Shown here piece after piece: positions 1 to 64,000 of a stretch of 64,000 nt of DNA (its first letter is position 1; every line of letters begins with the position of its first letter). The position numbers were made by a program, and so were the translations under genes. A model generated the notes under the pieces. It did not search any database and was not told the DNA's origin. It was given only the letters and a program-made list of their open reading frames with translations. This DNA comes from Rubripirellula tenax. Lineage in GTDB: Bacteria; Planctomycetota; Planctomycetia; Pirellulales; Pirellulaceae. The stretch lies in NCBI RefSeq assembly GCF_007860125.1, contig NZ_SJPW01000007.1, positions 62,001-126,000 on the forward strand. The letters are read 5' to 3'.

Positions 1-2722
1 AAATGACTTTCCCGTCGACAGTCAGAACCAGTTTCCCTCGATACTTTTCGTCGATCTTGGCCGAAGGATTCAGGATACTCTCTAGAATCTCCTGCCTTGT
101 CCGTTCGGCGCCGATGCCACTCAAATCGGGGCCGACGGATTCGCCTTTTTCGCCGATCTTGTGGCACTGGCGACAACTCACCCCGGCTGCTTCGAAGTAC
201 AAATCTTGCCCCGCATTCACATCGCCCGTCATCGATAACAGGGCGTTGGCATCGATGGACGCTCCCAACCGTTTGGTGCGACGTTCTTCCGGTAAGTAAC
301 GTTCGAACAAGTCGCGGACGATCGATTGGGGATGGGCCGCCGCTATATCGGCGATCTCGGTCCGCTGCGCAGGTGAAACCGAGCCGTCGACACATTGATA
401 GGCAAGCCGCAACGCGCCGGCGGTCGACGCCAACGACGGCTGTGCATCGGCGTCGCTGGAACGTGGCATGGACGCGATCCAGTCGTGGATCAATTGCACA
501 CCCGCATCATCAATCAACGATGGTCCGAACTGCGGCATGTGCCCCCTTCCCGATTTCATCATCCGATAGAACAGGATGCTGTGGTAAGGATCGCCCGATG
601 CAACAATTCGAGGATCCGTCATTTCAAATGTTCCCTGCGTCGGCATCGCGTCGACGATGTCCATGGATTCCACCGATGGACCAACGACAAGTTGAAACGC
701 GCCCGTCCCGCCGCCGCCTCGTCGGTGACAGTGGGCACAATTCATGTGCAAATAGCTGCGCGCACGTGCCTCTAGCGAAACCGACAGATCATGCGGCGAC
801 GCGATCGGCGTGACTTCGCCCGAAGGCCTTTCAAACAAACCGGATTGCACCAAACGATCAAGCTGGTTGCCGTTCGCAAACGGATCGTCACGATCAAGTT
901 GTGCCAGCTTAAAACCGTGGATCGTGTTTGCGCTAAACGAATGACATTGCATGCACTCGTCGCGACTGGCGTGGTGCCAGACCTGTTGCGTCGATGTTCC
1001 GGTACGGGGATCGACAAGCGAAATCGTTCGATCGGTCGCCACGTTGTCTTGCAAGAACGCGTCGGTTTGATCGTCGTTCCAAACGTAGTTGTAGGCGTTC
1101 CACTGCATGCCATCGCGGTGCAGAATCTGGGTCTCTAACCGAACGATGGATTCGGGCGAATTCGGATCGGGACAGTAATGCACCGTCTTTGCCAAAACCG
1201 TTTCGGCGGGAAACAGGAAGTTGTCTTGGACTTCACCCGTGCGCCAGTCATCTTGCGGCGAGACGCCCAATGACTCTCCACTGGGCACACCGATCCACTG
1301 TTGCGATTGCGCGTGATCGGCCCAATGATGGGCGTTGATTTCGTACGCGATCACTCCGGGCGACGGGGCTTGATCGACGGTCGATTCGAATAACCCCGTT
1401 TCACTTAAGCCGCGTGGGAAATTGGAATCTGCCGCATCGGCTTCGTTGGGAACCAGCCGATAGATCTCGCCTCGATAATCGCAAACGTACACTTCGCCAT
1501 CGCGGTCTCTTGCGAAACAGATGACCTGCAAAGTTGTATCGGCAAGTTCTTGATGCCAGCGGAGTTCCGCACCGTCGTGACGAAGGCCCCAGATCTTGCC
1601 CGTCATCCAATCGCCATACAGATACGCGTTTTGAAGTTCGGGCAAACGCGATGATCCGTAAAATTCACCCCCGGATACCGACCGCGCTTCTAAGTGCGAA
1701 TGTTCGACGATGGGCGGAGTGATGGGGATCCCCATCGCCGGCGAGCCTTCTTTAACGGGCTGGCTGCCCTCCATCAGACTCCATCCGTAGTTCGCGCCCC
1801 GATCAATGCGATACACCATCTCTCGCATTTCCCATCCGACGTCACCGGCCCACAACGTGTCGGTGACGGGGTCGAACGCCATCTTCCAAGGATTGCGAAG
1901 CCCGAATGCCCACACTTCACCTCGCGCGCCGGGCACATCGACAAAGGGATTGTCCGGCGGGATCGAATACGGCAAGTCTTGTGACGAATGAAGCGCATCA
2001 ATGCGTAGCACCGACCCGGCGAGATCGCTGATGTCTTGTCCGGTTCCGATCGCGTCAGGCGGCGTGGGGTCTTGGCCGTCGCCCACCGAAACATAAAGTA
2101 AACGATCGCGACCAAAGTGCATGCTGCCACCGCCGTGACCGCCGCCCTTCCAATCGATGATCCGTTCTTCGGAATCGGGGTCGATGATGACCCGCTTCGT
2201 ATCGGTCACCGTGAATCGGGAAAGGTGCGTCCCATCCGGCGGCCCGTTGACGGCCATGTACGAGATATAGCACGACGGTTCGGTTGGATAGTCGGGATGA
2301 AAGGTAATCCCAAAAACCTGCATCGATTTCTGCGCCGACTCGCGCAGATTGATTGCCAGTTGAAGGTCCAGATCGCCGTCACCCGACAATCCGCGATCCG
2401 AGAAGCTAGTGACGGCGCCGTTTTGTTGTGTAACGATCCATCGATCCGAGTGCGGCACGCGACGCATTTCGGTCATCGATTGGAAGGACGCGTCAGGAAA
2501 GACTCGTTCGATCGCGTAGGGCGGCGGCGGATCAGGAGTGCCGTGAATCCGCGACGTCGCCCAGACGGTGGGTGTCTTCGGTTGTCCTGTGGATTGCACT
2601 GTCGTTTGCCCTGTCGTTTGCCCTGTCGTTTGCCCGGGCGCGTCGGCATTGACCGTCGCTCCCAAAGAAACGACGCACGCCGCGATCAAGACGTTCACGA
2701 ACCCGACAAAGCGGCCACGCAT
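1..2722 (-). CDS. Secreted GSDH-type dehydrogenase / multi-heme cytochrome c fusion (C-terminus cut by window edge)
   Basis: The frame is open from an ATG at 2722 to the left edge, giving about 907 visible codons, so the end of the gene is missing. A GGAG lies 5-10 bases before the ATG and a signal peptide follows. Residues about 60-470 read as a sugar/sorbosone dehydrogenase beta-propeller, with segments such as GGGHGGGSMHFG and ENPWK-like FGLRNPWK. Three CxxCH heme sites follow: CMQCH near residue 590, CAHCH near 661 and CRQCH near 849. The last is followed by GPDLSGIG, as in the Pirellula/Verrucomicrobium-type heme-binding domain (TIGR02603). Such fusions are common in Planctomycetes and are thought to act in periplasmic oxidation of sugars or alcohols; the substrate is unknown. 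Short plus-strand ORFs across this span are shadows. Confidence 0.88.
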   Translation of the reverse strand, partial: MRGRFVGFVNVLIAACVVSLGATVNADAPGQTTGQTTGQTTVQSTGQPKTPTVWATSRIHGTPDPPPPYAIERVFPDASFQSMTEMRRVPHSDRWIVTQQNGAVTSFSDRGLSGDGDLDLQLAINLRESAQKSMQVFGITFHPDYPTEPSCYISYMAVNGPPDGTHLSRFTVTDTKRVIIDPDSEERIIDWKGGGHGGGSMHFGRDRLLYVSVGDGQDPTPPDAIGTGQDISDLAGSVLRIDALHSSQDLPYSIPPDNPFVDVPGARGEVWAFGLRNPWKMAFDPVTDTLWAGDVGWEMREMVYRIDRGANYGWSLMEGSQPVKEGSPAMGIPITPPIVEHSHLEARSVSGGEFYGSSRLPELQNAYLYGDWMTGKIWGLRHDGAELRWHQELADTTLQVICFARDRDGEVYVCDYRGEIYRLVPNEADAADSNFPRGLSETGLFESTVDQAPSPGVIAYEINAHHWADHAQSQQWIGVPSGESLGVSPQDDWRTGEVQDNFLFPAETVLAKTVHYCPDPNSPESIVRLETQILHRDGMQWNAYNYVWNDDQTDAFLQDNVATDRTISLVDPRTGTSTQQVWHHASRDECMQCHSFSANTIHGFKLAQLDRDDPFANGNQLDRLVQSGLFERPSGEVTPIASPHDLSVSLEARARSYLHMNCAHCHRRGGGGTGAFQLVVGPSVESMDIVDAMPTQGTFEMTDPRIVASGDPYHSILFYRMMKSGRGHMPQFGPSLIDDAGVQLIHDWIASMPRSSDADAQPSLASTAGALRLAYQCVDGSVSPAQRTEIADIAAAHPQSIVRDLFERYLPEERRTKRLGASIDANALLSMTGDVNAGQDLYFEAAGVSCRQCHKIGEKGESVGPDLSGIGAERTRQEILESILNPSAKIDEKYRGKLVLTVDGKVI
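2599..2634. repeat. Three perfect tandem 12-bp units (CTGTCGTTTGCC)
   Basis: The units lie in frame just after the signal peptide of the dehydrogenase/cytochrome gene and encode Gly-Gln-Thr-Thr repeated on the minus strand. A fourth, diverged copy seems to follow towards 2587. Slippage would change linker length in 4-residue steps without breaking the frame. Confidence 0.9.
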
Positions 2723-2899
2723 CCCAGAGCTCCAAAATGTAAACAAACAACAATCATCATCTTAGCAAGAAGGCGATTGTACTTTATCGGAGACAGAAAC
2801 GCCGGACGCGAGATCCGCGACTTCAGGGCAATTCAATTTTCAAACGGAATAGAGCCGCAAAATGATCGGCCCTATCCTCGACAGCACAGCTGGCTGGAA

Positions 2900-3181
2900 C
2901 TATTCGGTGCGTTGGGTGACTTCGAGCAAGTGATAGCCAAAGTCGGTTTTCACCGGCCCTTGGACCTCACCAACTTCGCCACCGAAAACGGCCGCATCAA
3001 ATTCCGGCACCATTTGGCCGGGGCCGAACGTTCCCAACGCGCCGCCATCGGCGCCCGACGGGCACGATGAATATTCCGCGGCGATTTGGCCGAAGTCAGC
3101 GCCTTCGGCGATCTGCTTCTTCAGGTCCAAACATTCTTTTTCCGTCGACACCAAAATATGTCGGGCGCTGGCTTGTGGCAT
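2900..3181 (-). CDS. Parvulin-type peptidyl-prolyl cis-trans isomerase (PpiC-like)
   Basis: A 93-residue, single-domain parvulin of the PpiC type. The family core is visible: SARHILV at the N-terminus, then FGQIAAEYSSCPS, GGALGTFGPGQMVPEFD, and FGYHLLEV near the C-terminus. It has no signal peptide, so it is probably cytoplasmic. It begins 23 bases after the aconitase stop on the same strand and is likely co-transcribed with it. The enzyme isomerises Xaa-Pro bonds; no specific client can be inferred. Length matches stand-alone parvulins. Confidence 0.9.
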   Translation of the reverse strand: MPQASARHILVSTEKECLDLKKQIAEGADFGQIAAEYSSCPSGADGGALGTFGPGQMVPEFDAAVFGGEVGEVQGPVKTDFGYHLLEVTQRTE

Positions 3182-3204
3182 GACTCTGATCCTCGGGCAA
3201 TGAG

Positions 3205-5910
3205 TTACTTCGACAGGTTTCGCAGCACGGTCGGAAGGATACCGCCGTTTTGGTAATACTGCATTTCAACGGGCGTATCGATTCGCACGACGCACGGGAA
3301 TGTTTTCACCGAACCATCGGGACTGGTGGCCGTGACCTTGATCGTCGATCGAGGTTGAAGATCGTTGGATAGACCTGGGATGTCGATGGTTTCTTCGCCC
3401 GTCAAACCCAGCGATTGCCAAGTCGCGCCGTCGGCGAATTCCAACGGCAAGACACCCATGCCGACCAAGTTGCTGCGGTGGATGCGTTCATAGCTGGCCG
3501 TGATAACGGCTTTGACGCCCAACAACATCGTGCCCTTGGCGGCCCAGTCACGACTGCTGCCGGTGCCGTATTCGGCGCCGGCGATCACCACCAACGGAGT
3601 TCCCGCGGCTTGGTACTTCATCGACGCGTCGTAGATGCTCATCACTTCATTGGTGGGCAAATAACGTGTCACGCCGCCTTCGGTGCCCGGCGCCAACTGA
3701 TTTCGAATGCGAATGTTCGCAAACGTACCGCGGACCATGACGCGGTCGTTTCCGCGCCGCGACCCGAAACTGTTGAATTCGCGGATCGGTACATTCTTGT
3801 CTTGCAAGAATTTGCCGGCGGGTCCGTCTGATGCAATCGCACCGGCTGGTGAAATGTGGTCGGTCGTCACCGAATCGGCCAACAACGCCAAGACTTTCGC
3901 GCCGTGAATCGGTTGGATGTCGGGCACGTCTTGGCCCGTGACTGCATCCAAGAATGGCGGATGCTGGATGTAAGTGCTCTCGTCGCTCCACGGATAAATC
4001 GCGCCGGTGGCGACGTCGATCGCATTCCAAAGTTCGTTGCCTTTGACGGCTTCGCCGTACTCTCGCGTGAACATTTCGGGATGGATCGACGAAGCGATGG
4101 TTTCGCGAATCTCGTCTGCCGATGGCCAAATGTCTTTTAAGTAGACGTCGCTGCCATCGGTTCCCTTGCCGATCGGCTCGGTTGCCAAGTCGATGTCGGT
4201 GGTCCCGGCAAGAGCGTAGGCAACAACAAGCGGCGGGCTGGCCAAGTAGTTTGCCTTGGTCAGCGGATTGACGCGGCCTTCGAAGTTGCGGTTCCCCGAC
4301 AACACGGCCGAGGCAACCAGATCGCTTGTTTTGATCGCGTTGGCGACGGCCGGCGGCAGCGGGCCGCTGTTACCGATGCATGTCGTGCAACCGTAGCCGA
4401 CGGTTTGAAACCCGAGCTTATCCAGCGACTCGGACACGCCGGCTTTGTTCAGGTAGTCCGTCACAACGCGAGAACCGGGGGCCAGCGAAGTCTTGACGTG
4501 TGCGGGCACCTTCAAACCGCGGGCGACCGCTTTCTTGGCCAGCAATCCGGCGCCGATCATGACCGAAGGGTTGGACGTGTTGGTACACGATGTGATCGCC
4601 GCGATGACGACGGCGCCGTGCGTGATCTGGCTGCTGTGGCCGTTGTCTTTGACATCCGCGACTTTGCCCAGCTCGCTCTTGTCCAATCCAAAGCCCGACT
4701 TGCCGACCGGCGCGGTCAACGAATCGTTGAAGGCCTTCTTCATGCCGGCAAGTGCGATGCGGTCTTGCGGTCGTTTGGGGCCAGCCATCGATGGCTCGAT
4801 CGTGCCCAAATCCAACGACAACGTCTTGGTGTAGTTCAGTTTCGGACCGTCGTCGGTTCGAAACAGCCCTTGTTCTTTGCAGTAGGTTTCCACCAGCTTC
4901 ACGTGCGCTTCGGTGCGTCCCGTTTGGCGCATGTACGCCAGCGTCACATCGTCGACCGGGAAGAAGCCCATCGTGGCACCGTACTCGGGCGCCATGTTTG
5001 CGATTGTTGCTCGGTCGGCGACGCTCATCTTGTTCATGCCGACGCCAAAGAATTCGACGAACTTGTTGACGACGCCTTCTTCACGGAGCACTTCGACGAC
5101 TCGCAACACCATGTCGGTCGCAGTCGCACCGGCCGGCAATGCGCCGGTCAATTCGAAGCCAATGACTTCGGGCATCAACATGTACAACGGTTGGCCAAGC
5201 ATGTTGGCTTCCGCTTCGATCCCGCCGACGCCCCAACCCAACACGCCAAGTCCATTGATCATCGTCGTGTGGCTGTCGGTTCCGACAAGCGAGTCGGGAA
5301 TCGCAACGGGGCCATCGGGTGAGTCTTGCAACGCGACAACGCGAGCCAGGTATTCCAAATTGACTTGGTGAACGATGCCGACGTTAGGCGGAACGACCGA
5401 GAAATTATCGAACGCTTGTTGGCCCCAACGAAGGAACTCGTAACGTTCTAGGTTGCGCTCGAATTCGATTTCGACGTTCTGTGAAAGAGCAGACGCGGTA
5501 CCGAAGTGATCGACTTGGACGCTGTGGTCGATGACCAGGTCGACAGGAATCAGCGGATTGATCTTTTCGGGATCACCACCGATTCGCTGCATCGCCGATC
5601 GCATGGCGGCTAAGTCGACGACGGCGGGAACGCCGGTGAAGTCCTGCAGCACCACTCGGTACGGTTTGAAAGGGACTTCTTGCTTGGCCGGCGCCGCGGC
5701 GTCCCACGCGGCCAGGTTTTTGACGTCGTCTTCGGTAACCGAGAATCCGTCGCAATTGCGGAGCACAGCTTCCAACAAGACGCGGATCGAAAACGGCAAC
5801 TTGCTGATCTCGCCCAGTCCGGCCTCTTCCAATTTGCTCAGGCGGTAGATCGTGGCGGTGCCGTTTCCGGTGTCGAAGGAATCGCGAACTCCAAAGGGAT
5901 CAAACGTCAC
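3205..5910 (-). CDS. acnA: Aconitate hydratase A
   Basis: A 901-residue AcnA/IRP-type aconitase of the TCA cycle that interconverts citrate and isocitrate. The [4Fe-4S] ligands are visible as C442 ([10 protein letters not shown]) and C508/C511 ([12 protein letters not shown]). Other family motifs are [14 protein letters not shown] near residue 210, NFEGRVNP near 550, and the C-terminal swivel domain with [16 protein letters not shown]. The start is a GTG at 5908-5910, since the N-terminus matches the usual family beginning ([15 protein letters not shown]). The length is normal and no catalytic residue is missing. It is the first gene after a sigma70-like promoter at 5977-6005, with the parvulin gene directly downstream. 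Confidence 0.97.
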
Positions 5911-6221
5911 GGTGGTGGTCTCTCAGCAGGGGGCAGGCACGGGGGACTGGGTGAAAGCTGCGTCAAACGCCGCGTTAGTCTAGCAATCAACCTTGGGGCT
6001 GTCAGCGTGTCCGATCCGATCGAAGCTGCTCGGGGGCCGGTTTTTTACGATGCCATTTCTACGATCTCAGGGCACTTCGATCGCCTGCCCGCACAATGTC
6101 AAAATAGGGGAACTTTGCCGGTCCTTCGGATTCATTTGGTCGTATCGGTTCTCACACGTCGATACCTCATGACACCAGTGCCGATTGTAAGGTCTCGCGA
6201 TCCGAAAGCCGAGTTTTTGAT
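5911..6221. other. Intergenic region between divergent acnA and secreted-protein gene
   Basis: No ORF here looks coding. The half near acnA holds the minus-strand promoter described at 5977-6005. No convincing plus-strand promoter is seen for the gene at 6222, and that gene lacks a clear Shine-Dalgarno site. Confidence 0.6.
5977..6005 (-). promoter_or_regulatory. Predicted sigma70-type promoter of acnA
   Basis: On the minus strand CTGACA (6005-6000) and TAGACT (5982-5977) are separated by exactly 17 bases. The predicted start would give a leader of about 60 bases before the GTG of acnA. Seen by eye only. Confidence 0.45.
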
Positions 6222-7187
6222 ATGCCCGTACATTTTACGTCCAAGCGTTCGTCTACCCAACGCCGTTACTTCGCGTCCCTGCTCGCCGGAGGGCTGCTTT
6301 TCGCCGCTCCTACGGTGGGGGTCGCTGCGGATTTTGGCTGTGGCGTCGAAGAAACCTGTGACGCAATGCCGATGTTCGAAGCAACGTGTGGTTGTGGGGA
6401 CGATTCCTGCGATTCGATGAATTGCGGCCGAAGCAAAGGTCTGCTGTCCGGCCTGAAGATGCCACGGATGAAGATGCCCAACATGAGCGTTCCGCGGATC
6501 AACATGAAACGGACGGTCGTCTACAAGGCACTCGATTCGGTTGCCGGCGGTATCGAAAAGGTACTGATGCTGGACAAATGCAACGACGGCTGCGACGTGA
6601 TTTGTGATGACGGCTGCGATGCAGGAATGTTGGACGAGTGGAACGGTTCCATGTCGCCACACATCAACGGCTATGCGGAACCGATGCACATTCAATCCGC
6701 CCCGATGATGCCGCCAAGCCCGCCGCCGATGATCGTCCATCCGCATACGGGTTCGCCAAACACCGGCATGCCTCACGTGGAATCACCCCATGTGGAATCA
6801 CACAGCCATCCGATCCAGATGGCGCCGATGGCGGCTCCACAGACACAGATGCGGATGAGTCAGCCACGGATCGCCCCGCGCAGCGTGCCGACGCAATCGC
6901 GCAGCGTGCCGACTCAACAACGCATGCCGACCCAACCACGGGTCCCCGTGCCACAACCGCTGCCCGAAGCGAATCGCCCTGCTGTTCCAGCCCCGCCGAT
7001 TCCCGATGACAAGACAGACTCGATGTTCGATTCGCTGTCCGACCCGTTCGGCGATGACGAAGTTCGCGTCCGACGCTACCAACCGGTTCGCCCCAGCAGC
7101 TATGAAAGCGATGCGGTTGAGTCGACGGAACGTCCGCTCTCACGCAGCAATCAAACGTCAAGCCGCCGCGTCCGCAGCTCGCGATAG
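6222..7187 (+). CDS. Secreted Cys-rich / Met-Pro-rich hypothetical protein
   Basis: A 321-residue protein of no recognised family. Residues 1-36 form an export signal (basic start, LLAGGLLFAAPTVGVAA). A cysteine-rich stretch follows, with ETCDAMP, TCGCGDDSCDSMNCG near residues 43-66 and DKCNDGCDVICDDGCDAG near 125-142. Next comes a low-complexity Met/Pro/His/Gln region (about 155-255) with short near-repeats such as PHVES twice and SVPTQ twice. The C-terminal quarter is acidic then Arg/Ser-rich. Paired cysteines suggest disulfides or metal binding in the periplasm, but this is inference. Its last 37 bases overlap the 3' end of the convergent glycosyltransferase gene. Confidence 0.8.
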   Translation: MPVHFTSKRSSTQRRYFASLLAGGLLFAAPTVGVAADFGCGVEETCDAMPMFEATCGCGDDSCDSMNCGRSKGLLSGLKMPRMKMPNMSVPRINMKRTVVYKALDSVAGGIEKVLMLDKCNDGCDVICDDGCDAGMLDEWNGSMSPHINGYAEPMHIQSAPMMPPSPPPMIVHPHTGSPNTGMPHVESPHVESHSHPIQMAPMAAPQTQMRMSQPRIAPRSVPTQSRSVPTQQRMPTQPRVPVPQPLPEANRPAVPAPPIPDDKTDSMFDSLSDPFGDDEVRVRRYQPVRPSSYESDAVESTERPLSRSNQTSSRRVRSSR

Positions 7188-8269
7188 AGACTCCGGTAAG
7201 CATCGACCATGGTGGGAATCGAGAACTCGCTTCTCATTTTCGCCTGGTTGAGTTCGCCGGTCCGGTCGGCACAATCGGCATCCGCCAAGAAAGCGGCAAC
7301 CAATCGCGTCATCGACGGACCGTCGTCGATCGCGAACGATTGCCGGTCCCAATCGTGACCTAGCAGTTCGCGAGCCCCTTCGGCGCGGCTACATACGACC
7401 GGTCGACCTGCCGCCATCGCTTCCATGGCAACGTTGGGCATCCCTTCGTACCGGCTGGGCAGGACCAAGACGCGACAAGCACGCATCAACGGGGCGACGT
7501 CGGCTTGCCAGGGCAAAAGAACGACACGTTCGTTTCCCACTTGCCCGGCCCATCGATCGATGGCAACGCGGTCGGGCCCATCCCCCACGATCAAAAGCCG
7601 ACGCTTTGACCTGGCCGGCGCGATCTCGTCCACAGCTTTCTGCAGCAGATCGATCCCCTTTTGCGGATGCAAGCGTCCGACAAAAAGAGCCACCGCCGCA
7701 TCGGAAGGCCAACCGATCGCGGTCCAATCAAACGCTTCGGCGATTGCGAATCGTCCAACGTCGACCGCGTTGGGAATCACAATCGACTTTTCGCTGTCAC
7801 ACCCCAGCCGCAGCGACGCAAATTTTTGCACGTCGTCGCTGACGCAAACCAACGACGTCATTTGCCGCACCGCCCAACGTTCGATGCGGCACCGCAGCGT
7901 CCGTGTCTCGGCAACTCTAAGGCCACCGACCCGAACCGCGACACCGGCCTTTTTCGCTGCCATCGTGCCGATCACGTTGGCATGAAAAAGAAAGGTCTGG
8001 CACACGTCGGCCGGTGACGATCCCAGCCACCGCGTCAAATTTTGATACGCGCCACGAAACTGCCACATCGAATCTGCGTTGCCCGAGGCGACTTCGACAC
8101 CACCGCTGCGAAGGCGATCGACCAACAACGATTTCGGCCCCGTCGGCAGCGATCCGATCGAAAACACGCGGACATCATCGCCCGCAGCCGCCATCGACGT
8201 CGCCAGCTCGGTCAAACATCGCTCGGCGCCACCGACAAACAGTTCGGTGATAACAAAGTCAATTCGCAT
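7151..8269 (-). CDS. Glycosyltransferase family 4 (GT-B fold)
   Basis: A 372-residue retaining GT4 glycosyltransferase. The N-terminal Rossmann half contains GGAERCLTELA; the C-terminal half has ALFVGRLHPQKGIDLL, LLIVGDGPDR and the E-x7-E region in RYEGMPNVAMEAMAAG. It has no signal peptide and probably acts at the cytoplasmic membrane face on a lipid-linked or surface glycan; donor and acceptor are unknown. The gene stands alone, which is unusual for polysaccharide genes. Its stop at 7151 lies inside the 3' end of the convergent secreted-protein gene. Confidence 0.92.
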   Translation of the reverse strand: MRIDFVITELFVGGAERCLTELATSMAAAGDDVRVFSIGSLPTGPKSLLVDRLRSGGVEVASGNADSMWQFRGAYQNLTRWLGSSPADVCQTFLFHANVIGTMAAKKAGVAVRVGGLRVAETRTLRCRIERWAVRQMTSLVCVSDDVQKFASLRLGCDSEKSIVIPNAVDVGRFAIAEAFDWTAIGWPSDAAVALFVGRLHPQKGIDLLQKAVDEIAPARSKRRLLIVGDGPDRVAIDRWAGQVGNERVVLLPWQADVAPLMRACRVLVLPSRYEGMPNVAMEAMAAGRPVVCSRAEGARELLGHDWDRQSFAIDDGPSMTRLVAAFLADADCADRTGELNQAKMRSEFSIPTMVDAYRSLYRELRTRRLDV

Positions 8270-8880
8270 GGCGAGGGTCGTGATTCAACAGAAAAGGCGG
8301 GAATACGGAAAGGGCCAGTAAAGTCCACGAACGCGTCTTAATTTATCCACAGCGTGACTTAACGCCCCACTAACGACTCGGATGAGATTCAGCTTCTCGG
8401 GTCAAAGTTAGCACATTCCGTACAACCGTAATCCGATCCTTCCGGTTTAAACTTACCGCCGCGGTTTCCCGGCGCACAGGAAAAGAAGGTGACCGATGCT
8501 TTCATTACTACTGAGCATTTCCCAATGTCTTCCCAAATCCGGCACGCAAAGTTGCAACGAGAACGATGATGAATCTAACCACTTTCACGATCGAATCGGT
8601 CCACGGCGTCAAACAAACACTTTGCCTTGAAACCTTCACCGTCGGTCCTCAGCCGTCATCGAAGACGACGGTGTCCGCACCTGCCGATCCGGCGAAGAAG
8701 TCAACGGCGACGAACGACGTTCGCCGCTGATACGATTGGCTCGACCCAAGTAACACGGCCCCCAGGGCCGTCGTGTTCTGAATTTCCACGGGTCGGCGAC
8801 CCGCACCACGGACGTTTTAAAAACCTGTGCATGGTGATGTTGTGGCGATTCGGCGGAGTCAAGACCACGCTCGGTTGCCC
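8270..8880. other. Long intergenic region with two hairpins and one possible small gene
   Basis: Most of this 611-base stretch has no ORF of note apart from the candidate at 8566-8730. Two inverted repeats lie after that ORF: AACACG/CGTGTT at 8752-8757 and 8772-8777, and a perfect 6-bp stem with a 3-base loop at 8789-8803 (CGGGTC/GACCCG). Neither is followed by a clear T-run, so they are not ordinary intrinsic terminators, though TTTT occurs at 8815. Confidence 0.5.
8566..8730 (+). CDS. Possible small protein (54 residues), unrecognised
   Basis: ATG-ATG opens a 54-codon frame ending in TGA at 8730. Codon choice (ATC GAA TCG GTC, AAG ACG ACG GTG TCC) is like that of neighbouring genes. The product is soluble: residues 1-30 are mixed, the remainder is a Ser/Thr/Ala/Lys-rich tail, and there is no membrane segment. 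A weak purine stretch (ACGAGAA) precedes the start. No family is recognised. It could be a small protein gene or chance; hairpins follow within 25 bases. Confidence 0.35.
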   Translation: MMNLTTFTIESVHGVKQTLCLETFTVGPQPSSKTTVSAPADPAKKSTATNDVRR

Positions 8881-9735
8881 TCACAGATTCTCGAATCCTC
8901 CGGCGGCCTCAAATGCCCTTAGCGCCTGAACTGACTCTGGCACGTCATGGACGCGAATGATGTCCGCGCCGGCTGCGGCAACGGCAAGGGTCACCCCAAG
9001 CGTGCCCGCCATTCGGTCCGCATCTTTGTCGCCAATCACCTTTCCGATGAATCCCTTGCGTGAGTGTCCGATCAGAATCGGGCAACCCAAAGTAGTGAAC
9101 CGTGGAGTCGCACGAAGTAACGCCAAATTGTGTTCGTGCGTTTTCCCGAATCCGATTCCTGGATCCAAACAGATCCGATCCTCGCGAATGCCGGCTTCCA
9201 AGCAGAACGATTTCCTCGCTTGCAAATACGCGAATATCTCGTCGACCACGTCCGTGTAAACCGGATCGTCCTGCATCGTTTGCGGAGTTCCCTTCATGTG
9301 CATCACGCACACGCCGACGCCGGCGGCCACGGCAATACCCGACATCGCCGGGTCGCCTTCCAGTCCGGTGACGTCGTTGATGATTTCGGCGCCGGAATCG
9401 ACCGCGGCTTGGGCGACGGCCGCCTTGCTGGTGTCGATGCTGATGGGGATCGAAAGCGAATCTCGCAGTCCATCGATCACGGGAATGACCCGATCGAGTT
9501 CTTCTTGGACACCGACGGGATCGCTATACGGACGAGTACTCTCACCGCCGATGTCGATGATGTCGGCACCGGCCGCCTCCATCGCAAGCGCCGACGCGAT
9601 CGCACGTTGGGCGTCGTGATGTTTTCCGCCGTCGGAAAAACTGTCAGGCGTGACGTTTAGAATTCCCATCACCAGGGGGCGACGACCTAGCGTCAATGAC
9701 CGCCGGCCGAGATTCCAGATTCGATCGTGATTCAT
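8881..9735 (-). CDS. folP: Dihydropteroate synthase
   Basis: Condenses 6-hydroxymethyl-dihydropterin diphosphate with p-aminobenzoate in folate synthesis. Signatures are MGILNVTPDSFSDGG, IDIGGESTRP, SIDTSK, DPGIGFGKTHEHN and LIGHSRKGFIG. The ATG at 9735 gives the usual short lead before the first motif. A TTG at 9789, preceded by GGAG and overlapping the lptE stop by 7 bases, would add 18 residues and fits translational coupling, so the start is not certain. It is the last gene of a minus-strand unit with recO, the lipoprotein gene and lptE. All catalytic motifs are intact. Confidence 0.95.
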   Translation of the reverse strand: MNHDRIWNLGRRSLTLGRRPLVMGILNVTPDSFSDGGKHHDAQRAIASALAMEAAGADIIDIGGESTRPYSDPVGVQEELDRVIPVIDGLRDSLSIPISIDTSKAAVAQAAVDSGAEIINDVTGLEGDPAMSGIAVAAGVGVCVMHMKGTPQTMQDDPVYTDVVDEIFAYLQARKSFCLEAGIREDRICLDPGIGFGKTHEHNLALLRATPRFTTLGCPILIGHSRKGFIGKVIGDKDADRMAGTLGVTLAVAAAGADIIRVHDVPESVQALRAFEAAGGFENL

Positions 9736-9782
9736 CCAGCAGGCTGCGCGAACAGAGAAACGGGTCAAGAAGCCCTCCCAGG

Positions 9783-10319
9783 CTACCAACGCATCTCCAT
9801 TTGCGAAACGATCCGCTGGGCCAAATCTTCGATCGCCATTTGCATGGCCGAGTCCACGGATTGCCCCGCCTCGGGCACAAACCGTGCATCCTGACCGAAC
9901 GTGGTCGAAAAATCGCCGGTCGGCACGATCGCGTTTTGCATCAGCAGTTCGCCACCGCGTCCGGTCCAGCTAGCGCGGACGGAAACCGCTGCATCGAGAG
10001 CGCGCGGATCGTCGGTCCCCGTTTCGGTCAGCACTCGTTTCGTTTCGCTAACGACGCGGCAAATCAACGTGCTGTCCGCGTTCGGGTCACCGGTGACTTT
10101 GTACGGCGTGCGAACTTCGATTTCTTTGATGATCGCTTCGGTCAGACGCACACCCAGGTCATGCCGAAACGTGTCGTTGCGCACGATCGGAACATGAACC
10201 GTCCGAATCCCTGGGCGAAACAATGACGCGGATCCGAAACGGTACGCCGCACAACCGGTGGTCAGCATCAAGCCGATCACCGTGATCACGATCAATGCCG
10301 CAGGGACGTGTCGCTTCAT
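9783..10319 (-). CDS. lptE: LptE-like LPS-assembly lipoprotein
   Basis: A 178-residue lipoprotein. A hydrophobic signal ends in lipobox LTTGC with C23 as the lipidated residue. After it come YRFGSASLFRPGIRTVHVPIVRN and the segment through VRLTEAIIKEIE, resembling the planctomycete LptE family: the plug protein that works with LptD to place LPS in the outer membrane. The start ATG overlaps the stop of the upstream lipoprotein gene by 4 bases, so the two are translationally coupled. The family call rests on the N-terminal pattern and length; a general outer-membrane lipoprotein remains possible. Confidence 0.72.
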   Translation of the reverse strand: MKRHVPAALIVITVIGLMLTTGCAAYRFGSASLFRPGIRTVHVPIVRNDTFRHDLGVRLTEAIIKEIEVRTPYKVTGDPNADSTLICRVVSETKRVLTETGTDDPRALDAAVSVRASWTGRGGELLMQNAIVPTGDFSTTFGQDARFVPEAGQSVDSAMQMAIEDLAQRIVSQMEMRW

Positions 10320-11719
10320 CGAAACAGCGTCTCCGTAGGTTCGACAGATTGATCCGATGCAGGAATGTTCAGCTTCAGTGGATTCTTTTTACGCGATTCG
10401 GGGAAGATCGTCGTCAGCCATGACAACCGTTGTGTGGGCACGCCGGGAAGTCGTTCGATTTCTGGTAGACGCTTACGAGCGATTTCGGCCTGCGGCGTAT
10501 CGCCGTATTTTTCCAGCAGTTCGTTGTAGTACGTGGCCGCCGCACGATACTCTTTTCGTTTCTCGCGAAAGCTGGCCTTTTGGGCCAAACGTTCGGCGCG
10601 GTGATAAGCGATCTCGGCAGCCGCGCGAGCAACCAGATCGCCGTACTTCGGTTCCGCCATTTTGTCGGGAAAACGTTGCCGTGTTTGGCGAACCAATGTT
10701 TCCGCTTCTTCCAAGACCAGTTCGCTGTACTTCGGCCCGGCATAGATTTCCAGCTTGCACCGCAGTCCCAACAGGTGCGCCAGAAACAAGTGTTCGCTAT
10801 CGCCGAATGTTTCACGCAAGTCCGTCAAGAACTCGTCAGCTTCCTCAAACTTTTCTTGTCGAATGTACTCAGCTGCTGCTGCCATCGTCGCGTCATCGGC
10901 CAGTCGCCCGGTCGGATCGTCGTAACGAATTTGGTCCAACACTCGGATCGCATGTCCGTCGGTGTCCAAACGAGGGCGAGACGAGTCGGTGAAGTTGATC
11001 GGGATCCAACTGCCTTCGTCTGCTTTGACCGTGTCGATCCAGTAACGGCTGATCGAAAACAACCGAGCCGCTACGCGGTCGTTGTGACGATTGCGTGGAT
11101 ATTGCTTTTGTAGTTTTTCGTAAGTGTCCGTCGCCATCGTCAACTGATCAGCAAAGAACAGACTCTCCGCACGCATGAACATCGAGTCCTGCTCGAGAGC
11201 CGAACCCGGCGCGGATTCGCCAGCCTTCTTGAACTGCTTGGCGGCCTGAGCATACGTTTTCTTACGTACTTCGGTGGATTGAGTTCCGGCAGTCCGGAAC
11301 AACTGGTCACCGGCTTTATAGAACTGCTTTGCCCGTTCGCGGTCTTCTTGTTCGCGTCCGGTCAAGAAATTCGTGACGCTCTTGGTTGTGTTTTTCGTTT
11401 TCTCGGCAAGTGACCCGTCGGCCACTGATATTTCGTCATTCGTACCGGGAATCTCCTCGCCGGAAACTTGGGCGATCGGATTGACGGAATCTTGATAGTC
11501 GTTGTTGGTCAATCCATAGGGCGAATCGTCAGGCGGACCAAACGGGCTTCGCAGCGATTGACAACCGCCCACCATCGGCAAGGCGATGGACGAAGCACAC
11601 AACCACACGGCAACCCGCGCACGGCGGCGCATCATGGCGAAGGCAATATTGAAGTTAGCCGACATCGTTTTCCTATCCATAGTTTGATCGAATCGCTTCC
11701 TGCGATCGGCCTGACTCAT
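10316..11719 (-). CDS. TPR-containing lipoprotein, BamD-like
   Basis: A 467-residue protein with an N-terminal lipoprotein signal; GGC in LPMVGGCQS is the likely lipobox. Helical TPR-like repeats rich in Lys/Arg/Glu run from about residue 130 to 420 (for example REQEDRERAKQFYKAGDQLF and RAAATYYNELLEKYGDTPQ). This layout resembles outer-membrane assembly lipoproteins such as BamD/ComL, and lying next to lptE supports an envelope-assembly role. The ATG at 11719 overlaps the recO stop by 4 bases (ATGA). An ATG at 11635 would give a more normal signal peptide, so the true start may be there. Function is inferred from architecture only. Confidence 0.75.
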   Translation of the reverse strand: MSQADRRKRFDQTMDRKTMSANFNIAFAMMRRRARVAVWLCASSIALPMVGGCQSLRSPFGPPDDSPYGLTNNDYQDSVNPIAQVSGEEIPGTNDEISVADGSLAEKTKNTTKSVTNFLTGREQEDRERAKQFYKAGDQLFRTAGTQSTEVRKKTYAQAAKQFKKAGESAPGSALEQDSMFMRAESLFFADQLTMATDTYEKLQKQYPRNRHNDRVAARLFSISRYWIDTVKADEGSWIPINFTDSSRPRLDTDGHAIRVLDQIRYDDPTGRLADDATMAAAAEYIRQEKFEEADEFLTDLRETFGDSEHLFLAHLLGLRCKLEIYAGPKYSELVLEEAETLVRQTRQRFPDKMAEPKYGDLVARAAAEIAYHRAERLAQKASFREKRKEYRAAATYYNELLEKYGDTPQAEIARKRLPEIERLPGVPTQRLSWLTTIFPESRKKNPLKLNIPASDQSVEPTETLFR

Positions 11720-12474
11720 TCGCGCTGGTCCGACTTGGTCGGAAGAAACGCTTGCATTCGAGGGACACTGCCCAACACCGTTGGTAGGTATCGGTTCATC
11801 ATGCTGCGCAACTCGCCATAAAGATGCTTGGCAACGGTCGTTGGCAGCTCGGTCGACGCGGCTTGCAATCGGCGAAATTCATCGATTGCCGCGGCGGTGA
11901 TTGAAATGGTTTGTTGCTGGCGAGGTCGGCAACGATTGCAAACGATCCCGCCCGCCGATAACGAAAAAGCAATTCGCGACACCGACTCGACGTCACCGCC
12001 GCAATCGGTGCACTGATCGGTTCCCGGCGCATGACCGAGAAGTCGCAATATTTGGGCATCAAAAAACAGAAGCGTCGAGGCGACATCGCCGCAGCCGTCG
12101 ATCTGTTGGAGTGATTGGATGGCCAAGTCGTAAACTTCGGGATGGGGATCGTGTTCATCAGTCATCAAACGCAGCAATTCCGCTACGTAGTAGCCGGCAT
12201 AGAGCCTTTCGAGCGATTTTTCAGCGCCACGAAACCGACGATGCAGCTTCGCTTCGGTCAATAAATCGAGCGTATCGGAAGTCTTCCTATGAACGACTAC
12301 ACGACAGACGGCCAACAGGTCAAGCGCGCCTTCGAAAGGACCTTTGGGGCGTCGCGCCCCTTTGGCGATCGCCGACACGCGACCAAAGTCGTGAGTCAAC
12401 AACGTCACGATCAAGCTGGTCTCGCTGAATTCGATCGTTCGAAGCACAATTGCCGTCGTTTGTTCGGCCGCCAA
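11716..12474 (-). CDS. recO: DNA repair protein RecO
   Basis: A 252-residue RecO, the mediator that with RecR loads RecA on SSB-coated DNA. The N-terminal OB fold is seen in TTAIVLRTIEFSETSLIVTLLT and GRVSAIAKGARRPKG. A helical domain follows, then a zinc-finger region with CTDC near residue 155 and CNRC near 180. The frame begins just after an in-frame TGA, and the only early start is TTG at 12474. The next gene starts inside its stop codon. An upstream TPR gene on the same strand is 57 bases away. Confidence 0.93.
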   Translation of the reverse strand: MAAEQTTAIVLRTIEFSETSLIVTLLTHDFGRVSAIAKGARRPKGPFEGALDLLAVCRVVVHRKTSDTLDLLTEAKLHRRFRGAEKSLERLYAGYYVAELLRLMTDEHDPHPEVYDLAIQSLQQIDGCGDVASTLLFFDAQILRLLGHAPGTDQCTDCGGDVESVSRIAFSLSAGGIVCNRCRPRQQQTISITAAAIDEFRRLQAASTELPTTVAKHLYGELRSMMNRYLPTVLGSVPRMQAFLPTKSDQRE

Positions 12475-12531
12475 AACGTTTTCTCGTCAAAGGAAAAGAT
12501 GCAGGACACCCATCACGCGCTGAATTGGCGA

Positions 12532-12855
12532 CTACAGTTCCCCCATTTCGCCCAACGTCGCCAAAAGGTCGCTCATTTCGGCGGCGGCATGCGCGTCGCC
12601 TTGGGCACGGGCCTGATCGATCCCGTCACGCAGGTGAGTTCGTGCTTGTTCGATTTCGTCGATGTCGACCAATAATTGGGCGGACATGAAAAACGCCTGA
12701 ACGAACGGCGGTGTCTCTTTCATCAGCGCGTCAAAGATCTCCAGGCTCTTGGCGTTTGCGCCTTCGCTGCGTAACTCCATCGCGAGCGAATAACGCAGAA
12801 AGTTGTCGTTCGGGTCGTCTGCCAGCATGGCTTCGATCTTTTCGCGTCGTGTCAT
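12532..12855 (-). CDS. Small cytoplasmic TPR protein
   Basis: A 107-residue helical protein starting MTRREKIEAMLADDPNDNFLRYSLAMEL, with two or three TPR-like helical pairs and a Met/Leu-rich end. The preceding in-frame extension up to 12999 is low in family character, so the ATG at 12855 was chosen. It has no signal peptide. It is probably the first gene of the recO-lipoprotein-lptE-folP unit. Small proteins of this type are common in Planctomycetes and probably mediate protein-protein contacts; no specific role is known. Confidence 0.75.
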   Translation of the reverse strand: MTRREKIEAMLADDPNDNFLRYSLAMELRSEGANAKSLEIFDALMKETPPFVQAFFMSAQLLVDIDEIEQARTHLRDGIDQARAQGDAHAAAEMSDLLATLGEMGEL

Positions 12856-13084
12856 GGTGATCTTCGAGCGTGGGTTTGCGGTCGCGGTGGGCGTTTTCAT
12901 CAGTGGTGATTCTGCGCCAGTTTCACGGATTCCGCCATCGTGCGTTCCACGCAACCCCGTGACGGGTCGGCCAATCCTTGAAATCGTTTCAATCGTCAAA
13001 TTTTACTCATCGCAATGTCTGAGGGTTGCCGATGAAGACGATGGACTGAGTACCGAATTTCCGCCTACGTTTTGAGATTGACGC

Positions 13085-16000
13085 ATGGACCGCGTAAACC
13101 GCCGATTCCTTGTCTTTTCGACAGCCATCGCCGCACCCGCTTTGTTGATGACTTCGCTGCTGCACGGCGCGTCACCCAATGACGCTCCGGCTAACGGTGC
13201 TCGACAAGCCGTAGGTGTCGAAAAATCGTCCAATTCAGGCTCCCCCAACGGCCAAGTTCGCCAAGTGGTGGGCAAGCAGTTAGAACGAGGTGATTCTCGC
13301 CCCGGCTTCTTTCAATCGTTGACCGGCGGCGGGAATAGCACTCGGAAAACGACTGCGAAGTCGGCGACGCCAGCTCGTGGGTTGCTTGATTCGTGGTTTT
13401 CGGGAGGCGGACGCTCGAGTAACAGTTCTGGCGCGGCGCAAGCTAAGTCGGCAAGCAAGTCCAGCGCGGACGTGAACTGGGACGGCATTCCGTTTCATAA
13501 AGCTCAGGCGACGACCGCAACCAACGCTGCGGCGCCGATTCGCGATCCCAGCCGTTCCGCCGCACCAACGGCGCCTCGCATCGTCCGTGGGAACGCATCG
13601 CAAAACACAACACAAAACATGGCACCGGAACCGGCGAAAACGACCAGTGCTCGGACCGTCTCGACGCCATCGGTGACCCGCCGAAACATCGCCGCCACAA
13701 CGCCACGAGGTGTCCCGACACCTCCGGCCGAGACCGAAATCAAAACGAGCGCGCCATCGCCATCGCTGTCGGCTTCATCAAGCAGTCGTCGCAGTGACCG
13801 CCGCGACGTCGAACCGTTTGAATTGGATCGGACCGCCGTATCGAACACGTCACCAACGGTAGCTCGCACGCCGAAGCCAGCCTTCGCCGATGACGTCGTC
13901 GACTTGGTTCCTCGCGTGACACGACGTGAGATTCCTTCGGCAACGGCGGCTGCAAAAAAAGAGACTCCAGCCGTCGCGAAAATCGAGTTGCCCAAGACGA
14001 CGGAACCGAAGGTCGAACCGAAACCGGCCCCGCAACCCAAACCTGCTCCGGCGGCGATCGTGGCGGAACCCAAAACAGCGGCCACCGGCATTGCCGCGGC
14101 AGTACCCAGTGCGACCCTGAGTGCACCGGCCGCTGTTTCCACGCCGGCCTACACCACACCCGTCGATCCAACGACGACTGCGGTGGCACCGGCACCTAGC
14201 TTGGTAATGCCCAGTGCGGCAATACCCGGTTCGGCAGTGCCCAGCATGACGATTCCCTCGCACCCGTATGCCGCGTCGAACCCGACGCCCGCGTCGACAG
14301 TCTCGCACCGCGCCGGACCACCGGCCGCGGCCTTCGAATCAAGCCCCGCTTCCGTTCCCAGCTTGGGCGTGCCCGCGACTCACTTCGGTTCGGGGAATAC
14401 CGCGATCGGCTCTGGAATCTCGGCCCCCGGTGCAGCTTCGCAAATGACTCGCCCATACGTTTCGATGCCGGCGACCGATTCCGTGCCCGCGTTTGAAACC
14501 GCTCGAGTAACGCCAGACCCGTTCGACGATCCCTATGGTCGCCCTAGCTATGGTGCGTCGAACTTCGAACCTCGTAATCCAGGCCCGGCGACTGCTGCGG
14601 TCCCAGGACGATCCGCTCGCCCGGCACAAGACACAACGAACGTGCCGATGCATGCGATCAACGGTTACCAAAACAAAGAAGCCGTCGCGGCCCCATCCCA
14701 TCGCGACAACTTCGATCGTTCCAATGCTGACTCACGCAACCAAATGCGAAGTGCTGTCGGTCAGCCTCCGTCGTTGATGGGATCAGGAATGGCATCGTCG
14801 GAATTGCCCGGCATCCGGGTCGTGACACGCGGTCCCAGCGAGGTCACGGTGCGTCAGACCAACGAATATGAAATCCGTGTCGAAAACCGTGGTTCGATCG
14901 ACGCCGAAGGCTTGATCGTGCGAGCCATGATTCCCGACTGGGCCGAAGTTCGCGGTCAAAACGCGACTCGCGGCCAAGTCGACAGCCAAGGCGAAGGCAC
15001 CGTCGAGCGATTGGTCTGGAAGATCGATCACTTGCCGGCCGGTGCTTCGGAACAAATGTTCATTCGCTTGATGGCAGCTCGTAGCGGAACCCACGACGTC
15101 GACGTCGACTGGACATTGATGCCGCAAAAGAGTGTCGCGCAAATCAAGGTTCAAGAGCCCCGCCTGGACTTGGCGATCGAAGGTCCCGATGAAGTGATCT
15201 ATGGCCAATCGCAGACTTACAAAGTTCGCGTGCTGAACCCCGGGGACGGTGTCGCACCCAATGTCGTGTTCACCCTGTCGCCCAATTCGGCAACGCCGCA
15301 ATCGCAACGCATCGGTGATATCCCGGCGGGCAAAGAAGCCCAATTCGAAGTCGAGTTGACGGCTCAAGACTTGGGTGACTTGAAGATCCACGGCCTGGCA
15401 ACGGGCGACTTGGAACTTCGCGCTGAAGCGGCAAAATCGATCCGCGTCGCGGCGGCTCAGATCGAGGCCATCTTGAACGGCCCGGAACTGAAGTACCAAA
15501 ACACGGAAGCGATGTACAACCTGCAGGTCAAAAACTCTGGTTCGGCAACGTCCGAAAAGGTCGTCGCAACGCTGCGGATGCCTGCCGGCGTGAAGTATCT
15601 CGGTGGCGTCGAAGGTGCCGAACTGCGTGCGAACACCCTGCGTTGGGAAATCACATCGCTGGCCCCGGGTGCAACGCGTGACTATCAATTCCGATGCAAT
15701 ATGGCTGCGACGGGTGACCATCTGTTCGCGTTCGATTGCAAGGGAACCGCGGCTGGTTTTGCCGATGTCGCGTTGACGACTCGCGTCGAATCGATCGCCG
15801 ACTTGGTGCTGACCATCGATGACCCAGTAGCACCGGCGCCGATCGGCAGCGAAGTAACGTACGAAATCGTGATTCGTAACCGCGGCAGCCGCGAAGCTCG
15901 CGACGTCACGACCTTGGCACAATTCAGCCACGGCATCGAACCCAAGCGAGTCGATGGGCAAAGCGGCGAGATCGTCACTGGACAAGTCTTGTTCGATGCG

Positions 16001-16195
16001 ATCCCACGAATCGGTGCGGGTGAAGAAATTCGGATGCGAGTCGTCGCCATCGCCGATCGTGCCGGTCACCATCGCTTCCGCGCCGAAGTGCGATCGGGCG
16101 ATACCGTTCTGGTTGCCGAAGAGGCGACGCACTACATGAGTCCTCAATCGGACCGTGTCAGCCGCAGCAGCACCGACGGCAAGCAAATCCGCTAA
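13085..16195 (+). CDS. Large exported DUF11/CARDB-repeat protein with Pro/Ala/Thr-rich stalk
   Basis: A 1036-residue exported protein. A signal peptide (FLVFSTAIAAPALLMTSLLHG) is followed by about 550 residues of low-complexity Ala/Pro/Ser/Thr sequence, with runs such as KVEPKPAPQPKPAPA. Four immunoglobulin-like DUF11/CARDB repeats occupy roughly residues 580-1020, each about 110 long and marked by phrases such as YEIRVENRGS, YKVRVLNPGD, YNLQVKNSGS and YEIVIRNRGS. The stalk-plus-repeats layout suggests a cell-surface or periplasmic structural protein. An intrinsic terminator follows at 16209-16265, so it is probably monocistronic. Long antisense ORFs here arise from the Ala/Pro-rich composition and are not genes. 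Confidence 0.9.
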   Translation: MDRVNRRFLVFSTAIAAPALLMTSLLHGASPNDAPANGARQAVGVEKSSNSGSPNGQVRQVVGKQLERGDSRPGFFQSLTGGGNSTRKTTAKSATPARGLLDSWFSGGGRSSNSSGAAQAKSASKSSADVNWDGIPFHKAQATTATNAAAPIRDPSRSAAPTAPRIVRGNASQNTTQNMAPEPAKTTSARTVSTPSVTRRNIAATTPRGVPTPPAETEIKTSAPSPSLSASSSSRRSDRRDVEPFELDRTAVSNTSPTVARTPKPAFADDVVDLVPRVTRREIPSATAAAKKETPAVAKIELPKTTEPKVEPKPAPQPKPAPAAIVAEPKTAATGIAAAVPSATLSAPAAVSTPAYTTPVDPTTTAVAPAPSLVMPSAAIPGSAVPSMTIPSHPYAASNPTPASTVSHRAGPPAAAFESSPASVPSLGVPATHFGSGNTAIGSGISAPGAASQMTRPYVSMPATDSVPAFETARVTPDPFDDPYGRPSYGASNFEPRNPGPATAAVPGRSARPAQDTTNVPMHAINGYQNKEAVAAPSHRDNFDRSNADSRNQMRSAVGQPPSLMGSGMASSELPGIRVVTRGPSEVTVRQTNEYEIRVENRGSIDAEGLIVRAMIPDWAEVRGQNATRGQVDSQGEGTVERLVWKIDHLPAGASEQMFIRLMAARSGTHDVDVDWTLMPQKSVAQIKVQEPRLDLAIEGPDEVIYGQSQTYKVRVLNPGDGVAPNVVFTLSPNSATPQSQRIGDIPAGKEAQFEVELTAQDLGDLKIHGLATGDLELRAEAAKSIRVAAAQIEAILNGPELKYQNTEAMYNLQVKNSGSATSEKVVATLRMPAGVKYLGGVEGAELRANTLRWEITSLAPGATRDYQFRCNMAATGDHLFAFDCKGTAAGFADVALTTRVESIADLVLTIDDPVAPAPIGSEVTYEIVIRNRGSREARDVTTLAQFSHGIEPKRVDGQSGEIVTGQVLFDAIPRIGAGEEIRMRVVAIADRAGHHRFRAEVRSGDTVLVAEEATHYMSPQSDRVSRSSTDGKQIR

Positions 16196-16208
16196 CCGTC
16201 GCAAGACG

Positions 16209-16265
16209 CTGCAAGTTCAAGCGGTTCCGGAATCGTCCGGCCGCTCTTGGCCGACTTGCAGTTTT
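16209..16265 (+). terminator. Rho-independent terminator after the DUF11-repeat gene
   Basis: CTGCAAGT (16209-16216) pairs with ACTTGCAG (16254-16261). An inner GCGG/CCGC pair lies between them, and TTTT follows at once. It sits 14 bases after the stop at 16195. Confidence 0.55.
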
Positions 16266-16416
16266 GACCGTGTTTCCGGAAGTACGAGCTCACCTTCCCT
16301 CGGGCCAGAGGTACCTACACCCAGGAATGTTGAGCTACGCCAAGTGTTCACTTGTGCGGATGGGTGTTCGCGGTGGTGTGTCTAACAATCGCTAGCACCC
16401 CGCGTCTTTGCAGCGA

Positions 16417-17733
16417 CTATTTGAAGACGGCGATACGCGTGGCCGAGGCTTGGCCTTGCGGCGTCACGTTCACGCTGATGAAGCTGTCGCCGGCCGGTGT
16501 TGAGTTGCCGGTACAGGCGTTGATCGGGCAGGCCGGATCGAGCTGGTTCAGATTGCGAATCGGAAACAGTTCGCCACCCATCGCTTTGATGCTGGCGATG
16601 ACTTCGACCATTCCACCGCCCGCGCCAAGGTTGCCCATGTGACCCTTCGCGGTTGTAACCGGGGGCTGAACCGCGACATCACCGAACACCGTGGCGATCG
16701 CATCGGCTTCCTGTCGATCACACTCGACGGTTCCCAATCCATGAGCATGGATGTGGCCGACCGACGCCGGATCGGTCCCACCGAGAGCGCCGCGAAGCAC
16801 GTTGATGAACGCCTGCCTTAAGTGCGAATCTTCCATGCCGGTTTGCGGACCGACGGCGCTGCTGCCGTAACCCACAATCTCGGCCAAGATCGTCGCGCCG
16901 CGATGGGTCGCGTGTTCAAGCGTTTCGCAAACCAGAGCCCCGGCACCTTCGCCAACCACGCTGCCGTCTCGCGAGACGTCGAATGGTCGCGACATCGTCG
17001 TCGGGTCGGCTTGGTCGGTCGCCAATTTTTCTTGCAGCGACGCGTGCAGGGTTCGCAACGAGTGGATGCGTGACCCTGTCGAACCGACGACCAATACGTC
17101 CGCATGGCCTCGTTGAATTGTCGAATAGGCTTCGGCCAGCGCCGCGCCCGCGGACGCTTCACGAACAGTGATCGAATTATTGGGACCACGCAGATCGTTA
17201 TAGATCGCGATGTGGCTGGCCGGCATGTTGGGCAAGTACTTCAGCAACCAAAGCGGGTTCACTTCGGGCTTGCCGGTTTGTCCCCATTTTTCGAATTGGA
17301 AATTTCCGTCTTCATCTAAGCACTTTTTGATGCCAGCGGCGAACTCTTCGGGCAACGACATGATGTAGTCACAACCGTACAAGACGCCCGTGCGGTCGCG
17401 ATCTCGATTGGATTCGTTCAGCCCGGCGTCGTTCATCGCTAACTGGGCCACCGCGACACCCATCTCGATCTCGCGGCACATCACTTTGCTGCCTTTCTTG
17501 ATCGTTCGGGCCAGCGTCTTTTCCATTGGGCCGTAGTCCGAAATGTCGCCGGTAAAAGCGATGGCTTCGGCGCCGTGGTCAATACCCAACACCTTTTGGG
17601 GCACCTGCGTCAGCGGGCGGATACCGCTGGAGCCGTCGCGCAGGGCACCGATGACACTGTCGGAATCATTCCCCAACGGAGAAACCACACCGAGACCCGT
17701 GATGACGACGCGGCGAGACGAAGAAATAGGCAT
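16417..17733 (-). CDS. Beta-ketoacyl-ACP synthase homologue lacking the active-site cysteine (FabF / chain-length-factor-like)
   Basis: A 438-residue thiolase-fold protein starting MPISSSRRVVITGLGVVSPLG; upstream in-frame sequence lacks family character. An ungapped alignment from memory with E. coli FabF between SI (187-188) and ADV (211-213) places E192 where the nucleophilic Cys belongs. The two histidines are kept: H331 in HAHGLGT and H365 in KGHMGNLGAGG. The lysine normally five residues before the second His reads as Thr360. Loss of Cys with retained His is the pattern of chain-length factors (Cys to Gln) and KSQ-type decarboxylases, so it may be non-condensing. No acyl carrier protein or partner ketosynthase is next to it. 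The downstream neighbour is the DUF11 gene on the opposite strand. Confidence 0.85.
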   Translation of the reverse strand: MPISSSRRVVITGLGVVSPLGNDSDSVIGALRDGSSGIRPLTQVPQKVLGIDHGAEAIAFTGDISDYGPMEKTLARTIKKGSKVMCREIEMGVAVAQLAMNDAGLNESNRDRDRTGVLYGCDYIMSLPEEFAAGIKKCLDEDGNFQFEKWGQTGKPEVNPLWLLKYLPNMPASHIAIYNDLRGPNNSITVREASAGAALAEAYSTIQRGHADVLVVGSTGSRIHSLRTLHASLQEKLATDQADPTTMSRPFDVSRDGSVVGEGAGALVCETLEHATHRGATILAEIVGYGSSAVGPQTGMEDSHLRQAFINVLRGALGGTDPASVGHIHAHGLGTVECDRQEADAIATVFGDVAVQPPVTTAKGHMGNLGAGGGMVEVIASIKAMGGELFPIRNLNQLDPACPINACTGNSTPAGDSFISVNVTPQGQASATRIAVFK

Positions 17734-17863
17734 GGACGGCTGAGACGGGATAACGAGATGGCGGACAAACGTTGGCCGGCATTCTAAACCGCAAATCCCA
17801 GGTCGACCATGCGGAGACAAACGGCATCTGCCGTTTATCATCCACGGGAAGCAAAAATGCCCG

Positions 17864-19096
17864 TTAGTATCGGCCTCGGTTCGCGCCACCGGGCTGATTC
17901 GCGACCTGTGGCACCGTAGCCGACGGTGTCAGCGTTGATGTCAGGTTCTCGGAAGCATCGCCTCGGAATTGGATGAACATCAACGCATCGGCTCGTCCGG
18001 CCGTCGATCCGGTAAATGCACCCATGTTCAAAAGCGGCACCGTTGATTGAGCCCGCTCGGGGCTGGCGACGACGCCACACGATAACAACAGCACCATGTC
18101 GGACGGCCAACGGAACCGTTCGTGCAACCGCCAACTGACGACCTGGGGCACGTCAATTCGGGCGCGATGAGTTTGATTGTTCGGCAGCGGCAATTCCAAA
18201 TCGACGTGGTTCAGCTTGTCGACTTGGTCGATTTCCGCCTTGATCATGCAGTCGATCGCGCGTCCATCGGTGCTAAGCAGTGGGCTTATCGACAAGCGAT
18301 AGCCTTCTTGGACTTCGCCCGTTTCGGGCTCGTAGGGAGGCCACGCCTGCGGCGCCGGACGGACATTGCGGACATAGTTGCGGCCACGTGTGCTGGCCAG
18401 TGTTTCGGTTTGGCCGTTGTAGGTCACGATATTCAAGTCGTGAACTTGGCGAGTATCGGTACGTTGGCGAAGCAAGTTCAAAACCAACGCCGCGTTTTCT
18501 TTGCTCAACAGCCACGCTTGGACGCCCGGCGAATCCACGCTGACGTGCTGCATCAACATGTGTGCGCGGCTGCGCCAGTTGGCATTGCCGACCGTCATCA
18601 CTCGCAGGTGCATCACTTGGGGTTCTTTTTCGCCCGCCACAAAGCGATCGACGACGCCAGCGATGACTTCGTGCATTTCGCGAGTGTGATAGACCGACAA
18701 GGATTCTCGGTCCGCGTTCATGAATCCGAACGGCTCGGTGAACCAGACGTCGGTGCCCGTTTCGCGAAGCACCCAGTCGATCACCGCTTGTTCGGGATGG
18801 TCGTGCTTGGTGAGGTAACCCGAGTACGGCCGCAAATCGTAGACACGATGCTCTTGGCCGGCCGTGCGAGGCAGTTTGCCGCCGCTGGAGATCTGGCCAG
18901 AAGATGCCGCGGGCGCGTTTTGGCTACCAAAAGCGTTGCCGGCCGTTCGTTGGGTCGCCGGATTCTGCATGCTCGGCGGAGTGTCGTTCATGCGTGGAAC
19001 CGCCGCGGTCGTACCACCGGGCAAACCCATGCCGCCCTGACTAAATCCAGGAGTGCAGACGGCGCTAAACAAAAGACAAGTAACAAGGCGACGCAT
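17864..19096 (-). CDS. Exported protein with secretin-like C-terminal domain
   Basis: A 410-residue protein starting MRRLVTCLLFSAVCTPGFSQ (signal peptide); the in-frame extension upstream to 19249 is unlike coding sequence. Residues about 20-85 are a Gly/Pro/Asn-rich linker. Residues about 90-170 read as an N-domain-like fold with YDLRPYSGYL. From about 230 the order (NIVTYNGQTETL, YVRNV, EGYRLSISPLLSTDGRAIDCMI, then VPQVVSWRL and DMVLLLSCGVV) matches the secretin beta-domain layout. No other T2SS or T4P gene is adjacent, though a pilin-type operon lies at 43638-48941. The call is by pattern only; a diverged secretin or a periplasmic relative fits equally well. Confidence 0.6.
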   Translation of the reverse strand: MRRLVTCLLFSAVCTPGFSQGGMGLPGGTTAAVPRMNDTPPSMQNPATQRTAGNAFGSQNAPAASSGQISSGGKLPRTAGQEHRVYDLRPYSGYLTKHDHPEQAVIDWVLRETGTDVWFTEPFGFMNADRESLSVYHTREMHEVIAGVVDRFVAGEKEPQVMHLRVMTVGNANWRSRAHMLMQHVSVDSPGVQAWLLSKENAALVLNLLRQRTDTRQVHDLNIVTYNGQTETLASTRGRNYVRNVRPAPQAWPPYEPETGEVQEGYRLSISPLLSTDGRAIDCMIKAEIDQVDKLNHVDLELPLPNNQTHRARIDVPQVVSWRLHERFRWPSDMVLLLSCGVVASPERAQSTVPLLNMGAFTGSTAGRADALMFIQFRGDASENLTSTLTPSATVPQVANQPGGANRGRY

Positions 19097-19259
19097 CGAT
19101 TGGGTTCCCGTTGGATCGGTTCCAGAGCTGAGACTCTGTGTGGCTATACCGAGAATGGGAAACTCGAGGCAAGACTGAATGTGAAACGTCAGTTTCCCCC
19201 CGCCGGGGCTCGCTCGGATCCGTCGATGTCTAGGAACGTCCAGAAACAATCACGATGAT

Positions 19260-20153
19260 TCAGAAACGAAGTTGACCGTTCATTTCGTCCGTCGCTGCCG
19301 AAACAGCGTCCAGCCACTTGGCGTCCCCGAACTTGTCTTTGTACTCTGGCCGAGCATGCGCAAAGATGATGTGCCGCGAACTGTTGACGACCGCGCCCAG
19401 CCCGGACGCGTCAAAACCGGCTTTCACGTCGTCAGCCGCGCCGCCTTGCGCCCCAAAGCCGGGAATCAAGATCCAAGCCCCCGGCATCGCCGCCCGCATC
19501 TCGGCCAACTGTTCGGGATAGGTCGCGCCGACGACCGCGCCGACGGGCCCGTAGCCCGACTTGCCAATCCGCGCTGCATTCAACTCCGTCACCAAATCGG
19601 CGACTGCCGCGTAAACCGACTTGCCGTCCGTGACTCGGTCCTGCAGCAATCCGCCGCCCGGGTTGGACGTCTTCACCAGTACAAAAATACCGGCCTGGCG
19701 AGCATCACACACTTCAACGAATGGCTCCAGCGAATCACGCCCCAAATAGGGGCTGACCGTCAACGAATCGCTGCCCCACGGGCTGGCGTCGCCCAAATAG
19801 GCGTCGGCGTAAGCCGTCGCGGTGCTGCCAATGTCGTTACGTTTCCCATCGGTGATGACTAACAAACCGGCCTTCCGCGCGTGGGCGATGACGTGCCCCA
19901 GCGAGACCATTCCGGCCGGCCCGAGTTGTTCAAAAAACGCCGCCTGAGGCTTCACACAGGCGACCCGACCGGCGACCACATCGATGATTTCGGTACAGAA
20001 TTGCGTGTAGGCGGCGGCCCATGCGTCGGGCGTATCGCCGACCACTTGATCGCGGATGGGCGCGGGCAACTGGGCCTTCCGCGGATCCAATCCGACACAG
20101 GTGACCGAACCCGACGTTTGAACGGCCGCAGCCAATCGATCCGCAAAACTCAT
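19260..20153 (-). CDS. pyrF: Orotidine-5'-phosphate decarboxylase (type 2)
   Basis: A 297-residue OMP decarboxylase, last step of de novo UMP synthesis. The catalytic segment is LVITDGKRNDIGSTATAYA, in which the D-x-K-x-x-D charged network is intact. Other family parts are VTCVGLDPR at the N-terminus, LVKTSNPGGG and GAVVGATYPEQ. Length and motif set fit the longer, type 2 (mycobacterial-like) subfamily. ATG at 20153 was chosen because upstream in-frame residues do not fit. It is transcribed away from tRNA-Pro. Confidence 0.95.
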   Translation of the reverse strand: MSFADRLAAAVQTSGSVTCVGLDPRKAQLPAPIRDQVVGDTPDAWAAAYTQFCTEIIDVVAGRVACVKPQAAFFEQLGPAGMVSLGHVIAHARKAGLLVITDGKRNDIGSTATAYADAYLGDASPWGSDSLTVSPYLGRDSLEPFVEVCDARQAGIFVLVKTSNPGGGLLQDRVTDGKSVYAAVADLVTELNAARIGKSGYGPVGAVVGATYPEQLAEMRAAMPGAWILIPGFGAQGGAADDVKAGFDASGLGAVVNSSRHIIFAHARPEYKDKFGDAKWLDAVSAATDEMNGQLRF

Positions 20154-20224
20154 CCGAACATTCCCAAAAATGGTGGCTTCAAAACGGCAACGTAAAACGC
20201 TGTGGACCATCAGCCAAGGTCACC

Positions 20225-20253
20225 TAGCAAACCTTCCGTCGGTTTACTAACAT
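20225..20253 (+). promoter_or_regulatory. Predicted promoter of tRNA-Pro
   Basis: TAGCAA (20225-20230) and TAACAT (20248-20253) are 17 bases apart, about 20 bases before the mature tRNA 5' end. The -35 element resembles the TTGCAA seen in other promoters of this window. Confidence 0.4.
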
Positions 20254-20273
20254 AGCTACTGATCAAAAGAGTT

Positions 20274-20346
20274 CGGGCCGTAGCGCAGTTGGTAGCGCGC
20301 TTGACTGGGGGTCAAGAGGTCGCAGGTTCAACTCCTGTCGGCCCGA
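20274..20346 (+). tRNA. tRNA-Pro (anticodon GGG)
   Basis: A full cloverleaf folds by eye. The 7-bp acceptor stem is CGGGCCG with CGGCCCG, with discriminator A at 20346. The D arm contains AGTTGGTAG. The anticodon stem is CTTGA/TCAAG around the loop CTGGGGG, giving anticodon GGG for CCC codons. The T arm contains GGTTCAACTCC. CCA is not encoded. A strong intrinsic terminator follows 6 bases later. Confidence 0.97.
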
Positions 20347-20352
20347 CTAACG

Positions 20353-20388
20353 AAACCCGCGTTTTCACAAGTGAAACGCGGGTTTTTT
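20353..20388 (+). terminator. Rho-independent terminator of tRNA-Pro
   Basis: AAACCCGCGTTTTCAC pairs with GTGAAACGCGGGTTT across a 2-base loop, with one extra T in the left arm, and six Ts follow the right arm. Confidence 0.92.
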
Positions 20389-20956
20389 CGTGTCTGGCCA
20401 CAACGCTGATTCGACCATTGATTTGATTTTGATATGACCAGGCATGACCAAACGGGTCAATATTTCTGATTGGCCTGCATTCTGGATTCACGTTCCGTTT
20501 GAAAAATCGGCCGAGACATCGGTTCGGAAACCTTGATTGTGAAAGCCTCGCGGTGCGTGGTCTGTTGACACTGAGGATGGAAGAATCCAGCTCGCGATAC
20601 CGAGGTGGAAGATCGCGCAGCACTCGCATAGGGCCCGGGCCACTCGCTTGCATACTTCGCGTCCGCCACCGACGGATGATCGTCGGTCCGCATGGCTGCT
20701 ATCCCCACTCGGGATCCTGCTTGATTCACCCCTCTGTGCCGGTGACTAAAAGTCGAAACACCCCGTTCCTAGCCTGTCCGGAAGGGGAGAAACAAGCTAT
20801 CCGGCTGATGTACTGTTTTCACTAAAATCCAAGATTCAACGAAAGATCACTGAATCGAAAACGACTATCCTTGCGTTCCCGTCGCTTTCTGGAGGGGCGT
20901 TGTGCGCACTCAAGCTACAACCACCGATTTGCCTCAACACGACTCATGGCTAAAGA
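20389..20956. other. Non-coding stretch between tRNA-Pro and the small-ORF tract
   Basis: ORFs of 90-135 codons exist in several frames, but none has protein-like composition or a credible start. No duplicate of the tRNA 3' end and no integrase remnant was seen, so there is no direct sign of site-specific insertion at the tRNA. Confidence 0.5.
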
Positions 20957-21274
20957 ATGAACGCTCCATCACCAAACGCGGACATACACCGACATCCAAT
21001 CGCGGCCGCATTCGCGTGGCTGATCGCTGCGGTGCTGAGCCTGATCGGCATCGTCTACCTCTCAGGTGTCACTCTATCAGACTACGCCGACCCCAATTTT
21101 TGGTACGTCGCGGTCTGCATGATTCCAATTTTGTTCTCTGCTTCATTTCTGAATACGGTTGCTGGACTGCTGTGGCTGAATGGTTCGCCTCGGCCCGCGT
21201 TCGTGCTACAGATCGTTGGCGGTGTGATCCTATTTGGCGGCAGCGCTCTGGTCACTCGTTTCGTGATCGCATAG
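20957..21274 (+). CDS. Small membrane protein, unrecognised
   Basis: A 105-residue protein with three predicted membrane helices: about residues 16-36 (AAFAWLIAAVLSLIGIVYLSG), 50-70 and 80-103. The N-terminal tail is short and polar. ATG at 20957 fits; a larger overlapping frame from 20902 looks spurious. No family is recognised. It is the first of four short plus-strand genes (to 22731) spaced 110-220 bases apart. A hairpin spacer begins exactly at its stop codon. Confidence 0.68.
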   Translation: MNAPSPNADIHRHPIAAAFAWLIAAVLSLIGIVYLSGVTLSDYADPNFWYVAVCMIPILFSASFLNTVAGLLWLNGSPRPAFVLQIVGGVILFGGSALVTRFVIA

Positions 21275-21357
21275 CAAGCGGCGGATCTTCGTCGGTTGCA
21301 CCACAGTGACGGTGGTTAGCTTTTCCGTCCCCTTGCACATTTTTACCGCCGCCCGCT
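21269..21357 (+). repeat. Hairpin spacer A, related to the spacer at 22273-22351
   Basis: It begins with GCATAGCAAG across the TAG stop of the preceding gene. AGCAAGCGGCGG (21273-21284) pairs with CCGCCGCCCGCT (21346-21357) at 10 of 12 positions. Inside lies TGCACCACAGTGACGGTGGT (21297-21316), itself a small hairpin (ACCAC/GTGGT). The same two motifs recur after the third small gene. Confidence 0.5.
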
Positions 21358-21385
21358 GGACCGCACCGCTATCCGATTTAAAAAC

Positions 21386-21775
21386 ATGCGATCGCTACCT
21401 CATTTTCAAACAATCCAATTTTCAGTTGCAACGATCTTTGTTGTCACTTTGGTGGCGGCACTCTACTTCGCCATGGCTCGGCTTAACCTTTTGTTTGTTG
21501 CGATTACCTTTCCATTCACGCTCGGTCCCATAGCCGCGTATCACGTGAACAAGACAAAGTATTCACTCGTCGTTGGGACATTGTATTCCTCGTTGTGTTC
21601 ACTTATCGGGATTGGGCCGTTGATTCTTGCGATGTGGTTCTTTGTTGTTCCGATTGGCTGGATCGACGACGGGCTGCTTACTCGATCACTGTTCGTTTCA
21701 GCCACCCTCTCGTATTTCCTTGCGGTTTCGCTGGTTGGTGGCTACGTTGGCGGAATCGTGGCGGGACAGGACTGA
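21386..21775 (+). CDS. Small membrane protein, unrecognised
   Basis: A 129-residue protein with about four hydrophobic segments (near residues 11-30, 31-50, 62-88 and 103-127). The N-terminal pattern, a short polar lead then QFSVATIFVVTLVAALYFAMAR, resembles small orphan membrane proteins frequent in Pirellulaceae. Codons end in T or A much more often than in flanking housekeeping genes, which hints at a different origin. Starts at ATG 21386, 28 bases after hairpin spacer A. No function can be assigned. Confidence 0.68.
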   Translation: MRSLPHFQTIQFSVATIFVVTLVAALYFAMARLNLLFVAITFPFTLGPIAAYHVNKTKYSLVVGTLYSSLCSLIGIGPLILAMWFFVVPIGWIDDGLLTRSLFVSATLSYFLAVSLVGGYVGGIVAGQD

Positions 21776-21990
21776 TTCGTTTCGGCTCCGAGTTTCGGAC
21801 AACTTAACCGAGCCCCCTCCGTCCATCTTACGGGCGATTTTGAAATGGTCGACTCTTGCGCTCCGCCTTCTGGGATGCCGGACGTTACCCGACTGAAACG
21901 GCAACGATTTTCTTGCGCCCGCGGCTGTATCTTTTCAGGCCTTAGCTACTGACTTCATTTTTGAAATCGCCACCAAAAGCGAAAAATCCA

Positions 21991-22278
21991 ATGTCCGTAT
22001 CACAGTTCATTGCCAAAAAGATCCTGCCAGAACCATGGTTCGACCGGATTCGCGACTCTTCCGAACGTTGGATGGTACGATGCACGCAATGCAATTCCGA
22101 ACGTTCGATCTGGAGCATGGGCGGAATCCGTTTTGGTGCTGTATCCGCTGTCAAACGCATAGGTGCGAGATGCTCGCATTGCGGGAAATTGGTTTCGGCC
22201 CGTGTGTACTTCCGCGACGAACCGACGGCTGACTCTTGTCCTTTTGAGGACGATCAAGATGCTCACGCAAAAGCATAA
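21991..22278 (+). CDS. Small zinc-ribbon-like protein
   Basis: A 95-residue protein. CTQC near residue 31 and CSHC near residue 64 form a possible four-cysteine zinc site about 30 residues apart. The rest is mixed, with a polar, acidic C-terminus. ATG at 21991 is preferred to the TTG at 21961, which would only add ten residues. It has no membrane segment. The stop TAA overlaps GCATAACAAG, the start of hairpin spacer B. Not a recognised family. Confidence 0.62.
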   Translation: MSVSQFIAKKILPEPWFDRIRDSSERWMVRCTQCNSERSIWSMGGIRFGAVSAVKRIGARCSHCGKLVSARVYFRDEPTADSCPFEDDQDAHAKA

Positions 22279-22351
22279 CAAGGGTCTGCACCGGAGCGAC
22301 GGTGGTCCTGAGTTTTTGAAATCACGGCTTTCGCTCCCACCCGGTGATGCA
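22273..22351 (+). repeat. Hairpin spacer B, related to the spacer at 21269-21357
   Basis: It begins with GCATAACAAG (22273-22282) across the TAA stop. TGCACCGGAGCGACGGTGGT (22287-22306) matches the motif of spacer A at 16 of 20 bases. CCGGTGATGCA (22341-22351) can fold back on TGCACCGG with three extra bases, and CGCT pairs with AGCG. Stop codons merged into TAACAA and an imperfect palindrome are reminiscent of integron attC sites, but no clear GTTRRRY end was found. Confidence 0.5.
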
Positions 22352-22425
22352 TAGCCGTCACCCGCCTCAGGAGCTAACGCAAGCGATTGAGAGGAAGCGT
22401 CCTAATAATTGCTGAAAGTCAAACG

Positions 22426-22731
22426 ATGCTCAATCCCTACACGCCACCCTCAGTCACGATACAAGAAACTCGGCTCATGCCACCATCACGTGGCTGGTGG
22501 GTTCCAATCGGCGGGACGGCACTATCTGCGGTCCTCGCTTTCTGGGCTGGTGCATGGGACACGGTTGCAATTCTCATCGCGTTGGTAGTGCTGTTGTGTT
22601 TCGCAGCCTGGATTACTCGAGCCGAAATCCAACCCGACAACACGGACGATTCGCAGTCGCAACCACAGTTGGATTCGGATGCTGCCCGACGTCAGTCTGG
22701 CCCAATCGTTCAGCGCCGCCGATCAAACTGA
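22426..22731 (+). CDS. Small membrane protein, unrecognised
   Basis: A 101-residue protein starting MLNPYTPPSVT, a lead typical of small planctomycete membrane proteins (Asn-Pro-Tyr near the start). Two adjacent membrane helices run over about residues 23-60, followed by a polar Gln/Asp/Arg tail. ATG 22426 was chosen over a TTG at 22387. It is the last of the four short plus-strand genes and no related spacer follows it. No function can be assigned. Confidence 0.62.
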   Translation: MLNPYTPPSVTIQETRLMPPSRGWWVPIGGTALSAVLAFWAGAWDTVAILIALVVLLCFAAWITRAEIQPDNTDDSQSQPQLDSDAARRQSGPIVQRRRSN

Positions 22732-22929
22732 TTGATCGCGAATCCAGCCACAGACGCGGCGCAATCATGACCTGGACATGGAGGACACCGTTGCGATGTT
22801 CCAAGTGGTGACTCGTTCACGCGTCCCCGGGGATGCCCGCCGTTTGACATTTCTTCCGATGCAAACTCTCTTTCTCAACCCGCTTCACAACGTCGTGGAA
22901 CCTTTCTTATTTGGTTGTTCGCCAGCGAG

Positions 22930-25629
22930 TCAGTTCACGGACTCGTTCTTGACCCATCCGGTGGAACCGTCTTTGCGTTGAACGTTCGTCCAACCACCGC
23001 GACGATCGATGATCGACACGACCTCGCCATCACCATCGGCGATATCCAGTGCCAACGGAAACTCGTCGCCGTCACCTGCTCGCAATGGGATTTGGGATCC
23101 TACAAGAACGCCCACGTCGGTCCGAACCAACGGTACAACGCGGGCCGCGTACGACGTCGACGCCAACACCGACATGAACACCAGTACGAATCCCATCGAA
23201 ACCGACGCCCGCTTGATGCTGTCACCCGGACGACGCAGGACTGCGACCGCAAACAACACCCATGCAACGACCCATCCAAAAACGGCCAGCCATTTCATCG
23301 TCCGCGGGGACACGAATCCCAATACAAAATCATTGACGCGGCGGACCGATGACGATGGATCACTTCGCTTCGACTCGGCGATGCGAAGCTGGTCGTAGTA
23401 GATCGGATTCTCGGGCTCAATTCGCAACGAACGACGGTACGACGCTATCGCTCGACCGTTCTGGCCCGCCTGCGCTGCTGCGGTTGCCACATTGAAATAA
23501 AGCTGGTCGTTCTGGACCCCAGAATCCGCGATCGCTTGGAAGTCATCTGCCACCTCCGCGAACAAAGTCTCTGCGTCGGTTTTTGGCGTTGTCGTCAACG
23601 CAACTTCGTATCGGCGTACTGCATCACGAAACAAAGTAGCTTGCGATTCCGCTGACATCGCCACGGCTTCACCAGCAACGGAAACACCAGAATTCACGAA
23701 CCCACCTACAAAGAGCAGTACCAGCCCCGCAACCGTCGCCGGCCTCCGAGAGCCCACGATGGTTCGCGATGACGGACGTATGTCGGCGGCGATTTCGCGT
23801 GCTAGTTTCTTGAACCCGGCCAATCGTTCGTCGTCGGTGACACGGGAAAACTCTTGCTCCGAACGTGTGACATTTGCGAAGAAACGTTCAGCGCGGACGG
23901 CCACATCGGTCTGGCCGCTCTGCCGCAACTGACCGACGACATGATCCAAAGAACGCGATCCGTTTCGCGCACCAACACGATGACCGATCCATTGCCCCAG
24001 TGCGTCGGCGACCTCCGTTGCCGAGGCCGCGGATTCAACGGCTTTCGTAAACTGGCGCTTGGGCGAAGTCAAGAAACCGAATCGGCTTCTTGAGCGGTAC
24101 ACCAGCAACAAAACGAAGACCGCCGGCGGGACGGCGAACGCCCCGATGACCCAGGACGTGATTCCACGATGTCGCGTGCGTCGGACCAGCGCATCATCAC
24201 TGGAAAAGAGCGTCGTTCGCCGCGTCGGCTCGGCAAGAGGGTTCGTGTTGGAAACGACGGGGTCGCGGCGCGCGGCGCCTGCCCGTTGGGTCACGGTCGA
24301 ATCAAGTTTCAACATGTCGCTGGGCGAAACACGAATCGGAATCGGGTCCGTGGTGACCGTCACGAACGATTCCGTATCCGGATCGAAATAGCTGTACGTG
24401 ATCGGCGGAATCTCGGATACCGATTCGTCTTTCGGGCGTATTGTCGTCTGAAACAGTTTTCGCTGACCGTCAACGAACCCGGCAAGCTCTTCGTCAGAAA
24501 CCTTGAAGCCATCGACTAGGGATGGCTGGGTAGCCAATTTCGGCGGCAAGAGCAAATCCATCGGCCCGGTCCCCCGGATCGCCAGTGTCAACGTAATGGG
24601 GTCCCCCACGTTGACCTCCGTCGAATCCGCTTCCACGTCGATACTGTATTTCCCGACGGCGCCGACGTAGTCGTCCGGACGTCCTTGCGTGGGAATCGGC
24701 TTCACCTCGATCGACTCAACGACGGCTTCCACATCGATCGGCCGAACCGCCGTCACCCTCAATCGGGCTGCAGCCGACCGAAAGAAATCATCCCCGAACA
24801 TGGACCCGCGAAAGGGCGATCCGACACCTTCGAGCATCTCGTCGAAAGGATCCCGGCTACGCCCGATTTCGCTCGGGTAGTTCATCACGATCCGAACATC
24901 ATCAGCGTCGATCTTCCCCGGACGGGTCGGATAAACGGGGGCCTCGATCTCGTATAAAAAGTACTCGCGATTTTTACCGCTTGCGTCTTTCCGCTGGACC
25001 GAGCGACCGGCGGGGCGGCGGCGATTGGCACCCATTTCTCGCAACGTCTCCTCGAAGGGGCCCCAACTCGACTTGCCCGAAAAACTCTGCCACATTTCTC
25101 GCTCGCCAAGCGTCACGCCATATTCTTCGTTCTCGTACGGCAAAACCCAAATTTTTAGCGTCAAGTCGATCGACTGGCCGACGTAGACGCTGTCGCGTTT
25201 GCCGACAATCTCGACAAACATCGCGTCACCGGTTTCACTTTTGACAGCCGAAAACCGCACGGCTTCGGTGATCGTCGAAAGCCCGCCGACTTTGACCTTG
25301 ATCGGCGGAATCGTAAAGTCGCCTTCACGAAGCGCTGTGACTTGGTACTGGTAAACCACCGTCGAAGTCGTGCTGGTGGATCGACCGTTGAACGACATGG
25401 TTTGCGAACTGATCGACGGACGCCCCACAGCCTCGATCGACAATCCATCGACGTCCGGAACTTGCGGGGCATCGCCAAGGTCTGCGTTGCTGACCTGAAC
25501 TTGAAGCGTGATCGGCATTCCGACGTACGCTCGGTTCGACGAAATCGCGATCGACACCTCCGCCGCAGTGACGCTGGGCGCGATCGCAACGACGGCCATG
25601 AAAAGTACGGGGATGCACCGTGGGATCAT
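22930..25629 (-). CDS. BatD-BatE fusion protein (oxygen-tolerance/aerotolerance type)
   Basis: An 899-residue membrane protein. It has a signal peptide (1-22), then a BatD-like region to about 430 with Ig-like stretches (VSIAISSNRAYVGMPITLQV, GDFTIPPIKVKVGG). A membrane helix lies near 490-510, a cytoplasmic part follows, and a second helix lies near 630. A TPR segment (YFNVATAAAQAGQNGRAIASYRRSL) and two more helices near 765-825 come next, then an SH3-like end (VVSIIDRRGGWTNVQ, STGWVKNESVN). The second half matches BatE layout, so two usually separate genes are fused. It lies 110 bases downstream of the BatC-like gene. BatA, BatB and MoxR are not in the window. The role in stress tolerance is known only for some relatives. 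Confidence 0.85.
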   Translation of the reverse strand: MIPRCIPVLFMAVVAIAPSVTAAEVSIAISSNRAYVGMPITLQVQVSNADLGDAPQVPDVDGLSIEAVGRPSISSQTMSFNGRSTSTTSTVVYQYQVTALREGDFTIPPIKVKVGGLSTITEAVRFSAVKSETGDAMFVEIVGKRDSVYVGQSIDLTLKIWVLPYENEEYGVTLGEREMWQSFSGKSSWGPFEETLREMGANRRRPAGRSVQRKDASGKNREYFLYEIEAPVYPTRPGKIDADDVRIVMNYPSEIGRSRDPFDEMLEGVGSPFRGSMFGDDFFRSAAARLRVTAVRPIDVEAVVESIEVKPIPTQGRPDDYVGAVGKYSIDVEADSTEVNVGDPITLTLAIRGTGPMDLLLPPKLATQPSLVDGFKVSDEELAGFVDGQRKLFQTTIRPKDESVSEIPPITYSYFDPDTESFVTVTTDPIPIRVSPSDMLKLDSTVTQRAGAARRDPVVSNTNPLAEPTRRTTLFSSDDALVRRTRHRGITSWVIGAFAVPPAVFVLLLVYRSRSRFGFLTSPKRQFTKAVESAASATEVADALGQWIGHRVGARNGSRSLDHVVGQLRQSGQTDVAVRAERFFANVTRSEQEFSRVTDDERLAGFKKLAREIAADIRPSSRTIVGSRRPATVAGLVLLFVGGFVNSGVSVAGEAVAMSAESQATLFRDAVRRYEVALTTTPKTDAETLFAEVADDFQAIADSGVQNDQLYFNVATAAAQAGQNGRAIASYRRSLRIEPENPIYYDQLRIAESKRSDPSSSVRRVNDFVLGFVSPRTMKWLAVFGWVVAWVLFAVAVLRRPGDSIKRASVSMGFVLVFMSVLASTSYAARVVPLVRTDVGVLVGSQIPLRAGDGDEFPLALDIADGDGEVVSIIDRRGGWTNVQRKDGSTGWVKNESVN

Positions 25630-25715
25630 CTCGTAAAAACTCTCTTCGATTCCAAAATGGGGCTCACCTGGGTCATAGCAGCAGGCATAGACAAGTAACC
25701 ATCAACCATGATTGA

Positions 25716-25750
25716 ACCAGTCACATTCACCAGTCACATTCACCAGTCAC
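25716..25750. repeat. 13-bp direct repeat (ACCAGTCACATTC), 2.7 copies
   Basis: Two perfect 13-base units at 25716-25728 and 25729-25741, then nine bases of a third. The tract spans the stop codon of the BatC-like gene, so copy-number change would alter or extend its C-terminus. Confidence 0.9.
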
Positions 25751-26942
25751 GATCAACCGGGACACGGCGATCTCGCTCGGCGGCCCGTTGCCGAAGCCGC
25801 CGAAGCATATCGCGATCCCGAATCGACTGGAGCAACTTTTTCGCTTCTTGCGGCGTCATCGCATCGGCTGCCCCGTCGGCCATCCTCGCCATCGATTCTC
25901 CATCGTCTGGCGGCGCATCGGACAGGTCACCGTCGGACGCGGTCAACTCACCCTTCGAATCCGTAGCCTCGTCGCTCGATTTATCTGCGTTCGACTCCTT
26001 CGAATCGCTGTTGGACGTCGGATCCGATTCACCGTCCGACCTTCCGTCCATCGATGAATCCTGTCCGGAATCATCCGACGAATCACCATTCGCGGAAGGC
26101 GCCGAAGGCGTACCCGAATCGCTCTCTTCCGGATCGCCGCCAGGCGATTCGGAAGAGGATGACTCATCGGACGCTTCCTCGCCCGGGCTTCCCGACGAAT
26201 CACCTTGCGAAGGCTCGGACTGGCCCGACCCGGCCGATTGATCGGCGGGGTCATCAGACGACTCCTGTTCGTCCGCAGCGTCTTCGCCCCCGCCGGATTC
26301 TTCACCTCTTTCCGCATCGTCATTCTTGGAGTCATCGCTCTCCGACTCATCGCCCTCGGAACTCGATTCATCCGACTTAGAATCGTCCGCCGGATCACCC
26401 TCCTTCGACTCCTCATCTTGTTCCGAATCTTGCTCTTCTTGTTGACCGTCTTGATCCTCCGGCGGCGACTGGGCCTGGTCCAGTTGCTGGATCAGCCTGG
26501 CGGCCGACTCGATATTCGCGCGTGCGTCATCGTCGGACGGGTCCAGCCGGAGGCTACTTTGATAGTGGTCGATGGCGGATCGCAATCGCTCGATGACCGT
26601 CGCGGAAGCACCGGAATTGTTGGAATTTCCGGGATCGGCCGGACTATTGGGATCACCGGTCGCAAGTGCGTCCACGGCCTGACGGTATCGAACGTTTCCG
26701 AGGTTGTACCGCGCCCTAGCAGCGATCGACGGGTCGACGGCCGCGGAAACGCTCGCGAAATGCTCCGCTGCCTCTTCAATCTTGCCGGCCTGGAACAGCG
26801 AGACTCCGCGATTGTAAGTTTCGGCCTCGATGGCAGACGCGGGACGCACTTCCGCAGCGAAGACAGGACCGCCCTGGACGCAAAAAAGAATCAGAAAACC
26901 GATGATGTATCGCGGTTTCCATCGCATCGAAAAAATCCGCAT
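25740..26942 (-). CDS. BatC-like TPR protein with long Ser/Asp/Glu-rich region
   Basis: About 400 residues. A signal/anchor (RYIIGFLILFCVQGGPVFA) is followed by two or three TPRs (residues about 30-150: YNRGVSLFQAGKIEEAAEHFA, ARYNLGNVRYRQAVDAL, IDHYQSSLRLDPSDDDARAN). Then come nearly 190 residues made almost wholly of Ser, Asp and Glu, and a basic end with LLQSIRDRDMLRRLRQRA. TPR plus acidic tract is the BatC pattern. ATG 26942 is used; ATG 26927 is equally possible, and 26978 is a TTG. Upstream is the HD-GYP gene rather than BatA/BatB, so the usual order is broken. The acidic tract produces long Arg-rich shadow ORFs. Confidence 0.82.
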   Translation of the reverse strand: MRIFSMRWKPRYIIGFLILFCVQGGPVFAAEVRPASAIEAETYNRGVSLFQAGKIEEAAEHFASVSAAVDPSIAARARYNLGNVRYRQAVDALATGDPNSPADPGNSNNSGASATVIERLRSAIDHYQSSLRLDPSDDDARANIESAARLIQQLDQAQSPPEDQDGQQEEQDSEQDEESKEGDPADDSKSDESSSEGDESESDDSKNDDAERGEESGGGEDAADEQESSDDPADQSAGSGQSEPSQGDSSGSPGEEASDESSSSESPGGDPEESDSGTPSAPSANGDSSDDSGQDSSMDGRSDGESDPTSNSDSKESNADKSSDEATDSKGELTASDGDLSDAPPDDGESMARMADGAADAMTPQEAKKLLQSIRDRDMLRRLRQRAAERDRRVPVDRDW

Positions 26943-27020
26943 TGTTGTGAAGTGAACCTGGAAATGCCGAACCGGCAATCACTATTCTTCTTCGATCATA
27001 CGTCCAATGGCAAGAACAGT

Positions 27021-28268
27021 TCAGACGACAAAGGAGTCTTGGGCAGGGTTCCACTGGCAGGCCTGCATCCATTCTTGGCTCAATCGGACCGTCTCTTCAC
27101 CTCCGGTCGGCCGCGGGCGAACCACTGCGATCGAAGATTTCTCTAAGTCGATCAGTTCCCCCTCGAGCGATTTGACCAGCGGCAGCGAAAATCCGTTTTG
27201 CGGGCGGCGGATCACACGGGCAAGCTGGCCGGTACTCAATTCGACATGGCTGCCCAATGGAAACAGCGATTCGATACTCAAGAAGGCTTTGATGACTTGT
27301 GGGTCAAAAATGCCTTTGGCAGCCCGGTGCAAAAGCACGCCCATCGCGTCGTGCGGAAGGACGGGCCCACGGTGGGCGGTCGGCGACGTTAGCTGCAGAT
27401 AGGCGTCGACGACGTTCAAAATTCGAGCGTACAAGTGAATGCGTTGTCCCTTCACACCGCGAGGAAACCCTGAGCCATCGAACTGTTCATGAACCTGTTC
27501 AATCGCGATGCAAACGATCGGGGAAACCTGGATCGCGTCGCCGATACACCTGGCTGTCAGCAAAGGGTGTTTCTGATACTCCCAGCGATCGGATTCACTT
27601 TGCAGATCGACGCCGCACCACAAGTCGGGATCCAGCACATACAAACCCAGGTCATGCAGCAGACCCGCCATCCCGACTTCTAATGTTTGCTTTCCTGTCA
27701 AACCCATCTCGCAAGCCACCGACATGCCGAGCACCGCCATCCGCACCGATCGTTCACCAATCGGGTCGACGGAAACATGATCGCTCATCGAACCGACGGT
27801 TTGATCGTGGTCATCAACCATCGAATGGACAAAATTCTCTGACAGCGCGTCGAAATCCGAGAGAGAATGCAGCGCGCCGCGTGATATTCCGTGCTGCAGT
27901 AGTTCGAATTGTTTCTTGGCGGCCGTCATTCGATTGGCAAGGTACTCGGCGCGAGCCGTGCTGAGCGATTCGCCATGACGGCTAACCAGCATCTCCTTGA
28001 CCGGTCGCGACGGATCCCATTTTGAGTCCTTGGGTCGCGCCGGTTTTGGCGTGACAACGGCCTTTGGCTTCCCTCGCAACAGAGCCAAATCGCTAGGGTC
28101 AACCGAAATGTAATCGATGCCGCGTTCGCGAAGCCCCGTGATCACCTGCTGCGTGATGCAGGTCTTGGCACCAAGTAAAAGGATGCCGCGATCCGAAACG
28201 ATCGGCTGACTACACGTCACACCTATCGCCAGCTGATCAATCGATACGGAAACCTTTTCGAGCCCCAT
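27021..28268 (-). CDS. HD-GYP-type signalling protein with altered GYP motif
   Basis: A 415-residue protein. Residues 1-150 form an N-terminal region (KVSVSIDQLAIGVTCSQPI) common before HD-GYP domains. The domain covers about 165-350: H205-D206 in LLHDLG, HP at 234-235, H260-E261, and DGSGFP at 264-269 in place of the canonical DGxGYP. The first histidine of the metal site is not clearly present. Intact family members hydrolyse cyclic di-GMP; with these changes this one may be an active variant or a degenerate sensor. No membrane segment. It precedes the BatC-like gene by 78 bases on the same strand, but a functional link is unproven. Confidence 0.82.
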   Translation of the reverse strand: MGLEKVSVSIDQLAIGVTCSQPIVSDRGILLLGAKTCITQQVITGLRERGIDYISVDPSDLALLRGKPKAVVTPKPARPKDSKWDPSRPVKEMLVSRHGESLSTARAEYLANRMTAAKKQFELLQHGISRGALHSLSDFDALSENFVHSMVDDHDQTVGSMSDHVSVDPIGERSVRMAVLGMSVACEMGLTGKQTLEVGMAGLLHDLGLYVLDPDLWCGVDLQSESDRWEYQKHPLLTARCIGDAIQVSPIVCIAIEQVHEQFDGSGFPRGVKGQRIHLYARILNVVDAYLQLTSPTAHRGPVLPHDAMGVLLHRAAKGIFDPQVIKAFLSIESLFPLGSHVELSTGQLARVIRRPQNGFSLPLVKSLEGELIDLEKSSIAVVRPRPTGGEETVRLSQEWMQACQWNPAQDSFVV

Positions 28269-28646
28269 TGGCGATAGATTCGTTTCGAACGCGAGAAAAA
28301 AAGAAAAGAAACCTGCCCTTACTACAGAACCTAGGTCACAAAATTGCGATTCTGCGACAGCCGTCGTCGAATCTCACGCCCCATCGAATCAATGAAACGA
28401 TCTTGCGGGTTATGCGTTTTCCGACGAGGCTCAACACCCCAACGGAACCGAAGCCAGGATCTTGTCGCGAAGGAAAGATTCGACTTTGCGTCGATCGGCG
28501 GCGGGGAATTGCGAGACCGCTTCGCCTTTGACCGCAGGCCTCGCAGTCCGTCGCACCGGCCGGTTTCGACAAAGGCTCACGTCCCGAATTGCCAGCGGTT
28601 ATGATGGTTTGCATTCCGGTTTCTGGCCTGTCACCAATGCAACGTC
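28269..28646. other. Intergenic region between divergent HD-GYP and rhomboid genes
   Basis: No credible ORF. A TATGAT at 28600-28605 resembles a -10 box about 40 bases before the rhomboid ATG, but no -35 lies at a good distance. A purine-rich run (GAGAAAAAAAGAAAAGAAA) follows the HD-GYP start. Confidence 0.45.
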
Positions 28647-30107
28647 ATGCTATTCATTTACGGCACCGACGCACCGCTCTATCACTATCCGATCGTGACG
28701 ACGGCAATGGTGGTCATCAACATCGCCGTTCACTTTGCGCTGATGTTGTTCGATGTCGACCCGACACCCTGCATCCTTGCGTTTGGCGACGGCTATCATC
28801 CGATCCAATGGTTGACGCACAATTTTTTGCACGCTGGGTTGTTGCACCTGTTCGGCAACATGCTTTTCCTGTTCCCGTTTGGAATGGTGGTCGAAGGCAA
28901 ACTCGGATGGCTGCGAATGCTGATCCTTTACTTGGCGATCGGCACATTCCAAGGATTCACGCAACAGACGATCATGCTGCCGTCCGACCCGGCCGGTGAT
29001 GCCGAATCGTTGGTTTCGATGCTAGACGATCCCGACAGTCCGCTTGATGCGGAAACACGCGAGGAATTGAAAAAACAGTTTCGACAAGACTTGATGAAGG
29101 ACGGTTTCGGGTCCCTGGGCGCATCGGCAGTCATATTTGGACTTTTGGCCGTGTGTGTGATCTGGGCACCGAGCAACAACTTCGATGTTTACTTTCGTTG
29201 GAGCCTGTTCGTATCGGCGCCGGACGGTGGTGTACGCGAGTGGGCGATATCAACGGTATGCGCGATCTTTGTCGCCAAAGAAGTGTTCATGTTTTGGATG
29301 ACGGGAATGCCGATCAGCAGCGAAGCGTTGCACCTCAACGGCTTTATCGTCGGTGGCGTTTGCGGGTTCGGCATGCTTTTGTTGGGTTGGGTCGATTGCG
29401 AGGGATTTGATCTGGTTTCACTATTGCAAGGAAAACCGTTCGTCGCAAAGTCCGTCGTCGCGCGTCAAAAACGCGAACACGCCGAGTACCTCGCGTCGAT
29501 CAAGCCGGCCGGACCTCCCCAAGCCGTCGTGCCAAAGCTTGCCCATCAAATCCAGCAAGTGGCACCGCCAAGACCATCCCCCGTGATCGCCAAGAAACCC
29601 ACGGCCCAAATCCCTCCGGCGCCGTTGCCGATTCCAACGACGATATCGAGCGCGACGAACGTCGACCTGTTTGACGACGATCTCGCCCTGCCCGACTTTG
29701 ACGACGGCGCCGTGATCGTTGACCCGATCGCGCAAGCGCAGGAAGAGATCGATACCATGATCGCCCAGAATCGATTTATCGAAGCGGTGCGCGAGTTCGC
29801 CGCGATTCGGAAAAACGATCCGGTATTCGTACTTCACCCACGGTCCATGGATCGGTTAGCCGAAGGATTGATTCGTTCGCAGCAAAGTAAACCGGCGATG
29901 ACCGTTCTTGGGATCGGTTGCCAGACTTACCCCGTCGATGCACCACGCTGGCGAATCCGAATGGCCGAGCTTCACCTGTCCGATCCGGCGGACCCCATCG
30001 CAGCGATCAAGCAACTTCGCTTGATTGACAAGGAAATGTTGGACCCGTCGACGCGAAATCGTTATGTCGAAATCGGGACGCAGGCAAAACAACTCGCCCA
30101 GCGCTAA
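28647..30107 (+). CDS. Rhomboid-family intramembrane serine protease with C-terminal TPR-like extension
   Basis: 486 residues. The rhomboid core is in residues 1-260, with family signature HNFLHAGLLHLFGNMLFLFPFG near 58-79. The catalytic serine lies in GASAVIFGLLA (GxSG reads GASA) and the second catalytic His in ALHLNGFIVGG. A loop of about 50 residues with an acidic segment lies between helices 3 and 4. Residues 260-355 are a cytoplasmic Pro/Ala-rich linker, and 355-486 look helical and TPR-like (FIEAVREFAAIRKND). Substrates are unknown. It ends 4 bases inside the 3' end of the convergent propeller gene. Confidence 0.88.
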   Translation: MLFIYGTDAPLYHYPIVTTAMVVINIAVHFALMLFDVDPTPCILAFGDGYHPIQWLTHNFLHAGLLHLFGNMLFLFPFGMVVEGKLGWLRMLILYLAIGTFQGFTQQTIMLPSDPAGDAESLVSMLDDPDSPLDAETREELKKQFRQDLMKDGFGSLGASAVIFGLLAVCVIWAPSNNFDVYFRWSLFVSAPDGGVREWAISTVCAIFVAKEVFMFWMTGMPISSEALHLNGFIVGGVCGFGMLLLGWVDCEGFDLVSLLQGKPFVAKSVVARQKREHAEYLASIKPAGPPQAVVPKLAHQIQQVAPPRPSPVIAKKPTAQIPPAPLPIPTTISSATNVDLFDDDLALPDFDDGAVIVDPIAQAQEEIDTMIAQNRFIEAVREFAAIRKNDPVFVLHPRSMDRLAEGLIRSQQSKPAMTVLGIGCQTYPVDAPRWRIRMAELHLSDPADPIAAIKQLRLIDKEMLDPSTRNRYVEIGTQAKQLAQR

Positions 30108-31426
30108 GCTTCCAGCACCGATCGAATGTCCATCAAGTAGACTTGGCGGCCCGATTCGTGCGGGCTGTCAATCGCGACATGAGTGCCGGCACGGTTGCTT
30201 CTGGGATGCGTGTCGCAGCGCCATTCACCGCGGTAATCAGGGCCGGAAGGGAAGTGTCCTAGATCGACGCGCCGTCCGCTCTTGGTGTGAAAAAGGTAGA
30301 CCGTTTGACGCGACGTCTTATTGTCGGGATACGTATCGTTTAAGATCCAATCGTCGTAGGGCGCCGGCAGATAGGTGTTGTGTCCATTGACCGTCATTGT
30401 GTCAGGGCCAACGACGACATTGTTTTGCGTTTGATCCGCGAACGTGTAAAAGCGTTCGGGCTTGCCCGCCGGCTTGGTCCACATCGTCACTTCTTTGTCA
30501 TTCTTCCATATGAAATGAGAAGTCTTTCCGCTTGGATCAAGAACATAGCGATCGCTACCATCCATGTTTGCAGTAAACATCCGCGTGACGAATCCGCCAT
30601 CGTATCTCAAAGTTTGCGGATCAAACTTGGGACGATATCGATGCAATACGATGAATCGTGTCCCCGACGGATTGATCAACAGATGATTGAAGTAGTGCCA
30701 CGCTTCGTCATGCGTCGTGCCGTCGAGCCAAGGGATCGCTGCGACGTCCGCCAGCGACAAAATCAGTTCTTCGCGGCCGGAATCCAAATCGACCTTCCAG
30801 ACACCCGAATCCGGTGGCGCGCGTTGGGCAACGCACGGATCGCTCAAGCCGGTATAGCCATAGCCCGGCCGCAAATTATTGATTCGCCGAAAGTCCGCAC
30901 TCAATCCAAATCGACCGTCGGGTGAAACGGTATAAATCGGTCGCGAAAGAGTGGAAACCGAACCGGTCGACCGAGAATAGACGCGGCAGACAAACGAATC
31001 GCCTTCGCGATCATTCCAAAGGATTTTGTCACCGTCACTTCCGACCCACTGCAGCATGCAACCCTGTTGCCACCCCCAAGCATTGCTGGTTCCGACCGAA
31101 GTCCAGATGTCGTTGTTGTGTGTGTCGACAAATCCAACTCCGATCTTATCGTCGGCAGTTGGCGATCGCCCTTCGAAATCGACTTCGTTCGCGAGAACAA
31201 ACTGTCCGGTCGAATCGAACTCGTGCTTGTCGTAGTACCCGAACCAGTGGTGGATGGGACCGCGCGTGATCGCTCGCGTGGGCACGAAAGTTTCAAGCGG
31301 CGCAAGGTGGGGTGCGGACTGAGTCGCCAGATCCGGCTTATCCGCGAAGCCGACGGATGGGAACGCCAAACCGGCCAGCATCGACGATGAAGAGAGTCGG
31401 CAAAATTCACGGCGGTTTAGCGACAT
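30104..31426 (-). CDS. Exported beta-propeller-like protein, unknown function
   Basis: A 440-residue protein. The N-terminus NRREFCRLSSSSMLAGLAF resembles a twin-arginine-like export signal with RR after position 4. The body has repeated WxxD and DGxR-type turns (VSPDGRFGLSADF, INPSGTRFIVLHRY, TANMDGSDRYVLD) as in TolB-like or oligogalacturonate-lyase-type propellers. Conserved His/Tyr-rich blocks (HHWFGYYDKHEFD, DEAWHYFNH) hint at an active site, but no catalytic assignment is possible. The start gives the full signal. Its 3' end overlaps the rhomboid gene. Confidence 0.78.
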   Translation of the reverse strand: MSLNRREFCRLSSSSMLAGLAFPSVGFADKPDLATQSAPHLAPLETFVPTRAITRGPIHHWFGYYDKHEFDSTGQFVLANEVDFEGRSPTADDKIGVGFVDTHNNDIWTSVGTSNAWGWQQGCMLQWVGSDGDKILWNDREGDSFVCRVYSRSTGSVSTLSRPIYTVSPDGRFGLSADFRRINNLRPGYGYTGLSDPCVAQRAPPDSGVWKVDLDSGREELILSLADVAAIPWLDGTTHDEAWHYFNHLLINPSGTRFIVLHRYRPKFDPQTLRYDGGFVTRMFTANMDGSDRYVLDPSGKTSHFIWKNDKEVTMWTKPAGKPERFYTFADQTQNNVVVGPDTMTVNGHNTYLPAPYDDWILNDTYPDNKTSRQTVYLFHTKSGRRVDLGHFPSGPDYRGEWRCDTHPRSNRAGTHVAIDSPHESGRQVYLMDIRSVLEA

Positions 31427-31453
31427 CTCAATTCATCCGTGATGCGTCGGAGA

Positions 31454-31657
31454 TCAGCGCTGTTCGCGGTACGTTTTCCAGCTCATGAAGATCAGACCAG
31501 AACCCAGCAGTATGAAGGCGATATCCATCGTCAAATTGGCCGCCCGCAGGGGTGCAGTGTCCTGCATACCCAACATGCCCATCGCGGCATCGGCCAAAAA
31601 TAGCACGACGATCAAAATCGACGCGACAAGGCTGATTAGACAGAGAGCCTTGGGCAT
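31454..31657 (-). CDS. Small two-helix membrane protein
   Basis: A 67-residue protein starting at ATG 31657, preceded by GAGGAA at good spacing. Two hydrophobic helices (ALCLISLVASILIVVLFLADAA and TMDIAFILLGSGLIFMSW) are joined by a short loop; the tail is basic. It lies upstream of, and on the same strand as, the propeller gene with a 27-base gap, so the two may form an operon. No family is recognised. Confidence 0.7.
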   Translation of the reverse strand: MPKALCLISLVASILIVVLFLADAAMGMLGMQDTAPLRAANLTMDIAFILLGSGLIFMSWKTYREQR

Positions 31658-31855
31658 CAATTTCCTCGCCGCGAAAAAGAAGAGTAGGGAAGCATGAAGT
31701 TCATCAGGGTGCCGATTTCAATGGTGGGTCGCAGTATAGTTGCAAATCCCCACGTTTCCCAAGCCTACGAAGGACCGCTAAAGTAAACCCGGCGAGACGA
31801 GCGCCCGACTGTAACGATTGCTCGGAACTTGACGCGAATTTATGCGGGATTTTTC

Positions 31856-33124
31856 ATGGTAATGGGCAAAAATCGTTCCTCCGTTTCGACAACCGACGGC
31901 GGATCGGCGACTAAGATAGCAGCACCGGTCACGCTCGGGTTCGACCCTAGCGACGAAAAATTGCTCAGCGAACCCTGGAAATGGTGGCGAGACCAGATGC
32001 CGGTGGCTCGGAAAATCGCCTACTTTGACCACGCCGCGGTCGCTCCGCTCAGCCAACCGGCGGCCACCGCGATCGCAGAATTGACCAACGACGCCCTGAC
32101 TTCGGGCGATTCCAATTGGCCGTCGTGGTCGGCTCGGTTGGGAAATCTTCGGAAGTCCGCATCTTCGCTGCTGAACTGCTCAATCGACGAAATTTGCCTG
32201 ATTCCCAATACAACCACGGGCATAAACTTCGTCGCCGACGGCTGGCCCTGGGAACCGGGCGACAACGTGATTTTGCCAAACGGCGAATTTCCATCGAATC
32301 TTTTCCCTTGGATGAACCAAAAATCCAAAGGCGTCGAGGTACGTATCGTTCCCCGGCGATCCGATGCATATGGCGAAAGCGAAGTCTCGGTCGATGACCT
32401 AATCGACCGAATTGACGCATCCACACGGATCATCGCTGTCAGCTGGGTCGGGTATGCCAGCGGATTTCGCATGGATATCGATTCATTGGTCCACCGAGCC
32501 CATGAACGAGGGGTCGCGGTTTTCTTGGATGCGATCCAGGGGCTGGGGATGTACCCGCTGGATTTGGCCAAAACGCCAGTGGATTTCCTGGCGGCGGACG
32601 GACATAAATGGCTGCTCGGCCCCGAGGGTGCCGGTGTGGCGATGATCCGCCGCGACCATTTGGACCGGCTACGCTGCGGCACGGTGGGTTGGGGTAGCGT
32701 CAAGAATTCGCACAACTACAACGCGCCCGCGTTCGACTTAAAAGATGACGCGACTCGATTCGAACCCGGCTCGCCCAACATGCTCGGCGGCGCAGCGTTG
32801 GCAGCCAGTATGGAAATATTCCTTCGTGTGCGTCACGTCCACGGCGATCAAGCGATCGAGAATCGCGTGCTGGACTTGACCGAGCAACTTGACCAGAAAC
32901 TAAGCGGCGTGGGCGCAACAACATCGCTGCCCGCCGACCGACGACATCGCAGCGGCATCCTGAATTTCTCGCTGCCGGGCGTAGCGGCGGCGACGTTTCG
33001 CGAGCGTGCGATTGAACAAAATATTGTGCTCAGCTGTCGTGGTGCGGGCGTACGCGCCAGCGTTCATGCCTACAATGACGACGACGATATCGACCGGTTG
33101 GTCGCCGTCGCTGATTCGTTCTAA
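31856..33124 (+). CDS. Class V aminotransferase / cysteine-desulfurase-like PLP enzyme
   Basis: A 422-residue fold-type I PLP enzyme. Family marks are YFDHAAVAPLS near residue 60, NTTTGINFVA, the PLP-contact region VAVFLDAIQGLG (Asp and Gln), the Schiff-base lysine in AADGHKWLLGPEGAG, and RHRSGILNFSLPG near the C-terminus. It lacks an evident desulfurase Cys loop, so isopenicillin-N-epimerase-like or selenocysteine-lyase-like activity is possible. ATG 31856 was chosen; a TTG at 31829 would add nine residues. coaD follows 45 bases later on the same strand. Confidence 0.9.
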   Translation: MVMGKNRSSVSTTDGGSATKIAAPVTLGFDPSDEKLLSEPWKWWRDQMPVARKIAYFDHAAVAPLSQPAATAIAELTNDALTSGDSNWPSWSARLGNLRKSASSLLNCSIDEICLIPNTTTGINFVADGWPWEPGDNVILPNGEFPSNLFPWMNQKSKGVEVRIVPRRSDAYGESEVSVDDLIDRIDASTRIIAVSWVGYASGFRMDIDSLVHRAHERGVAVFLDAIQGLGMYPLDLAKTPVDFLAADGHKWLLGPEGAGVAMIRRDHLDRLRCGTVGWGSVKNSHNYNAPAFDLKDDATRFEPGSPNMLGGAALAASMEIFLRVRHVHGDQAIENRVLDLTEQLDQKLSGVGATTSLPADRRHRSGILNFSLPGVAAATFRERAIEQNIVLSCRGAGVRASVHAYNDDDDIDRLVAVADSF

Positions 33125-33169
33125 ATCGCCACCGCTATAACTCGACATTCTCCTGAATTGGCTCAGCCC

Positions 33170-33667
33170 GTGACGCCTAAATCGCGCATCGCCGTTTACA
33201 CCGGCTCGTTCGACCCTATCACCTTAGGACACTTGCACATCATCCAGCGCGCCGCGCCGCTGTTCGATCAATTGGTAATCGGCATCGGTACCAACGCCGA
33301 AAAGACGTCACTGTTTCAACCTGCCCAACGCGTCGAATTGGTTCAACAGGTCACCGAAGAATTGCCTAATGTTCGAGTCCAAACGTTTGATGGGCTAGCC
33401 GTTGATTTCGTACGCAGCGTCGACGCCCACGTCATGATTCGTGGCATCCGACCGTTGACCGACATCGCCGGTGAATTCACGATGATGATGGCGAACCATC
33501 AATTGGACCCCGGTATCGAAACGTTGTTCCTGATGGCGGCCGAGCGGTTCGCGCACATCAGCAGTTCGCTGCTGAAGCAAATCGCGGCGCTGAGCGATGA
33601 CGACGTACAATTGGCAAAGTTTGTTCCGAAACAGATCATCGGCCCGCTCCGCGAAAAGCTGCGCTAA
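33170..33667 (+). CDS. coaD: Phosphopantetheine adenylyltransferase
   Basis: Transfers AMP to 4'-phosphopantetheine in coenzyme A synthesis. The nucleotidyltransferase signature YTGSFDPITLGHLHII begins at residue 9. RGIRPLTDIAGEFTMMMANHQLDP, ETLFLMA and FAHISSSLLKQIA follow in order, and length is normal at 165 residues. GTG at 33170 gives the standard short N-terminus; TTG at 33158 would add four residues. No sign of damage. Confidence 0.95.
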   Translation: MTPKSRIAVYTGSFDPITLGHLHIIQRAAPLFDQLVIGIGTNAEKTSLFQPAQRVELVQQVTEELPNVRVQTFDGLAVDFVRSVDAHVMIRGIRPLTDIAGEFTMMMANHQLDPGIETLFLMAAERFAHISSSLLKQIAALSDDDVQLAKFVPKQIIGPLREKLR

Positions 33668-33672
33668 GTCGC

Positions 33673-34539
33673 TTAAGCGGCGAACCGGTCCGATTCTTCG
33701 TCGGACGCGGCGGTATCCGCGGATGCAGGTGTGTTTCGGCGCTCTTTCATCCGTAGGGCACGACCTTCAGACTGACGTACCGAAGGACTTCCATAAGACC
33801 GCGATCGCCGTCGGGGCACTCGATCCGGCTCCATCTTGTCAAACAGGCTGCCAAGCATCGCGGGGTGGAAGCACACGAACGCCCAAGCCAATCCGATCGA
33901 TGCCGAACCAAACAGATCGCTGACGAAGTGAGCTCCGCACGCCAGCCGTTGCAACATGGTGCCGATGCAGATCATCACAAACATCCAGCGGCCCAGCGGC
34001 AAGACAACCCACAATCCCACCGTCAACGCGGCTGCCGTGGCAAGCGACGCACTGGGGAATGCTCGTGTGCTGGCGTCGAAATTTGCGATATGGTCAAGCG
34101 ACCAATCGAATGACCAGACCCAAGCGAAATCATAGCTGGCCGCATCAAGATTCAAACTGTTCGGACGCGGGCGCAGTACAAACATCTTGGTCAGGGTCGC
34201 CACCGCGCCGGCGCCCATCGCAAGGGTGGCCAATCGCGGCACGTACCAACGCCGCGTCGGCGCCAATACAATCACACCCAACAAAATCAAAAATACGCCC
34301 GTGCCGTGGGCATAGTAGCTAGACAGATCAAGAACTTGACCGATCTCTTTCGAAAGCGGTGCGTGCGAAAACCATCGCGAGATCGGAACGTCGACCAGCG
34401 TTGCAAGCGGGACCATCAAAATCGTGATGCCGGCCATCCACAACAAGGTGGCCATCCGAAACTTTGCAACTTCTTCAGCGATCGGTTTTCCGAATACGGC
34501 AGTTCCGCCGGTCGCTGGTCGAATTCGTTGTGTGGTCAT
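33673..34539 (-). CDS. PAP2-family membrane phosphatase with altered second motif
   Basis: A 288-residue polytopic membrane protein with about six helices and a basic, disordered C-terminal tail of about 55 residues. Phosphatase motif 1 is KMFVLRPRP. Motif 2 reads FPSAS where most members have PSGH, so the conserved His is replaced by Ser. Motif 3 is LQRLACGAHFVSDL, keeping His and Asp but with Gln for the usual Ser. It may still dephosphorylate lipid phosphates, but reduced or changed activity is likely. ATG 34539 gives a compact cytoplasmic start. Confidence 0.82.
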   Translation of the reverse strand: MTTQRIRPATGGTAVFGKPIAEEVAKFRMATLLWMAGITILMVPLATLVDVPISRWFSHAPLSKEIGQVLDLSSYYAHGTGVFLILLGVIVLAPTRRWYVPRLATLAMGAGAVATLTKMFVLRPRPNSLNLDAASYDFAWVWSFDWSLDHIANFDASTRAFPSASLATAAALTVGLWVVLPLGRWMFVMICIGTMLQRLACGAHFVSDLFGSASIGLAWAFVCFHPAMLGSLFDKMEPDRVPRRRSRSYGSPSVRQSEGRALRMKERRNTPASADTAASDEESDRFAA

Positions 34540-34895
34540 AACCGATCTACTCGCACTGGTTCCTTCGAGCGTGGGAATGCAGTCCGCTTTCCACAATCAC
34601 GTCGCCCGCGCCAACTTCCAACCGGAGGCTACTTAAAAAAAGTCGCCGCCCGAAAGGTGACTTCCCAAAACTCTCGCACGGGGGCGAAGGAATGGCCAGC
34701 GTGATAAGCCAGGCAACTTACGCAGAATTGAATGGGGATGCCGCAAAATGGGGGAAACGAATTTTCCGATTATCAGATGTTCACGTGAAATCACGTCCCG
34801 GAACAGGCCGAATCATTCCTATAGGCGTCATCACCCGCGCACAAAATTTGTTGCAGCGGACCTTATCACCGACGCGAAACAAGCAAGGACCAAAA
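34540..34895. other. Divergent promoter region between PAP2 and lipoprotein genes
   Basis: A frame runs from 34692 into the lipoprotein gene, but its first 68 codons lack signal or domain character, so it is treated as upstream sequence. A run of seven As occurs near 34635. No convincing paired promoter boxes were found. Confidence 0.45.
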
Positions 34896-35696
34896 ATGAC
34901 TGTAACTCACAACAGAATAGTTCCCGGCGACACTCGCACGAACCGCCGCCGCTTCCGCCAATCGCTGACGGTGTGCGTCGCATTCACCCTACTGACGATC
35001 TGGGTTACCGGCTGCGCAAACACGAAAACTTCAAGCACCGCGCGAACGGGCACCGAACAGCTACTGATTTCGTCGGCAATCGATCGATCGATGTCGAACG
35101 TCCACTTTGACGACTTCGCCGGCTACAAAGTCTTCATCGAAGAGAAGTATCTCGACTCCGTCGATAAAGGTTACCTAGTGGCTTCACTCCGCCACAAAGT
35201 CCTGCAATCGGGCGGCCAACTCGTGGCAGCAGCCGACGCAGCAGACGTCGTCGTTGAAGCTCGCAGTGGTGGCGTCGGAACGGACCTTCAAGAGAGCTAT
35301 TTAGGGATCCCTTCCCTCGGTATCCCCGGCATGCCGATCGAACTTCCCGAAATCAAGTTCGCGTCCCGCAATACACAAATGGGCACAGCGAAACTGGGCC
35401 TGGTCTGCTACGACGCCAAGACGGGCAAGGCGATGGGGTTGGGCGGCGAGTCGACCGCGTTGACGCACAATAACGATACATATCTGCTTGGCATGGGACC
35501 GTTCCGCAGCGGTTCAGTCCTGGATCAACGCGAGAAGGCCGTCGGTTTCAACGGTGTCGGCGGCAGCTTCATGAGCAGCCCCACCCACATCGCCCGAAGC
35601 CGTCCCGTCGACATGGTCGACCGCCCGATCGACAACACGTTCGAGGGCATCCCGCAAATCGCCGACCTGCCCGACGGCCTTTCGACGACACGCTAG
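34896..35696 (+). CDS. Predicted lipoprotein of unknown function (possibly DUF6655)
   Basis: A 266-residue protein starting MTVTHNRIVPG. A hydrophobic stretch ends in lipobox WVTGC with C40 as lipidated residue. The mature part has a mixed alpha/beta look: YKVFIEEKYLDSVDKGYLVASLRHKVLQSGGQL, ADAADVVVEARSGGVGTDL, a Gly/Pro-rich turn (GIPSLGIPGMP), and LVCYDAKTGKAMG. The general layout recalls small planctomycete lipoproteins grouped as DUF6655; this label is tentative. The ATG at 34896 is the start that places the signal normally. Confidence 0.72.
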   Translation: MTVTHNRIVPGDTRTNRRRFRQSLTVCVAFTLLTIWVTGCANTKTSSTARTGTEQLLISSAIDRSMSNVHFDDFAGYKVFIEEKYLDSVDKGYLVASLRHKVLQSGGQLVAAADAADVVVEARSGGVGTDLQESYLGIPSLGIPGMPIELPEIKFASRNTQMGTAKLGLVCYDAKTGKAMGLGGESTALTHNNDTYLLGMGPFRSGSVLDQREKAVGFNGVGGSFMSSPTHIARSRPVDMVDRPIDNTFEGIPQIADLPDGLSTTR

Positions 35697-35792
35697 CATC
35701 CTTGGGTGAGACCACGGTTTTGTTAGACTTGGTAACCGCGGGGAAGGACAAGTGTCTTCCCAGAAATCCCTTCTAACAAAAGAACCAACATC

Positions 35793-36527
35793 GTGGCGAA
35801 TCTGGCTGGAAAAATTGTTGCGGTGACCGGTGGCGGCACCGGCATCGGCGCAGGCATCGCAAAGACGCTAGCCGAAGCCGGGTGCAGAGTCACCGTCGGT
35901 GGCCGACGACTCGAACCGCTCGAAGCTCTCTCGGGGTCGGTGACCAGCCAGCATCCGATTCGCACCCATGTGATCGACGTCGCCGATCCCGCCAGTATTG
36001 AGACGTTCTTCGCAGACATTCGCGACAACGTGGGCGAGGTTGACATCCTGGTCAACAGTGCGGGTATCAACATCCAAAAACGCACGATGGCTGAAATGAT
36101 CCCCGACGATTGGGATCGTGTGATGCAAATCAATGCGACGGGTGCGTACCGCTGTATCAAAGAAGTCTTGCCAGCGATGCGAGCACGTAAAGACGGATTG
36201 GTGATCAACATCTCGTCGGTTGCCGGCAAGCGAGCGATCGCTTTGGGTGGCGTGGTTTACTGTGCTAGCAAGTTTGCAATGACAGCGATGGGCACGGCGA
36301 TATCGAACGAAGTCCGCCAAGAAGGTGTTCGCGTCACCAACGTCTATCCCGGCGAAGTCAATACGCCAATCTTGGACAATCGGCCGACGCCGGTCAGCCA
36401 AGAACACAAGGACTCGATTTTGCAGCCCGAAGACATTGCATCGGTTGTCCTTTCGATCTGTCACCTTCCGCCACGAGCCAACGTACCCGAAGTCGTGATC
36501 AAACCAACGACGCAAGAGTGGGTTTGA
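35793..36527 (+). CDS. Short-chain dehydrogenase/reductase
   Basis: A 244-residue classical SDR. The NAD(P) glycine motif is TGGGTGIGAGIA near residue 12; VNSAGIN is the NNAG-type motif; catalytic Ser, Tyr and Lys appear in NISSVAG and VVYCASKFAM (YxxxK). The substrate is unknown. The start is GTG at 35793. The next gene, scpB, begins 3 bases after its stop, so the two are probably co-transcribed. Confidence 0.92.
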   Translation: MANLAGKIVAVTGGGTGIGAGIAKTLAEAGCRVTVGGRRLEPLEALSGSVTSQHPIRTHVIDVADPASIETFFADIRDNVGEVDILVNSAGINIQKRTMAEMIPDDWDRVMQINATGAYRCIKEVLPAMRARKDGLVINISSVAGKRAIALGGVVYCASKFAMTAMGTAISNEVRQEGVRVTNVYPGEVNTPILDNRPTPVSQEHKDSILQPEDIASVVLSICHLPPRANVPEVVIKPTTQEWV

Positions 36528-36530
36528 TCG

Positions 36531-37274
36531 ATGGTCGGCGATGACGATCCAGACGAAGACCTCGGCGAACTTTCGCTTGACGATCTGGGGGCCGCCTACG
36601 CACGCGCCGCTGCGCAGCACGATCCCGAAGCGTTTGCGCCGGTGGCTAGCGACGAGTCTGAATCGGAACTTCCTGATGACGGGGACGACATCGTCGACGA
36701 TGTCCAGGCATTCGACAATGCACCCGTCGAAGACGAAGTCGCCACGCCTGAAATGATCATCGAGGGCGCGTTGTTCGTCGGTGACCCCGATGGAAAACCG
36801 ATCTCCGAGCATCGACTCGCGTCGCTGATGCGTGACGTCACGCCGGAAGAAGTCATCCAGATCATCGACCACCTCAATCAATCCTATCGGCTTCACGATC
36901 AAGCCCTACGCATCGTCGGCGATGACCAAGGTTATCGCATGACGTTGGCTCCTGAAGTCGAGAGTGTTCGTCGTTCGTTCATGGGCAAAGTTCGTGAAGC
37001 AAAGCTCAGCCAAACCGCCATCGAAGTCCTTGCGTTGGTCGCCTACCAACCCGGTGTCACGTTGCAAACGGTGCAAGACCAACGCGGGCGCGAGAGCGCA
37101 TCGCTGTTGAATCAATTGGTGCGCCGGCAATTGCTTCGCGTAGAACGCGTCAAAGGGGCAGACGGCGGCCGCGCCGAACCCCACTATTATCCGACCGAAC
37201 GGTTCTTGTATCTATTCGGTCTAGAATCGATCGACGATTTACCTCAGGTCGAGGAAGGATTACGAGAAGGATGA
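36531..37274 (+). CDS. scpB: Segregation and condensation protein B (ScpB)
   Basis: A 247-residue ScpB, the winged-helix partner of ScpA-SMC condensin in chromosome segregation. Residues 1-75 are an acidic extension. The family core begins at EMIIEGALFVGDPDGKPIS and continues through LAPEV, SQTAIEVLALVAYQPGVTLQTVQDQRG, SLLNQLVRRQLL and YYPTERFLYLFGL. The acidic lead is longer than in typical ScpB. scpA is not in the window. The HAD gene overlaps its stop by 4 bases. Confidence 0.93.
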   Translation: MVGDDDPDEDLGELSLDDLGAAYARAAAQHDPEAFAPVASDESESELPDDGDDIVDDVQAFDNAPVEDEVATPEMIIEGALFVGDPDGKPISEHRLASLMRDVTPEEVIQIIDHLNQSYRLHDQALRIVGDDQGYRMTLAPEVESVRRSFMGKVREAKLSQTAIEVLALVAYQPGVTLQTVQDQRGRESASLLNQLVRRQLLRVERVKGADGGRAEPHYYPTERFLYLFGLESIDDLPQVEEGLREG

Positions 37275-37948
37275 CAAACGACACGACCAACGGGTCGCGA
37301 TCAACCGTCGACGGCGTCGCACTCGACATGGACGGGCTGCTTTTCGATACCGAGCGAATCTACTGGGACGTCGGTGACGCGATTTTGATGCGACGCGGAC
37401 ACCGGTTCAGCCACGAGCTTCAACAACGCATGATGGGGCGAGTCGGCGTTGCCGCGATGCAGCAGATGATCGACTTGCATCATTTGGACGATGCGCCCGA
37501 CGAGCTACTCGCCGAGTCAGATGAACTGTATGGCAACCGTCTGGCCGACGACATCACGCCGATGCCGGGTCTAGAAAAATGGATCGCGTTCTTGATCGAG
37601 ACGAAGACGCCGTTTGGTTTGGCGACAAGCAGCCGCCGCAGGTTCGTCGACATCATTCTGGCGACGATCGATTGGCGCGACGAGATGCAATTCGTCTTGA
37701 CGGGCGACGATGTCGTCAACGGCAAACCGCATCCCGAAATGTACTTGAAGGCGGCCGAAAACCTTTCGATCGCTCCCGCACGCATGCTGGTTCTCGAAGA
37801 CAGCGGTAACGGTTGCAAAGCCGCGGTCGCAGCGGGTGCTTACACGGTCGCCATTCCAAGCGAACACACACGCGGTCAATCGTTCGACGGGGCAAAGCTG
37901 ATCGCCGAATCGTTGACCGATACGAGACTCTGGAACTTGGTCCGATAA
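37271..37948 (+). CDS. HAD-superfamily phosphatase/phosphomutase (beta-PGM-like)
   Basis: A 225-residue HAD hydrolase, subfamily IA with helical cap. The nucleophile motif ALDMDGLLFDTE (DxD) is near residue 17. Motif II serine is in LATSSRRRFVD, motif III lysine in GKPHPEMYLKAAENL, and motif IV in VLEDSGNGCKAAVAAG. It resembles beta-phosphoglucomutase or sugar-phosphate phosphatases; the substrate cannot be told. Its ATG overlaps the scpB stop, ending a three-gene operon. Confidence 0.92.
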   Translation: MTNDTTNGSRSTVDGVALDMDGLLFDTERIYWDVGDAILMRRGHRFSHELQQRMMGRVGVAAMQQMIDLHHLDDAPDELLAESDELYGNRLADDITPMPGLEKWIAFLIETKTPFGLATSSRRRFVDIILATIDWRDEMQFVLTGDDVVNGKPHPEMYLKAAENLSIAPARMLVLEDSGNGCKAAVAAGAYTVAIPSEHTRGQSFDGAKLIAESLTDTRLWNLVR

Positions 37949-37964
37949 CCAATCGCTCTTCGCG

Positions 37965-39302
37965 TTAACCGTTCAATCCGGTCAACGCGCCGTCGCCGCA
38001 GAACTCCGGATTTCCGAACGATTTTTCGGGATGTCCCATCGCCTCGGCGAAGCTCAACAACAATCGGTTGTGAGCAACATGGTCGAACTTCATCGCCCGG
38101 CCCATCTTGAACCCCAAGCCGCCCCCAACCATCACGAATGGGATGCTGTTGCGGGTGTGCGAATTGCCTTTGCCCAGTTCGTTGGTCCAGACGATCGTGG
38201 TGTTGTCGAGCAGGTTTCCGCTCCCGTCCGGTTCAGGTGTTTCCTGCAATCGCTTGGCCAAGAATGCGATCTGTTCACAGTACCAGGTATTGATCCGAAC
38301 CAGGTTCTCGTACGCCTTTTCGTTGTTGTCCGGTTCGTGCGAGATCTCGTGGTGACCTTCGTTGATGTCCATCCATCGAAAACGCGGATTACCGACGCTA
38401 TTGGTGATCTGGACCGTTGCGACGCGGGCAAAGTCAGCTGCGAAACTGCTGACCAACAAATCACTTTGCATCCGCGAAATTTGCGGCATGTTATCGTTCT
38501 CTTCCTCAATGTTTGGCGGCAGCTTTGGCATCGCGTGCCCGGCCTCTTTTTCCTTCGACGGGTGGGCCAGTTCCAATTTCAATTCCTTCTCGACCGATCG
38601 AACCATTGCAACGTGTTGTCGCAGCAATCGTCGATCTTCTACGCTGGCCATTTTCTCGATCTGCTTGAAGTCCTCGCTCAAGTCGTCCAACACACTGGCC
38701 AACATCGCCCGGTTTTGCGACTGCCCGTAAAGCTTGTCAAACATTTGGTAGGGATCACTGATCGGCGCAACCGGTTGGTTGGGTCCCGCGTACGACCATC
38801 GGGTCCACGTATCCGCCCGCTCGGGAACCATGACCCCGAATTCGAGCGAACCGAATCGCGTTCGTGAAGCGGCGTCTGCTTGCAACTTGTTCTTCAAATG
38901 CTGGTCAATCGAGATACCCATCGACCATCCGGCCGGCGTATCCGAACCGCCTTGAACGTCACCGGGAAATAGCTCGACACCGGTCAACAAGCAACCGATG
39001 CCACGCATGTGACCGTCGCCGTCACCGTTGATCTTATTGTCGATGCCTTCCAGCGTCAGAAGTTGACTCTTGAACGGATCCAAAGGCTTAAGAATGCGTT
39101 TCAAGTCTTGATGCTCGCCTGCTTCATCAGGCCAGAAGTGATCCGGGATCACGCCGTTGGGGCTGAACACGAAAACGACCCGCTTCTTCCGAGCTGCCGA
39201 AGCCGCCCATCCCAAACTCGGAAGCGCGAATGCGAAGTTGGCCGCCGCGGCGCTGACGCCGAGCTTCACGATAAAATCGCGTCGCGAGAAATTTGATGTC
39301 AT
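37965..39302 (-). CDS. DUF1552 family protein
   Basis: A 445-residue exported protein with the twin-arginine-like start [28 protein letters not shown]1552 features: [39 protein letters not shown], and near the end [29 protein letters not shown]. The family is found mostly in Planctomycetes next to DUF1592/1588/1585 cytochrome proteins, exactly as here, with a 45-base gap. Function is unknown; a periplasmic catabolic or oxidative role is often supposed. It ends 17 bases from the convergent HAD gene. Confidence 0.92.
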
Positions 39303-39347
39303 AGGTGGGGCCTTCGAAGAATACAGGATTGTTGTGCGAAACGATGA

Positions 39348-41738
39348 CTAGGTACCAGCGATGAGTTCGCTTTTGGCTTCCGCGGCGATCACAGCGATGG
39401 CGACAATCAATTGATGAATGTTGAAGTCAGTGTCTTGGAAATAACGCGTTAACTCATCCGCCCGATCGGCGCCAAACGCAGCGATGGGTTGCTTGACAAA
39501 ATGCTCAAACGCCGATTCAACGAACGAACGATGGCAATCGGGGCTGCCGGCCAAATAATCGCCCAGCTCGCGGGCACCGTTGAACGAGACAGAATCGCCC
39601 GTTCGCGTTACATAGTTTCCCGCTGCGTCAATCGGCTTGCCGTTTTCCTGGTCACGATAGACGCCCGTTGCGTCGAAGTGCTCTAGTGCGAATCCGAGAG
39701 CGTTGATCTTAACGTGACAGACCTGACAATTGACTTCGCCGGTTTGCAATTCGACGCGTTGCCGCGTCGTCAGCCCCGGATGCAAGTCTGGATTTATCGG
39801 CGAGAAAGCCGCGTTTGGTGGTCTCAGCACTCTGCCCAAAACGTGTCGCGTCAAGAAAACACCGCGGTGGATCGGTGACGTCGTTCGGTGGTACGCCAAG
39901 TCGCTCATCAACAAAGGATGCGTCAACAATCCGACGTGGACTTTCGCGTCGCGGACGCTACGGACAACTCGTTCGTTGGCCACAGCTTGTTCCGCTTTCG
40001 GTTCACCAGAGTCACCCGGCGCGTCCGAAGGTTCCCACTCCTGGCCGTAAAATTTTGTCAATCGTTCCGTCGTGTAGGTCCAATCGGCTTGCAACAATTG
40101 GCGAAAATCGCAGTCTTCACTATCCAAAACCTCATCGATGCACCGATCAAACGATTGCCGAAGATCACCGACCAATTCGCGATCAAAACCAGGATACGCT
40201 TCTTTGTCTTTCGTGATTTCTTCGACGTCACCCAGATCGAACCACTTGTAGATGAACGCCCTCGTTTTTGCTTCACAGCGATAGTCGCCGACCATTTTCC
40301 AGGCGGCTTTTTCAAGCTGCGCGTGATCCTTGAATCGATCTTTTTCGATGTCGCGAATCATCCAATCATCCGACGGAAGCGAGTCGAATAGCGTAAGGGC
40401 CAATCGATTGGCCGCTCGTTGGCTATCCGATCGATTTCTATCGAGCGACGGGTATAAGAAGCGAGGCGACTTGATCGTCATCAGCACAACCTGCTTAATC
40501 GCCTCGGCGTCATCTTCGCATTGGTCAACCTGTTGATTGACATAGAGATCTCGAAGTCGATCATCCAAAGGACCTCGAAAGGCGGCCTCGACCAATTCCG
40601 CCAGAAATCGTCTTAGCTTGCCGCGGTTCTCATCCGAGTCTTTTTTGTGCTTTCGCAAATACAGACCATACAGCTCGCCGCTTGCCATCGTCGCGAACTC
40701 GAGCGCGGCGGCGGTGGTCGAATCCTCCCAAGTGCGGCTGACCGAAGTCCCACGCTCATAGCCGTAGGATCGATCGTCCGGCGGCAACTTAGCTTGAAGT
40801 GCGAAGGCAGACGGCTCGAAACTGGGCAGCAAGAACCGCGAAGGGATGATTTCTTCGACTCCGCCCGGCGGAACCCACGATAGGGAAATGTATGCGGCAG
40901 GCTGTTCCGTCTTTCGTTTCCGTTGATACATTTCCAATCGGATTGGATACACGCGGCCACCCGTCAAATTCAGCGTACGTCGAAACTCTTCCTTGCCTTC
41001 CGACTGAACGTGGTTGTCGACGAGCTTCCGCTCGTGACCGCCAAAATCCATCGTGCATGAACACGACGAGCGAAGAATGATCTCGTATCGTCCGGACGTT
41101 TCAACTTTCAATGATCCACCCCAGTGGATGTGAAACTCCTCTGCTCGGATTCCTTTCCCTGGGCTTTCCTTGCCAAAATCAAAGTTAATGACAGGATCGT
41201 TTCGCTTGATTTTCCGATCGTTATCCTTCCAACCGCTGCCATCAAAATACGTGGCTTCCAGTCCACGTTCATTGACATGCCAAGGCGTGCCACTGATCCG
41301 CCCGTACAGGTCGGCCAAACTTTGACGAAGTTGTTCCGCCGTCAAACGCGATAGCGTCGCGCGGGGGGGACGACGACGCACTTGTGCCGCTTCGCTATAG
41401 AAGTCGTGATGAATGTACGTCGCGACGGCCAGGGCATCGCCCGCCACACACGTGTCGGGCTCTTCCTCAGGCATCGTTTCCGAGATCAGTTCTGCTAATT
41501 CTCGGATCGTCGCGTCGCCTACAAGTGGATCGGGATAAAATTGCTCAACGCCGACGCCGGCCTTTCCATGACACTGGATGCAGGCCTGTTGATAGATGGC
41601 CTCACCTCGAACGATTGCCGCCGTTTCCTCCGCAGCGTGAATCGATGTTCCGTGGACGCCGGCCATCGTCACCAGACTGACGCAGATCGTGCGAACAATC
41701 CGTGAGATGCAGTACGACCATGGATTCGTGTTTCGCAT
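39348..41738 (-). CDS. Cytochrome c / PA14 / DUF1587-1592-1588-1585 protein
   Basis: A 796-residue exported protein, ATG 41738 after rejecting a start at 41771. In order: signal peptide; cytochrome c with CIQCH near residue 50; a DUF1587-like segment (LSRLTAEQLRQSLADLYG); a PA14-like carbohydrate-binding stretch (about 155-310, starting GLEATYFDGSGW); DUF1592 (AELVEAAFRGPLDDRLR); DUF1588 (SPIHRGVFLTRHVLGR) with a second heme site CQVCH; and DUF1585 at the end (FVESAFEHFVKQPIAAFG). It pairs with the DUF1552 gene downstream. The PA14 part suggests a polysaccharide or surface ligand. Exact activity is unknown. Confidence 0.92.
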   Translation of the reverse strand: MRNTNPWSYCISRIVRTICVSLVTMAGVHGTSIHAAEETAAIVRGEAIYQQACIQCHGKAGVGVEQFYPDPLVGDATIRELAELISETMPEEEPDTCVAGDALAVATYIHHDFYSEAAQVRRRPPRATLSRLTAEQLRQSLADLYGRISGTPWHVNERGLEATYFDGSGWKDNDRKIKRNDPVINFDFGKESPGKGIRAEEFHIHWGGSLKVETSGRYEIILRSSCSCTMDFGGHERKLVDNHVQSEGKEEFRRTLNLTGGRVYPIRLEMYQRKRKTEQPAAYISLSWVPPGGVEEIIPSRFLLPSFEPSAFALQAKLPPDDRSYGYERGTSVSRTWEDSTTAAALEFATMASGELYGLYLRKHKKDSDENRGKLRRFLAELVEAAFRGPLDDRLRDLYVNQQVDQCEDDAEAIKQVVLMTIKSPRFLYPSLDRNRSDSQRAANRLALTLFDSLPSDDWMIRDIEKDRFKDHAQLEKAAWKMVGDYRCEAKTRAFIYKWFDLGDVEEITKDKEAYPGFDRELVGDLRQSFDRCIDEVLDSEDCDFRQLLQADWTYTTERLTKFYGQEWEPSDAPGDSGEPKAEQAVANERVVRSVRDAKVHVGLLTHPLLMSDLAYHRTTSPIHRGVFLTRHVLGRVLRPPNAAFSPINPDLHPGLTTRQRVELQTGEVNCQVCHVKINALGFALEHFDATGVYRDQENGKPIDAAGNYVTRTGDSVSFNGARELGDYLAGSPDCHRSFVESAFEHFVKQPIAAFGADRADELTRYFQDTDFNIHQLIVAIAVIAAEAKSELIAGT

Positions 41739-42211
41739 GATGAATTCCAAGCCTCCGGAATTACCGTTCACGGCGTCGCTCGAAAGATTTCGGGCGTCGT
41801 GACGATCGTTCGGGGGCGGGTGGGGTGCAGCGAGGCGGGTCTAGGCAGGGAAAGCGGCCGGGCGGGGGAGGACAAGTACCTTGGGAACAGCGGCTCAATT
41901 CCAACCGCGAAAGGCCAGATACTTGAGAGTTGACGATCATTGTCCCAACAAAATTTTAGATTCCGAAGGTCCAGGCAAGTTAATGAAATTATAGCTTGCC
42001 GGTCAAAACTAAGAAATGAGTTCGCAAAACTGTTTTTCCATCCACCCCCCGCGGGCCGAATCCCAACCCAATGTCGCTGATATCCCCGCTTTTTCGCCTT
42101 CGGATGTAATTTTCATGGCAACCTTGCAAAAAACCGTGCCAAACCATATTCTCCGGTCCCACAAAGTACTCCCAGTCCAAATTCCAATTTACGTTACGAC
42201 CGAGTTTTCCA
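41739..42211. other. Long intergenic region between divergent genes
   Basis: No coding signal. The right part carries the plus-strand promoter at 42124-42152. A poly-G stretch and an AT-richer block (41940-42010) lie to its left, without recognisable elements for the minus-strand operon apart from a TTGACG at 41930-41935 that faces the other way. Confidence 0.5.
42124..42152 (+). promoter_or_regulatory. Predicted promoter of the small basic protein gene
   Basis: TTGCAA (42124-42129) and TATTCT (42147-42152) are spaced by 17 bases, giving a leader of about 50 bases to the ATG at 42212. It is the same -35 sequence as in the pilin-operon promoter. Confidence 0.45.
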
Positions 42212-42433
42212 ATGACCATGGATCGCAGCCTCAAGGTGCAAGCCGGGGCCATCAAGTCGCGAAACGTGCTGACACGGGCCGAGCGAATCGCCCGGCTGAA
42301 AGCGCTTGACAAATTCGACGAAGAAAAAAGTATCGTCGGCATGCCTAAAGTTCGCGTCGTCAAGGTCTCCCTGAAGAAGAAGAAGAAAGTCAAGAAGGCC
42401 GAAGACGATCCGAAGGACAAGAAGAAGAAGTAG
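42212..42433 (+). CDS. Small basic ribosome-associated protein of PVC bacteria (TIGR04137-like)
   Basis: A 73-residue lysine-rich protein. The start MDRSLKVQAGAIKSRNVLTRAERIARLK, then EKSIVGMPKVRVVKVSLKKKKK, matches my memory of the small basic protein described as rRNA-binding in Chlamydiae, Verrucomicrobia and Planctomycetes. The C-terminal third is almost all Lys, Asp and Glu. The first of two ATGs (42212, 42218) is used. The gene has its own promoter and terminator, as expected for a highly expressed ribosome-linked gene. The call rests on remembered family resemblance. Confidence 0.85.
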   Translation: MTMDRSLKVQAGAIKSRNVLTRAERIARLKALDKFDEEKSIVGMPKVRVVKVSLKKKKKVKKAEDDPKDKKKK

Positions 42434-42454
42434 TCGACGGCGATTGTGCCAGCG

Positions 42455-42498
42455 AGCCGGTGACACGTTCCTCGAGAACGAACGCCGGCTTTTTTTTT
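42455..42498 (+). terminator. Rho-independent terminator of the small basic protein gene
   Basis: AGCCGG (42455-42460) pairs with CCGGCT (42485-42490), with an inner CGTTC/GAACG stem. Nine consecutive Ts end the structure at 42498. Confidence 0.9.
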
Positions 42499-42584
42499 GC
42501 CTTCGTCCGAGTTTTCGTTCGCCTTGCTTTTTATAGTACGAATAAGCGACACCCCCCAAACGCAGCGTCAAGAAGGATAACGGG

Positions 42585-43583
42585 ATGGCAGATTCTCTAT
42601 GTGAACCCGAAACTTCGCCCCTCGATGACCCCACCGTCGGTCCGTTGCCGACCGAAGGCATCGACCCCCAGCGGCTGCCGCTGCCCGAAGAAACGCAGCC
42701 GTTAAAAATCATGTGGCGATACGTGGTTGTCTTGTCAGCGGTTCACATCGTGGCGCTGCTTGCCTTCCTGCCGTATCTGTTCACTTGGTCTGGCCTGATC
42801 GCCGGGATAGCGGGTCACTTTCTGTTCGGCATGATGGGGATCACCATCGGCTATCACCGACTATTGACGCACCGCGGGTTCACGTGTCCGAAGTGGCTCG
42901 AACACTCCCTAGCAATTCTGGGAATGTGCAACCTGCAAGACAGTCCGGCGCGATGGGTGGCGATTCACCGTATGCACCATCAACACAGCGACCATCAACC
43001 CGATCCGCATTCGCCGCTTGTCAATTTCCTGTGGGGCCACGTGGGCTGGGTGGTTTGCCGCCACAAATCGCTGGACCGCACCAGCCACTATGAACGTTAT
43101 GTGCGCGACCTGTTGCGAGATCCGTTCTATTTGAAGCTGGAACGCAAAGACGGATGGTTTTTCGTCTTCCTTGCACACGCAACCGTCATCACGCTTGTCG
43201 GCGCCGTCGTCGGCTTCATTGCCGGCGGTGGCCAGTGGTCGGAAGTCGGTCGCTACGCGGCAAGCTGGTATGTGTGGGCCGTCGCGGTGCGGACAGTGTT
43301 CGTCTTGCATGGAACTTGGTCTGTCAATTCGCTATCGCACGTTTTCGGCTACCGCAACTACGACACACGCGACCACAGCACCAACAATTGGTTGGTTGCA
43401 CTGCTGAGCCACGGGGAAGGATGGCACAACAATCACCACGCCCAACCTCGCAGTGCGGCCCATGGCCACCGCTGGTGGGAATTCGACATGTCCTGGGGAG
43501 TCATCCGTGTGCTCGAAACTTTAGGTCTGGCCAAGGATGTCGTACGCCCAAAACCAGAAACGAAGTCGGCCAGCACGACGTAG
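42585..43583 (+). CDS. Fatty acid desaturase (acyl-CoA delta-9 type)
   Basis: A 332-residue membrane diiron desaturase. Three histidine boxes are present: HRLLTHR at 91-97, HRMHHQHSDH at 128-137, and WHNNHHAQPRSAAHG near 280-294. About four membrane helices surround them. Length and order match stearoyl-CoA-type front-end-free desaturases that place a double bond in saturated acyl chains. Residues 1-40 are a polar lead. A good AAGGA ribosome site lies 8 bases before the ATG. TATAGT at 42532-42537 is a likely -10 element, but the -35 is weak. No ferredoxin or reductase is adjacent. Confidence 0.93.
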   Translation: MADSLCEPETSPLDDPTVGPLPTEGIDPQRLPLPEETQPLKIMWRYVVVLSAVHIVALLAFLPYLFTWSGLIAGIAGHFLFGMMGITIGYHRLLTHRGFTCPKWLEHSLAILGMCNLQDSPARWVAIHRMHHQHSDHQPDPHSPLVNFLWGHVGWVVCRHKSLDRTSHYERYVRDLLRDPFYLKLERKDGWFFVFLAHATVITLVGAVVGFIAGGGQWSEVGRYAASWYVWAVAVRTVFVLHGTWSVNSLSHVFGYRNYDTRDHSTNNWLVALLSHGEGWHNNHHAQPRSAAHGHRWWEFDMSWGVIRVLETLGLAKDVVRPKPETKSASTT

Positions 43584-43637
43584 TTGCAGCGTAGCGCCTA
43601 GACCGACGCAACAACGGCGGCAAACAACGACGACCAC

Positions 43638-44507
43638 CTACGGTTCAGTTGTCATCCTCACGATGGGTAGCTCGCCGTCGGCGATCGTTGCCATTTGGCG
43701 AAGCAACTCGCGATCCATTTCGTTGCTTCGAAAATCGACCTCGCCACCGCCCATCAACAGGTGCAGGCCGCCGGGGTGGTCGCTCGCCAAGCCACCGACG
43801 TAGGTTTCGGAAACTTGAGCCACCGCGTCTTGGGGACCGCGAACGCGACGGCGTTCGTCATTAAGCCCGTGTCCCATGTTTCGCAGACTCGAACGCGTTC
43901 CGCTCATCCACCCCAGATCCTCGCCGATGTGAGAGAGCTTTTCGCCGACGAAAACGGTGTACGAAAGCCCGTCCGTGATATCGCTTGCGCGCGTGGGAAT
44001 GTTCAAGCGAAACACTCCATTATTGGTCGCGTCGATTGGCGTCTCTGCGGAATCATGTATGCCCGCGTAACAAGTAGTGTTGTCCGCCACATCCGTGGCC
44101 GATGGACACAGCAAGCTTGGCAAGCGAATCGCGCGGACTTCGGCATTCTTGGGATCGTAAACACTGACATTGTGATCGATCGAGTCGTAAACAACGCCAA
44201 GATCCATCATCGGCAACAGACCAATCAGCCAGTTCTGATGATAACCTTCCGGCAAATTGTTGATCGGTCCCGAATCGGCGAGCGTTCCTACGGGAAATTG
44301 CTCCATACGCGTCTCATAGGACGACAATGCCAACGAGAGCTGCACCAAGTTGTATTGGCAATTGCTTCGCCGGGACAACTCTCGCATGTTCTGCATGGCC
44401 GGCACTGCCATGCCGATCAACACGCCGATGATCGCGATCACGACCAACAACTCGACCAACGTAAACCCAGCGCCGAAGTGCCGAGACATCTGATTTCGGT
44501 GACTCAT
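43638..44507 (-). CDS. DUF1559-type prepilin-like protein
   Basis: A 289-residue protein with the type IV pilin cleavage motif GFTLVELLVVIAIIGVLIGMA (Gly before Phe, Glu at +5). DUF1559 characters follow: SRRSNCQYNLVQLSLAL, YHQNWLIGLLPMMD, a disulfide-like CPSATDVADNTTC, and SDHPGGLHLLMGGGEVDFRSN at the end. The first ATG (44507) abuts the stop of the upstream gene; the MSRHFG start at 44486 is also possible. It is the last gene of a seven-gene prepilin/GspF-like operon. DUF1559 proteins are abundant in planctomycetes, and this copy sits inside an assembly operon. Confidence 0.9.
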   Translation of the reverse strand: MSHRNQMSRHFGAGFTLVELLVVIAIIGVLIGMAVPAMQNMRELSRRSNCQYNLVQLSLALSSYETRMEQFPVGTLADSGPINNLPEGYHQNWLIGLLPMMDLGVVYDSIDHNVSVYDPKNAEVRAIRLPSLLCPSATDVADNTTCYAGIHDSAETPIDATNNGVFRLNIPTRASDITDGLSYTVFVGEKLSHIGEDLGWMSGTRSSLRNMGHGLNDERRRVRGPQDAVAQVSETYVGGLASDHPGGLHLLMGGGEVDFRSNEMDRELLRQMATIADGELPIVRMTTEP

Positions 44508-44915
44508 CTACTCATTTCCTCTCGAAGTGTTTTCAAATGGGCGAACCAACTGGTCCAACTCTTTTTCGCCCCGCATCCAACGTGCTGTAATTTTTTGTGA
44601 CGGAAAATCTTTCGTCACAATGATCCGTTCGTTTGAATCTTCCGCTAACGGCAACGTCATTTCGTTTTCCGCAACGTCGCGCACCGCATCGATTGCCGAC
44701 TGCAATGTTCGGACACTCGCCCGATCGCGCTGCTGATGCCGCGTCGCCCACTCGCCTCGGATCATCGCGCCCGTGGCCGCGACAATGACGATCAGCACAG
44801 CAAGCACCAACATGAAGAACGCTGCCCCACGCCGCTGAAAGCGCCGCCGGCTAAGACTCGCGTCGCGCCGCCTCGGCAACGGCGACTTCCCTGACATTAC
44901 GGTTCTGCGTTTCAT
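44508..44915 (-). CDS. Pilin-associated membrane protein (GspK/PilX-like position)
   Basis: A 135-residue protein. The Arg-rich start is followed by GAAFFMLVLAVLIVIVAATGAM, a membrane helix like that of atypical minor pilins that lack the FTLxE motif. The periplasmic part is alpha/beta with ASVRTLQSAIDAVRDVA. It overlaps the upstream prepilin gene by 4 bases (ATGA) and abuts the DUF1559 gene. A minor pseudopilin or pilus-tip role is inferred from position alone. Confidence 0.68.
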   Translation of the reverse strand: MKRRTVMSGKSPLPRRRDASLSRRRFQRRGAAFFMLVLAVLIVIVAATGAMIRGEWATRHQQRDRASVRTLQSAIDAVRDVAENEMTLPLAEDSNERIIVTKDFPSQKITARWMRGEKELDQLVRPFENTSRGNE

Positions 44916-45487
44916 GACTTTTCCGACTCCGTAATACCCGCGTTTCCATTGCCCTTATCTCCGTCGCCCGAGTCGCTGGTGCCCAGGTCTTTGATGTCTA
45001 TGTCTCTGGCACTCAGCTCTATCGTCCACGACACGTCTTTTCCACGCATCAACACGATCTGTGCTTGCCCTGCATCGCTTTCCAACGCCGGTTCGCAACG
45101 GCGCGGCAGTGGAAATCGGTCTACCACGATCTTTGCTCGGCTTGAATCACGCAATGTTCGGCGAATCTCTTGCAGCTCGAAATCCATATCGTAGGTGACT
45201 TCACCTCGTTCTGTTTCCAACGAAAGCGGCCAGTCAGTCGCATCCATGCTTGTCGCTGATTGCCTGTCTTCGTGCATCGCATCTGCCAACCTGAGAATCG
45301 ATGCTCGTCCTCGCTGATTCTCTGCGGTCTGTCGCCCAATTTCAGTGACCGATGACAGCATTCGCACCGCAACGATCGATAACGTCAACAGCAACGACAG
45401 CGTCGCAACCATTTCGACCAATGTGATCCCAGGCTGAGACTTGCGTCGCGCGAAAGCGAAACGATTCGGATTTTTCAAATCAATCAT
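44912..45487 (-). CDS. Prepilin-like protein (GspJ-like)
   Basis: A 191-residue protein with the prepilin motif PGITLVEMVATLSLLLTLSIVAV (Gly, hydrophobic at +1, Glu at +5). The next region (RASILRLADAMHEDRQSATS) resembles minor pseudopilin GspJ, which has a similar helix followed by beta sheets. The tail is acidic (SDSGDGDKGNGN). It overlaps both neighbours by 1-4 bases, so the three are translationally coupled. Confidence 0.82.
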   Translation of the reverse strand: MIDLKNPNRFAFARRKSQPGITLVEMVATLSLLLTLSIVAVRMLSSVTEIGRQTAENQRGRASILRLADAMHEDRQSATSMDATDWPLSLETERGEVTYDMDFELQEIRRTLRDSSRAKIVVDRFPLPRRCEPALESDAGQAQIVLMRGKDVSWTIELSARDIDIKDLGTSDSGDGDKGNGNAGITESEKS

Positions 45488-45936
45488 TACGAGGCCTCCG
45501 ATTCATCGAGCACTTGGTCGCCTGCATCACCCTCGGGTTCATTGAATTTCCAATGGTGGCGACGAACGCGACCTCCGCCACCCGTGGTTACTTCGACTCG
45601 CACATGGATTCCGCGAGCATCGACTCCGACAACGTCATCGATGATCGCTTGCACATCGCACCCGGATGATCGACTGATCGAGGCGCACGTCTTGTCCACG
45701 GAACTGCGGACGTCTTCAACGGAAAGCCCGTCCAATCGGTGCATCACGTTATCGGCCGCCAAGGTAGCTGCCAACTGTTGATCGGATTGCCGGTTGAGTG
45801 CCGCCGAGCTTTGAGCCAACCTGGCGAGCGTGACACCGGCGGTCGCCAGCAAAGCCGACGCCAAGACGGCCTCGAGCACGACGCTGCCACGCCGCATTCT
45901 TGACGGCCGTACGGAAAAAAACAAAGGACGTTTCAT
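45487..45936 (-). CDS. Minor prepilin-like protein (GspI-like)
   Basis: A 149-residue protein starting MKRPLFFSVRPSRMRRGSVVLEAVLAS. The helix GSVVLEAVLASALLATAGVTLARLA keeps Gly before the cut and Glu at +5, typical of GspI-type minor pseudopilins. A small periplasmic domain with two cysteines follows (KTCASISRSSGCDV). Its ATG overlaps the stop of the upstream membrane gene by 4 bases; the longer frame to 46047 would run into that gene. Confidence 0.75.
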   Translation of the reverse strand: MKRPLFFSVRPSRMRRGSVVLEAVLASALLATAGVTLARLAQSSAALNRQSDQQLAATLAADNVMHRLDGLSVEDVRSSVDKTCASISRSSGCDVQAIIDDVVGVDARGIHVRVEVTTGGGGRVRRHHWKFNEPEGDAGDQVLDESEAS

Positions 45937-47114
45937 GCCAAGCTTTCGATCAATTGGAAGAGAGTCGAAAAGAACCCGAACGCATAACGGAGAACAGCGG
46001 CGGACAAGAGTAAAACGAGTGAGGGAAACAACAATCCCATCAACCAACGCAAATTCGCATTCGAATCACGGACCGTTTGGTCGGCAAACGTACGCAGCAG
46101 TTCCGCGGTTCGAACCGGTGAAGCGTCCTCTAACCATGCCGCCTCGTCGGAATCGATCCATCCCGTTTGATAGATGGCATCGGCGGGCGTGCGTCCCTGT
46201 TCGATCAACTCCATGGCGCGCTGCAACGATCGGCGTTCGTATCGACGAACTGAAATCAAGTGCCCGACGGCCAAGGCGCGCCCCATCGGCCACCCGTGAT
46301 CAATGGCATCTGCCAATCCCGTCAAGACTTCCGACTTGTGCTGTGCCAATCGCGGCGTGATCGGAAACCATGTCGGCAATCGTATTCCGAAGAGACTTCC
46401 CCGACTCATCACCGGCACCACAACCAGCACAATGAAGCTCAACAGAAACAAGACCATATAGGCCGGTTGAACCGCCATCCGATCGCGCTGCACCATCTTC
46501 ATACCGAACTCATCGAACATGCTCTCTAAAGTTGGCACAACAAAAATTGCCATGAAACTGAATACCGCGCACGTCACCGATGCAGTGACAACCAAGTAAA
46601 GAAACTGGCCATATGCAGGCATCCAGCCGCTGTCTCCTAAGTTTTCGTTCTCCAACCCGCCATCAACCGATTCGTAACGCTTGATGGACGCCGACGAACG
46701 GTTGTTCTGGGATCCGGGCGTAATTGCATCAGTCGATTGCTCGGAAGGGGGCGTTTGCAAGGCGACGGCCGTCGCCAATTGCAGCGGAACTCGTGAACGA
46801 GCCGCCGCTTCGATGGGATCCTGCCCCATCATCAACCGACGCGCATATTCGTAGCAGGGCCCGGCAAGGGGTCCCGACTTCGAAAACGCGACCGCAACCT
46901 TGGTAATCGCGCCGTCATGACGGCAAACGGCACGCAAGGTCGAATTGAAAGCACGCGTCGCATTGAGATGGCGACGCGCGGCGAAATCCATCACCGCAAA
47001 GACTAGCAGTGTCATCATCACCAAGCCGAACAGTGACGGCAACACAAACACGAAGCAAAGCAGAGTGAACAGGATCAACAAGGTCCACAGAATGACACGA
47101 AGCGTTCGATTCAT
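45933..47114 (-). CDS. GspF-like inner-membrane protein, copy 1 (most divergent)
   Basis: A 393-residue protein with two N-terminal hydrophobic helices, a cytoplasmic region with SKSGPLAGPCYEYARRLMMGQDPIEAAA, helices near 170-195 and 220-245, and a second cytoplasmic region (SEVLTGLADAIDHGWPMGRALAVG). A final membrane pair includes LLFPSLVLLLSAAVLRYAFGFF. The doubled cytoplasmic-plus-helix design is that of T2SS/T4P platform proteins (GspF/PilC). It is one of three such proteins in a row. Confidence 0.75.
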   Translation of the reverse strand: MNRTLRVILWTLLILFTLLCFVFVLPSLFGLVMMTLLVFAVMDFAARRHLNATRAFNSTLRAVCRHDGAITKVAVAFSKSGPLAGPCYEYARRLMMGQDPIEAAARSRVPLQLATAVALQTPPSEQSTDAITPGSQNNRSSASIKRYESVDGGLENENLGDSGWMPAYGQFLYLVVTASVTCAVFSFMAIFVVPTLESMFDEFGMKMVQRDRMAVQPAYMVLFLLSFIVLVVVPVMSRGSLFGIRLPTWFPITPRLAQHKSEVLTGLADAIDHGWPMGRALAVGHLISVRRYERRSLQRAMELIEQGRTPADAIYQTGWIDSDEAAWLEDASPVRTAELLRTFADQTVRDSNANLRWLMGLLFPSLVLLLSAAVLRYAFGFFSTLFQLIESLA

Positions 47115-47127
47115 AATATGTTCCTAC

Positions 47128-47946
47128 CTAAAAACCGAAACCATTGACCATGCTGCCAACCGATTTCCACATCCAACCCAACGTTGTGGATATCGAAACC
47201 CAAATCAAAAAACCTGCCAGTACGGTCGTGATCATCGGAACCGTGTGCGTTAACAACATCAGTCGCCGCTTCGCAACAACGAAGAAGTGCTCGGTTGCCA
47301 GACTCCACTGGTGTTGCGGTTGGTCATTGACTGCACCGAGCATCAATTCAAGCACTGCCGTGTCGCCTCGCGCAACGTTGTTTTCAAGGGTGGGGGACAT
47401 GCCCTTCTCGACGCGTTCGGCTGCGTGAATCAACCAGCCGCGACTTTCGCTCGAGGGCATTGCGGCGGCCGCAACTCGGAATGCGTCGGGGTAAGTGCAA
47501 CCCGCCGACAACAATCGCGACACGGCATCGGCCGCCGATGACCAGTCGAGCGCCGAACGAGTCGAGCGAAGTCCAGGGAAATACCCTGAAAGCAACGCGA
47601 CCAATCCGCCAACCAGCAGAACCGCTGCAATAGAGAACAGAATCCAAGGAACGTAAACGATTGCTAGAATCGAACCCAAATCATCGCGAAACTGTTCGTC
47701 AAAAATGCTGCGCACGTTTGCCGACATCATCAGCGCCGTGACCGCCGCCACGATCGCCGCGACCGTCAACATCAACCAGGCGGCGAAAACGCAAAAGACT
47801 GCACGTCGACGCATTTCGCCGAGTTCACGTTGCCCATCAAGCCATCCGATGGCGCTGGGCGAATGACCGGGGACACTGGCCAAGTACGAGGCCACCGAGT
47901 CGAGTTGTTTTTTGGGTGTATTCATCGGACGGTCACTTTTCTCCAT
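47128..47946 (-). CDS. GspF-like inner-membrane protein, copy 2
   Basis: A 272-residue protein starting MEKSDRPMNTPKKQLDSVASYLA at 47946, one base over the stop of copy 3. Two membrane helices (AVFCVFAAWLMLTVAAIVAAV and IVYVPWILFSIAAVLLVGGLVALL) precede a GspF-type cytoplasmic domain (SAADAVSRLLSAGCTYPDAFRVAAAAM, ERVEKGMSPTLENNVARG). The C-terminal helix PMITTVLAGFLIWVSISTTLGWM is typical of the family end. Confidence 0.75.
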   Translation of the reverse strand: MEKSDRPMNTPKKQLDSVASYLASVPGHSPSAIGWLDGQRELGEMRRRAVFCVFAAWLMLTVAAIVAAVTALMMSANVRSIFDEQFRDDLGSILAIVYVPWILFSIAAVLLVGGLVALLSGYFPGLRSTRSALDWSSAADAVSRLLSAGCTYPDAFRVAAAAMPSSESRGWLIHAAERVEKGMSPTLENNVARGDTAVLELMLGAVNDQPQHQWSLATEHFFVVAKRRLMLLTHTVPMITTVLAGFLIWVSISTTLGWMWKSVGSMVNGFGF

Positions 47947-48941
47947 CACCACTGGGCAACTTGGCGGTACACCGGCGCGATAACCCACCAAGCGTAAGAG
48001 ATCACGAAACCACAGCCGACAACGACCATCAGGGTTCGCGGTAAGAAACGCGACCAAAAATAGCCCGACCTGCGAGACGCCTCCGCGTGCCAGCTTCCCA
48101 AAAAATAAAGTCTCGCGGCTAGAATCGACGGCGGCATCCCCAACGACGAACCCGAGTTTGATCCGGATACCGTCACAGCTGCATTGGTTCGCTGCTCCTC
48201 ATCGATATCCGTCAACTCGCTTGCTCGACCGATCAACTTCGCGATCGGAGGACTCGCAAGCGTCGGATTCTCAAGCCCCGAGAGCATGGAGTCGCCTGAC
48301 AGTTTCGCCGCATGGACGATGGCTTCTTGCTCGGGAACGTCCGCTTCAATCTGGTCCGCCAACGAATAGAAAAACAAGCTCAATCGGGCATGACGGGAAA
48401 GCGAACTGCGTCCCGTTAATAGCCACCAAATTAAGACGCCGATCAACAGTGCGATCAACGGCGGCCACCAAGCGTTCTGCTCTAACCACTGGCACGCCGA
48501 AACCAACCAAGGTTCCCATCGAAAGTCACGACCCTGGTTTCGATTCACCAGCGGCACAGCCACCATCACGGTTGCGACATACGCAACCATCAGCAGCACG
48601 ATCGGATAGAAGTACGCGATCACAGCCGTTCCCATGAACTGGCTGCGCCGACGCAACTGTTGCCCCAAACGCGAAATCAGCCGCTGATCGGCCCCTCGAC
48701 CAACGGCGGCAATCGCTGCGGAGATTTGCGAGGTCATGGGGGAACGAATCACCGAAATTGCTTGCTCAAGCGATTGCCCTCGGTCAAGCTGGTCGGCAAT
48801 CTGGCCGGCACATCGCCCAACTCGCCCCATTCGCCGTGTTTGCAACCGCCGCATCGCACGTTCGACCGGTGCGCCCGACTTCATTGCACAAGCGATTTCG
48901 TCAATCACCCCGGCCAACTGCAGGTCGCTCAACTTGATCAT
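47946..48941 (-). CDS. GspF-like inner-membrane protein, copy 3 (first gene of the operon)
   Basis: A 331-residue protein. It opens with the GspF cytoplasmic pattern: GVIDEIACAMKSGAPVERAMRRLQ, QIADQLDRGQSLEQAIS. It continues with SRLGQQLRRRSQFMGTAVIAYFYPIVLLMVAYVATVMV and two further helices, then a second cytoplasmic region (ADQIEADVPEQEAIVHAAKLSG), and ends with a final helix. It is the first gene after the promoter at 48990-49018. No ATPase (GspE/PilB) gene precedes it. Confidence 0.75.
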   Translation of the reverse strand: MIKLSDLQLAGVIDEIACAMKSGAPVERAMRRLQTRRMGRVGRCAGQIADQLDRGQSLEQAISVIRSPMTSQISAAIAAVGRGADQRLISRLGQQLRRRSQFMGTAVIAYFYPIVLLMVAYVATVMVAVPLVNRNQGRDFRWEPWLVSACQWLEQNAWWPPLIALLIGVLIWWLLTGRSSLSRHARLSLFFYSLADQIEADVPEQEAIVHAAKLSGDSMLSGLENPTLASPPIAKLIGRASELTDIDEEQRTNAAVTVSGSNSGSSLGMPPSILAARLYFLGSWHAEASRRSGYFWSRFLPRTLMVVVGCGFVISYAWWVIAPVYRQVAQW

Positions 48942-48989
48942 GGAATGGACGCCTCTATCGCGACGGAACCCAAATAAGACATTCCATCT

Positions 48990-49018
48990 ATATTAACGGC
49001 GTCGATTTTCGCTTGCAA
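48990..49018 (-). promoter_or_regulatory. Predicted promoter of the prepilin/GspF-like operon
   Basis: On the minus strand TTGCAA (49018-49013) and TAATAT (48995-48990) are 17 bases apart, giving a leader of about 40 bases before the ATG at 48941. The boxes are close to the sigma70 consensus. Confidence 0.55.
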
Positions 49019-49631
49019 GTCCTGGTGTCGGAATTTAGCGAAGCGTTAGCAATTGTGGGCCAATCTAAATCTTCGAAACAATTCCGCTTCGGCGGTGTTC
49101 CCACATCTTTGGAGCCGCCCGAGTTCCGTGCGTCCTAGAAAATCAAACGATGGCGAGTCGGGCGACGGCCTCTCGTCCAAAACGAAGCTCCGGCAGACCG
49201 CCGAAGAGATTTGCTGCGGCGTCCATGTTTTGACGTTCGGAAGAAAGAGAAATCGTGCCGAACGAAGGCGACAAAAACCCGAAGCACTGCCAAAGGCTAA
49301 TGCAAAACCCCTCTGTCGAGGAAAACGTTTTCAACAAATCCCTGTTTTTGCGGCTAACTTGCTTTCCGTAAGAGCCAGAACCCGAAATGCCCGTTGAATA
49401 CCGAAAAAAGATGGCGGACTACACAGCTGAAAGGAGCTCAACCCTTTGAGAGCACTTCGTCCGATCGCAAATCGGCACTTGCGAGCGCGGCCATGATGGG
49501 GCACCTTTGTTTGCAGCTAGGCGAAAGTCTGGTCTCCGAATCGAGACGTCTGGCCGCGTTCGCTCTCAATTCTTGATGATGGAACTTGCATCTGCCCATC
49601 ACGTCTGGATCCGGCTTCATCTTTTCTAAAG

Positions 49632-49661
49632 CCGACAGAGTCTTTGACGCGCCGCTACAAT
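49632..49661 (+). promoter_or_regulatory. Possible promoter of the sigma-factor gene
   Basis: CCGACA (49632-49637) and TACAAT (49656-49661) are 18 bases apart, about 90 bases before the ATG at 49755. A TTGACG at 49645-49650 offers an alternative -35. Weak call. Confidence 0.3.
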
Positions 49662-49754
49662 ATCAATGATCATTTACATCCCATCCGGTCGCAATGATCT
49701 GCAACCACATCCGCTGATCTGCGATTGATCTATGCTGATCGCAAACCTTGCATC

Positions 49755-50351
49755 ATGACTACGTCCGGCGACAAAGACTCAATCAGACTCGCGCACTCTG
49801 ACCGCTCGCTTGTACGACTGGTTCGCGATGGAGACGAGCGCGCAGCGAGTGAACTTTACGATCGCTACGCCCGGCGAGTCTTTGGCCTGATCGACGTTAA
49901 GATGGGCGCAAAGCTTCGCAACAATACGATGACCGAAGATATCGTCCAATCGGTCTTCAAGAGCATCTTTCGTGGTGTGCAAGCTGGCGACTACGACGCG
50001 CCGCCGGGCAAGACACTTTGGAACCTCCTTGCCGTGATCGCTGCAAGCAAACTCGCGGACAAAGGAAATCACCATTCGGCAGGCCGACGTGACATCAATC
50101 GTACCGTTCGACTTGTCGACCATTCCGAAGAATTGGAAACCGACGAGCGTTCGATCAATCTTCTGAGCATGACGCTGCAGGAGACACTGGAAAAGCTAAG
50201 CCCGATCAATCGCGAGATCCTAAAGCTACGGATCGAAGGTCACTCCGTCAGCGAAATCTCTGCGACCACAGGGCGGAGCCATCGAACCGTGGAACGGATG
50301 CTACAAAAGAGCCGGATCCAACTAGCAAACATTCTTCTCTCTGAAGACTAA
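49755..50351 (+). CDS. ECF-type RNA polymerase sigma factor
   Basis: A 198-residue sigma factor with only regions 2 and 4. Region 2: SLVRLVRDGDERAASELYDRYARRVFG, then TEDIVQSVFKSIFRG. Region 4 helix-turn-helix: LSPINREILKLRIEGHSVSEISATTGRSHRTVERMLQ. It has no transmembrane or C-terminal extension. ATG 49755 is used; a TTG at 49725 is less likely. ECF sigma factors linked to Ser/Thr kinases are a feature of Planctomycetes, where phosphorylation rather than an anti-sigma factor may control activity. The kinase gene starts 284 bases downstream. Confidence 0.92.
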   Translation: MTTSGDKDSIRLAHSDRSLVRLVRDGDERAASELYDRYARRVFGLIDVKMGAKLRNNTMTEDIVQSVFKSIFRGVQAGDYDAPPGKTLWNLLAVIAASKLADKGNHHSAGRRDINRTVRLVDHSEELETDERSINLLSMTLQETLEKLSPINREILKLRIEGHSVSEISATTGRSHRTVERMLQKSRIQLANILLSED

Positions 50352-50635
50352 GCCGTCTACGCAAGTCACGCACTTCTTCGAACTTTTGGCCGTCGCAGAA
50401 ACGCTAGACGGCGCGACCAACACCACGGCAAGCCGCGCGCAAGAAGGCACCGGGTATCTTAAGCGACACAGCCGCTTACGAGAGTCATTCGTGCGATATT
50501 TCTGCGCAGTCACCGCAGACACCCCACACTCCTGTGCGGAAATGAATTCTCATTTTCCCTCAAGAAACTTGGCGGTGCAACGAACCCGAAGTCGCTATCC
50601 ACCCTGACCGCATTCTCTTTTCGATCGAGAAAGCA

Positions 50636-53600
50636 ATGACATTTGCAAAACCTCATCTTGCGCCGCACATGCAGGTCGACCCTACACGGATCGCCACACT
50701 TGATGACTCGACCGAACATATCATTGATCTCTTTGAAACCGCCTGGACCGAAGGCCGACGCTTAGACATTGCCGAACTCGTCGATCAACACGGCGTGCGT
50801 CATCACATCGATTTGCTAACCGAACTGATTCGAATCGACGTCGAACGACGAAATGCTGATGCCTTATCGTTCACGATTGACGAGTACGTCGAAGCCTTTC
50901 CTGGACTTCTTGATCACGCAACTGCTCTTTCAGATATCTGCTTTGAGGACTTTCGATCGCGACTTCGATTCGAACGAACATTTGATCTTGAACGCTGGAA
51001 TACGATTCCACAAATTTCAAAGCAATCATGGTTTCGCACGCTGGCACATCATGATCCGAAAACACGCGGGACAACCGATCAGCACGGCGACGAAACGGGC
51101 CCCGATCCATTGCTCGAAATCGAGCTGGGCCGCATCGGCTTTCAGTTGGTCAAAAAAATCGGCAGTGGTGCTTTCAGCGAAGTCTTTCTGGCGACGCAAA
51201 ACGAGTTGGCCGGTCGTTTTGTCGTTTTGAAACTGGTTGACCGAGTGTTTGCCGAACCACAAACACTCGCAGTTTTGCAGCACACAAATATCGTTCCGAT
51301 CTATTCCTGCCATAAAGTCGCAAAACGAACCGCGATCTGTATGCCTTATGCAGGAAGCCTGACGTTGCTAGACCTGTTTGACGCGTCAGGACCATTCGGC
51401 GATCTGCGAAGCGGTCAATCGCTGGTGACGACGGTTCGCGCTCGGGTCGCAGAGACTCATGTCGGATCAATCGCTGGCACTTCGACGATTCCGTGCGACG
51501 AATCCAAATCGTCGATCGACCGCAGTCAATCCCCTGCCGCCGATGAACCCACCGTACTGAGTCCGCTGGATCGACTTTGCCTGCTCGATCAAAACGAATT
51601 GACGGGTTGGGTTTTTGAACGATTGACGGCTGCTCTGATGCACTCTCACGCGCGAGGCATCATGCACGGCGACATAAAACCCGCCAACATTTTGATTCGA
51701 AATGACGGTGAGCCAGCCCTGCTGGATTTCAATTTGGGACAAGACCTGCAGCGCGACAACTCCAACCGTGTGGGCGGAACGTTGCCGTACATGGCACCCG
51801 AAGTGATGGGCGGTTTGATGGGGCAAACGTTCACGGCTGGACCCGCGTCGGACATCTATGCCGTCGGCGTTGTGATGTACCAATTCGCGACGCAACGATT
51901 GCCGTTTCCGTCGCCATCATCCGTTGCGGCGGTGGACTTAGAACCCGCGATCGAAAGCAGGCGACACGCTGTCGAGTGGACGGAAAACGATTCCGTATCT
52001 CCGGGCATCCGTTCCATCATCGAAAGGTGCCTTGCCTTTGATCGAAGCGAGCGATATGCGGGCGTCGAAGAACTCCACTGCGATCTGGATTGCCAGACAC
52101 GGTCATTGCCGTTGGAACATTGCCCCGAGCGATGGATCGATCGAGCGAGAAAGTGGCTTCGTCGCAATCCCCGTTCGACTTCGGCCGTCACCTTTGGAAC
52201 TGCATTTCTTCTGCTGCTGATTCCGTTGACGTTCGCTGCCATCCAATCGCGTCGAAGTTCGCTCGAAGCCAAGACACTCCAGCGTTTCAGTGAGTTCGTC
52301 GACGCATCGACTCCCGTTCTGGCGTCCATGGTTGCGAACCCGGTCAAGCGAAGTGATTCCGAGATCGCAGATGCCATGAAACCTCTACGAGACTTTGGTT
52401 TCGTGCCCCCGTCGCAACTGAGTCCCGCTGACTGGAATCGCTTGCCGGCAAACCGAGTTGATGGCTTTCGCAATGCGCTGCTCCGCCATGTCGGTCAGGT
52501 CGCGATCTTTGAGTCGGATCGACTCGCAGCGGCAAAGAAATCGAAATCGCTGGTTGCATCCGAGTTTTCTCGCCTGGACCAATTGATCGAAGTCGCCCAG
52601 CGGTTGGTCGACGATGAACCGTCATCGTTCATTCACAATATTCAACGGCAACGGGCACGGTTGGCCGACGAAACCTTACCTGCGAATGAGTCTCGCACGA
52701 TAGCATCCGAATCATCAAGCGAATCGGACACCGAGATCTATCTGGACGCGATTCGTTTGATGAAAAAGGAAAGATGGACCGAAGCCGGCCACAAACTTGA
52801 CCGTCTTTCCGGCAAAGACTCGATCCCTCCGGAACTTCGATGGACGGGACTCGGTCGATCTCAGTATCACGCCCACCAATACGATCAGGCTGCTGCATCA
52901 TTCACAAAGTCAATCGAACGAGCACCCGATTCATCGCGGCTAAGACTGCTGCGAGGACTCTGCTATTTGCATTTGTCGCGTGGTGATCGCGCGGAAGCAG
53001 AATTTGACGCTGCACTCGACCTGGACGCTACCAATTGGCAAGCAGAAACCAATCGCGGCCTGATTCGTTTGAGTCGTGATCGAATCGACGAAGCAATCGC
53101 AGACTTCACCAACGCAATGACGCATTCGCCCAATCGTGTCCACTTGCTGTTGCTTCGCAGCCGCGCATACCGCTTGCAAGGCGACTCGGTCGCGGCGGAT
53201 CGAGATCTCGTGGCCGTCATGAACGAGAAAGACCTTACCGCGCCGTCTTTGCTGTCGCGTGCTCGGGCGATGGAAAGCACCAACCCGAGCGCCGCACTGG
53301 CAGACCTGAAGGCCGCGGAGGCTCTAGATCCGAATTCCGCGGATGTGCTGATCAGTATCGCTGAATTGCTGACCCGGAAACTGAATCGAGATGCGGATGC
53401 GATTCCGTATCTGGATCGGCTGATTCGGAACCAACCCGACAACGAGCGAGGTGTTTCCGACCGCGCCGTTTTGCTTGCTCGATTGGGGCGATTCAACGAA
53501 GCCGATCGCGACGTTCGCGAAGCGATCAAACCACCCAATTCCGCCCGCGCCCTTTATCAACTCGCCTGCGCGTCCGCGTTGATGCAAGAACGAACGTTCC

Positions 53601-53824
53601 ACATTCGATCGCTCAGCTTTTTGGCGCAAGCCCTTCAAGCGGGCTACGACGCCGACCGACTGGACAGCGATCCCGATCTCGAAGCGATTCGCGAGATGCC
53701 TGGATTCCAAGCAATCGCTCGAACCTACCAACTCGGCAAGTTGGCCAAGCCAGCAAGGTCGAGTCCACGCAATCGGCCTGACGGCATCGATTCATCGAAC
53801 ATTTCAACGCTCGTCGCCGACTGA
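50636..53824 (+). CDS. Membrane Ser/Thr protein kinase with TPR sensor region
   Basis: A 1062-residue protein. Residues 1-115 are a helical lead typical of planctomycete kinases. The kinase domain covers about 167-490: glycine loop KKIGSGAFSEVFLA, K199 in VVLKLV, catalytic loop HGDIKPANIL (H344-G345-D346, HGD for HRD), D364-F-N366 in place of DFG, and APE in YMAPEVMG. One membrane helix lies at about 517-537. The extracytoplasmic part (about 540-1062) holds a coiled/helical stretch and many TPRs (for example QYDQAAASFTKSIERAPD, RAEAEFDAALDLDATNWQA). The Asn in DFN and Gly in HGD may change metal binding or rate. It lies between sigma factor and exoprotein genes on the same strand. Confidence 0.92.
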   Translation: MTFAKPHLAPHMQVDPTRIATLDDSTEHIIDLFETAWTEGRRLDIAELVDQHGVRHHIDLLTELIRIDVERRNADALSFTIDEYVEAFPGLLDHATALSDICFEDFRSRLRFERTFDLERWNTIPQISKQSWFRTLAHHDPKTRGTTDQHGDETGPDPLLEIELGRIGFQLVKKIGSGAFSEVFLATQNELAGRFVVLKLVDRVFAEPQTLAVLQHTNIVPIYSCHKVAKRTAICMPYAGSLTLLDLFDASGPFGDLRSGQSLVTTVRARVAETHVGSIAGTSTIPCDESKSSIDRSQSPAADEPTVLSPLDRLCLLDQNELTGWVFERLTAALMHSHARGIMHGDIKPANILIRNDGEPALLDFNLGQDLQRDNSNRVGGTLPYMAPEVMGGLMGQTFTAGPASDIYAVGVVMYQFATQRLPFPSPSSVAAVDLEPAIESRRHAVEWTENDSVSPGIRSIIERCLAFDRSERYAGVEELHCDLDCQTRSLPLEHCPERWIDRARKWLRRNPRSTSAVTFGTAFLLLLIPLTFAAIQSRRSSLEAKTLQRFSEFVDASTPVLASMVANPVKRSDSEIADAMKPLRDFGFVPPSQLSPADWNRLPANRVDGFRNALLRHVGQVAIFESDRLAAAKKSKSLVASEFSRLDQLIEVAQRLVDDEPSSFIHNIQRQRARLADETLPANESRTIASESSSESDTEIYLDAIRLMKKERWTEAGHKLDRLSGKDSIPPELRWTGLGRSQYHAHQYDQAAASFTKSIERAPDSSRLRLLRGLCYLHLSRGDRAEAEFDAALDLDATNWQAETNRGLIRLSRDRIDEAIADFTNAMTHSPNRVHLLLLRSRAYRLQGDSVAADRDLVAVMNEKDLTAPSLLSRARAMESTNPSAALADLKAAEALDPNSADVLISIAELLTRKLNRDADAIPYLDRLIRNQPDNERGVSDRAVLLARLGRFNEADRDVREAIKPPNSARALYQLACASALMQERTFHIRSLSFLAQALQAGYDADRLDSDPDLEAIREMPGFQAIARTYQLGKLAKPARSSPRNRPDGIDSSNISTLVAD

Positions 53825-53878
53825 CGCCCCACATACAAGCGTTTTCCTACCCCCCCCTTACCGCGAACTATTCGAACT

Positions 53879-55924
53879 ATGCCCCGTCCGAAACGACTTC
53901 GCCGTCCCCACGCAGCCAATTTTGAGACACTCGAATCACGCACCTTGCTTGCTGCATTTGGAACGCCATGGCCAGAACCTCGTGACCTGACCATCAGCTT
54001 TCCCGCCGATGGCGTCGCAATCGGGAATCGCGTCAACGACTTAGCAGAAACGCTGGACCAAGCGGGCGACACCCAGCAATGGCAAGAGTTGATTCTCAGG
54101 GCATATCAGACTTGGGCGATTCACGCAGACATCAACATCGGACTTCGAAACGACTTCGATGTTGCGTTTGGTTCGCACGGCATGACCAATAACGATCCTC
54201 GATTTGGAGAGTTTCGGATCGGCGCGTTTCCTCAACAGGGTCTGCTTGCCAGCTCACTTCCGTTTCAATCGGTGGCTGGTACTTACTCCGGCGACTTGCT
54301 GCTCAATTCGAATCAGAACTTCAAGCTGCATGACTGGAATGACGACACCGGTCCTGATACGACGCAGTGGGATCCGTTGGATCGCGACCTGTTCAGCGTC
54401 CTTTTGCATGAATCGGGAAACACGTTGGGTGTCGATGACAACCTGACCGAATGGTCCGTGATGTTCGGGCAATACACGGTTCCCAAAGGACTGTTAAGCC
54501 CCGAAGACATAAGCGAGATTCAAAGTCTGTACGGACTGCGTAGCGATCCGTATGAAGCGCTCAGCAACGACGACGTTCAGATGGCCACGCTGTTGCCTCA
54601 GCCGATCAACTTTGCACCGGCTACCGACGTCGTACGCACCCGCGCCAGCATTGTGTCGGCAACCGATATCGATCACTACAAATTCGTACCAGCGACCGGA
54701 CAAGACAGTGTCACGATCAAAGTCAAATCCGCTGGCATCAGCCTGCTTCGTTCCCGACTGGAAGTCATCGACGCCGCCGGCGAAGTCTTGCAAAGCAGCG
54801 CGGCGGCGTCCGTTTTCGACAACGACCACTCCATCACCCTGACCGGCATCAACGGGTCAGCGGAAATCATGGTTCGTGTCCTTGCCGACGACACTGACGA
54901 CGTTTATTCGGTCGGCGACTATGTGCTGGAGCTTGACTATCGGTCGGCCGCCGATCAACAACTTGATCACGTTCCGGGCGACTATGCGTCCGGTGCCGAC
55001 GCCTTGTTCACCGGATTCGATCTTGCGGATCCCGAAGACGTGCGCCAAACGATTGCTTCCGCAGACACGGTTTCTTCCACAATCGCATCGACGGATCGTT
55101 TCGAAGTCATCTCTTCGGTCGCATCGGCAGCCGACGCCGATGTTTGGAAAATTGTCGCGCCCGATAGTGCACGGCAGAGTCTGCAAGTCAGCGTTTCCGG
55201 TGTCGGCCAAGCGCACCCCGAGATAATGGTGCGCGTGATTGATTCGACGGGTCAACAAGTCGGTTCCTCGGCGAGACTGCGAAACGATGGGTCGTGGACT
55301 GTGGAAGTAACATCGCCAACCGTCGGAGCCGAGTACTTTGTCCGCATCAGTATCGACCCCAGTTCGGCCGTTCATGTCGGCAACTATGTCGCCGTCGCAG
55401 AGTTCATCACACCGTCCCAACAGATGAACGAACTCGTCTCGGGCGATGCTTCGTCCGAAATGGATGAGTTCTATCGCTGGACAGCAGGCAAATCCAAACT
55501 CTACCGATTTGATCTATCGGCCTCCGACGGATCGAGCACCGAAGGGATTCGCATGCGAATCTACGACGCCGAGACGAGCGAACTGCGTATGGTGATCGGC
55601 GTCCAAAATGACATAACCCGGTCGGGCCTCGCATGGCTCGATCAAGGTGACTATCTGATTCGCATTACCGCATTTGAAGCGAACGATGCTCCGGTCGACG
55701 CGATTCACTTCACGCTGACGTGCGACGGTCTTTCAGACGACCAAGACGACGATCCTTATGACCCGGATACCGATCCGTATTACGACGCGTACTACTACGA
55801 ATACAATCCGGCGTACTACTACTATTACTATTCAACCTACGAGTACTACTACAACTGGGACGAGTACTACGAATACGACGGCGACCCCGATTATCAGTAT
55901 TACTACACGGGCGAATACCCATAG
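53879..55924 (+). CDS. Exported protein with metzincin-like domain, repeat domains and Tyr/Asp-rich tail
   Basis: A 681-residue protein. FETLESRTLLAA at 15-26 is the planctomycete extracellular-protein signal (Planc_extracel type). Residues about 30-220 resemble a matrixin/metzincin domain: WAIHADINIGLRNDFDVAFG, LLHESGNTLGVDDN, SPEDISEIQSLYGL. The zinc motif HExGHxLGxxH is degenerate, as the second and third His read Asn and Asp. From about 250 to 610 come three similar beta-rich segments (pre-peptidase type, for example DHYKFVPATGQDSVTIKV, DVWKIVAPDSARQ and YRFDLSASDGS). The last 62 residues (620-681) hold 25 tyrosines amid Asp/Glu. It follows the kinase gene by 54 bases and precedes a sulfotransferase gene by 69. 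Catalysis is doubtful. Confidence 0.85.
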   Translation: MPRPKRLRRPHAANFETLESRTLLAAFGTPWPEPRDLTISFPADGVAIGNRVNDLAETLDQAGDTQQWQELILRAYQTWAIHADINIGLRNDFDVAFGSHGMTNNDPRFGEFRIGAFPQQGLLASSLPFQSVAGTYSGDLLLNSNQNFKLHDWNDDTGPDTTQWDPLDRDLFSVLLHESGNTLGVDDNLTEWSVMFGQYTVPKGLLSPEDISEIQSLYGLRSDPYEALSNDDVQMATLLPQPINFAPATDVVRTRASIVSATDIDHYKFVPATGQDSVTIKVKSAGISLLRSRLEVIDAAGEVLQSSAAASVFDNDHSITLTGINGSAEIMVRVLADDTDDVYSVGDYVLELDYRSAADQQLDHVPGDYASGADALFTGFDLADPEDVRQTIASADTVSSTIASTDRFEVISSVASAADADVWKIVAPDSARQSLQVSVSGVGQAHPEIMVRVIDSTGQQVGSSARLRNDGSWTVEVTSPTVGAEYFVRISIDPSSAVHVGNYVAVAEFITPSQQMNELVSGDASSEMDEFYRWTAGKSKLYRFDLSASDGSSTEGIRMRIYDAETSELRMVIGVQNDITRSGLAWLDQGDYLIRITAFEANDAPVDAIHFTLTCDGLSDDQDDDPYDPDTDPYYDAYYYEYNPAYYYYYYSTYEYYYNWDEYYEYDGDPDYQYYYTGEYP

Positions 55925-55993
55925 TGATCCTGTTGTGTCCAACCACCGCGTCATCCGCTGGCTCTCTGTCATCAACGCCTCTCGAGTCCCTTC

Positions 55994-58012
55994 ATGCTTG
56001 CGACTTCTGTTATTCATCCAGACCACCTGGATCGGCTATTCGTCCGCGCATGCGGTTTGATGGATCCGAGTCTGTCGGGAACTCCAGCCGACCGTCTTCG
56101 TGAAGCACGACGAAGATCTCGCGTCGATCACACTGATGCCGTAGCGAACGCGGTCGTTGCCGTTTGGGATTTGATCGAAAAACGGCCGAAGGAATCGCTC
56201 AACTACCTCCTGCGATTCTTGGGCGACGCGGATTGCATCGGAATCGTCCTTCAAGTCGCGGGCTATGCCTGCGTCCTTCAAGACGATTTGGATCAAGCAG
56301 CACTGCTTCTCAATCGTACCGTCAAGCTAGAACCACGCGCTGCCGAGTGCTGGACCGTACTAGGCCGAATTGCCAGTGCGAATCGTCAACCGGAGCTCGC
56401 GATGGAGCGCCATCAGCGAGCCATCGCCGTCAGCAATGCGACCTGTGCATCGGTGCTCGACCTGACGCATGTTTTTGTGCGTCACCGCCGCCTCGATGAT
56501 GCGATTCACACGCTACGTGTTGCGTTGATGCGCGATCGCAACAATCCCCAAATCAATCGCACACTCGCGCGACTGTTGAGGCGTCGCAGCATCGTCCTTG
56601 GACGGAAGAATATGCGAGTCGCGAAGCAACGCATCGTTCGAGAACGCCTGCGTTGCCTGCAAACAGCCAATCGTGCCGCTCCGCGATCCGATAGCTACAT
56701 CCGACAGGGAAGACTCGAAGGCCAACTCGAGCAATTCGACCGGGCGCGTCAATCGTACGGACATGCCGTTCGACTTGATCCTCAGTCGTCTTTTGCTCTA
56801 ACGCATCTTGCCAATGCGAACGTCGACAGCGGGAACATTTCCCAAGCCATCGAACAATTCGAATCCGCAATCGACATGGATCCCCATCACGCGGCAACCC
56901 ACTTTCGGTACACTCGAACTCGAAAGTTCAAAGCCGAACCGAAGACCAGCGACTACGTGACAATGTTAGAGTCTCGGCTGAAGGAACCAGAGCTTCCACT
57001 TCGCGACCGCGTCCATCTGGAATTTGCTCTCGGAAAAATCTTCGACGATCTCGGCGAGTACGATCGCGCGTGGAAGCATTTTGACACGGCAAACCGGTTA
57101 AAACCCGGACATCAGCGATCACTTGACTCGGCCGAGTCACCCAAACCACGACCGGCATCCGACCGCGCACCGCTAAAGCGTATTGCCGAGGCTTCGATCA
57201 GTTTCTTCACTCCCGAATTCTATCGAGCCAATGCGAATGTCGGCATTCGACGTGATTCGGTGAGACCGATCTTCGTCGTGGGGATGCCGAGATCGGGAAC
57301 AACCCTGACTGAGCAAATTCTTACCAGCCATCCGGCGATCGCGGGCGCGGGTGAACTCAAGACGATCAACAATATTCGACGAACCATCGAAAACGAATCA
57401 AATGACGCGCGCGGCATCGCCCACGGCCCCGTTTCAAATTACCCCAAGTGTTTGTGGGATACTGACCAATATCGCATTCAACGGCATGCCAATGACTATC
57501 TCGACCAACTGAAGACATTTGGACCGAACGAAACCTTTGTCACCGACAAGATGCCGACCAATTTCATGCACCTCGGCTTGATCGCGTTGCTGTTCCCAAA
57601 CGCAATCGTGATTCACTGTCAACGCGATCCGATGGACGTGTTGGTTTCTTGCTACTGTCAAAACCTGAATCCGCCCTTTTGCGATCTTGAATCGCTTTCT
57701 CTTTACTATCGACGCTATCGGCAAATGATGGCCCACTTCGAGGAAGCGCTGCCGATTCGAATCCATAACATCACTTACGAAGAGACCGTCGCCGATTGTG
57801 AACGCGTCGCTCGTGGAATGATCGATCATTGCGGGTTGCCGTGGGACCCTGCTTGCATTGATTTTCATGAAAACGAGCGTTCGGTCCACACGCCAAGCAA
57901 GTGGCAAGTTCGACAACCGATGTATGCGACTTCCGTTCAAAAGTGGCGTCGATTCGAACATCATCTGCAACCAATCTTAGATTCGCTGCATCAACCTCCA
58001 CTCGACATCTAG
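55994..58012 (+). CDS. TPR-sulfotransferase
   Basis: A 672-residue protein. Residues about 45-370 are TPRs (VLQDDLDQAALLLNRTVKLEP, EQFDRARQSYGHAVRLDP, NISQAIEQFESAIDMDPH). The C-terminal Sulfotransfer_3-type domain begins at FVVGMPRSGTTLTEQIL (427-443), the PAPS 5'-phosphosulfate loop. It continues with HPAIAGAGELKT, DKMPTNFMHLGLIALLFPNA, and the 3'-phosphate site CQRDPMDVLVSCY. It has no signal peptide, so it is cytoplasmic. TPR-sulfotransferases include tyrosylprotein-sulfotransferase-like enzymes. The acceptor may be the Tyr-rich exoprotein next door (inference). The start ATG is 69 bases after that gene. Confidence 0.9.
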   Translation: MLATSVIHPDHLDRLFVRACGLMDPSLSGTPADRLREARRRSRVDHTDAVANAVVAVWDLIEKRPKESLNYLLRFLGDADCIGIVLQVAGYACVLQDDLDQAALLLNRTVKLEPRAAECWTVLGRIASANRQPELAMERHQRAIAVSNATCASVLDLTHVFVRHRRLDDAIHTLRVALMRDRNNPQINRTLARLLRRRSIVLGRKNMRVAKQRIVRERLRCLQTANRAAPRSDSYIRQGRLEGQLEQFDRARQSYGHAVRLDPQSSFALTHLANANVDSGNISQAIEQFESAIDMDPHHAATHFRYTRTRKFKAEPKTSDYVTMLESRLKEPELPLRDRVHLEFALGKIFDDLGEYDRAWKHFDTANRLKPGHQRSLDSAESPKPRPASDRAPLKRIAEASISFFTPEFYRANANVGIRRDSVRPIFVVGMPRSGTTLTEQILTSHPAIAGAGELKTINNIRRTIENESNDARGIAHGPVSNYPKCLWDTDQYRIQRHANDYLDQLKTFGPNETFVTDKMPTNFMHLGLIALLFPNAIVIHCQRDPMDVLVSCYCQNLNPPFCDLESLSLYYRRYRQMMAHFEEALPIRIHNITYEETVADCERVARGMIDHCGLPWDPACIDFHENERSVHTPSKWQVRQPMYATSVQKWRRFEHHLQPILDSLHQPPLDI

Positions 58013-58786
58013 TCATTTAGCGGGTCGTGTTTGATCCGATTGAGGTTGTATCGCAATACGTTGTTCGAGCATCCAGGTATACAGATCGTCGTTGCCGTAG
58101 GTCTCGGTCCACGCATCGTGCTTCGCGTTCGGATAGACCGTAAACTTGACGTCGTTTCCAAGCTCCCGCAGCGCGTCCACCATTTGTTCCGATTCTGAGA
58201 TCGGAATCATGTCATCTCGTTGGCCGTGAAATACCCAAATCGGCATTTGCTTGATCTTTCGGACATAGGGCGGGTCACCACCACCGCAAATTGGCACCAA
58301 ACAAGCGAAGCGATCGGGATTCTGGATCGCCAAACGCCAAGCGCCGAACCCACCGCGACTCATCCCCGTCAAATAGATGCGTGACGGATCGACGGCGTAT
58401 CGATCAACAAGATGATCAACTAAAGCCATCAATGACTGATCATCCCAGAACTGAGTGGTGCTGGGATTCTGAGGCGAGACAACAAAGAACGGAAAGTCCT
58501 TACCCTCTTTGATCAGCCGCGGCGGGCCGTGCATTTTGACTTTTTCGATGTTGTCACCGCCTTCGCCGCCACCGTGCAAGAACAACAGCAGCGGGATTCG
58601 TCCATCTTCGGTTCGTACTTGCGCAACCGCTTGGCTATCCAAATCGGGTTGGTACAGCAGATAGTGAAGAGTCGAAGCTCCTTGGTTGTCGAATCGTTCC
58701 ACCGTTTGATCACCGGCGTTTGCTATGGATGCAAAAACAGCAAGCGCCCCAACGACGATTGAATAGAAACGTTCAAACACAAACAT
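58013..58786 (-). CDS. Secreted alpha/beta-hydrolase (phospholipase/carboxylesterase type)
   Basis: A 257-residue secreted esterase. ATG 58786 gives the signal peptide FYSIVVGALAVFASIANA. The oxyanion strand is LLLFLHGGGEGGDN. The nucleophile serine is in YLTGMSRGGFGAW, Asp in VFHGQRDDMIP and His in YPNAKHDAW, giving a complete catalytic triad. Similar to planctomycete prolyl-oligopeptidase-like or feruloyl-esterase-like enzymes of polysaccharide breakdown; the substrate is unknown. It ends one base from the convergent sulfotransferase gene, and the epimerase gene upstream is 7 bases away, so the two form an operon. Confidence 0.9.
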   Translation of the reverse strand: MFVFERFYSIVVGALAVFASIANAGDQTVERFDNQGASTLHYLLYQPDLDSQAVAQVRTEDGRIPLLLFLHGGGEGGDNIEKVKMHGPPRLIKEGKDFPFFVVSPQNPSTTQFWDDQSLMALVDHLVDRYAVDPSRIYLTGMSRGGFGAWRLAIQNPDRFACLVPICGGGDPPYVRKIKQMPIWVFHGQRDDMIPISESEQMVDALRELGNDVKFTVYPNAKHDAWTETYGNDDLYTWMLEQRIAIQPQSDQTRPAK

Positions 58787-58793
58787 CGCAGCA

Positions 58794-59903
58794 CTACTTC
58801 TTTTGAGTTGAGAACTTGAAAGTCGTCTTGGTCTGGTAATCCTTACCAGGCTTGATGATCGTGGACGGGAAATTCGGCTGATTGGGGCTGTCGGGATAGT
58901 GTTGGGTTTCCAGACAAAAGCCACCACGGTGCAGATAGGTTTTCCCTGCCTTGCCCTTCAATCGACCGTCTAAAAAGTTTCCGCAATAGAATTGAATACC
59001 CGGCTCGGTGGTCGTGATCTCCATCACGCGGCCCGTCGTCGGCTCGTAAACCCGCGCGGCAAGCCCCATCTCGCCGTACGGTTTGTCAAGGACGAAGTTG
59101 TGATCGTAACCGAGTCCGAACTCGAGTTGCTCGTCCGATGCCCCGACGTCACGACCGATCGGCTTTGACACGGTAAAGTCAAATGGCGTGCCTTCGACGT
59201 TGGGCATTTTTCCCGTCGGGATCAAACCTGAATCGACGGGAGTGTAGGTCTTCGCATTGAGCATCAACTCGTGATCCAGGATCGTTCCTTCGCCTTCGCC
59301 CTTCAGGTTGAAGTACGTGTGCTGTGTCAAGTTCACCGGTGTCGACTTGTCGGTCGACGCGTGATAGTTCACGGACAACTCATTCTTATTATTCCATTGG
59401 TAGGTCACCGTCACTTGCAAATTGCCGGGGTATCCTTCCTCCATATCCTTGGCAAGGTACGAAAGTTCCAACCCCGTGAATCCGTCGCCCTCGATCGGCT
59501 TTGCATCCCAAACCACTTTGTCGAACCCGATCACCCCGCCGTGAAGGTGGTTTGCGTTATTGTTCGTCGCCAGCGCGTAGGTTTTGTCACCGATCGAGAA
59601 GGCACCTTTGGCGATGCGATTTCCATATCTTCCGACGATGGCACCAAAGTAGGGCTTGTCGACTGCATTGATATAGTCTTCGACGCGGTTGTACCCCAAC
59701 GCTACATCGCCGACCTTCCCATTGCGATCGGGAACCATGATGGACGTGATGATCGCACCGTAGTTGGTGACCTTCACAGTCATCCCCGAATCATTCGTCA
59801 ATGTGTACAGCTTGATGCTGTCGAAGTCGTTGACAATCACCTGGGCGATCGACACGTTGGAGCAAAAAAAGAGGGCGCAAAGGCCTAGCAAGGTGTTTTT
59901 CAT
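58794..59903 (-). CDS. galM: Secreted aldose 1-epimerase (galactose mutarotase)
   Basis: A 369-residue GalM-type mutarotase converting alpha and beta forms of aldoses. ATG 59903 gives signal peptide LLGLCALFFCSNVSIAQ, so it is exported. Motifs: VTNYGAIITSIMVPDR, GRYGNRIAKG, NNANHLHGG (catalytic His region), LTQHTYFNLKGEG, DHELMLNA and GYDHNFVLD. Length and order are normal for the family. A periplasmic location next to a secreted esterase suggests joint processing of imported sugars. Confidence 0.94.
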   Translation of the reverse strand: MKNTLLGLCALFFCSNVSIAQVIVNDFDSIKLYTLTNDSGMTVKVTNYGAIITSIMVPDRNGKVGDVALGYNRVEDYINAVDKPYFGAIVGRYGNRIAKGAFSIGDKTYALATNNNANHLHGGVIGFDKVVWDAKPIEGDGFTGLELSYLAKDMEEGYPGNLQVTVTYQWNNKNELSVNYHASTDKSTPVNLTQHTYFNLKGEGEGTILDHELMLNAKTYTPVDSGLIPTGKMPNVEGTPFDFTVSKPIGRDVGASDEQLEFGLGYDHNFVLDKPYGEMGLAARVYEPTTGRVMEITTTEPGIQFYCGNFLDGRLKGKAGKTYLHRGGFCLETQHYPDSPNQPNFPSTIIKPGKDYQTKTTFKFSTQKK

Positions 59904-60077
59904 GTCGTCGTCCGCGAACGAGTAATCGGTAGGAATCACCGACAGAGAAGCCAATGCCTCTCTACCGCTGCCCGACCATTTTCATCGCATCGATGACCGG
60001 TGGCAATGAGACACAGTATCGATCCATTGAGCTTTCTTCCGGCGAAAAGAATCGAAATCAGTCTCCGGTCGCCTCGA

Positions 60078-63000
60078 TTAGGCGGGCGCCACCGAGTTGC
60101 GGTGGACGAGCGAGTAGACGCACGGCACCAGAATCAATGTCAATAGAGTCGATACAACCATGCCGCCCAGCAACGCACGCGCCAGCGGGATCATTGCCTC
60201 GTTACCGGGCGCCCACAAGAAAGCCAAGGGCAACATCGAAGCGACCAACGTTAGCGACGTCATCAAAATTGGACGCAGTCGTACTTGGGCCGCCGCCATC
60301 GCAGCATCATGGGCCGACATACCTTGCTGACGTCGTCGGTTGGCAAAATCGACCAATAGAATCGAGTTATTGACCACGACGCCGATCATCATCAGCGTGC
60401 CCATCAACGATTGGATATTCAAGTTCGTGTTGGTCAAGTACAGCACGACCAGTACGCCGCCGATCCCCAGCGGCACAGCCAACATGATGATCAGTGGATC
60501 GGTGAACGACCGGAACTGGGCCATCAAGACCAAATAGACCAAGAAAGCAGCGACGGCCAAACCGATGCCCAAAAGCTTCATGCCCGAACGCATGGTCTCG
60601 ACCGGACCACGCAGGCTGACCGAGACACCGTTTTCGAACTCCATGTCTGCGAGCGCCGTTTCAATATCGGCCGCGACGGATCCGATATCACGATTGACGA
60701 CGTTGACGTGTACGTCGTTCACACGAGCGATGTTGTAATGCTGAATCTCACCGGGAATGTTCACTCGGCTGACCGTGGCGATGTTCGACAACGGAATCGT
60801 GATCGGTCCGTCGGGAGTTTCCAAAGACAAAGGGATGTTTCGTACGTCTTCCAACGACTCGAAATCGTTCGACTCGTACTGTACGCCCATGAAAAAGTCC
60901 GTGCCCGATTTGGGGTCGATCCAAATCGTTGGCGAGTATCCGACGCTGGAACCCAGCGCTGTAAGCACCGTCTTCGCTACCTGTTCTTGGTCAACGCCCA
61001 AGTACTTGGCACGGGTTCGGTCGACTTGAACGTCAAACTGGGGATAGTCCAACGATTGTGCAATCTGCACATCCTCGGTGCCGGCAATCGGTCGAACGGC
61101 ATCCACGATTCGCTCGGCTGCGTCGCGACACTGTTGCAGCGAACCCGCCGAAACCTGAACGCTGATGGGAGTCGGCACACCTTCGTTCAAGGCCATGTTG
61201 ACAATACCGCCCGACACAAACAGAAACTGCTCAAGCGGATACTCTTGTGCAAGCTTTTCGCGGAGCAACCCAATGTAGTGACTGGTACTTTCGGATCGCC
61301 CTTGCTGTTTTAAGTTGACAATCAAGTAGGCCGTGTCGGGTCCCGAGTTCGAACTCAAGACAGTCGAAAACCCTGCGCCCTTGCCGACCGGCAATCCGAT
61401 GTTGGCAATGATCGTTTCGATTTGTTCCGCGGGGATCATCTCTTGGATGGTATCTTCGAGCCGCATCACCAAGGCTTCCGTTTGATCCAGCGCTGTCCCG
61501 GGCAGTGTTTTGATTCGCAATTCAAAGCTGCCCGCATCGACTTCGGGGAATAGTTCGGTACCAATTCGTGGCCACAACAAAAACGATGCGCCCACACAAC
61601 CCACGATCATCACCGAGGTCAGCACGGGGACTTTCATCGCCGAACTCAGAACGCCGGCATAGAACCCGCTCAATTCAGCTTCGTCGTCCGATGACTTTTC
61701 ATCCGACATCATCAGTTTTTCACGCACGAGCGTCGCGCAGAAAGCTGGTACAACCGTCAGTGCCAGAAAATACGAAGCACCAATCGTCAACACGGCAGCC
61801 AACGACAATGGCGCGAACAGGTACTTGATCATGCCGGTTAAAAATACGGCCGGAAGGAATACGGCGAGCGTCGTCAGTGTTCCCGCCAAAATCGCGCCCG
61901 AGACTTCGCTGGTACCGTCGAATGCAGCGTCGACGGCTGACTTGCCCATCCGTTGATGACGGATGATGTTTTCTACGACGACGATCCCCGCGTCCACAAC
62001 CGTTCCGATAGCCAACGCGATCCCACCCAGCGTCATCACGTTGATTGTCTGGCCCGTGAACGCGAAACCGAGGGCTCCGATCAAGATCGCCAACAAGATC
62101 GTCGAAACGATGATGATCGTTGGCATGAAGCGGCGCAAGAAAATCATCACAATGACGCTGACCAACAGCGCACCGAGTCCGACTTGATTCAACAAGTTCC
62201 GCATCGCGTTGCGAATGTAGCTGGATTGGTCCGAGACCAACGTGACTTCCGTTGCCTCGGGAATGTCGCCCCGCTCTTTCATCTTGGGAATTTCGGCCGC
62301 GATCCCATCGTAGATTCGGTCCACGACTTCAATCGTATTCTCACCCGGCTCGCGCAACAACGGACAATAGACGCTGCGTTTTCCGTTGACTCGGACAATG
62401 TTGTATTGAAGTGCGGCATCGTCGACGACGCGTGCGACGTCACGAATGAAGATGGGGCGACCGTCGCGAACGGCTATCGGGATCGCTTCGATTTCAGCGG
62501 TATCCGGCAGCGTGTTGCGAGGATGGACTTGATAGTCGGTTCCGCCCATGCGAGCTGTCCCGGCAGCCAACACCAAGTTGGACTTCTGCATCGCCTCGAC
62601 GACTTCGGACGTGCTGACGTGGTAGGCGCGAAGCTTGTGCGGGTCCACGTAGACCATCATCTGTCGAAACTTACCGCCGAACGGGTGCGGAATTTGGACG
62701 CCCTTCAGGCCGCCCATTTTGTTTCGAACGGCGTAATATCCGATCGTGTAGAGCTCGGATTCGCTGAGACCTTCGCCAGAGATGGCGGCCAGCACAACGG
62801 GCAAATTGGCCGGTTCGCTGCGCAGTGTAAACGGCCACTCGATCCCCGGCGGCAAGTGGAACATGTCGCTTGCTTCAAGATTGACGATATCGTTCATCGC
62901 CGAACTCGCATCAGCGCCGGGCTGGAAAAAGACTTTGATGACGGCCGCGCCGGGGACCGTGCGTGATTCTTGATGCTCGATCTTGCCCGCCAATGTCAAC

Positions 63001-63209
63001 GCTCGTTCGACACGAGCGGTCACCGACTTTTCCATATCCAACGTCGGCAGACCCGGATACGAGAAAAAGCTGACGACGACCGGCTTCTTGAAGTCGGGCA
63101 GGATATCGATCGTGATCCCCGGAATGACCGCAGCACCGAGGACACTGAGCGCGATCGCGGACGCCAGCACAGCGAAGCGATTGTTGAGCGAAAATCGAAT
63201 CAAACCCAT
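60078..63209 (-). CDS. RND-family efflux permease (HAE/AcrB-type)
   Basis: A 1043-residue inner-membrane proton antiporter with the standard 12-helix, two-porter-domain layout. It begins MGLIRFSLNNRFAVLASAIALSVLG. TM4 has AIGTVVDAGIVVVENIIRH: one Asp where AcrB has two (D407/D408). The TM10 region reads VVNNSILLVDFANRRR, with Asn at the position where AcrB has K940. This simplified relay is common in other HAE branches. The adaptor gene lies 105 bases upstream. No TolC-type outer-membrane gene is in view. Substrates cannot be told; drug or metal export are the usual options. Confidence 0.93.
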   Translation of the reverse strand: MGLIRFSLNNRFAVLASAIALSVLGAAVIPGITIDILPDFKKPVVVSFFSYPGLPTLDMEKSVTARVERALTLAGKIEHQESRTVPGAAVIKVFFQPGADASSAMNDIVNLEASDMFHLPPGIEWPFTLRSEPANLPVVLAAISGEGLSESELYTIGYYAVRNKMGGLKGVQIPHPFGGKFRQMMVYVDPHKLRAYHVSTSEVVEAMQKSNLVLAAGTARMGGTDYQVHPRNTLPDTAEIEAIPIAVRDGRPIFIRDVARVVDDAALQYNIVRVNGKRSVYCPLLREPGENTIEVVDRIYDGIAAEIPKMKERGDIPEATEVTLVSDQSSYIRNAMRNLLNQVGLGALLVSVIVMIFLRRFMPTIIIVSTILLAILIGALGFAFTGQTINVMTLGGIALAIGTVVDAGIVVVENIIRHQRMGKSAVDAAFDGTSEVSGAILAGTLTTLAVFLPAVFLTGMIKYLFAPLSLAAVLTIGASYFLALTVVPAFCATLVREKLMMSDEKSSDDEAELSGFYAGVLSSAMKVPVLTSVMIVGCVGASFLLWPRIGTELFPEVDAGSFELRIKTLPGTALDQTEALVMRLEDTIQEMIPAEQIETIIANIGLPVGKGAGFSTVLSSNSGPDTAYLIVNLKQQGRSESTSHYIGLLREKLAQEYPLEQFLFVSGGIVNMALNEGVPTPISVQVSAGSLQQCRDAAERIVDAVRPIAGTEDVQIAQSLDYPQFDVQVDRTRAKYLGVDQEQVAKTVLTALGSSVGYSPTIWIDPKSGTDFFMGVQYESNDFESLEDVRNIPLSLETPDGPITIPLSNIATVSRVNIPGEIQHYNIARVNDVHVNVVNRDIGSVAADIETALADMEFENGVSVSLRGPVETMRSGMKLLGIGLAVAAFLVYLVLMAQFRSFTDPLIIMLAVPLGIGGVLVVLYLTNTNLNIQSLMGTLMMIGVVVNNSILLVDFANRRRQQGMSAHDAAMAAAQVRLRPILMTSLTLVASMLPLAFLWAPGNEAMIPLARALLGGMVVSTLLTLILVPCVYSLVHRNSVAPA

Positions 63210-63314
63210 CGAACGAAATCTCTATGTAGTCAGCCGCGAAAGAAAGCGACTGGGGACTCTGAAATTATCAAACCCGTGCAAGACGACCGTCAAAGAACGG
63301 CCAAGTGCGCAAAC

Positions 63315-64000
63315 CTAAAGCGGTTTGACTATTTGACCGTCAACGAATCGCTGCAAATGCGGGCCGATGACACGTTGTCCGGCTTTGACGCCCGAAAGAA
63401 TTTCGATCTGATTCCCGTCGTCGGTTCCGACCGTAACTTGCGCGATGGTGACCGCATCATCGCCGCTGACCACGTACACATACGCAGTGCCGTCTTCGCG
63501 AAAGCGAATCGCTTGTGCGGGTAGCGTATTCGTCGCTTGTTCTTCACCGATACGGATCAACGCTTGGCCGAACATTCCAGGCAACATTCGGCCTTCGGTG
63601 TTATCCATTTCGACTTCGACCATCATCGTTCGGGTGCTCGGGTCAAGACTTCCGGCCCGCCGGGTTACGACTGAGTTGATTGGTTCTTCGCCGGCAAACG
63701 ACGGAAAGGACAGCGTGACGCCGTCCCCTTGTCTGACGAACGGTGCATCGGATTCGGGAACGGGAATGCGGACACGGACCTTGTCGACTTGGCTGATGAC
63801 GAACAACGGTCCGCCGCTACCCACTTCGCTTTGTTCGCGGACCAAATCGCCCATCTCCACGCCGCGATGCGTCACGACCCCAGAAATCGGGGAACGCACC
63901 GTGGCGTATTCCAAACGAACATCAAGCAGTTCTAACTCGCGTCGAGTGATCTGCGTTTCTGCAACAGCGGCTTCGAAATCCGATTGTGCCGAAATCGCCT
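63315..64000 (-). CDS. RND periplasmic adaptor (membrane fusion protein), truncated by the window edge
   Basis: The reading frame runs open to the right edge at 64000, so the N-terminal signal and part of the coiled coil are missing; about 228 residues are visible. The visible part has the end of the helical hairpin (ELELLDVRLEYATVRSPISGVVTHRG), the lipoyl half with GDLVREQSEVGSGGPLF, the beta-barrel (VRIPVPESDAPFVRQGD) and the membrane-proximal domain (PAQAIRFREDGTAYVYVV, GVKAGQRVIG). Together with the downstream permease this forms a standard adaptor-permease operon. An internal ATG at 63914 is not the start. Confidence 0.9.
   Translation of the reverse strand, partial: AISAQSDFEAAVAETQITRRELELLDVRLEYATVRSPISGVVTHRGVEMGDLVREQSEVGSGGPLFVISQVDKVRVRIPVPESDAPFVRQGDGVTLSFPSFAGEEPINSVVTRRAGSLDPSTRTMMVEVEMDNTEGRMLPGMFGQALIRIGEEQATNTLPAQAIRFREDGTAYVYVVSGDDAVTIAQVTVGTDDGNQIEILSGVKAGQRVIGPHLQRFVDGQIVKPL

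Follow-up and report, generated by a model that had tools for sequence, protein, structure and literature searches.

The gene at positions 55994 to 58012 of the window (the whole 64,000-nucleotide stretch of Rubripirellula tenax DNA analyzed here) probably encodes a PAPS-dependent tyrosylprotein sulfotransferase (TPST) which, to judge from its sequence and predicted structure, would be dedicated to the adjoining exoprotein and would sulfate that protein's C-terminal tail at multiple sites in the cytoplasm before export. The observations behind this reading are the pairing of the two genes, the joint gain and retention of tail and enzyme, the predicted fold of the enzyme, the conservation of its catalytic residues, a charge reversal in its TPR stretch, and the presence of APS-kinase matches in the genome. 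From these we infer the cytoplasmic site, the identity of the acceptor, multi-site sulfation, its order before export, and a role outside the cell.

The features of the window are given in Table 1. The open reading frame coordinates confirm what the sequence-only reading of this DNA had claimed, that the sulfotransferase gene lies 69 bases downstream of the exoprotein gene on the same (+) strand, and its identification of an intact PAPS loop and of TPRs in the sulfotransferase also holds. Four genes, encoding a sigma factor, a kinase, the exoprotein, and the sulfotransferase, are common to at least 8 of the 17 cassette loci, and no others are. Therefore, no glycan-synthesis gene travels with the cassette; RaxA or RaxB secretion genes are likewise absent from the genes common to at least 8 of the 17 loci. 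The sigma-factor homologue is found at 15 of 17 loci including that of the window (14 of the 16 others); it is absent in L043, and for this count L083 is cut by a contig end. The kinase gene is the neighbor of the exoprotein gene in all 17 cassettes.

Table 1. Features of the cassette in the window
Feature	Positions	Strand	Basis or remark
ECF-type sigma factor, cassette gene 1	49725..50351	+	Sigma70_ECF E 3.9e-15; TTG start, true start unfixed
Ser/Thr kinase with TPRs	50636..53824	+	Pkinase E 4.8e-35, TPR matches
Exoprotein, 681 aa	53879..55924	+	ORF; Peptidase_M10 E 1e-06
LESRTLLA, planctomycete extracellular N-terminal motif, residues 18-25	53930..53953	+	Planc_extracel E 0.038, under its cut-off
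Degenerate zinc-binding motif HESGNTLGVDDN, residues 177-188	54407..54442	+	Orthologue alignment
Tail rich in Tyr and Asp (residues 619-681), proposed acceptor of multiple sulfates	55733..55921	+	Composition
TPR-sulfotransferase, 672 aa, proposed tyrosylprotein sulfotransferase	55994..58012	+	Sulfotransfer_3 E 5.7e-46, TPR matches
TPR superhelix, about residues 49-377, net basic	56138..57124	+	
TPST-like sulfotransferase domain, residues 418-669	57245..58000	+	
PAPS 5'-phosphosulfate loop PRSGTT, residues 432-437	57287..57304	+	Invariant 17/17; R433 aligned with TPST1 R79
E454	57353..57355	+	Invariant 17/17; aligned with TPST1 Glu100 (position counted on alignment)
K519	57548..57550	+	Invariant 17/17; aligned with TPST1 Lys159 (position counted on alignment)
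S552	57647..57649	+	Invariant 17/17; aligned with a TPST1 Ser

The exoprotein consists of a planctomycete LExRxLL N-terminus, a matrixin-like domain, a beta-rich region, and the Tyr/Asp-rich C-terminal tail. In the alignment of 16 orthologues, L18, E19, R21, and L24 of the N-terminal motif are invariant, and all 16 proteins match the Peptidase_M10 Pfam profile. The zinc motif of matrixins is HExxHxxGxxH. Despite the profile match, this intact motif is absent from the 16 orthologues, in which H177, E178, N181, G184, and D187 are invariant, with Asn and Asp in place of the second and third His of the matrixin site. Modeling of the exoprotein with 5 sequences gave a structure of low confidence (mean pLDDT 47), in which residues 615 to 681 have a pLDDT below 50.

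Residues 619 to 681 contain 25 Tyr, the number claimed earlier for the tail, or ~40% of the residues, together with 13 Asp, 5 Glu, and no Lys, Arg, or His. By a criterion of at least 10 Tyr in 50 residues, at least 7 Asp or Glu, and at most 2 Lys or Arg, the exoprotein is the only Tyr/acid-rich open reading frame in the window (candidates were listed from 7 Tyr up). The four-Tyr-codon pattern TAYTAYTAYTAY occurs in the 7.99-Mb genome in this tail only, with 3 overlapping matches, and the backward control pattern has 6 matches; since TAYTAYTAYTAY is confined to this tail genome-wide, the Tyr runs are not due to chance. The tail is kept in all 15 other intact aligned orthologues with TAT/TAC swaps at the kept tyrosines, which shows that its reading frame is real. 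The tails counted have 12 to 25 Tyr each, and in the orthologue alignment they share composition more than sequence, with the exception of SDDQD. Tail tyrosines are retained above other tail residues in 11 of 11 orthologue pairs, and in several close pairs the tail has changed more quickly than the core. However, this retention is weak as proof of selection, because core tyrosines are kept about as well (e.g., 16/16 in G000/G004), the pairs are not independent, and alignment favors Tyr matches.

In metazoan TPSTs, an acidic residue at -1 is the main determinant of the acceptor. The tail tyrosines had been described as acidic-flanked, and in composition they are, with Asp or Glu within 5 residues of 22 of the 25, but there is no excess at -1. 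Six of the 25 tyrosines in the window tail have Asp or Glu at that position, and in the 16 tails pooled, 66 acidic residues were observed at -1 compared with 74.7 expected from shuffles, so we reject a positional acidic motif. There are more acidic residues than expected at -3 and fewer at +2 to +5, consistent with tails that begin acidic and become rich in Tyr toward the end.

The tree places the gain of the tail and that of the enzyme on one shared branch, and 17 of 17 carriers have both. Among exoprotein relatives that lack a neighboring enzyme gene, none of the 19 readable ends is Tyr-rich. Tyr-rich tails without the enzyme, which the sequence-only reading had named as a finding that would speak against it, were not found among exoprotein relatives. 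In the R. baltica BR-MGV copy, the exoprotein frame is broken and the adjacent enzyme frame is open. The TPR stretch of the enzyme is clearly basic only in the cassette clade, and the charge reversal coincides on the tree with the gain of the tail; tail-enzyme co-occurrence and TPR charge reversal both trace to a single evolutionary origin, so they count as one event. The fact that tail and enzyme arose together and stayed together suggests that the enzyme sulfates the tail. The adjacency of kinase and exoprotein in all 17 cassettes could instead mean that the upstream kinase acts on the tail, or that the tail serves as a signal for sorting or anchoring, with the sulfotransferase as a hitch-hiking neighbor. 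We consider this very improbable. The kinase gene is also found in 19 of 20 tail-less exoprotein regions (upstream in 18 and downstream in L158), so it is not tail-specific, is disfavored as the tail modifier, and leaves the tail unexplained; the likeness of the tails in composition more than in sequence also argues against a signal or kinase target of this kind.

Beside related TPR-sulfotransferases, a Tyr/acid-rich open reading frame was found at 0 of 75 GTDB loci, at 0 of 29 short phylum loci (examined with 1.5-kb flanks), and at 2 of 22 planctomycete loci, and none was found in the 16 neighborhoods of order-level enzyme matches outside the family. Among 396 sampled genomes of the order and 392 of the phylum, with the 3 best candidates per genome scored, no cassette-level enzyme was detected outside the family. 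The other finding named in advance as contrary, homologous sulfotransferases beside proteins that are not Tyr-rich, is common for distant homologues, but no orthologous enzyme of this sort was found. In the sister clade, 5 of 8 enzymes (L045, L091, L092, L093, and L095) adjoin giant LExRxLL proteins with 4.0 to 7.7% Tyr in the part seen. Relatives of these giants located away from enzyme loci, in 13 genomes, have 3.5 to 10.95% Tyr in the matched part. The giants are thus rich in Tyr whether or not an enzyme gene adjoins them, and we do not count these loci as an independent recurrence of the pairing.

The enzyme model has a mean pLDDT of 90.5 and a pTM of 0.87, and both the model and Pfam matches give a TPR array followed by a Sulfotransfer_3 domain. 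We take the stretch around S552 to be the 3'-phosphate-binding motif, and no membrane anchor is evident by eye in the enzyme. In a whole-length Foldseek search with the model, the list was filled by TPR proteins; a second pass with VIA-align, which covers only chains picked by Foldseek, gave TPST rows. Comparison of the C-terminal domain by HMM and structure, the check that had been proposed, thus matches TPST by profile and by fold. In excerpts of the TPST1 study, the catalytic residues include R79, Glu100, Lys159, and S286 (PMC5562738), the last of which falls outside the aligned range of the cassette enzyme profile. The equivalents of E454 and K519 are also invariant over 31 rows that include 25 ordinary TPR-sulfotransferases. 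The cassette enzyme profile matches TPST1 at 5.8e-16, but a control profile built from 17 TPR-sulfotransferases that lack Tyr-rich partners, for which TPST is also the first match, does so at 6.3e-18. By this profile comparison the enzyme is not closer to TPST than its unpaired relatives are; homology therefore gives no tyrosine specificity, and we reject it as proof. The sulfation pair originally proposed stands as regards the pairing (17 of 17 carriers, joint gain, and 19 of 19 tail-less relatives), but homology is unspecific and no -1 preference is visible in the tails.

The sharing of active-site residues with unpaired TPR-sulfotransferases, and the fact that these enzymes mostly lack Tyr-rich partners, are consistent with a non-protein acceptor (glycan, exopolysaccharide, or lipid), in which case enzyme and exoprotein would belong to one surface-coat operon and the tail would have a sulfate-free role in adhesion, metal or mineral binding, or dityrosine cross-linking. 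We consider this unlikely, because the lack of a tail in all 19 readable enzyme-free exoprotein relatives is unexpected under two independent functions, because no glycan-synthesis gene recurs with the cassette at 8 or more of the 17 loci, and because the 22 PDB sequences that the enzyme profile matches at an E value of ≤0.1 include no glycan sulfotransferase.

The coincidence of the TPR charge reversal with the gain of the tail could reflect binding no less than catalysis. The tail could be a docking handle for the basic TPR superhelix, with the sulfate placed elsewhere on the exoprotein, on an attached glycan, or on a third protein, and the lack of an excess of acidic residues at -1 would agree with this. 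However, to judge from composition, docking would require acid and not 12 to 25 tyrosines, which makes a mere docking role quite improbable. On the more probable reading, in which the tail is itself the acceptor, the basic TPR superhelix would bind this acidic, flexible segment and feed it to the TPST-like active site (R433, E454, and K519), where many of its tyrosines would be sulfated, presumably in the cytoplasm and ahead of export. The modified protein, located at the surface or in the matrix, would then carry a polyanionic brush of sulfotyrosines, which may bind basic proteins, cations, or matrix polymers outside the cell.

The sulfation of protein tyrosines is an established modification in animals and plants. 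If our reading is correct, its reach would extend to a free-living group in which the enzyme is genetically paired with an extreme poly-Tyr acceptor. Cultured carriers, such as strain K23_9 and Rhodopirellula sp. SM50 (loci L162 and L159), would provide a model system, and the enzyme would be a multi-site sulfotransferase of use in engineering. The question of which proteins are the targets of the many bacterial TPR-sulfotransferases also becomes testable. Among the matches listed in the open-licence literature, there was no precedent for a planctomycete tyrosine sulfotransferase. RaxST-RaxX of a plant pathogen is the one bacterial enzyme-substrate pair described in the cited papers, as excerpted (PMC4216712, PMC6637879, PMC9372746). 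In a 2022 review, bacterial TPST genes are described as sparse and, from unpublished work, as often adjoining genes for the production and export of extracytoplasmic proteins (PMC9372746); the planctomycete locus fits these settings.

Like the cassette enzyme, RaxST of Xanthomonas is a bacterial TPST-like enzyme with PAPS motifs, is encoded beside its proposed exported substrate, and is thought to act before export (PMC4216712, PMC6637879, PMC9372746). In contrast, the planctomycete enzyme bears a TPR superhelix some 330 residues long. RaxX is a short, 60-residue precursor with a double-glycine leader and one named sulfated Tyr, whereas the exoprotein has 681 residues, an LExRxLL N-terminus, and a poly-Tyr/Asp tail, and the sigma factor, kinase, exoprotein, and enzyme of the cassette differ from the RaxX-RaxST-RaxAB cluster. 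Metazoan TPST1/TPST2 are the best profile and fold match, with R79, E100, and K159 corresponding to R433, E454, and K519 (PMC5562738), but they lack the added TPR domain, and their -1 acidic preference is not evident in the planctomycete tails. The Sulfotransfer_3 proteins with TPRs that occur in Proteobacteria and planctomycetes share domain order, active-site residues, and about 27 to 39% identity with the window enzyme; however, their TPR stretch is mostly net negative, a Tyr-rich neighbor is rare, and R462, K636, C555, and C563 are peculiar to the cassette enzymes. With O-GlcNAc transferase and SPINDLY there is an analogy of architecture only, since the catalytic domain differs. For the exoprotein, the closest likeness is to fibromodulin, osteoadherin, and other SLRPs, extracellular proteins with Tyr-rich acidic terminal extensions, whose ends are described as sulfotyrosine rich (PMC7310474); the bacterial protein is unrelated and its sulfation is proposed here, which makes it an analogue and not a homologue. 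We suggest, at somewhat less than even chances, that planctomycetes have a dedicated poly-tyrosine sulfation system in which a TPST domain joined to a TPR superhelix, in an architecture like that of O-GlcNAc transferase, threads a disordered tail and sulfates at least 12 of its sites, that the enzyme, the Tyr/Asp tail, and the basic lining of the TPR superhelix arose together on one branch of an older sigma-kinase-exoprotein cassette, and that it is an independent bacterial counterpart of the sulfotyrosine ends of vertebrate matrix proteins.

Two claims of the sequence-only reading, that a Tyr-rich exoprotein tail is encoded here and that its gene adjoins a sulfotransferase gene, are borne out: the two genes lie on the forward strand with 69 bases between them, and residues 619 to 681 of the exoprotein contain 25 Tyr, 13 Asp, and 5 Glu, with Lys, Arg, and His all absent. 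The acidic flanks ascribed to the tail Tyr are also present (Asp or Glu at most 5 positions away for 22 of 25 Tyr). The tail is the sole site in the 7.99-Mb genome with a run of four Tyr codons. The exoprotein N terminus is the planctomycete LExRxLL motif (a weak Pfam match), followed by a matrixin-like region (M10, E = 1e-06; M10 is matched by all 16 aligned orthologues) and by beta-rich segments, with the tail after them. The zinc motif is degenerate, reading HESGN..G..D where matrixin has HExxHxxGxxH, and exoproteins with this site are likely a pseudoprotease family, to judge from the motif. Asn likewise replaces a zinc-site His in a tail-less relative (L132), and the site of a distant relative (L012) reads HEIGHVLGLQH. 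The predicted exoprotein structure is poor (mean pLDDT 47, with every residue from 615 to 681 below 50) and thus does no more than suggest that the tail is disordered. For the enzyme, the model is good (pLDDT 90.5, pTM 0.87) and consists of a TPR superhelix followed by a C-terminal sulfotransferase domain.

Positions of the features in the window
Feature	Position	Strand	Description
Exoprotein gene	53879-55924	+	ORF, 69 bases upstream of sulfotransferase gene
Degenerate zinc site of exoprotein	54407-54442		HE.GN..G..D in 16/16 aligned cassette exoproteins
Sulfotransferase gene (enzyme)	55994-58012	+	ORF directly after exoprotein gene

An orthologous enzyme (E = 2.6e-119 or better) is encoded in 17 of 241 family genomes, namely, 3 of the 22 in the window's genus, 11 in genus g60, 1 in g43, and 2 in g16; sampling of 396 genomes of the order and 392 of the phylum gave no enzyme at this level beyond the family. 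Kinase, exoprotein, and enzyme genes follow in this order on a single strand in 17/17 loci, and a sigma factor gene is present in 15 (it is missing in L043, and L083 is cut by a contig end). When all ORFs of at least 120 aa were compared across the 17 loci (homologue, E = 1e-20), these four were the sole genes with homologues in at least 8 other loci, and none of the remaining window genes from 45001 to 64000 had a homologue in more than 3 of the 16 others. Because no further gene is common to at least 8 other cassette loci, we conclude that the conserved unit is four genes. All 17 loci have a Tyr/acid-rich exoprotein end. Counted from SDDQD, the 16 intact tails have 46 to 63 residues, with 12 to 25 Tyr, 12 to 20 acidic residues, and 0 to 2 Lys, Arg, or His. 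In the seventeenth carrier, R. baltica BR-MGV (G203; L163, the same place as L087), the exoprotein frame is in at least 3 pieces, which may be either assembly error or decay, and the Tyr-rich end is still readable. The sulfotransferase frame beside it is open.

A set of sigma factor, kinase-TPR, and matrixin-like exoprotein (window positions 49725 to 55924) is widespread in the family without tail or sulfotransferase (L139 to L158). Twenty regions with an exoprotein relative and no cassette enzyme served as a natural control; a kinase is found in 19 (upstream in 18, downstream in L158) and a sigma factor in 17. In these 20 loci, some of which run out near the exoprotein (381 bases downstream in L140), no ORF has at least 10 Tyr and 7 Asp or Glu with at most 2 Lys or Arg in 50 residues. 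The 19 readable exoprotein ends (L142 stops at a contig end) have 0 to 5 Tyr in the last 70 residues, and 10 of them have SDDQGP or SDDEGP at the expected tail start, with Pro-rich sequence after it in several. Among the 20 genomes, a match to a TPR-sulfotransferase at E = 1e-25 or better occurs solely in G089; it is distant and on a different contig. In a tree of 33 exoprotein cores with tails removed (16 cassette, 17 without enzyme), one 100/100 branch separates all cassette rows, which are nested among tail-less rows. This tree and the tail-less, enzyme-less relatives indicate that tail and enzyme were gained jointly on one branch and then retained together, a single event and not many. The main rival explanation, that the enzyme has a nonprotein acceptor and the tail an unrelated role, does not predict this strict joint presence, and we consider it unlikely.

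Beside other TPR-sulfotransferases, a Tyr/acid-rich ORF was found in 0/75 GTDB loci, 0/29 short phylum loci, 0/16 order loci, and 2/22 planctomycete noncassette loci (L101 and L091, the latter with a giant neighbor). The L101 ORF (4472 to 6913), with an internal Tyr-rich stretch, lies on the strand opposite to that of the distant TPR-sulfotransferase gene it adjoins. Of the 8 sister-clade sulfotransferases, 5 (L045, L091, L092, L093, and L095) are neighbors of a giant extracellular LExRxLL protein, and clusters of Tyr occur in some of these proteins; L096 and L108 have no such neighbor, and L094 is cut short by its contig end. The corresponding count for the other planctomycete loci is 1 of 14 (L102). 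In two genomes for which no sulfotransferase match is listed, G050 (L309) and G075 (L298), relatives of the giant proteins have a Tyr content of up to almost 11 percent over the matched part. Several frames of ~1700 to 2070 codons with a TPR-sulfotransferase motif occur in L164, L169, L172, L174, L188, L197, L219, and L231, and a number of further loci have at least two genes with this motif near one another. Elsewhere in the same order, beyond the family, L317, L319, L321, L324, and L327 carry TPR-sulfotransferase genes in tandem, 2 to 4 per run.

Between the window species and genome G004, 23/24 tail Tyr are kept versus 21/32 other tail residues. Tyr is the better kept in 11/11 pairs, and core Tyr are retained similarly to tail Tyr. 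In close pairs such as G206 and G212 (tail identity 77 percent versus 96 percent for the core), the tail changes faster. These alignments indicate that tail composition persists more than tail sequence. Metazoan tyrosylprotein sulfotransferase (TPST) favors Asp at position -1 (PMC9372746; PMC5562738), whereas acidic residues at -1 of cassette tail Tyr show no excess (66 observed versus 74.7 in shuffles). Either the enzyme follows a less strict rule, with TPR binding as the guide, or it does not serve to sulfate Tyr.

The net charge of the 295-residue TPR stretch is +1 to +15 in 17/17 cassette enzymes. It is negative in 19 of 20 measured planctomycete relatives, sister clade included (L094 is +1; 20 of 22 were measurable, 2 being without the motif used, and several stretches are shorter, 171 to 272 residues), and in 22 of 25 mostly proteobacterial relatives, the other 3 being at +3 to +5. 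Mean charge per 100 residues is +3.2 in the cassette versus -2.3 in the mostly proteobacterial relatives; the p-value of this comparison takes no account of kinship among the sequences. By these charges, the branch with tail and enzyme also has a basic TPR as its third trait, and the predicted basic groove would suit an acidic tail.

The best reading, which we hold to be probable, is that the enzyme is a TPR-guided tyrosylprotein sulfotransferase. It would act in the cytoplasm, the site of PAPS synthesis, on the flexible tail of a protein to be exported. A bacterial TPST with its substrate encoded nearby is an already known kind of system; among the matches listed from open-licence papers, we found no precedent for the cassette's architecture, substrate, and lineage. 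RaxST of Xanthomonas reportedly modifies RaxX in the cytoplasm, and the proposed cytoplasmic sulfation of an exported partner by the cassette enzyme would resemble it (PMC6637879; PMC9372746). Such sulfation would yield an extended polyanion that resembles the sulfotyrosine-rich ends of fibromodulin (PMC7310474).
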